22,303 bases of DNA from a virus. The number at the start of each line of letters is the position of its first letter. Positions within the stretch are counted from its first letter, which is position 1. The stretch is taken from the IMG/VR virus record IMGVR_UViG_3300044608_001893, positions 1 to 22,303 of that record; one strand, 5' to 3'. The notes under the pieces were generated by a model. It was not told where the DNA came from, made no database searches, and saw only the letters and a program-made list of their open reading frames with translations. Of the stretch, positions 1 to 22,303 are shown one piece after another. A program made the translations under genes and the position numbers.

Positions 1-74
1 AGGCCTACAATAGCATGGCCGCCAAGCTCTGCGAACTGATTTCCGCAGCACCCATCAACGAACTTTCGAAATAG
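1..74 (+). CDS. Ala/Tyr/Asp-tract phage protein, copy 1 (3' end only)
   Basis: Only the last 23 codons (from base 3) and the TAG stop at 72-74 are inside the window. The visible C-terminus (AYNSMAAKLCELISAAPINE, then LSK) is identical to the C-termini of the two complete copies that follow. The gene is therefore the third member of a tandem array whose left part lies outside the window. Function is unknown. The downstream spacer (gcgggcacaccc) is also identical to that after copy 2. Confidence 0.8.
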   Translation, partial: AYNSMAAKLCELISAAPINELSK

Positions 75-184
75 CGGGCACACCCATGCACAGCAACCAA
101 TCGCCCCCGATCGTCCCTCAGCTGATCCTGACGGTCGCCGAAGGCCAGGCGCATCTCGAAAGCTCCGATGCCCAGGAGGCTACC

Positions 185-961
<777 letters not shown>

Positions 962-1071
962 CGGGCACACCCATGCACAGCAACCAATCGCCCCCGATCG
1001 TCCCTCAGCTGATCTTGACGGTCGCCGAAGGCCAGGCGCATCTCGAAAGCTCCGATGCCCAGGAGGCTACC

Positions 1072-1938
<867 letters not shown>

Positions 1939-1949
1939 GGGGCACACCC

Positions 1950-2141
1950 ATGCACAGCAACCAATCGGCTCCGATCGTCCCTCAGCTGATCTTGACGGTC
2001 GCCGAAGGCCAGGCGCATCTCGAAAGCTCCGATGCACTGCCCGTCACCTCGCCGCACCCGGCCGGCGACACGGAGTGCGTGCTGGCCGCCATCGGCCGCT
2101 GGCTGTTCCAGGCGCGTCGCGCCGCCGCCGGGGAGGGCTGA
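1950..2141 (+). CDS. Small phage protein of unknown function (intact parent of the duplicated leader)
   Basis: A 63-residue protein beginning MHSNQSAPIVPQLILTVAEG and continuing through DALPVTSPHPAGDTECVLAA into a short helical end. The first 31 codons also occur, almost unchanged, upstream of copies 2 and 3 of the Ala-tract gene, whereas residues 32-63 occur only here. This is therefore the complete gene and the other two occurrences are 5' remnants carried along by tandem duplication. The ribosome site is GGGGG with a 7-nt spacer, slightly stronger than the GCGGG in the remnants. The stop is 3 nt before the next start, suggesting co-transcription. Function unknown. Confidence 0.7.
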   Translation: MHSNQSAPIVPQLILTVAEGQAHLESSDALPVTSPHPAGDTECVLAAIGRWLFQARRAAAGEG

Positions 2142-2144
2142 ACG

Positions 2145-2432
2145 ATGAGCAGCAGCTCCCGCACCGAAGCCGGCAAGGCGCACCTGGTGCTGGCCGATCT
2201 CGCCCTGGCCGCCCGCTCCGGCCCGGTCGGCGCCCCCACCATCCTGGCCTACGTCGCTTACCTGCAGCGCCAGCTCGCGATCCTGGCGGGTTACGAGGAA
2301 ATGGCGGACGAGCTGGCCAACGAGGCCCTGTCCATGGCCCGCGCCCGCCAGGCCGGCATCGAAGCCGGCATTGTCCTTGCCTTCCCCGCGCGCCCGCGCC
2401 TGCACACCGGCCACGGGGGGAACGCGGCATGA
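2145..2432 (+). CDS. Small helical phage protein of unknown function
   Basis: A 95-residue, Ala/Leu-rich, mostly helical protein with no motif I recognise. Residues 9-70 look like two or three amphipathic helices (AHLVLADLALAAR, then AYVAYLQRQLAILAGYEEMA). It sits 3 nt after the previous stop and overlaps the next gene by ATGA at 2429-2432, so it belongs to a translationally coupled run of small genes ending in the helix-turn-helix gene at 2658. A GGGGAGGG ribosome site lies just upstream of the start. Confidence 0.72.
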   Translation: MSSSSRTEAGKAHLVLADLALAARSGPVGAPTILAYVAYLQRQLAILAGYEEMADELANEALSMARARQAGIEAGIVLAFPARPRLHTGHGGNAA

Positions 2433-2665
2433 GCGCCCGCCAGCACCGCCGCCCGTTCCGCGCCTGCCAGCCGCCGCAGGTGGTGCGCGACACCACGCTG
2501 GGCGGCCTGCCTGTCCTGCTGCTTGGCTGGTGGATCGGCCCCGATGGCCATCCCGAAGCCGCGCAGGTCCTCACCATGACCAGCACGCGCGCCCTGCACG
2601 ACATCGCCGGCCTGCACGGCCAGAACCCGCACCAGCTGGAACTGACGGGGCTGGGGCATGGCTGA
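2429..2665 (+). CDS. Small phage protein of unknown function
   Basis: A 78-residue protein starting MSARQHRRPFRACQPPQVV, with a central hydrophobic GGLPVLLLGWWIG segment that is too short to be a confident membrane helix. The start is fixed by the ATGA overlap with the upstream gene. Its 3' end overlaps the next gene by 8 nt. I recognise no catalytic or binding motif. The overlaps on both sides and the codon use match the neighbours, which supports it as a real gene. Confidence 0.68.
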   Translation: MSARQHRRPFRACQPPQVVRDTTLGGLPVLLLGWWIGPDGHPEAAQVLTMTSTRALHDIAGLHGQNPHQLELTGLGHG

Positions 2666-2930
2666 GCGCCCCGTCATCACCCGCGCCCAGGTGGCCGAGC
2701 TGCTGGGCATGGCCCCGGCCACCCTGCTGGACCGCATCGGCCACATGCGCCAGCACCATGCGTTCCCCCACGCCATCCCCGGCAGCGGCGGCCGTCGCTA
2801 CAGCCGCGCCGCGGTGCTGGCCTGGATCGAGCGCCGCCCCACCCCGCCGCCGAACCCGGCGCTGGAACAGGACGTGGCCGAGTGCGAAGCTATTCTCCTG
2901 GGCCGCGCCCGGGCGATGGCGGCGGGGTAG
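2658..2930 (+). CDS. MerR/excisionase-type helix-turn-helix protein
   Basis: A 90-residue protein with an N-terminal winged-helix pattern: ITRAQVAELLGMAPATLLDR (residues 7-26), then a segment ending GSGGRRYSRAAVLAWIERR. This is the arrangement of AlpA/excisionase-like and MerR-type DNA-binding domains, where the GGRRYSRAAVLAWIE part forms the wing and last helix. The position three small genes upstream of the integrase and directly before the promoter/operator at 2955-3000 fits an excisionase or a lysogeny regulator. Which of the two cannot be told from sequence. The last 30 residues are acidic and probably outside the DNA-binding fold. Confidence 0.75.
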   Translation: MAERPVITRAQVAELLGMAPATLLDRIGHMRQHHAFPHAIPGSGGRRYSRAAVLAWIERRPTPPPNPALEQDVAECEAILLGRARAMAAG

Positions 2931-2954
2931 TCTCAGAAAAAAGATTTTGAATAG

Positions 2955-3000
2955 CGGCATTTTGCCGTTGACAGGCCCCGTGAATGGCGGCATTATGCCG
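2955..3000 (+). promoter_or_regulatory. Sigma70-type promoter embedded in two matching palindromic operators
   Basis: TTGACA at 2968-2973 is a perfect -35 box. After exactly 17 bp comes CATTAT (2991-2996), a fair -10 box, and transcription would start about 20 nt before the gene at 3024. Two palindromes with identical arms flank and overlap it: CGGCA-TTT-TGCCG at 2955-2967, abutting the -35 box, and CGGCA-TTA-TGCCG at 2988-3000, covering the -10 box. Their centres are 33 bp apart, about three helical turns. This geometry is typical of a repressor-controlled promoter. The regulator is unidentified; the helix-turn-helix proteins at 2658 and 3518 are candidates. Confidence 0.72.
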
Positions 3001-3023
3001 TTATCAGAGAGGGAGACACAACG

Positions 3024-3233
3024 ATGAGCAAGATCGCCAGCCACTACGTTTACACCGCCAGTAACAACACGGATTACGCGGTGTTCACCAGCATGCGCGC
3101 TGCCAAAACGCAGGCGGCAAAGTGGGCGCGTGAAGGCCGGATGAGCGATGTGACGCGCCATGTCGCCGGCCCGGACGGCAAGCCGCAGACCTGCATCGGC
3201 CGCGTCCACACCTGCTTTCCGCGCCTGGCCTAG
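3024..3233 (+). CDS. Small phage protein of unknown function
   Basis: A 69-residue basic protein (MSKIASHYVYTASNNTDYAV...) with no recognised domain. It is the first gene after the operator-covered promoter at 2955-3000 and has a GAGAGGGAG ribosome site 9-17 nt before the ATG. It is likely an early or lysogeny-associated gene transcribed together with the downstream small genes and perhaps the integrase. The N-terminal half looks like a short beta-rich fold (YVYTASNNTDYAVFTSM) followed by a helix. This is inferred only from residue pattern. Confidence 0.7.
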   Translation: MSKIASHYVYTASNNTDYAVFTSMRAAKTQAAKWAREGRMSDVTRHVAGPDGKPQTCIGRVHTCFPRLA

Positions 3234-3260
3234 ACCCCACCCCAACGAGGAGAGACCAGG

Positions 3261-3518
3261 ATGAGCTACACTGTCCGCCAGATTGACACCGGTTACATCG
3301 TTGTCGGCCCGTCCGGCGCCCTGCTTCGTGACGGCGGGGCCGGCCAGCAGGGCGAGCCGCTGATCTGGCGCGAGCGCGCGCGTGCCGACGCCAAAGCCGA
3401 ATGGCTTAACACTCCCGAGCGTCACACGCTGAGCAACCGCGAGCGCCGCGAGATGCGGACGGCCATTGGCGCGCGGCACGGCCTGCCCTACGACGTGGCG
3501 CGGGGGCTGCTCGATTGA
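3261..3518 (+). CDS. Small phage protein of unknown function
   Basis: An 85-residue protein. It begins with a beta-rich segment (SYTVRQIDTGYIVVGPSGAL) and ends with a charged helical region (LSNRERREMRTAIGARHG). The ribosome site is GAGGAGAG, about 9 nt upstream. Its TGA stop overlaps the ATG of the following helix-turn-helix gene by one base, so translation is probably coupled. I do not recognise the family. It lies between the regulated promoter and the integrase, in a position where phages often keep regulators or anti-repressors. Confidence 0.7.
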   Translation: MSYTVRQIDTGYIVVGPSGALLRDGGAGQQGEPLIWRERARADAKAEWLNTPERHTLSNRERREMRTAIGARHGLPYDVARGLLD

Positions 3519-3724
3519 TGACTTCCGCTGCCCTTCGCTCCACCTTGGCCTCGCTCGGGTGGAGCACTCGGCATTTGGCCCGCCTGCTCGGCATCCCGGA
3601 GCGCACGCCAGGCAACTGGACGATGGGTCGCTATGCCGTCCCGGCCGATGTCGCCGCGTGGCTTCAGCGCCGGCTTTCCGAGCATCAGCGCATGATGCGT
3701 GACGATCCACCGCCCCAGGCATAG
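3518..3724 (+). CDS. Cro-like helix-turn-helix protein
   Basis: A 68-residue protein containing a compact helix-turn-helix: LGWSTRHLARLLGIPERTPG at residues 13-32, followed by NWTMGRYAVPADVAAWLQRR. The pattern (helix, turn at LGI, recognition helix ending in NW, then VP...VAAWL) is characteristic of small Cro/YdaS-like DNA-binding proteins. The start is the ATG at 3518, which shares its A with the preceding TGA; a TTG three bases earlier is less likely. It lies 8 nt before the integrase gene and could control the palindromic promoter at 2955-3000 or integrase expression. Confidence 0.72.
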   Translation: MTSAALRSTLASLGWSTRHLARLLGIPERTPGNWTMGRYAVPADVAAWLQRRLSEHQRMMRDDPPPQA

Positions 3725-3732
3725 GAGCCGCC

Positions 3733-4908
3733 ATGTCGCGCCACACCATCCGCCATCTGGTCGAGAAGCCCGGCGCCCACGGCCCGCGCTGGTACTGGCA
3801 GCCCAGCGCCCAGCTGCGCGCCGATGGCTGGCGCCCCCAGCGCCTGCTGGCCAACACCTTGGCGGACGCCATGAAGCTGGCCGAGGAACTGAACGCCGAA
3901 GTGGATGCCAAGCGCGCCAGCCTGCCCACCGGCAAGGCCGCGAAGGCCCCGGCCGGCAGCGTGCTGGCCATGATCCAGGCCTACAAGGCCAGCAAGTGGT
4001 GGCCCAAGGGCGAGCGCACCCGCAAGGATTACGGCCACTACCTCGATGCCATCGCCACCTGGGCGGGCGACATGCCGTCGCGCGCCGTCACTCCGCGCGC
4101 GGTCCAGGCCTTCCACACGGCCATGGAAACCCGCACCGAAGGCAAGGGCCGCCACCGCCGCACCATCCACACGCCCGCCCGCGCCGCCGCCGCCGTGCGC
4201 GTGCTGTCGGCCCTGTTCAGTGCCGGCGTGCGCCTGGGCTTCGTCGCCACAAACCCTGCCCTCCGGGCCGGCATCAGCGTGGCACGCCAGCGCGAGCCGG
4301 TGCTGTGGCCCCGCGCGGAGCTGGACCACATGGTGGCCACGGCCGACGCCATGGGCTGGCACAGCCAGGGCACCGCCATGCTGATGAACTACTGGTGCGG
4401 CCAGCGTCAGGCGGACATCCTGCACCTGGCGCCCTGGGCCCTGGAGCACGGCGCCATCGTGCTGAAGCAGCGGAAGCGCGGTCGCAAGGTCAGCCTGCCG
4501 GTGCACCTGGTGCCGGAGCTGGTGACCAGGCTGGAGGTCGATCGCGCCCGCACCACCACCGTGGCCAGCCTCACCCACCTGCTCCTGCACGAAGGCACCG
4601 GCCGCCCCTGGCAGCCCTACACCTTCACTCACACCTTTGCCGAGATCCGCGCCAAGGCCGCCGCCGGCGATCCGGCTCTGAACCTCCCCGCCATGCCCAG
4701 CTGCGCCAGCCTGCGCTGGATGGAACTGCGCCACACGGCCGTCACCGCCCTCAAGGCCGCCGGCCTCGATGCCCTGGCGATCAGCAGCATCACCGGCCAC
4801 ACCGCCCAAAGCGTGCAAGCGATCCTCGATCGCCACTACCTCGTCCGCACCACCGAAGCCGCCGAACACGCGTTCAAGGCCCGGCTGGCGAAGGAAGGCG
4901 GGGCCTAG
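3733..4908 (+). CDS. int: Tyrosine-family site-specific integrase
   Basis: A 391-residue protein of normal phage-integrase length. An N-terminal DNA-binding region (about 1-180, with the core-binding part near 70-170) precedes the catalytic domain. Visible catalytic elements are Arg225 in NYWCGQRQADIL, Arg333 in MELRHTAVTAL, Gly355-His356 in SITGHT and the nucleophile candidate Tyr369 in DRHYLVR. The usual His of the HxxR box (position 330) is Met here. The ATG at 3733 follows AGGAG (3724-3728). The TAG overlaps the GTG start of the HNH gene by one base. The enzyme would recombine the phage attP with the host attB; the tRNA-Thr fragment at 5285-5329 is its probable target. Confidence 0.93.
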   Translation: MSRHTIRHLVEKPGAHGPRWYWQPSAQLRADGWRPQRLLANTLADAMKLAEELNAEVDAKRASLPTGKAAKAPAGSVLAMIQAYKASKWWPKGERTRKDYGHYLDAIATWAGDMPSRAVTPRAVQAFHTAMETRTEGKGRHRRTIHTPARAAAAVRVLSALFSAGVRLGFVATNPALRAGISVARQREPVLWPRAELDHMVATADAMGWHSQGTAMLMNYWCGQRQADILHLAPWALEHGAIVLKQRKRGRKVSLPVHLVPELVTRLEVDRARTTTVASLTHLLLHEGTGRPWQPYTFTHTFAEIRAKAAAGDPALNLPAMPSCASLRWMELRHTAVTALKAAGLDALAISSITGHTAQSVQAILDRHYLVRTTEAAEHAFKARLAKEGGA

Positions 4909-5279
4909 TGCCAATCCGCGCCGAAAACCGCGCGCGCTATCCGGCTGAGTGGCCGATCATTAGCCTGTGGGTGCGCGTTTGCGCCTGCTGGCGCTGCGAA
5001 TGGTGCAACGCTGCCAACGGCAAGCTGCATCCCGTGACAGGCAGCCGTGTGGTTCTGACGGTGGCGCATCTAGATCACCAGCCGGAGAACGTGGCGCCCA
5101 GCAATCTGGCGGCCCTCTGCCAGCGCTGCCACAACCGCTACGATGCGGTGACACGGGCCGCAGGTGTCGCCGCTCGTCGCCGCGCCGCCCTGGCCGTTGA
5201 CGATCTGTTCTCAGCTAGTTGGACAACACCAGTTGGACAGCAGTTGGACAGTCCGGCGAAACCGCCGCTAAGCCTTTGA
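4908..5279 (+). CDS. HNH endonuclease-like protein
   Basis: A 123-residue protein with a GTG start overlapping the integrase stop by one base and preceded by AAGGAAGG. The HNH nuclease signature is clear: a first Cys pair (CEWCNA, residues 35-38), then VLTVAHLDHQPEN with the catalytic-type His pair, then NLAALCQRCHNRYD, providing the second Cys pair and the final His/Asn. Such proteins bind zinc through the two CxxC pairs and nick or cut DNA. Placement beside the integrase and next to attP is unusual but its role there is unknown. The last about 24 residues (SASWTTPVGQQLDSP...) overlap the putative integrase arm repeats and may be dispensable coding. Confidence 0.85.
   Translation: MPIRAENRARYPAEWPIISLWVRVCACWRCEWCNAANGKLHPVTGSRVVLTVAHLDHQPENVAPSNLAALCQRCHNRYDAVTRAAGVAARRRAALAVDDLFSASWTTPVGQQLDSPAKPPLSL
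5217..5250 (+). repeat. Three AGTTGGACA direct repeats, putative integrase arm sites
   Basis: AGTTGGACA occurs at 5217-5225, 5231-5239 and 5242-5250, each followed by A or G. Spacings of 14 and 11 bp place the copies in different reading frames of the HNH gene, so they are not a protein repeat. They lie 35-68 bp from the tRNA-like core. Many tyrosine integrases bind short direct repeats in attP arms through their N-terminal domain. The assignment is inferred from position and repetition. Confidence 0.55.
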
Positions 5280-5284
5280 AAAGA

Positions 5285-5329
5285 TGGTGCCGACGGTCAG
5301 GATTGAACTGACGACCTACTGATTACGAA
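5285..5329 (-). other. Putative attP core: 3' part of a tRNA-Thr(CGT)
   Basis: Read on the - strand, the segment fits the last 45 nt of a tRNA: anticodon loop TTCGTAA (anticodon CGT), 3' anticodon strand TCAGT, variable loop AGGTC, T-stem GTCAG and CTGAC around loop TTCAATC, acceptor strand CGTCGGC, discriminator A, and CCA. The sequence beyond base 5329 cannot pair to complete an anticodon stem, so this is a fragment and not a tRNA gene. A tRNA 3' end immediately beside an integrase gene is the classic attachment-site signature. Confidence 0.8.
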
Positions 5330-5351
5330 TGCGGCAGGAATTGTGCAGCAT

Positions 5352-5382
5352 CAAGGCCCCGTCCAACAAGGGCGGGGCCTTG
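5352..5382 (-). terminator. Strong hairpin, probable late-operon terminator
   Basis: CAAGGCCCCG (5352-5361) pairs perfectly with CGGGGCCTTG (5373-5382). The stem can extend through GUCC/GGGC to about 13 bp around an AACAA loop. It lies 16 nt past the stop of the last - strand gene and between two convergent operons, so it could end transcription from both sides. No long U-run follows on either strand, which lowers confidence that it is intrinsic. Confidence 0.6.
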
Positions 5383-5398
5383 CTGTGTGGTGGCGCGG

Positions 5399-5620
5399 CT
5401 ATCCGCCGGCGCTGTCGCGGTCGGGGAAAATGAAGGCGAACACGGCGGCCACGGCGCCGGCGATCGACATGATGGTAGTGATCTCGGCTTCGGTCAGCGC
5501 CACGCCGGCGCCGCCGAAGGCCAGAAACAGCAGGCCGCTGCGGGTGCTGGTCTGGCGGGCCTGGTCCTCGATGAACTCGGCCCAGCGGGGCTTCTGGCGC
5601 GGCGGCGGGACGGGCGGCAT
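5399..5620 (-). CDS. Holin-like small membrane protein
   Basis: A 73-residue protein with a Pro/Arg-rich start, an amphipathic WAEFIEDQARQ segment and two hydrophobic helices: about 29-43 (GLLFLAFGGAGVAL) and 47-65 (EITTIMSIAGAVAAVFAFIF). They are separated by a short acidic turn, and the tail is charged. Two-helix proteins of this size at the end of a late operon, just after the tail fibre gene, correspond in place to T7 gp17.5 holin. The ATG 5620 has GGAGAG upstream, overlapping the stop of the preceding gene. No endolysin gene is adjacent in the window, so the lysis role is inferred from topology and position. Confidence 0.6.
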   Translation of the reverse strand: MPPVPPPRQKPRWAEFIEDQARQTSTRSGLLFLAFGGAGVALTEAEITTIMSIAGAVAAVFAFIFPDRDSAGG

Positions 5621-5622
5621 GG

Positions 5623-5985
5623 CTACTCTCCGGGGTGGGGCAGGGCGCGGGGCAGGCGGGCTTCCAGGCGGGCCAGGGTGGCTTCGATGGTGCCGAGCTG
5701 GCGGAGCGTGGCTTCGCGGAACTGGCGGCTGTGCTTTTCGGCCTCGGCGGCGTTGCGGCGGCTCTCGGTTCTGTGATCTTCCAGCGCCTGCCACACGTCG
5801 CCCAGCCCGGTGTCGTGGCGGCTGGCGGCCTGGTGGGCGACGGTCTGCACCTTGTCGTCCAGCAAAACCAGGCGGCCTTCGAGCCGGTCCTGCCGGCGAT
5901 ACAGCACGCCGGCCAGCGCCAGCCCGCCGGTGAACAGCGCGGCTCCGACCATCCAGAACAGCTCGGCGGTGATGAAACCTTCCAT
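5623..5985 (-). CDS. Membrane-anchored coiled-coil protein, lysis-cassette position
   Basis: A 120-residue protein with one N-terminal transmembrane helix (about 8-28, ELFWMVGAALFTGGLALAGV). A long charged helix with heptad-like Leu/Ala spacing follows (about 32-110, with RRQDRLEGRLVLLDDKVQTV and TLRQLGTIEATLARLEARL), then a short Pro-rich end. The layout resembles phage inner-membrane spanin or holin-accessory proteins, but no family-specific motif is visible. The start is ATG 5985, 2 nt after the tailspike stop; the next gene begins 2 nt after its own stop. Tight packing with the tailspike and holin-like gene suggests a shared late transcript. Confidence 0.6.
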   Translation of the reverse strand: MEGFITAELFWMVGAALFTGGLALAGVLYRRQDRLEGRLVLLDDKVQTVAHQAASRHDTGLGDVWQALEDHRTESRRNAAEAEKHSRQFREATLRQLGTIEATLARLEARLPRALPHPGE

Positions 5986-5987
5986 CG

Positions 5988-7637
5988 TCAGTACACCACG
6001 TTGTTGCCGTTGCTGGCGCTGCCGGCGCCGATCACGGTGACGGTGCCGTTGGTGACGTTGCCGGCAATCACATTGAAGTCGGCGGTGCCGCTTTCCAGGA
6101 TCGACACGGCCACGCCGGTGCTGTCGCACAGATTGCCCTGCACCACGCTGCGGGTGCAGCGCAGCCTGATGTCGTTGTTGCTGTTGCCGGCCAGGTGGTT
6201 GCCCATCACGACGTGCTTTTCGCCCTGCAGGTCGATCCCGTACGTGTTGGTGGGGGCGCGGTTGCCCACCAGCTGCAAGGCGCGGCAATTGGCATCGGCC
6301 TGCACGCCGGGCGTGGCCGGGCTGCCGACGCCGGTGGAAAGGTCGCAGGTGGCCACCTTCCAGTTTGCGGCGTTGATGAAGGTCAGCGGCCCGCCGCTGC
6401 AGTTAGTGAAAGCGCAGCCGGTGAAGCTGCCCCAATCCTGGCCGGACACGCCGCCGCCCTTCACCTGGCCGTTGGTGTTGAAGGCGGTCACCCGCACGCC
6501 CTCGTCGGCCGTGCCGCCGCTGCCGGTGATGTAGATCCCGTAGTCGCTGCCGCTCTGGGCATAGCCGCCGTTCACTTCGGTGTCGGTGCAGGTGTCGATG
6601 TGGATCCCGATCGCCGCGGCGGTGCAGCGGATGGTGTCCAGGATGGTGCTGGCACAGAACCGCAGGTTAATCCCGCGCGCCCCGCCAGTGATGTAGAGGT
6701 CTTCCAGCGAAACGAAGCTGCACCGCTTGGCCACGTCGGTGCCGTCCAGGTGCACGGCATACACGCCGGTATAGCCCCCGGCGGAGAAGCCCAGCCGGCG
6801 GATCGTGAACGGGAAGGCGGGCGCGGCGGCCACGTATTTCAGCAGCCGCAGGTTGTTGGCGCCGGCCACCAGCGTCGTGATCAGCGGATCATCGCCGATC
6901 ACGGTGACGTTCGGCTTCAGCGTCACGTCGCTGTTCAGCCTGTAGGTGCCGGGGCGCAGGTACACCACGCCGCTGGTCAGGCTGTTGATGGCGGCCTGCA
7001 GCGCGGCGGCGCAGTCGGCGGTGCCGGTGTTGTCGGCGCCATGGTCGCGCACCAGGTCCACATGCGCCGGCCCGCCCAAGGTCAGGCGGGCGGTGCGCAG
7101 CGCGGCGGCGGCCACCACGGGGACCATGGGGGCGGAAACCGTGGCGGTGCCGCTGGCCGGCAGGCCCACGGTGATGTCGCCGTTGGCGTCGGTGATCACG
7201 TTCATGCTGCGCCGGCTGGCGCGCGCGGGCAGCACGGGCTGGTCGGCCTCGCCATCGGGCACGCGCAGGGTGCGGCGCTGGGCGGCCAGGGCTTCCTGGG
7301 CCAGGGCGGTGCCGCGGTCCACGATGCGCTCCACGGTGGGGCCGGGCAGCGGGTCGGCGTTGTTGAGGCGCACCTGCTGGGTAGGCACGGTGGCGCGCAG
7401 GATGCGCCAGGTCACGCCCACGGCGGGGGCGGCCAGGGCGGTGATGCTGCCGCTGGCGCCGTCGCCCCCGGCCACGGTGTAGTCGGTGCCGCGCGCCAGC
7501 GTGGTCAGCACGCCGGCCGCGCTGGTCTGGTGCACGGCGAGCTCATCCGGCCCGAAGAACACGAAGGGCACCGGAAAGACGGTGCTGGCACCATCGCCGG
7601 CATAGGCAATGCTGGTATCGAGCGAGGGCAAAGTCAT
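5988..7637 (-). CDS. Tailspike with T7-fibre-like N-terminus and pectate-lyase beta-helix
   Basis: A 549-residue receptor-binding protein. Residues 1-130 form a virion-attachment domain of the type heading many podoviral fibres (SIAYAGDGASTVFPVPFVFF, then TDYTVAGG, then TVERIVDRGTALAQEALAAQ). From about 190 a pectate-lyase-type beta-helix begins (VDLVRDHGADNTGTADCAAA, then GVVYLRPGTYRLN) and continues as Asn/Gly-rich coils to the end. Such spikes bind and often cleave capsule or lipopolysaccharide; catalytic residues cannot be assigned by eye. ATG 7637 overlaps the upstream stop by ATGA. Longer open frames reaching 9557 are only extensions into the neighbouring gene. The protein corresponds in position to T7 gp17. 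Confidence 0.86.
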   Translation of the reverse strand: MTLPSLDTSIAYAGDGASTVFPVPFVFFGPDELAVHQTSAAGVLTTLARGTDYTVAGGDGASGSITALAAPAVGVTWRILRATVPTQQVRLNNADPLPGPTVERIVDRGTALAQEALAAQRRTLRVPDGEADQPVLPARASRRSMNVITDANGDITVGLPASGTATVSAPMVPVVAAAALRTARLTLGGPAHVDLVRDHGADNTGTADCAAALQAAINSLTSGVVYLRPGTYRLNSDVTLKPNVTVIGDDPLITTLVAGANNLRLLKYVAAAPAFPFTIRRLGFSAGGYTGVYAVHLDGTDVAKRCSFVSLEDLYITGGARGINLRFCASTILDTIRCTAAAIGIHIDTCTDTEVNGGYAQSGSDYGIYITGSGGTADEGVRVTAFNTNGQVKGGGVSGQDWGSFTGCAFTNCSGGPLTFINAANWKVATCDLSTGVGSPATPGVQADANCRALQLVGNRAPTNTYGIDLQGEKHVVMGNHLAGNSNNDIRLRCTRSVVQGNLCDSTGVAVSILESGTADFNVIAGNVTNGTVTVIGAGSASNGNNVVY

Positions 7638-10030
7638 CGGACGGCCTCCGTGGGTCGCAGCCAAAAGGTCTGGTTGTTGTCGCGCTTCACGCGCTGCTCC
7701 ATCCGCCGCAGGTAGCCGGGGTTCGCCCATTCCTGCAGGCGGTAGATCACGGCGTAGTCTAGGCCGGCGCGGGCGTAGAACAGGTTGACGAACGGGGTGT
7801 GGCCCACGCCCAGCCGGATCGCCTCGGCGGCGGCGTTGCCCTCGCCGCGCGCGGCGCTCAGCAGCTTCTGCACGCCCTCGATGCTGCCGGCGGTGGGGCC
7901 GGCCAGCGTGCTGATGAACCCGCCGCCCACGCGGTTGGCCTCGCCGAACAGGAAGTCGCCATAGATGCCGAGCCCGCCGCCCTGCACCATGGCGGCGGCC
8001 ACCAGCTTGCCGTAGCTGGCGGCGTCGTCGGGCTCGCGCGGGTTGCGGCCCTTCGCTAGGTCCTTCAGCGTCATGGAGAGATAGCCCAGCGCCGTGGTGG
8101 CGGCGATCAGGTGGGCCAGCCCGCCCGCGTCGATGCCGTCGCGCCGGAACTCGCGGCCGAGGCTGCGGGTCATGTAGGTGATGGTGAAGGTCTTGAACTG
8201 CATCAGCAGGCGCACCAGCTCGCCGGCCGGCGTGCCGGCCTGGGTGCCCAGCGAGGCCATGGCGCGCACGCCGGCGGTGGTCTCTGTCATGCCCTCGCGC
8301 ACCTGGTCGGCGTAGTAGGCGGCGAGCTTGCGGGCGCTGTCGGCATCGGCCACGGCCTCGGGCAGCAGGTAGGCGGTGCCGTCGGCCGTGCGCTGCGGGG
8401 CGGCGCGGATGGCGTCCCACTCCGCGCCCTCGATGGAATAGCGGCGCAGCGTGGCTTGCAGGCGGGGCGGCAGGTCGGGAAAGGCACGGGCGGCGCTGTC
8501 GGCCAGGTTGCTGGCCAGCATCAGGCCGCTGGTGCGCTTCATGGCGTCGTTCCAGTAGGCCAGGCCGTTGAACTTGTAGAAGACGTTGGTCGCCCGGCTG
8601 ATGCGGCCGGACAGCGCCTCGTCGGTGCCCAGCCGGGCGGCCACGTCGCCCAGCAGCGTGTCGATGCCCACGCCCAGCGCGCGCGCCACCTGCTGGGTCT
8701 CGGGGCCCTTGGGGATCAGCGCCGTCATCTCGCGGGCATAGGCGTGGAACAGCGGGATGCCGTTGTGCCTCAACATCGCCGCGTTCACGGCGAGGTCGGG
8801 CAGGGAGGACAGCACCACGCCGCCCAGCTTTGCCAGCTGCTGCAGGGCGCGCACGGTGGCGCCGGCCTGGGCCAGCGTGGCGCTGCCGGGGATGGCGGCG
8901 CGGCCGTCCAGCACTTCCAGCACGCGCTGGGGGAAGCTGCTGGCCAGCGCCTCGGTGGCCTTGAAGTCGCCGCGGTCGCGGGCGGCGGTGCGCAGGCGAT
9001 CGATCCAGCCGTCCAGCATGGCCTGGGGGTTGGTGCCGAACTGGCGCATCAGGGTCACGTCCCGCGCGCCTTTTTCCAGGCTTGCGGTGATGCTGTCGGC
9101 CACCGCGCCGCGGCCGAACTGCACGTTGTAGTCGAACCAGGCGTCGGCATCCTTGAAGATCAGCACGCGCTCCTGGCTGACTTTCTTGGCGAGGTTGGCG
9201 GGGCCGGAGAAGCCGGCCAGCGTGTCGCTGGTGCTGGTGCCGTGCACGCCGCTGGACAGGTTCAGCCAGACGTTGCGCAGGAACTGCTCGGGGTCGGGCG
9301 CATCCCGGAAGGTGATCGGGTCCAGGCGCGGCAGGATGGTGTCGCGCCACGCGGCATAGGCGGCATCGCTGCCATCGCCACGGATCTTGAACAGGTCGTG
9401 GCTCTGGCGGGTGATGTAATGGTCCTGCCTGCCGATGAAGGCGCCGGCATCGTTCAGCTGCTGGCGCAGGGCCTCCTGGTATTTGCCCATGATCCTGGCC
9501 GCCTCGGCCGCGTGACGGTTGCCGGTGGCGGGCAGCGTCTGGTCCCGCGCACGCCACAGCTCGCGGGCCAGGTCGCGCTCGAACGCCTCGTCGCGGGTGC
9601 GCAGGGCGCGCAGCAGGCCGGCGGCTTCCAGGTCGTGCTGGAGGCCGCCCAGAAGCTGGTTCCGCAGGCCTTGCCAGTTTGCGTCGACGCTGTCGGCCAG
9701 GCCGCGATCGGTGCCGCGCTGCACGCCGGTGAGGCTGGCCAGCACGCTGTCATACTCGCGGCCGGCGATCACGCGCGCGTCCAGCCGGCGGCGGGCCAGC
9801 AGGTTGATCGCCTCCTGCTTGCGCTCGATCGCCGCGGCCATGCGGATCTCGCCGCCCAGCTCGGCGCCGGCCCGCTGCGCGGCGGACAGGCTGTCCATGC
9901 CCTGCGCCTGGTAGTGGCGGGTGCGGTTTTGTGCCCGCGTGAAGATGCGGTTCTGCTCGGCCTCGGACAGCTCGCGGCCGGCGGCGGTGTTGGCGGCGGC
10001 AAGACAGGCCTGGAAATTGCTGCCGCTCAT
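7634..10030 (-). CDS. Large internal virion (ejection) protein
   Basis: A 798-residue, mainly helical protein with no enzymatic motif that I recognise. The conserved-looking C-terminus starts near residue 693 (FLFGEANRVGGGFISTLAGP) and runs through HTPFVNLFYARAGLDY to LQEWANPGYLRRMEQR. I associate this ending with large internal core proteins of T7-like podoviruses that infect alpha- and gammaproteobacteria. Hydrophobic stretches such as AHLIAATTALGYLSMTL could contact membrane after ejection. ATG 10030 overlaps the preceding stop by ATGA; an upstream in-frame ATG at 10048 is less likely. It lies directly before the tailspike, in the position of T7 gp16, and would travel into the host envelope during DNA delivery. 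Confidence 0.75.
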   Translation of the reverse strand: MSGSNFQACLAAANTAAGRELSEAEQNRIFTRAQNRTRHYQAQGMDSLSAAQRAGAELGGEIRMAAAIERKQEAINLLARRRLDARVIAGREYDSVLASLTGVQRGTDRGLADSVDANWQGLRNQLLGGLQHDLEAAGLLRALRTRDEAFERDLARELWRARDQTLPATGNRHAAEAARIMGKYQEALRQQLNDAGAFIGRQDHYITRQSHDLFKIRGDGSDAAYAAWRDTILPRLDPITFRDAPDPEQFLRNVWLNLSSGVHGTSTSDTLAGFSGPANLAKKVSQERVLIFKDADAWFDYNVQFGRGAVADSITASLEKGARDVTLMRQFGTNPQAMLDGWIDRLRTAARDRGDFKATEALASSFPQRVLEVLDGRAAIPGSATLAQAGATVRALQQLAKLGGVVLSSLPDLAVNAAMLRHNGIPLFHAYAREMTALIPKGPETQQVARALGVGIDTLLGDVAARLGTDEALSGRISRATNVFYKFNGLAYWNDAMKRTSGLMLASNLADSAARAFPDLPPRLQATLRRYSIEGAEWDAIRAAPQRTADGTAYLLPEAVADADSARKLAAYYADQVREGMTETTAGVRAMASLGTQAGTPAGELVRLLMQFKTFTITYMTRSLGREFRRDGIDAGGLAHLIAATTALGYLSMTLKDLAKGRNPREPDDAASYGKLVAAAMVQGGGLGIYGDFLFGEANRVGGGFISTLAGPTAGSIEGVQKLLSAARGEGNAAAEAIRLGVGHTPFVNLFYARAGLDYAVIYRLQEWANPGYLRRMEQRVKRDNNQTFWLRPTEAVR

Positions 10031-12360
10031 CGCACACCCACCAGACACAGCGCCGCCTGTTCGGTGGCGCGGGCTTCGCTGTCGGCCAGGGCCACGTTGT
10101 CGCGCAGGCGGGCCAGCGTGGCCTGCTCGTCCGGCGCCAGCGGCAGCGCCTCCAGCTGCTGGGCGATGCGGTCGGCGTCGGCGGTGAGCGCCGCCAGCTC
10201 GGGGTCGATGGCAGCGGCGCCTCGCGCTGCGCTGCCGGCGCGGGCGGGCGCCGCCTCCACCATGCGCGCCACCTCGCGGCTGGCCTGCACGTCCTCCGGC
10301 GCGGCGCGCGGGGCGGCGGCGAGGTCGTCCAGCACGCGGGCGGTGGCGGCCTCGGGGTCGATGTGGCGCATGGCGGCGCGCAGCAGGTCGGCGGCGCCGG
10401 CGGGCGGGGTGCCGAACAGGTCCGGGCCGGGCTGCACCTGCAGCGCCTGGTCGCCGTAGCGGCCCAGCAGCTCGGCCAGCGGCTCGCGGCCCAGCGCGCG
10501 GTTCATCGCCTCGTCGCGGTGCATCAGGCGCAGCAGCGCCATGGTGGCCGGGCCGGGCGGGGCGGCGAAGGCATCGGCCTGGGCCAGCAGCTCGGCCACG
10601 CTCTTGCCCTCGCGCCGCGCGCGCTCCACCAGCTGCACCGCCTCGCCCAGCGCGGCGGTGATGTCCAGGTCCGGCGGGATTTCGCCGCGGGCGGCGGCGG
10701 CGCGCATGCGGCCCCAGGGGCCGGCGGTGTCGGCCAGGGCGCCGGCGATGCCCTTCAGGTTGTCGGCCTCGCCGTTCAGCAGCTTGTCCAGCAGCGGGCC
10801 GAGCGCATCGCCGTAGCTGTGGGCCAGGATCGCCTGGCGCAGGCGCTGCTCGCCCGCGGCGGACAGGCGGCCATCGGCCAGCAGGTTGCCGCGCTCCTCC
10901 GCCGGCAGCATGGCCAGGAAGCTGCGCGTGAAGTCCCGGTTCTGGCTGCTGGTGAGCTGGCCGGGCATCAGCTGGTCGATGGCGCGGCCGGCGCGGTCGG
11001 CATCGGCGCGGGCCTGCTCGGCGGCGCCCATGGCCAGGTTCGGCCGCTCGTTGGCACCGCGCGCGAAGGCAGCGGCCTGCTCGGGTGTGAAGTCGGACAC
11101 GCGCCGGCCCACCAGCACCGGGCGCTCGATGCCGGTCAGGTCGTAGCCCTGCGCTTCCAGGAACGCGCGATAGGCCTGGGCACGGTGGCCAAGCTCGGCG
11201 GTGTCATACACGCGCTGCAGCGCCGCGATGCGGCCGTTGCCGCTTTCCACCACCCCGCGCGCGTCCACGAGGGGCGCGCCAGCACCGGCTTCCGGGCTTG
11301 GGGCCAGACGTTCCGGCTGAAGGTTCGCGGCAATGGCACCGATCTGGTCCTGGCTTCCTGCGGTGGAACGGTCGCGCGGCTGCAGCCCCTCCGCGTGCGG
11401 GTAGGCGGGGTTCACGGTGCCGTCGGCCATGTGGCTGGGGATCAGGGCGGACAGGTCCACCACCTCCGGCCGCGCTTCCACGCGCAGGCCGCCGGGGGTG
11501 AAGGCGGCATAGGCGCCGGCCTGCGCCTCGCGCGCCACCTCGCGGTAGCTGGTGGCGCCAGGCAGGTTCACCAGCGGCGCCACGTCCACCGGCCGGCCCT
11601 CGGCCACGGCGGCGACGGCGCCGCGCAGCATGCCCTCGCGGATCGGCGCCGGCATGTTGCCCATGGCGGCCTCGATCGGCGTGCGGCGGCCCCGTATGGC
11701 ATCGGCCGCGGCGCCGCCCAGCGTGTGCAGCCCGCCGCCCAGCACGCCGCCGAAGGCGATGGCGCCCAGCGTGTCGGTCATGCTGCGGTCGTTGAACTCG
11801 GCGCGGCTGAGGGCATATTCGGCCGGCTCCAGGATGGCCATGCCGGCCGCACCGCTGACGGCGCCGGCGGCGGCGCGGCCGGCGGTGATGCTGGTGGTGC
11901 CCATCAGCTGCATCAACCGCGCCTCGCGCACGAAGGGGATCAGCGCGGCGCCGAGGTTCACCGGGTCCAGGATGGCGGTGCCGAAGGTAAGCGCCAGGCG
12001 CGCGGCGCCGGAGGTGGCCAGCGTGTCGGGCCGGCGGGCGATGATCGCCTGGCGCCGCTGCTCCGCCTCGCGCGCCTCGCGCAGCGCGCTGGCCACGCCC
12101 TCCGTCACCGGCCGGTCGAAGCTGAGCACGCCGGGGATGCCGTAGGTGGCGTTGGCTTCTTCTGCCGCCAGCGTGCGGCCGGGCTCGGCGGTGCCGCGGC
12201 TGAACCAGTCCCACAGGCGCGGGCCGATGCTGCCGGCCCATGCGCTGCCGGCGGTGGCGGCCAGCACCTCGCCGGTGCTGGCCTCGATGCTGTCAAGCCC
12301 GCGCGCCTGCACCGCCTGCGCGGCGGCGGGGCTGCCCAGCCAGAGGCCCGTGCCGCTCAT
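10027..12360 (-). CDS. Large internal virion protein with ParB/DdrB-like domain
   Basis: A 777-residue protein, second of three giant internal proteins. Residues about 303-445 match the DdrB/ParB-like domain pattern known from phage and conjugative-element polyvalent proteins: LQPRDRSTAGSQDQIGAIA, then APLVDARGVVESGNGRIAAL with the ParB-type G-N-G-R box at 374-377, then YRAFLEAQGYDL and PVLVGRR. The N-terminal 300 residues include a Gly/Ala-rich hydrophobic segment (198-216) that may be membrane-active. The remaining C-terminal third is helical, with coiled-coil-like Ala/Arg/Glu content. The start is ATG 12360 from the ATGA overlap; open frame continuing upstream to 13152 is non-genic. As an ejected protein it may act on DNA inside the host cell, which is inference. 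Confidence 0.78.
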   Translation of the reverse strand: MSGTGLWLGSPAAAQAVQARGLDSIEASTGEVLAATAGSAWAGSIGPRLWDWFSRGTAEPGRTLAAEEANATYGIPGVLSFDRPVTEGVASALREAREAEQRRQAIIARRPDTLATSGAARLALTFGTAILDPVNLGAALIPFVREARLMQLMGTTSITAGRAAAGAVSGAAGMAILEPAEYALSRAEFNDRSMTDTLGAIAFGGVLGGGLHTLGGAAADAIRGRRTPIEAAMGNMPAPIREGMLRGAVAAVAEGRPVDVAPLVNLPGATSYREVAREAQAGAYAAFTPGGLRVEARPEVVDLSALIPSHMADGTVNPAYPHAEGLQPRDRSTAGSQDQIGAIAANLQPERLAPSPEAGAGAPLVDARGVVESGNGRIAALQRVYDTAELGHRAQAYRAFLEAQGYDLTGIERPVLVGRRVSDFTPEQAAAFARGANERPNLAMGAAEQARADADRAGRAIDQLMPGQLTSSQNRDFTRSFLAMLPAEERGNLLADGRLSAAGEQRLRQAILAHSYGDALGPLLDKLLNGEADNLKGIAGALADTAGPWGRMRAAAARGEIPPDLDITAALGEAVQLVERARREGKSVAELLAQADAFAAPPGPATMALLRLMHRDEAMNRALGREPLAELLGRYGDQALQVQPGPDLFGTPPAGAADLLRAAMRHIDPEAATARVLDDLAAAPRAAPEDVQASREVARMVEAAPARAGSAARGAAAIDPELAALTADADRIAQQLEALPLAPDEQATLARLRDNVALADSEARATEQAALCLVGVR

Positions 12361-15002
12361 CGGTCCTGCCTCAGCCGCGGGCCGCGGGCGCCGGCGGGAT
12401 CGGGCTGTTCCTCTGCGGTGGCCGCAGGATCGTCGCGCGGGGGCAGGCGGTTGAACAGCACTTCGATCGGCGCGCCGCCGGGCCGGGTCAGGTTCACGAT
12501 GCTGCCGCCGGGCGTGCGGGCCACCAGCACGGCGCCGGAGGCATCGGCGTTGTTGATCCAGAACCCGCGGCGCGCTGCGTCCAGCGTGGCCGGGCGGCGT
12601 TCGTTGGGCGTGGCGGCGGGGCGGGTAGGGTCCGGCAGGGCGGCAACGTCGGTCAGTTGCAGGCCGCTGCGCACGCGGTCCAGCGCCGTCTCGATCTCGC
12701 CGGCGCGGCCCTTCGGCACCAGCATGGTGGGCGTGCGGCCGAACCAGCCGGTGCCGTCGTCGCCGGCGGTGTCCCAGCGCGCGCCGATCACGTCCTGATA
12801 GGCGCGCTCGGCGGCCTCCGGCGCCTTCATGCCGCGCCATGCGTGATACAGCGCCAGCGTGTTCACGGCCTGGCGCATGGTGGCGAACAGGCCGTCGCCG
12901 CCGGGGTGGTAGCGGGTGGCCTCGCGCAGCGGCTGCAGCGCGCCGTCCACCTCGCCGTCGAACCCCTTCAGCACGTCGGGCGGCACCAGCTTCTTCATGG
13001 CTTCCGGCCCGCCCTTTTCGGCCTGGAACACCAGGGCGCGCTGCAACAGGGCGCGGCCCTCGGCCTGCGCCGGGGCGGTCATGGCGGCGATCGCCTGCCA
13101 TTCCCAGCCGATCTTGCCGTGCTGCACCAGCTCGCCATAGGCGCGGTTCCACAGCTCGGGGCCGAAGCGCTCGGCGAGCGCGGCCAGCGTGCCGGCCATG
13201 TCCTGCTTCTCGGGCCCGGTGGTGCGCAGGGTGGCGGCGAGTTGCTGCACCTGGCCGTCGTTCAGGATGCGCTGGCGCCAGGCCGGCACACCCATGCGCG
13301 TTTGGGCGGCCAGGCTGGCCGTGGCGATTTCCGGCATGGGCGCGTCGCGCTGGATCAGCGCCTGCACCTCGGGCGATTGCAGCGCCACCTGGGCGGGATC
13401 GTCGGCCAGCGCGCGGCGCTTGGCGGCCACCGCCTGGTCGAACCGGGCCAGCACCTGCTGGCGCTCCCCGGCCAGGCGCGGGTCGGCGGCGTCGCCGGCC
13501 AGCTGCGCGCGCAACGCCACCTCGTCGGCCGGGCTGGCGAACTGCACGGCGCGGTAGGCATCGCCGGCGCTGCGTTCCAGCGTCAGCGTGTCGATCGCGC
13601 GCTGGGCGGCATCGGGCGGCAGCAGCGCGCGGATCTGGCCTTCCGGGATGGTGGCGCCGGTGTTGCCCTGGCCGTAGCTGGCGGAGAGATCGGCCAGCTG
13701 GCGGCCCAGCACGGCGCGGGCCTGCTCGCTGCCGGCCTGCTCGTTGTTCAGCATCTGCGCCACCAGGGACTGGCCCTGCAGCTGCACGTGCAGCGGCTCG
13801 TCGGCCAGGCGCTGCTGCACGTCGGCCAGCAGCGCGCCCTTCTGCGCCTCGCTGCGTTCGGCACCGGCCGGGGTCAGGCGGTTCAGCACCTGCGCCACGT
13901 AGCGCGACACGCTCATGCCGTTGCCGTCGCGGCGGTCCTCTTTCCAGGGCGTCGGGCTGCCGGGCGGGGCAATGTTGCCGGGGCCGGAGAAGTAGCCCAC
14001 GGCGATGCGGGCGGGATCGCCGCCGGCGCGGGCGGCCAGGTCGTCGATGATGCGCCGGCCGACGGCTTCGTTGTCGGCCGGGTTGTCGATGTTCTCGCCG
14101 GGGCGGGCATACTGCGCCCAGGTGCCGGGCATGATCTGCATGCGGCCGCGCGCGCCATCCACCGACACTTGGCCGTCGCGCCCGCCGCTCTCCTGCATCA
14201 GGATGGCCTGGTAGATGTCGCCGGCGGTGCCGCGCGCGCCCATGGTGGCGGTGGCGGCGCCCTGGGCGCGGCTGCGCTCCAGCGGGGCGCGCAGGCTGGT
14301 GGTCAGCTGCGCCACCGTGCCGGCGTCCATCTCGCCCTTGTAGCGCTCCAGCAGCGCCTGCGCGCCCTGCGGGTCCGCGGCGGCGCGCAGCGTCACGGCC
14401 TGGGCGATGGCGCGGCTGAACAACGGCGTGGCATCGGCCTGGGTGTAGAGCCCGGCGGCGACGTTGCCGGCGATGCCGGCCTTGATCGCCTGCACGTGCT
14501 GCAGCAGCTGCGGCTCGTCGCGGGCGGCGGCGATCTGCTGCGCCTGGGTGCCCAGCGTGTCGGCGAACTGGCCGCGCAAATTGCCGATGTGGCGCTGGCT
14601 GGCCGCGCTGCTCACCTGGCGGTAGGCGGTGGGGATCAGCTGGGTGTCCAGCGAGCGCGCCACCAGCCCGGCCACGGCGGGGTCCAGCCCCTCGATCGCG
14701 GCGGCGCGGAACTCGGCGGCTTTCTCGCGGAAACGCTGCGGCACGCTGGCCGGGTCGGGGTCGGCATCGAAGCCGCGCTGCATGTCGGCGATGTCCATGG
14801 ACAGCGCAGCCACGCGGCCGGCGGCATCGTTCACCGCGCGCGCCTGGTCGGCCGCGGCCCAGAGGTTCATGAACTGGCCGGACACCTGGGCCAGGTTTTG
14901 CGCCAGCGTGTCGGACACGAGGCTGGCCGCGCGCGGATCCGGCCCGCGGGCGGTCAGCGGGGCCACGGGGGCGTTGTAGCCTTCGCGGCTGGTGTAGCTC
15001 AT
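12357..15002 (-). CDS. Internal virion protein with lytic transglycosylase domain
   Basis: An 881-residue protein. Residues about 259-375 form a soluble-lytic-transglycosylase-type domain. The sequence IYQAILMQESGG carries the catalytic Glu271, GARGRMQIMPGTWAQYA follows, and GYFSGPGNI matches the family's A-Y-N-A-G-P-G box. Flanking regions are long helical segments without recognised enzymes. T7 gp16 carries a comparable domain at its N-terminus, where it opens peptidoglycan for the ejection tube; here it is internal, after about 250 helical residues. ATG 15002 lies behind a GAGGCGCAAGGA leader and the gene ends by ATGA overlap with the next. Role: local cell-wall digestion during infection. 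Confidence 0.87.
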   Translation of the reverse strand: MSYTSREGYNAPVAPLTARGPDPRAASLVSDTLAQNLAQVSGQFMNLWAAADQARAVNDAAGRVAALSMDIADMQRGFDADPDPASVPQRFREKAAEFRAAAIEGLDPAVAGLVARSLDTQLIPTAYRQVSSAASQRHIGNLRGQFADTLGTQAQQIAAARDEPQLLQHVQAIKAGIAGNVAAGLYTQADATPLFSRAIAQAVTLRAAADPQGAQALLERYKGEMDAGTVAQLTTSLRAPLERSRAQGAATATMGARGTAGDIYQAILMQESGGRDGQVSVDGARGRMQIMPGTWAQYARPGENIDNPADNEAVGRRIIDDLAARAGGDPARIAVGYFSGPGNIAPPGSPTPWKEDRRDGNGMSVSRYVAQVLNRLTPAGAERSEAQKGALLADVQQRLADEPLHVQLQGQSLVAQMLNNEQAGSEQARAVLGRQLADLSASYGQGNTGATIPEGQIRALLPPDAAQRAIDTLTLERSAGDAYRAVQFASPADEVALRAQLAGDAADPRLAGERQQVLARFDQAVAAKRRALADDPAQVALQSPEVQALIQRDAPMPEIATASLAAQTRMGVPAWRQRILNDGQVQQLAATLRTTGPEKQDMAGTLAALAERFGPELWNRAYGELVQHGKIGWEWQAIAAMTAPAQAEGRALLQRALVFQAEKGGPEAMKKLVPPDVLKGFDGEVDGALQPLREATRYHPGGDGLFATMRQAVNTLALYHAWRGMKAPEAAERAYQDVIGARWDTAGDDGTGWFGRTPTMLVPKGRAGEIETALDRVRSGLQLTDVAALPDPTRPAATPNERRPATLDAARRGFWINNADASGAVLVARTPGGSIVNLTRPGGAPIEVLFNRLPPRDDPAATAEEQPDPAGARGPRLRQDR

Positions 15003-15005
15003 GTC

Positions 15006-15043
15006 CTTGCGCCTCGCGCGCGCGCTGCCGGCGTCATGCCATC
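15006..15043 (-). promoter_or_regulatory. Repeated translation leader, copy upstream of the transglycosylase gene
   Basis: On the - strand this stretch reads GATGGCA...CGCCGGCAGC...GCGCGAGGCGCAAG and ends 3 nt before the ATG at 15002. Nearly the same block precedes the tail gene at 18398. It contains the GAGG ribosome site. The match also covers the end of the preceding gene, so it is a duplicated segment rather than a chance ribosome site. Function beyond initiation is unknown. Confidence 0.5.
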
Positions 15044-15585
15044 CCCCAGCCGGCGCCCACGCCGCCGGGCGCCCGCATCCGCAGCTGCGTGGTGCCGTAT
15101 TGCGCCAGCCCGCCCAGCAGCGTGGTGCCGCCGCGGATCAGCCCGGCGGTGCTGGCGGCATCGGCGGCGCTGTCGTTGAAGCCGGCCTGAGCCTCCAGCC
15201 CGCCCGCCTGGGCCAGCGCACCCTGCGCCGCGCTGCGGCCTTTCCAGCGCTGGATGGCGGCATCCAGCGCGCCTTCCGCCGCCATGTCGCCCATCAGGTC
15301 CAGCGGGCTGCCGTAGGTCGGATCGCCGCCGCTGCTGCCAGCCAGGTTGAACGCGCTGGCCACCCGGCGGCGCGTGCCGGCCTCCGTGCGCGCGGCCTCG
15401 GCTTCGGCCTGGTTCAGCTGCACCGCGGCGTTGATGCGCGTCTGCTGGGCGTTGCGGCGATCGGCTTCCGCCTGCTGCTCCAGCGCGGCGGCCTGCTGCT
15501 GGCCGCCCATCACGGCGTTGATGGTGCTGATGCCGGCGCTGGCCGCGGCCAGGTAGGGCGCGGCAAGGATCAGGGTTTCAGCCAC
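15034..15585 (-). CDS. T7 gp14-like internal virion protein
   Basis: A 183-residue protein with a hydrophobic N-terminus (LILAAPYLAAASAGISTINA, residues 4-23). A long Ala/Gln/Glu coiled coil (about 28-85, QQAAALEQQAEADRRNAQQT) and a Gly/Ser-rich, flexible second half follow (NLAGSSGGDPTYGSPLD). This layout is shared with T7 gp14, the internal protein that inserts in the outer membrane during ejection. Gene order also agrees, as it follows the gp13-like gene and precedes the giant internal proteins. It overlaps the gp13-like gene by 8 nt, which fixes the start at ATG 15585. Confidence 0.78.
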   Translation of the reverse strand: MAETLILAAPYLAAASAGISTINAVMGGQQQAAALEQQAEADRRNAQQTRINAAVQLNQAEAEAARTEAGTRRRVASAFNLAGSSGGDPTYGSPLDLMGDMAAEGALDAAIQRWKGRSAAQGALAQAGGLEAQAGFNDSAADAASTAGLIRGGTTLLGGLAQYGTTQLRMRAPGGVGAGWGMA

Positions 15586-16030
15586 CGGCCTGTGCTCCCA
15601 TGCGCTGGTTCACCTTGGCCCAGCGGTCGTAGTCGGCGCCGTCGTGGCCGTAGCCCGGCATGGGCCCCTCCGGCCGGAAGCCCAGCAGCGCCAGCCAGCG
15701 CGCACCCGGTTCCCAGCCGGTCAGCGCCTCGGCCTCGATGCGGTGCAGCCGCAGCTCGCGCTGGGCTTCGGCCAGTTGGCGGCGCACGCGCGCGGTCAGC
15801 CATGGCCAGGCGCGCGCGGGCAGGTCGGCGCCGATCAGGCACCAGGTGCCGGCGCGGCCGGGCCAGTGGATCACCAGCCCGGCACAGGCCAGCACCTGGC
15901 CGTCGTGCAGCGCGGTCCAGCACGGGCCGGCGTCCGGCAGGCTGGCGGCGGCCTGGCGCATCGGGGCGGCGATCGGCGCGCGGGTGCGCATGCGCTCCAG
16001 GTCCAGGGGCTCGAAGGGGCGCACGATCAT
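15578..16030 (-). CDS. T7 gp13-like GNAT-fold protein
   Basis: A 150-residue protein resembling the GNAT-fold phage family represented by T7 gp13 (DUF2833). A basic segment LTARVRRQLAEAQREL precedes LHRIEAEALTGWEPGARWLA and LLGFRPEGPMPGYGHDGADY, matching the last strand-helix-strand of GNAT proteins. The acetyl-CoA-binding Q/RxxGxG/A loop is not obvious, so enzymatic activity is doubtful. In T7 the counterpart is needed for assembly of the internal core. The start overlaps the tail B stop by ATGA and the gene is followed by the gp14-like gene, as in T7. Confidence 0.8.
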   Translation of the reverse strand: MIVRPFEPLDLERMRTRAPIAAPMRQAAASLPDAGPCWTALHDGQVLACAGLVIHWPGRAGTWCLIGADLPARAWPWLTARVRRQLAEAQRELRLHRIEAEALTGWEPGARWLALLGFRPEGPMPGYGHDGADYDRWAKVNQRMGAQAGG

Positions 16031-17787
16031 TGCGCCTCCACCTCCTGAATTACGGCCAGGATCGTGAAGGGCAGCGGCTCGTCGTGCAGGATCTCCAGCT
16101 GGCCGCTGCCCCAGCGGCTGCGCGGCGTCACGTCGTAGTCGCCGCTGAACAGCGGCACCGCCTGCCCCATGGCATGCACCTGCAGCCGGTAGGCGAGGCT
16201 TTCATGCGGCATGCCAGGCCCGGCCACGCTGCCGCCGCCGCTGTGCAGCAGGCGCAGCGTGGCGCCCACCACGCGCTTCTTGCTGCCCTGGCTGGTGGCC
16301 GCGCCCTGCACCGGCACCTCCGGCTCCAGCGTCAGCACGCGGGCGCGGTAGGCCAGGCCCACATGCACCTTGCGCGCCGCCGTGCCGGTGATCGGCACGC
16401 TGCCGGCCGTCACCACCTGGCTGTCGCGCACGCTGCCATCGGCCACGATCGCCACCGTCTGCCCTTCCAGGTGGTCCAGCCCGGCCACGGTGTTGACGGT
16501 CACGGCGCTGTCGAGCGTCAGGCCGGCATCCACCATGAAGGCATCGGCCGGGGGCTCGGCCTCGCCGTCGAACGGGTCGCGCATCCATTCCACCGTGCGG
16601 GTGGTGGTGCCGCCGAAGGTCCGCGCCACCGACACGTACAGGTCGCTGCTGGTGCCGGCCGGATCGGGCACGGCTGCGATGCTTTCCACCAGCCCGTCGG
16701 CGATCTCCAGCAGGGTCCAGGCGCGCATCTTCTGGTCGGCATCGAAGGTCAGCGCGGCGATCCTGCCGTCGGGCCGCAGGCCGTAGAACGTGCCGTGCGG
16801 CAGGTCGGCATAGGCCGTCTCGATGAAGCCGCCGCCGGTGATGTGGTCGGCCAGGGCCGACAGGTCCTGCGTGGTGAAGCGGTCGATGCCGAAATCGTAT
16901 TCCAGCTGGCGCAGCTTCCGCCCGCCGCGCTGCGGAAACAGGATCAGGCCGGAAACGCGCTGCGGCATGCAGCCGGCATCGCTGCCGCGGTCGCCCTGCC
17001 GGTCGGCGCTGATGTTGCCCGGGGCCAGCGCGCCGTTGCGGTTCAGCGGCGTGATCAGGAATTCGCCGCTGGCGGTGCCGGCCGCCAGCCCGCGCGGCGA
17101 GGGCAGCAGCCAGCGCGCGGTGTTCACCTGGTCGTCGTCCAGCGCGTAGCTGATGGCGTTGGTGTCCAGCACGGTGCCGTCCGGCTCGGTGGGGGCGAAG
17201 CTCTCGAAGTCGCCGGCCTCGCTGGCCCATGCGGTCTGCGGGCGGGCCGCGCTGCCGAACATCCACAGCCGGTTCTTGTAGAAGGTGCCGGCGATTGGCC
17301 AGCCGCGCGCGTCGTTCCACTCGCCCATGCGCCAGCGCAGGCTGCCATAGGTGGCCGCGAACGGGCCGCGCGGGTGGATCGTCACGTTCACCACCGTGCT
17401 GCTGGTGAAGCCGGTGATGGTGCACCACCCCCATACATGCCGGCCGGGGCCGAGGTATTTCAGCACGGCCGAGCCGTCCAGCACGGTGGGGTTGATCTCG
17501 TTCGGCGCGGCCAGGTCGTAATCCGGCGTGGTGCCGGCCAGGCTGGCGGCCGCGGTGGTGCCGGCGCGGGTCACGCGATACAGGCGCGGCACCTGGTTGT
17601 ATTCCGAGATGAGGATGCGCCCGGCGGTGTAGGCGGTGGCGGCGGCGCGCACCGTGTCGCAGCGGTGCAGGATGCCGATCAGCCGGCCCACGTCGCTGGC
17701 GGTGAACAGCGCGGCGCTGGCCGTGACGGTGGCGGCGCCGGAGCCATGCGCCACGCTGGACGCCAAGGTGATGCTGGTGTCGGTCAT
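16027..17787 (-). CDS. Tail tubular protein B-like, C-terminal part (separate gene)
   Basis: A 586-residue protein corresponding to the larger part of gp12-like nozzle proteins. The N-terminus (ATVTASAALFTASDVGRLIG, residues 19-38) and the segment at 154-197 (MGEWNDARGWPIAGTFYKNR, then LWMFGSAARPQTAWAS and GDFESF) are hallmark stretches of this family. DDDQVNTARWLLPSPRGLAA and SGEFLITPLN follow. In homologues I know, these features sit in one polypeptide of roughly 800 residues together with the domain encoded here by the gene at 17784-18398. The two genes overlap by ATGA. The product would form the distal tail tube that carries the tailspikes. Confidence 0.82.
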   Translation of the reverse strand: MTDTSITLASSVAHGSGAATVTASAALFTASDVGRLIGILHRCDTVRAAATAYTAGRILISEYNQVPRLYRVTRAGTTAAASLAGTTPDYDLAAPNEINPTVLDGSAVLKYLGPGRHVWGWCTITGFTSSTVVNVTIHPRGPFAATYGSLRWRMGEWNDARGWPIAGTFYKNRLWMFGSAARPQTAWASEAGDFESFAPTEPDGTVLDTNAISYALDDDQVNTARWLLPSPRGLAAGTASGEFLITPLNRNGALAPGNISADRQGDRGSDAGCMPQRVSGLILFPQRGGRKLRQLEYDFGIDRFTTQDLSALADHITGGGFIETAYADLPHGTFYGLRPDGRIAALTFDADQKMRAWTLLEIADGLVESIAAVPDPAGTSSDLYVSVARTFGGTTTRTVEWMRDPFDGEAEPPADAFMVDAGLTLDSAVTVNTVAGLDHLEGQTVAIVADGSVRDSQVVTAGSVPITGTAARKVHVGLAYRARVLTLEPEVPVQGAATSQGSKKRVVGATLRLLHSGGGSVAGPGMPHESLAYRLQVHAMGQAVPLFSGDYDVTPRSRWGSGQLEILHDEPLPFTILAVIQEVEAQ

Positions 17788-18398
17788 GAGGCGCCTTCAC
17801 CGCCGAAGCCGGGATCGCGGCCGTCGCCCACGCCGCTGCCGGTGGCCTCCTCCGCCGCCGTGCCGGTCTCGGTGCCGGAACTGGTGGCGCTGGGGGCGGC
17901 GGCGCCCACGTCGCCGGTGTTCTCCGGCCCGAAGGGGCCGTTCTCGAACGCCACCGGGGCGATGCTGAACACGCCCGCGGCGCTGCGGGTGATCTTGCGG
18001 GTCTGGTAGCTGCCGTGGAACACGTAGGCGACATCGGCCGATTGCGCGAACTTCAGCTCCCGCAAATGCGCGAGCCCGTAGGGGGTGGCCACTTCCTGCG
18101 GCACGCCGCTGGCCTGCACCTGGCCGCGGTTGCGATAGACGCGGAAATAGAGGTCGCCGAACTCCAGCACATAGGCCACCACGGACGAGACCACGAAGGG
18201 CACCAGCCGCACGCGGCCGGCTTTCGCGGTGGTGACGTGGTAGGTGCCGGAACGCTTTGTGGCGCCACCCTGCGGCAGCACCACCATGTTGGTCAGGTCC
18301 TCCGCGCCCGCGGCATATTGCTGCAGGTCGATGCGCCCGCGCATGCGCCGGCTGAGCATGCCGGCCGCGAAGCTCGGCTGAATGATCGTCACCGCCAT
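17784..18398 (-). CDS. Tail tubular protein B-like, N-terminal part (separate gene)
   Basis: A 204-residue protein starting MAVTIIQPSFAAGMLSRRMR, the typical opening of gp12-like tail nozzle proteins. LTNMVVLPQGGATKRSGTYH, LVPFVVSSVVAYVLEFGDLY and LRELKFAQSADVAYVFHGSY follow, all conserved features of the family's first domain. The protein ends in a Gly/Ser/Thr/Glu-rich linker (about 150-204) and stops at the point where homologues continue into the domain encoded by the next gene. Fusion to the following frame would need a -1 shift, and I see no slippery heptamer near the overlap. A split gene with coupled translation is my preferred reading; a sequencing error is the alternative. Confidence 0.82.
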   Translation of the reverse strand: MAVTIIQPSFAAGMLSRRMRGRIDLQQYAAGAEDLTNMVVLPQGGATKRSGTYHVTTAKAGRVRLVPFVVSSVVAYVLEFGDLYFRVYRNRGQVQASGVPQEVATPYGLAHLRELKFAQSADVAYVFHGSYQTRKITRSAAGVFSIAPVAFENGPFGPENTGDVGAAAPSATSSGTETGTAAEEATGSGVGDGRDPGFGGEGAS

Positions 18399-18400
18399 TA

Positions 18401-18436
18401 CTTGCGCCTCGCGCTTGGCTGCCGGCGTGCCATCAG
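18401..18436 (-). promoter_or_regulatory. Repeated translation leader, copy upstream of the tail B gene
   Basis: On the - strand it reads TGATGGCACGCCGGCAGC...GCGCGAGGCGCAAG and lies 2 nt before the ATG at 18398. It matches the leader at 15006-15043 over about 30 of 36 positions, including the GAGG ribosome site and part of the upstream gene's stop region. Confidence 0.5.
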
Positions 18437-19008
18437 AACCGCGCGTTCACGAGAATGTCAGCCGGCGCATACTGGGGCTTGGGCGTGCCCTCGGCGGCAT
18501 CGGTCTGGCGGGCGAGGCGGCGCGCCTCCACCAGCTCGGCGGCGATCTGCGCGCGCTGCTGCGCGCTGGCGGACAGCGGGATGCACAACCGTTCCGCCAG
18601 CATCGCGGCCACCAGGCGCGCGAACAGCGGCGCCCAGTGGCCGGTATCCGCATGGCGCTGGATGTACTGCACCTGCAAGGGCGCGGCCATGTTGCACAGG
18701 ATCAGGTTGCCCTCGCGTTCCCAGGGCTCGTGCGGGTCGGCGCTGGCCACGGCCAGGATGCGCAGGCAGTCGGCCGGCACCTGGAACTGCCCGGTCCATT
18801 CGAAGGCCGGCGCGGTGGGGCTGGCGGGCAGGCTGGCGCGGCGCTTGGCGAAATTCCACGGATGCAGCGCCAGCGCCTCGTCGCGCACCTGCGGCAGGAA
18901 CTCCGCGCACAGCCTGGCCTCCTTGCTGGTGTCCGTGTCCAGGCTGACGATGCGCTCGTCGCCCACCAGGGACAGGGCCAGATTGGCAATTTCCGTCAGG
19001 CTGGGCAT
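18433..19008 (-). CDS. Tail tubular protein A-like (T7 gp11-like) adaptor
   Basis: A 191-residue protein of the gp11-like family. It opens LTEIANLALSLVGDERIVSL, then has SKEARLCAEFLPQVRDEALA and LHPWNFAKRRASL, the usual N-terminal helices and HPWNFA box. A beta-rich middle (WTGQFQVPADCLRILAV) and helical end (LVAAMLAERLCIPLSASAQQ) complete it. These proteins form the ring joining portal to tail nozzle. ATG 19008 has GGAGG 9 nt upstream. The length is normal for the family, and the following gene is the gp12-like one, as in T7. Confidence 0.88.
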   Translation of the reverse strand: MPSLTEIANLALSLVGDERIVSLDTDTSKEARLCAEFLPQVRDEALALHPWNFAKRRASLPASPTAPAFEWTGQFQVPADCLRILAVASADPHEPWEREGNLILCNMAAPLQVQYIQRHADTGHWAPLFARLVAAMLAERLCIPLSASAQQRAQIAAELVEARRLARQTDAAEGTPKPQYAPADILVNARF

Positions 19009-19036
19009 TCAGTGTTGCCTCCGGCGGGCGCCTTGC

Positions 19037-19148
19037 GGGGCTGCGCCCCTGCCGGCGTGCTCGCCACCTCTGAAGGAAGCGCCGCCCGCGCGTCCCAAGG
19101 CCATCGCGCGGGCGGCAGACACGGGGGAAGGAGGAACATTCCCCCGTG
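19037..19148 (-). terminator. Cluster of three hairpins between cement and tail genes
   Basis: The 143-nt gap holds three stem-loops in transcription order. ACGGGGGAA (19121-19129) pairs with TTCCCCCGT (19139-19147), with one further C-G pair, starting 4 nt past the cement stop. GCCGCCCGCGCG (19081-19092) pairs with CGCGCGGGCGGC (19105-19116), a perfect 12-bp stem. GGGGC (19037-19041) pairs with GCCCC (19045-19049). There are no U-runs, so partial termination or mRNA protection is more likely than a strong intrinsic terminator. Confidence 0.5.
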
Positions 19149-19151
19149 GCG

Positions 19152-19649
19152 TCAGGGCACCGTGTAGTCCACCAGGAACGACAGCGTGCCGGCCGCGGTG
19201 CTGGCCGCGGTCAGCGTGGCGGCGATGTCCAGCACGCCGCCGGGGTCGGCGGTCAGGCCGGCATCCTGCCACACCAGGTTCTCGATCTTGTCGATGTTGC
19301 GCGCCTCGAACGCCACTTCGATGCCCACCACGTTGGCGGTGGCGATCGTCTGGGCGCTGGCATAGGCATCGACATCCACCACCGCGCCGCCGTTCTCGGT
19401 GGAGCGATACAGGCCCACATCGGCCGCGGCCGAAGTGATCGCATCGCAGAACAGCCGGATCGAGTTGATGGTGGCGTTGGTCGGCACCTGGCAGAAGCGG
19501 AACACACTGCCGATGTTCTGGGGGTTGGCGATCTCGAACGTGCCGCGCGCCTGCATGCGGGTGCCGCCCTGCAGGTGGGCGGGATTGTTCATGCGCGGCG
19601 AGGCATCGCGGTTCGTGAGGCTGGTCGACTTCCGGTCCACAAGGGACAT
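19152..19649 (-). CDS. Probable capsid cement/decoration protein
   Basis: A 165-residue protein directly downstream of the major capsid gene. The first 40 residues are polar and extended (SLVDRKSTSLTNRDASPRMN). The rest is beta-rich, with regular hydrophobic alternation (FEIANPQNIGSVFRFCQVPT, VVDVDAYASAQTIATANVVG, LDIAATLTAASTAAGTLSFL) ending in DYTVP, which suggests a jelly-roll-like sandwich. In phages with Bbp19-like genes such as BPP-1, the gene after the capsid encodes the cement protein (Bbp16 type). Position and fold pattern support this, but I see no diagnostic motif. ATG 19649 follows AGGAG. Confidence 0.55.
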   Translation of the reverse strand: MSLVDRKSTSLTNRDASPRMNNPAHLQGGTRMQARGTFEIANPQNIGSVFRFCQVPTNATINSIRLFCDAITSAAADVGLYRSTENGGAVVDVDAYASAQTIATANVVGIEVAFEARNIDKIENLVWQDAGLTADPGGVLDIAATLTAASTAAGTLSFLVDYTVP

Positions 19650-19705
19650 GGGGAGCTCCTGTGTCTGGCCTGGCGCGGATGGGCGGCACCGGCGGAAAGG
19701 GAAGC

Positions 19706-19732
19706 GGGGAACCCGCCGGCGGCGGGCTCCCC
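19706..19732 (-). terminator. Hairpin after the major capsid gene
   Basis: GGGGA-A-CCCGCC (19706-19717) pairs with GGCGGG-C-TCCCC (19721-19732): an 11-bp stem with one mismatch and a 3-nt loop, 15 nt past the capsid stop on the - strand. The place matches that of T7 terminator T-phi after gene 10. No U-tract follows, so it may give partial termination or stabilise the capsid transcript. Confidence 0.5.
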
Positions 19733-19747
19733 GGGGTCAGGCGCCGA

Positions 19748-20653
19748 TCAGGCGCAGATGATTTCCACCACGCGGTTTTCCTCCAGCCGGGCGGCGCCGA
19801 AGTTGTCTTCCCAGAACACCTGCGTGGTGTAGGAAAGATCCTCGCGCTCCGTGATGCGGCCCTTGGGCGTGCCGCCCTTGCCCAGCGCCATGCCCTGCTT
19901 CTGCCACACGGGCAGGCGGAACTGGTTGGAGCCGTTCAGCGGCAGGCCCTCGTAGCGGATGAACTCGAAGCCCATGAAGCGCTTGAGCTTGCCTTCCTTC
20001 AGCGCCTGCAGCTCGCCGGCGAAATCGCGGCTGGTGGCCTCCGTGGTGCTCAGCAGCTCGCCCCACTGCTTCTTGGTGACCGCGATGGAGGCATCGGCCA
20101 GGTTCTGGTCGTCCATCTCGTCCACCGCCTCGTAGCCGAACAGCAGCGCGCGCGCCTCGATCAGCTTGGAGATGGTCAGGCCCGCGTTGCCGCTGCCGGA
20201 GCCGTAGGCCCAGCTGTTCACCGCCACCTGGTTGGCGGCCGGGAAGGCCACGGTGCTGGTGCCGTCCTCGCCGGTGGTGGCGGTGGCAAAGAAGGCGTTG
20301 ACGATCTTGCGGTCCTTGGCGCGGTTCATGGCGGCAATGCCGGCCATGGCATAGGTGCTGGTGGGGTCCACCAGCATGCGCACCTTGTCGGGATCGTCGA
20401 TCAGATCGGCCCACTGCTCGGTGTCCAGCGAAATCCAGCGGCGGCGGTGCGGCAGCGGGGTGTAGGGGGTGCGGCCGTGCCGCTCCGTCTTGGTCACGGT
20501 CTCGCTCTGGCCCACCTGGTCCACGCTGCCGCGCTTGCCGGTGATGGGCACGATGGTCACGGCACGCTCGAAGCGGCTCATGCGCTGCTGGGCCAGCATC
20601 AGCATGTTGCTGGAATACTGCTGGACGAAGCCGGTGGTGATCTCGAACGACAT
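19748..20653 (-). CDS. Major capsid protein
   Basis: A 301-residue protein starting MSFEITTGFVQQYSSNMLML. It has QQRMSRFERAVTIVPITGKR, then a basic/aromatic hinge (TPLPHRRRWISLDTEQWADL) and DPTSTYAMAGIAAMNRAKDR, and later TKKQWGELLSTTEATSRDFA and FMGFEFIRYEGLPL. This is the pattern of podoviral HK97-fold capsid proteins annotated as phage capsid protein, about 300-340 residues (Phage_capsid_2-like). I chose ATG 20653 because GGGAG lies 9 nt upstream; an ATG at 20683 adds ten residues without a better ribosome site. Order scaffold, capsid, cement, gp11 supports it. A 269-nt leader separates it from the scaffold gene. Confidence 0.86.
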   Translation of the reverse strand: MSFEITTGFVQQYSSNMLMLAQQRMSRFERAVTIVPITGKRGSVDQVGQSETVTKTERHGRTPYTPLPHRRRWISLDTEQWADLIDDPDKVRMLVDPTSTYAMAGIAAMNRAKDRKIVNAFFATATTGEDGTSTVAFPAANQVAVNSWAYGSGSGNAGLTISKLIEARALLFGYEAVDEMDDQNLADASIAVTKKQWGELLSTTEATSRDFAGELQALKEGKLKRFMGFEFIRYEGLPLNGSNQFRLPVWQKQGMALGKGGTPKGRITEREDLSYTTQVFWEDNFGAARLEENRVVEIICA

Positions 20654-20922
20654 GCGGGGAAACTCCCGATCGCGCGTTTGCACAATCGGCTAAGCTCCCC
20701 GGCAATTTCGTGCTGGCCGGTGGGGGCGGTCAGGTGGACGGGCCCGCAGGCTGCCGCTCCCCACCGATTTCGGCCCGTCACCGCCGCAGGTCAGCCGGAC
20801 CCGCGCCTTGCCCCCATTTCAGCGGGGCCGTCTCTGGCCGGGCCGGCCGGACGCTTGCGCGTTCCCCGGCTCCCGGCTGGTGCGACAGTGATGCCACACC
20901 GGCCGGTTTCGATGCAAGGGTG
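20654..20922 (-). other. Non-coding leader upstream of the capsid gene
   Basis: The 269 nt between scaffold stop and capsid start form the longest gene-free stretch of the late operon. They contain a 10-bp perfect palindrome ACCGGCCGGT (20898-20907) just after the scaffold stop, several GC-rich potential stems, and the capsid ribosome site GGGAG (20663-20667). I find no convincing -35/-10 pair. Such leaders often hold an extra promoter or processing site raising capsid output, but this is not shown by the sequence. Confidence 0.45.
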
Positions 20923-21825
20923 TTATGCCGCGCTGGGATAGGCCATGGCGTGCAGCCGGTTCCACTTTTCCAGGTGCTGCGGCCGGTTCGGGTGGGCGAG
21001 GTTGGAGAACTCGCGATAGAACTCCTTGTCGGCGCGCAGGCGGGCGATTTCCTCCTGCGCCTCGGCCGGCGTCAGGGTGCGGTTGCCGTTGCCGGTGCCG
21101 GTGCCGCCGCGCAAATCGGCCGGCTCGGCGATGCGCTTGCCGATCTCGGCCCAGGCCTTCACCAGCAGCGGGTGGTTGCCCAGCAGCGTGCCGTCCGGCA
21201 TCACCGTGGTGGCCAGCAGCTCGCCCAGCTCCTTGCCGCCCAGCTCGGCGATGGCGCGGTTGGCGGCATGGATGCGGTCGTCGAACGCATCGCCGTATTC
21301 GGCCTTCAGGTCGCGCACCACGGCGGCCTCGATCTCGGCCGCGCGGGTCGCCCGCGCCTCCTGCGCCGCCGTCACCTGGCCGCCGTACAGCTCCATCACG
21401 CCCGCCGCCTGGCGGGCGGACAGGCCCAGCTTGTGGAAGGCCTCGCGCGCCGCCGGCTCCACCTCCGGCAGCAGCCCCTCCGGCAGCGCGCCGAACTGGT
21501 AGCCCTCCGGCTTCTCGGGCCGGCCGAGGCGGCCATAGATCTCCGCCCATTCCGGCGCGGCCTCGTCGGCCGGCAGGCGCAGCACCTGGCCCTTGTCCAG
21601 CCCGATCATGCGCGCCGCGTTGGCGTAGCTCTTGGCCAGCGCGCCGGGGTCCTTGATGTCCTTGAACACCGGATCGGCGCGGAATTCCTCCGGCAGCCAG
21701 TCGCGGGGGTCGGACGTGCCGGCGGGCGGCGCGCCTCCGGCCGGCGGGGTTGCCTCGGGCGGTGCGCCGCCGCCGGTCAGCAGGGGGGCAGCGGCCGGCG
21801 GGGCCGCGGGTGTGGTTTCGCTCAT
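20923..21825 (-). CDS. Scaffold / head-assembly protein
   Basis: A 300-residue, acidic, mostly helical protein. An Ala/Pro/Gly-rich, flexible N-terminus (1-38) leads into RDWLPEEFRADPVFKDIKDP, then GALAKSYANAARMIGLDKGQ and WAEIYGRLGRPEKPEGYQFG, hallmark segments of podoviral scaffold-like proteins preceding the capsid gene. The C-terminus is a charged helix ending in a basic region (PNRPQHLEKWNRLHAM), as expected for a capsid-binding tail. ATG 21825 has GGAG 6-7 nt upstream and overlaps the previous gene by ATGA. It would shape the procapsid and leave or be lost before DNA packaging. Confidence 0.84.
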   Translation of the reverse strand: MSETTPAAPPAAAPLLTGGGAPPEATPPAGGAPPAGTSDPRDWLPEEFRADPVFKDIKDPGALAKSYANAARMIGLDKGQVLRLPADEAAPEWAEIYGRLGRPEKPEGYQFGALPEGLLPEVEPAAREAFHKLGLSARQAAGVMELYGGQVTAAQEARATRAAEIEAAVVRDLKAEYGDAFDDRIHAANRAIAELGGKELGELLATTVMPDGTLLGNHPLLVKAWAEIGKRIAEPADLRGGTGTGNGNRTLTPAEAQEEIARLRADKEFYREFSNLAHPNRPQHLEKWNRLHAMAYPSAA

Positions 21826-22154
21826 GCGCGTGCTCCTTCAATGGCCTTTCGGGCTACCGCTTCACCGGCTCCCGTCAGCCACCACCAGGAGGTTTCCGGG
21901 GTATTGCCGGTTCCCCGTTCATCACGGCTTCCGGCGCCCATGACCCAGCCATTGTAATACCATTCCTGCATCTTGCTGCCGCTTGTGCGCAGGGTTGCAC
22001 GGTTGATCATGATGCAGCCACCACACGGCTGCACTTGCTCCAACAAAGCACGAAAAAGTTCCTTTTCGCGTTTTGTATAGCTGGTGAGTGCGGGTTGGGG
22101 GATGTTTGTCTGCCCCCAATCTCGCGCTTTTTTGCTGATAAAGTTATCGCTCAT
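21822..22154 (-). CDS. Small orphan protein of lower-GC origin
   Basis: A 110-residue protein starting MSDNFISKKARDWGQTNIPQ. It has a helical segment KREKELFRALLEQVQPCGGC, a Trp/Tyr-rich middle (KMQEWYYNGWVMGAG) and ETSWWWLTGAGEAVARKAIE at the end. I recognise no family. The 5' two thirds of the gene is visibly richer in A+T and in AAA, TTT and GTT-type codons than any neighbour, suggesting later acquisition (a moron-like insertion). It nevertheless fits the operon: the start lies 5 nt after the upstream stop and its end overlaps the scaffold start by ATGA. The repeated W/Y/G blocks suggest a small beta domain, possibly DNA- or nucleotide-binding, which is speculative. Confidence 0.7.
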   Translation of the reverse strand: MSDNFISKKARDWGQTNIPQPALTSYTKREKELFRALLEQVQPCGGCIMINRATLRTSGSKMQEWYYNGWVMGAGSRDERGTGNTPETSWWWLTGAGEAVARKAIEGARA

Positions 22155-22159
22155 GCGCC

Positions 22160-22303
22160 TTATTCCTCTTTCGGCGGGTTGAACAGGTTCTCGGTGTCGC
22201 CGGTCAGCGCCAGCCGGTCGAGCTGGGCGGGGTCGGCGTTCAGCATCTCGATGATCTCCAGCGCCATGCGCCGGCGACCTTCGTTGTAGGCGGCCACGCG
22301 GGC
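22160..22303 (-). CDS. Bbp19-like phage protein (C-terminal 47 residues)
   Basis: The gene enters from beyond the right edge; only its last 47 codons and TAA (22160-22162) are visible. They read ARVAAYNEGRRRMALEIIEM followed by LNADPAQLDRLALTGDTENL and FNPPKEE. The AYNEGRRRMALEIIEML stretch matches the C-terminal consensus (aromatic-x-EG-R/K-R-x-hydrophobic) of the small Bbp19-type proteins encoded between portal and scaffold genes in BPP-1-related phages. The identification rests on this short motif and gene order. Nothing is known to me about its biochemical function. Confidence 0.68.
   Translation of the reverse strand, partial: ARVAAYNEGRRRMALEIIEMLNADPAQLDRLALTGDTENLFNPPKEE

Follow-up and report, generated by a model that had tools for sequence, protein, structure and literature searches.

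A tRNA-Thr(CGT) 3' end next to the integrase module as the attP core of a temperate short-tailed phage with the gene order of the unintegrated form

Positions 5285–5330 of the window (the whole 22,303-base stretch that was analysed) can be identified with high confidence as the attP core of a temperate short-tailed phage that uses a tRNA-Thr(CGT) gene as its attB and is represented here in the unintegrated form. Read on the minus strand, the 45-mer at 5285–5329 is identical to the 3' portion of a tRNA-Thr(CGT) gene that begins in the anticodon loop and runs through CCA, and it matches 23 complete tRNA-Thr(cgt) genes exactly (see below). T5330 is also common to phage and host, giving a shared block of 46 bp (5285–5330) that reaches as far as the anticodon loop's 5' edge; from there the phage reads TGCGG where the tRNA gene reads TCAGT (T5330 being the first letter of each), and the remainder of the tRNA gene beyond the core in the host is TCAGTTGCTC. 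ARAGORN called no whole tRNA in the window, as would be expected of a 3' tRNA fragment, and since the 5' half of the tRNA is absent from it, an Rfam scan of 5000–5500 returned only a sub-threshold chance match (Plastid-ycf2). Such a copy of a tRNA end beside the integrase lets a phage insert into the tRNA gene without breaking the gene.

To define the host target, the 45-mer was searched exactly against 84,980 species genomes, and 31 matching places were found. At 23 of the 31, ARAGORN called a complete tRNA-Thr(cgt) gene whose 3' part was the 45-mer; at seven (L009, L014, L022, L027, L029, L032 and L033) the 45-mer was a displaced fragment and the remainder of the tRNA was missing, and L018 was cut by a contig end. 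By sequence comparison, the 45-base identity to tRNA-Thr(CGT) genes is far above chance. The original prediction had held that the core specifies the host attB and that bacterial genomes should contain a complete tRNA-Thr(CGT) gene ending in it; the 23 complete genes bear this out, and the predicted host attB is a tRNA-Thr(CGT) gene ending in exactly the 45 bases. The matching records that are named below phylum level were mostly Acetobacteraceae/Rhodospirillales MAGs, the others being labelled only Proteobacteria. For a metagenomic phage fragment, the host group is thereby firmly predicted: Acetobacteraceae and their close relatives. The phage is very probably temperate, and an exact attP/attB pair is now in hand.

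The core stands between the integrase and HNH genes on its left and the last gene of the minus-strand late module on its right, as had been claimed. The tyrosine integrase gene (3733–4908, plus strand, 391 aa; phrog_1, 4.5e-20; PF00589, a weak match at 1.6e-5) has its 3' end towards attP, and R225, K248, R333, H356 and Y369 are invariant in the family alignment. At residue 330, the usual position of the second-box catalytic His, the clade has Met or Ala (M330 in the window, within M-E-L-R-H-T). The small HNH endonuclease gene (4908–5279, plus strand; phrog_1571, 2e-23) is mostly missing from viral contig L002, whose integrase is 98% identical to that of the window: positions 4909–5216, about 308 bases, correspond to 21 bases there, pointing to recent gain or loss next to attP. 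Further left on the plus strand are a small HTH protein gene, an excisionase-like candidate (2658–2930; phrog_66, 6.2e-8), and a small repressor-like regulator gene (3515–3724; phrog_4779, 2.5e-6). The last late gene (5399–5620, minus strand), by eye a possible small holin, is an ORF conserved in L002, L003 and L006, and its product gave no family match. The late module proper (5988–22154, minus strand) encodes a tail fibre, internal virion proteins, an SLT lysozyme protein, tail tube proteins, a capsid protein and a protease/scaffold-like protein (phrog_1640, 684, 418, 308, 376, 394, 3437 and 458, and PF19821 for the capsid). The window, which is the whole IMG/VR record, contains neither a recognised terminase or portal gene nor a terminal repeat and is therefore a fragment. 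The absence of a second copy of the 45-mer from both strands of its 22,303 bases is accordingly weak evidence for attP.

The case for the unintegrated form rests on relatives. The order integrase (plus strand), tRNA 3' fragment, late genes (minus strand) was found in nine related viral contigs (L002, L003, L085, L087, L090, L092, L095, L097 and L100), the last six being further removed than the first three. The contig of L003 (G002, 34,133 bases) has an exact 127-base terminal repeat and closes into a circle. It contains a single core in a search within 3 mismatches, and the join of its ends falls between two genes for internal virion proteins, which are adjacent in the window. A second contig (G405) closes into a circle through an exact 123-base terminal repeat. 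In both, attP lies inside a circular map, and integrase–core–late genes is the unintegrated order. The claim that the window shows attP within a phage genome and not an integrated prophage is thus upheld by a circular relative that shares this order and has only one core; for the window contig itself we infer a circular or virion/replicating form. Viral contig L006 (1–64) has only 19 bases ahead of the core and continues into late genes; integrated and free forms occurring together may explain this assembly break at the core.

The integrated counterpart was observed in G358. The order in this prophage is ftsK, a 185-base repeat, late genes (minus strand), integrase (plus strand), the repeat again and a complete tRNA-Lys(CTT). 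The repeat copies are 32.8 kb apart, and their last 45 bases are the tRNA-Lys 3' end, the same tRNA portion as the window core; the integrase, 57% identical to that of the window, lies 0.8 kb from the 185-base repeat. Genes on the host side, read by eye from translations, are ftsK with recF, dnaN and gyrB beyond. The flanks of the core, which were expected to part to opposite ends after integration, are so placed in G358, and this is the rearrangement expected after integration, seen in a relative. At its far border (attR; L067 12888–13072, G358:C6), a 140-base integrase-arm stretch, 98% like the prophage's own arm, lies to the left of the core and is best explained as a scar left when one tRNA-Lys site was used before. 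An integrase-arm/core/late-gene junction alone is therefore no proof of the free form.

This scar bears on the main alternative, that the contig covers, within a chromosome, the point where two tandem prophages meet, or where a prophage meets the remnant of an older one, the core being integrated. Consistent with it, in G004 about 7 kb that is missing in related genomes lies between a host acyltransferase gene and the core at L032, and the tRNA is a busy site visited by several element types. However, the window has over 5 kb of early genes and an intact integrase to the left of the core, and it would be odd for tandem prophages to recur in each of nine related contigs with the same order, two of them circular. 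We consider a tandem junction quite improbable. The original prediction had left the excised form and the tandem junction side by side; the free order of the circular relatives favours the former, and the latter keeps a small weight.

A relative nearer than G358 is also integrated. L035, in an Acetobacteraceae MAG labelled Asaia bogorensis (G004), has a complete tRNA-Thr(CGT) with the exact core and a similar arm, and then, up to the contig end, the 28 C-terminal residues of an integrase (78.6% identity across these 28 aa); it is an attL. The same genome has one more core, L032, at another contig end, so that the bounded integrated form is represented there in part only, by L035 and L032. The MAGs carrying the 45-mer yielded no prophage when searched by the internal virion protein, and the MAG of L035 is without late genes. 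A protein search of genome contigs with the window integrase alone gave no match; an integrase family search through G004 was successful. G394 has an integrase 55% identical to that of the window beside a complete tRNA-Thr(CGT), and was rejected as a bounded prophage, its second core copy (L084) not being next to recognisable late genes of the phage.

That the tRNA fragment is a mere passenger, captured by chance or left as an old scar, with the true att site elsewhere, is a reading to which we give almost no credence: although recombination at the tRNA core is predicted from sequence, across the clade the fragment ends the integrase module and varies with the tRNA used, and the fragment-bounded prophage of G358 and the attL at L035 in effect refute it.

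The attP core identified here is flanked by motifs whose layout resembles that of phage lambda, in which attP consists of arm repeats, an IHF site between arms and core, and the core. Three direct copies of AGTTGGACA, putative arm-type integrase sites, occur on the plus strand at 5217–5225, 5231–5239 and 5242–5250; no other exact copies exist in the window, and 200 Markov-random windows gave none. GTTGGA repeats about 40–95 bases from the core were also found in L002, L003, L085, L086, L087, G358, G071 and G394, thus in several, not all, of the relatives with a tRNA-Thr or tRNA-Lys target. An IHF-like site, TAAGCCTTTGAAA (5269–5281, minus strand), differs at one position from WATCAANNNNTTR and is separated from the core by 3 bases. 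When no more than one mismatch was allowed, such a site stood within the 45 bases preceding the core, at a distance of 3–5 bases, in 16 of the 21 att sites of the integrase clade, where shuffles gave 0.46 expected and 4 at maximum, the 21 sites being related and not independent. At host loci with a complete tRNA the IHF-like motif was present in many and absent from others; we take it to come from the elements and to persist at sites that are occupied or scarred. To the right of the core, TCCAAC (5362–5367, minus strand), the inverted GTTGGA, is a possible P' arm site in the loop of a strongly folding hairpin at about 5354–5386 (z = −6.1), although a terminator scan recognised none by its own rule. 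Inverted GTTGGA 32–56 bases to the right of the core was also found in L002, L003 and L085. The arm and IHF motifs are statistically significant and suggest a putative lambda-type layout around the core, derived from sequence motifs; lambda itself has another integrase, and its site is not a tRNA gene.

In the mechanism we propose, the phage tyrosine integrase would recombine the attP core with the identical 3' part of the host tRNA-Thr(CGT) gene. Strand exchange would take place in the anticodon-loop part, TTACGAA, as at a class 'A' tRNA site, although the exact crossover bases are inferred. The phage copy would replace the lost 3' end and so keep the tRNA functional, and the far border, beside the late genes, would be marked by the displaced tRNA fragment. 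By analogy with phage lambda, the N-terminal domain of the integrase may bind the AGTTGGACA arm sites, IHF may bend the DNA at 5269–5281, and the catalytic domain would act at the core.

Anticodon-centred tRNA sites were described as a class in Islander, where thousands of islands were counted (PMC4383910). Elements of its class A, like the window, have an attP with a 3' tRNA fragment that covers everything from the anticodon loop onwards, and when they integrate, as here, the tRNA is made whole again and a displaced fragment remains. The tRNA 3' match and the adjacent tyrosine integrase are both present in the window, and the integrated form is present in G358; there is no difference in principle, the system here having Thr CGT and its own host group and phage lineage. 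In late-module order and proteins the phage resembles temperate podoviruses of the epsilon15/phiV10/Ab31 type (Uetakevirus; Pseudomonas phage vB_PaeP_Tr60_Ab31), and the fragment carries the homologous set of capsid, tail and internal virion proteins in the order of that type. The module order is that of Pseudomonas phage Flu_PA14_4, and internal virion protein identity ranged from 28% (phiV10) to 36.5% (Ab31, Flu_PA14_4) over about 98%, the Ab31 kind being nearer and epsilon15/phiV10 more distant. In Uetakevirus ZX5, phiV10 and epsilon15, a 17-bp attP core is located at guaA (PMC9782041), whereas the core here is that of a tRNA-Thr; tblastn with the window integrase gave no phiV10 or epsilon15 match, and the Uetakevirus integrase/guaA combination was not found. 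The podovirus Kapi1, whose contig is circular, inserts at argW and restores the 3' tRNA end in doing so (PMC8787464). In Kapi1, Sf6, HK620 and KplE1 (argW), int adjoins attP, as here; unlike the window phage, these are P22-like and have a tRNA-Arg target, a 17-bp core and attP between int and xis. The basic phenomenon is textbook; what is new is the phage lineage of Acetobacteraceae-type bacteria, the host prediction and the retargeting series, with the putative AGTTGGACA arm sites, the IHF-like site and Thr/Lys target switching within the clade as additions.

We asked how stable the tRNA target has been among these integrases. In relatives that use tRNA-Lys the core ends at the same anticodon-loop point. 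The supported branches of an 18-integrase tree require two or more changes of tRNA label, L096 (Thr) sitting within a tight clade of Lys users. Bootstrap trees gave three to four label changes, and the labels were only moderately more clustered than shuffled ones. We lean slightly towards the view that the clade switched several times between tRNA-Thr(CGT), tRNA-Lys(CTT) and perhaps tRNA-Phe, keeping the IHF/core layout and exchanging only the 45-bp core. The sequence CTGATTA at the anticodon arm is common to the Thr and Lys cores, and a switch would likely be easy because the two tRNAs share it. L089 was rejected as an attP, its tRNA-Lys fragment being far from the integrase and without an IHF-like site, and a pattern search of L099 returned no Thr, Lys or Phe fragment. 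Comparison across the clade makes moves of tyrosine integrases between tRNA targets testable.

Some further observations concern the window and its tRNA target. Near the left end of the window, two tandem paralogous genes (86–961 and 973–1938) share an N-terminal part followed by long, variable Ala/Tyr/Asp-rich C-terminal repeats, and had no Pfam or NCBIfam match. The phrog_376 tail protein is split into two genes overlapping at 17784–17787 (ATGA); its halves are in different frames in G003 as well and in the same frame in G002. Finally, the exact 45-mer also bounds other elements of about 6.7 kb (L029 1338–8000 with L011) and about 8.8 kb (L033 with L013), the former small and satellite-like at the same tRNA, with an Arm-DNA-bind_3 integrase and a Prim-Pol/AAA protein.

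Follow-up and report, generated by a model that had tools for sequence, protein, structure and literature searches.

A ddrB-ParB module at the epsilon15 gp16 position of a short-tailed phage: candidate exchangeable cargo of a putative ejection-protein carrier

Why a ParB-like domain should lie within what appears to be an internal virion protein of a short-tailed phage (podovirus), and whether it could reach the host together with the DNA, is the question raised by a 777-amino-acid reading frame near the middle of the window, the whole stretch of 22,303 nucleotides analysed here. The frame is real: it overlaps each neighbouring gene by an ATGA at its start and stop, its GC content at the three codon positions is 0.79/0.57/0.94, and for its ParB-like module dN is much lower than dS. 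On the same strand lie scaffold, capsid and tail genes, followed by genes for a gp14-like protein, an SLT transglycosylase protein, the 777-residue protein (hereafter the carrier) and a gp17-like pilot. The features of this region are as follows.

15034..15585, minus strand: gp14-like internal virion protein (phrog_418)
12357..15002, minus strand: internal protein with an SLT lytic transglycosylase domain and without cysteine, at the epsilon15 gp15 position
10027..12360, minus strand: carrier protein of 777 aa that occupies the epsilon15 gp16 slot (putative middle ejection protein), with the ddrB-ParB module; open reading frame with ATGA overlaps on both sides
11506..12360, minus strand: N-terminal helical region of the carrier, residues 1-285 (phrog_3003), common to slot proteins with other cargo or none
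10045..10047, minus strand: C772, sole cysteine of the carrier, in its C-terminal helix; proposed staple partner is C9 of gp17
7634..10030, minus strand: gp17-like pilot protein, 798 aa, with N-terminal Cys9 (phrog_684); its C-terminal half matches the T7 gp16 family phrog_342

In order to define the domain, we searched the carrier against Pfam and obtained a match to PF18763 (ddrB-ParB) over residues 293-420 with 105.1 bits and an E value of 3.5e-30, the curated cut-off of this family being 27.6 bits. There was no second match elsewhere in the record, and the family was absent from all 14 control genomes. A DdrB/ParB-like domain had been predicted from the sequence at 11026-11454 (residues 303-445); the domain itself proved real, and its borders had to be moved, as the start was about ten residues off and the end fell just short of the conserved Glu448. 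The true unit is larger and extends over about residues 272-645 (ParB core plus a helical part, roughly 370-400 residues). Its parts are listed below.

11101..11484, minus strand: Pfam PF18763 ddrB-ParB match, residues 293-420 (Pfam search)
11368..11382, minus strand: QPRDR box, residues 327-331, with Q327, R329 and R331 invariant in 64 relatives
11230..11250, minus strand: VESGNGR box, residues 371-377, invariant in an alignment of 64 modules
11170..11172, minus strand: Y397, invariant tyrosine in the extra helix that characterises DdrB-type ParB domains (helix described in PMC5512222)
11017..11052, minus strand: third conserved box, with N437 (conserved in 90% or more) and E448 (invariant)
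10426..10995, minus strand: helical part, residues 456-645, which makes up the second half of the module and accompanies the ParB core in almost every full-length match

Using a DNA pattern for VVESGNGR to fetch loci and a profile search, we found the unit of about 400 residues in 119 viral loci, where it is part of slot proteins, short solo proteins or very long polyvalent proteins. A gp17 gene was also present in 35 of these loci, and in 28 of them a slot protein lay directly upstream of it under a strict rule. Sixteen columns were invariant among 64 representative modules, including Q327, R329, R331, the VVESGNGR box, Y397 and E448, and all 16 are intact in the window; the VESGNGR box had already been picked out in the original prediction. 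Comparing the window with two relatives of about 76% identity (L003 and L004) gave dN of 0.09-0.12 against dS of 0.60-0.71 for the ParB core, and the N-terminal part of the carrier was faster-evolving (dN 0.17-0.28, dS 0.42-0.56). The module is thus under purifying selection. An AlphaFold2 model of the module had a mean pLDDT of 92.9, and a fold search of BFVD with the full-length model returned DdrB-like proteins first, with E values from 2.5e-55 downward.

The assignment of the module to the DdrB-type family is accepted. The arginine of the active-site pocket box (R377 of GNGR) is invariant in 64 sequences, the extra helix is formed by residues 388-403 around Y397, and the gene lies in a late, virion-protein neighbourhood between the SLT internal protein and the gp17-type pilot. 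The family prototype, DdrB of phage P1, shares with the window the PF18763 domain, the helical part that follows it, the late virion neighbourhood, the conserved arginine and the inserted tyrosine helix, but it carries a C-terminal peptidase domain (PMC5512222), whereas the window module is embedded in a podovirus ejection-type protein that has core parts of its own at both termini. DdrB-like ParB domains were named by Iyer et al. 2017, who found them beside virion and late genes and fused to lysozyme, and who proposed their injection (PMC5512222); P1 DdrB is in turn a known head protein (PMC9024508). The domain therefore does not qualify as an undescribed injected effector, for which it had been put forward as the best candidate: it is a new member of a known family, and what is new is the carrier slot and the cysteine staple proposed below. 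No account of either the slot or the cysteine pair was found in the open-access literature searched, and within that scope this novelty is provisional; a paper on phage Peru-2 concerns a T7-like phage and contains nothing on the slot.

Kinship with canonical partition proteins is supported by Pfam, the literature and the order of the boxes, short of proof. The module shares with ParB, Noc and KorB partition CTPases the order QxR, GxxR, N, E, and the best fold match in the PDB (Foldseek) was the ParB-family protein Noc, but at a non-significant E value of 0.27. A second tier of BFVD matches was rich in ParB and ParB/sulfiredoxin proteins, likewise non-significant (E 0.02-0.9). Profile comparison (hhalign) against eight plasmid ParB/KorB proteins was non-significant for the module (P 0.056) and for its trimmed core (P 0.17), a gp17 control gave a comparable score, and no ParA gene was seen among the window proteins scanned, the record being partial. 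A nuclease or CTPase activity would be a superfamily expectation, to which the canonical ParB comparisons add a suggestive, non-significant likeness. Searches of PDB sequences with the 777-residue protein and with the module profile gave just designed helical repeats and chance matches, no relative turned up when the protein was searched against species-representative bacterial genomes, and PADLOC gave no defence-system match.

We then compared the setting of the carrier with that of other phages. Relatives of the gp17-like pilot occur in 113 phage records, phiV10 and further epsilon15-like phages among them, and a slot protein of 424-956 aa precedes the pilot gene in epsilon15, Piluca, TPWB-05 and Pseudomonas, Vibrio, Pelagibacter, Stenotrophomonas, Yersinia and Burkholderia phages, with one small gene separating the two in TPWB-05. 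A profile seeded with the N-terminus of the window carrier collected 74 slot reading frames with differing middles after three rounds, and its matches were strong for Pseudomonas, Vibrio, Pelagibacter and Stenotrophomonas phages (first-round E 1e-10 or better). Because the N-terminal match was non-significant for epsilon15 gp16, Piluca and TPWB-05, these three were equated with the carrier by position and cysteine pattern. Epsilon15 gp16 resembles the carrier in its slot between gp15- and gp17-type genes and in its single C-terminal cysteine, and differs in having no recognised cargo and an N-terminus that the window profile does not significantly match. The equivalents in Alcaligenes phage Piluca (gp047) and Acinetobacter phage TPWB-05 share the slot and the single C-terminal cysteine and also contain ddrB-ParB (139 and 145 bits), but differ by an SLT-type stretch that precedes the ParB domain, above the Pfam cut-off in TPWB-05 and just below it in Piluca. 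The position of the window gene between a lytic transglycosylase gene of gp15 type and a gp17 pilot gene supports its reading as the epsilon15 gp16 counterpart. The predicted location of a DdrB/ParB-type domain in an internal virion-type protein agrees with this gp15-gp16-gp17 synteny and with the order-wise kinship to T7 gp16 described below.

To sample the slot in a way that is blind to its cargo, loci were fetched by a DNA pattern for the gp17 motif QGGGxGIYGDFLF, which replaced an alignment of 13 divergent gp17 proteins that was too diverse for locus search. This gave 119 loci, 69 of them with a complete upstream slot reading frame and 62 after removal of near-copies. The ends of these 62 slot proteins are conserved and the middle is variable. 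Pfam detected ddrB-ParB in four, a zeta toxin/AAA domain in four, ART-PolyVal in two (one above the cut-off) and SLT in one; Vibrio phage 1.182.O has ART-PolyVal (64 bits) at the equivalent place of its slot protein. None of 57 gp17 neighbours had a Pfam domain, and in gp15 peptidoglycan (wall) hydrolases were the sole domain type. The coefficient of variation of length was 0.40 for slot proteins, 0.16 for gp15 and 0.04 for gp17. Mapped on the N-terminal-region tree, the ddrB state requires six changes, as does the slot state on the module tree, and in each case starred branches force at least two of them; these counts are rough, as the method was quick and the deep branches are weak. In our reading, a conserved carrier has had its cargo exchanged repeatedly, and the slot protein looks like a vehicle that is reused to deliver different proteins together with the DNA. 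Since most slot proteins are without recognised cargo, the cargo would be dispensable for the basic job of the slot.

A second conserved region, with a DGHQR box, was present in about 14-15 further slot proteins, and the zeta-type kinases found fall in that group. The IADGHQR form of the region, missed by Pfam, was noted in L020, L039, L055, L072, L080, L084, L086, L097, L112, L120, L124, L126, L129, L130 and L131, and several of these slot proteins also have a zeta-toxin-type kinase. Profile comparison gave no link of this region to ddrB-ParB or ParB, and it is therefore called ParB-like by motif only.

A second regularity concerns cysteines. Exactly one cysteine was found in 58 of the 62 slot proteins, and in 61 of 62 a cysteine lies within the last 20 residues (about 3.5% by chance); in gp17, 56 of 57 proteins have one within the first 60 residues, usually as the sole cysteine and most often 3-13 residues after the start, and 32 of 37 gp15 proteins have none. 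The window follows this pattern with C772 of 777 as the single cysteine of the carrier and C9 in gp17, as does epsilon15 with a cysteine at position -6 from the end of gp16 and C5 in gp17. The pair was present in 14 of 15 named phages, epsilon15 included, and in 79 split pairs. Among the named phages, the annotated start of APEC gp5 lacks the cysteine and the TPWB-05 pilot has a second one; other apparent exceptions were on inspection mostly wrong neighbouring reading frames or late alignment starts, with L081 and L236 remaining as possible exceptions. An IMG/VR contig reading frame in which carrier and pilot are fused (L056/L267, 2749 aa; relative L268) has no cysteine at all, and neither has T7 gp16 in its 1318 residues. 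This contrast, between cysteines at the facing ends of carrier and pilot and none in the fusion, was noted for the window, L056/L267 and L266. A further candidate slot-gp17 fusion, L133, was set aside, its N-terminal part being tail-protein-like by eye and without a carrier match.

T7 gp16 itself, which is ejected into the host (PMC8954989), weakly matches the N-terminus of the carrier over residues 266-421 and the pilot over residues 1090-1150, in the same order, and its family phrog_342 is matched by 29 of the 62 slot proteins and by the window pilot. It differs from the pair in forming a single chain, in having a transglycosylase of its own and in lacking both a ParB module and cysteines. 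These matches are short and low-scoring, so that together with the PHROG grouping they point to a possible kinship of carrier and pilot with T7 gp16. Because facing-end cysteines occur in split pairs and none in the fusion or in T7 gp16, we infer a disulfide staple: the pattern suggests that carrier and pilot are bonded as halves of a split T7-gp16-like protein and that the bond is needless once the protein is one chain, as in the fused lineages, a small sample of two. The cysteines may instead form homodimers or be thiols with another role. The wider proposal is that epsilon15-type phages have T7 gp16 in two pieces, disulfide-joined from carrier end to pilot start, with an exchangeable effector bay in the carrier (ddrB-ParB, ADP-ribosyltransferase, zeta-type kinase or transglycosylase) whose content enters the cytoplasm together with the ejection core; we put this forward tentatively, as somewhat less probable than its negation.

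For the window itself, we propose a three-gene ejection cassette in which the middle protein carries ddrB-ParB as cargo that acts early on the incoming DNA, and we consider this about evenly poised between right and wrong. The carrier would be the middle member between lytic transglycosylase and pilot; carrier and pilot would correspond to a T7 gp16 cut in two, with the conserved N-terminal helices and the C-terminal helix anchoring the carrier in the ejection core, C772 disulfide-bonded to pilot Cys9 in the virion, and the ddrB-ParB module as cargo in the middle. Upon infection the core would leave the head and cross the envelope. In T7, the ejection proteins are the first to exit the head and form a channel, and the C-terminal part of gp16 is presumed to reach the cytoplasm (PMC8954989); the module, if carrier and pilot are indeed equivalent to T7 gp16, would be carried along to the cytoplasmic side. 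There it may bind nucleotide via its QPRxR, GNGR and N/E boxes. P1 DdrB was detected in the phage head by mass spectrometry (PMC9024508), is non-essential on a laboratory host (PMC10695390) and, with Ulx and DarB, has a role in protecting incoming DNA from type I restriction (PMC12810830). Our first choice for the early action is therefore protection or conditioning of the incoming DNA in the manner of P1 Dar proteins, an antirestriction-type role with a possible effect on the host, ranked before a DNA-clamp or assembly function and a nuclease or nucleotidase function.

ParB proteins are DNA clamps, which counts towards the second of these roles. The module could be a part for assembly and delivery, a nucleotide-gated clamp that ties the core to the packaged DNA so that both exit jointly. 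The location of the module in an otherwise structural protein fits this, as does the listing of P1 DdrB as aiding the addition of DarB to the capsid (PMC9024508). However, most slot proteins are without the module and some have an ART, a zeta-type kinase or a transglycosylase at the equivalent place, which fits cargo better, and the module also exists by itself as a solo protein and within giant polyvalent proteins. We regard the clamp as unlikely, though worth serious consideration. That the module acts as a nuclease or nucleotidase, damaging the DNA or the nucleotide pools of the host as infection begins, appears improbable: Iyer et al. name nuclease/NTPase activity among other ParB/Srx domains, and for the DdrB-like family they suggest that NTPs are sensed or degraded, but they also report that DdrB-like domains are neither replaced by nor joined with other DNases in polyvalent proteins (PMC5512222), and no activity of any DdrB-type domain is known from the literature surveyed.

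The gene product might also be made late, act within the producing cell in assembly or regulation, and be left unpackaged. In a review the core density of epsilon15 is assigned to gp17 alone (PMC5850374), which leaves gp16 as a putative virion component. Against this stand the translational coupling between two internal-protein genes, the presence of P1 DdrB in the head, and the order of and profile matches to T7 gp16 together with the cysteines paired with gp17, which link the carrier to the core; we therefore think an unpackaged protein very improbable. The idea of a functionless segment, decayed or similar to ParB by chance, has next to no probability, as no supporting point was found and it is already contradicted by the Pfam E value, the retention of every invariant residue, the low dN/dS of the module and the confident fold.

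If the preferred reading of the carrier as a delivery vehicle for ddrB-ParB is true, an obscure ejection protein of a widespread podovirus group becomes a mapped vehicle, and candidate early effectors can be listed from the slot of any genome of this kind. The cysteine pair would bear on the cohesion of the ejection core and on the relation of T7 gp16 to epsilon15 gp16/gp17, and the DdrB domain, known since P1 and with no defined activity in the literature surveyed, would gain a tractable small-phage setting.

Elsewhere in the window, a tail protein (phrog_376) is split into two genes (17784-18446 and 16027-17796) that overlap by an ATGA; the frame change is also seen in L002 and L004, and L003 appears to retain a single frame. 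The frame after the pilot gene (5988-7634) is beta-helix tailspike-like by eye. Two tandem paralogues (86-961 and 973-1938), for which no family match was obtained, have near-identical N- and C-termini with long Ala/Tyr-rich repeats of unequal length between them. On the plus strand, 3703-4908 encodes a tyrosine-type integrase (phrog_1 match with E 8e-20; Pfam score of 25.2 bits, slightly short of the cut-off), and the phage is therefore probably temperate.
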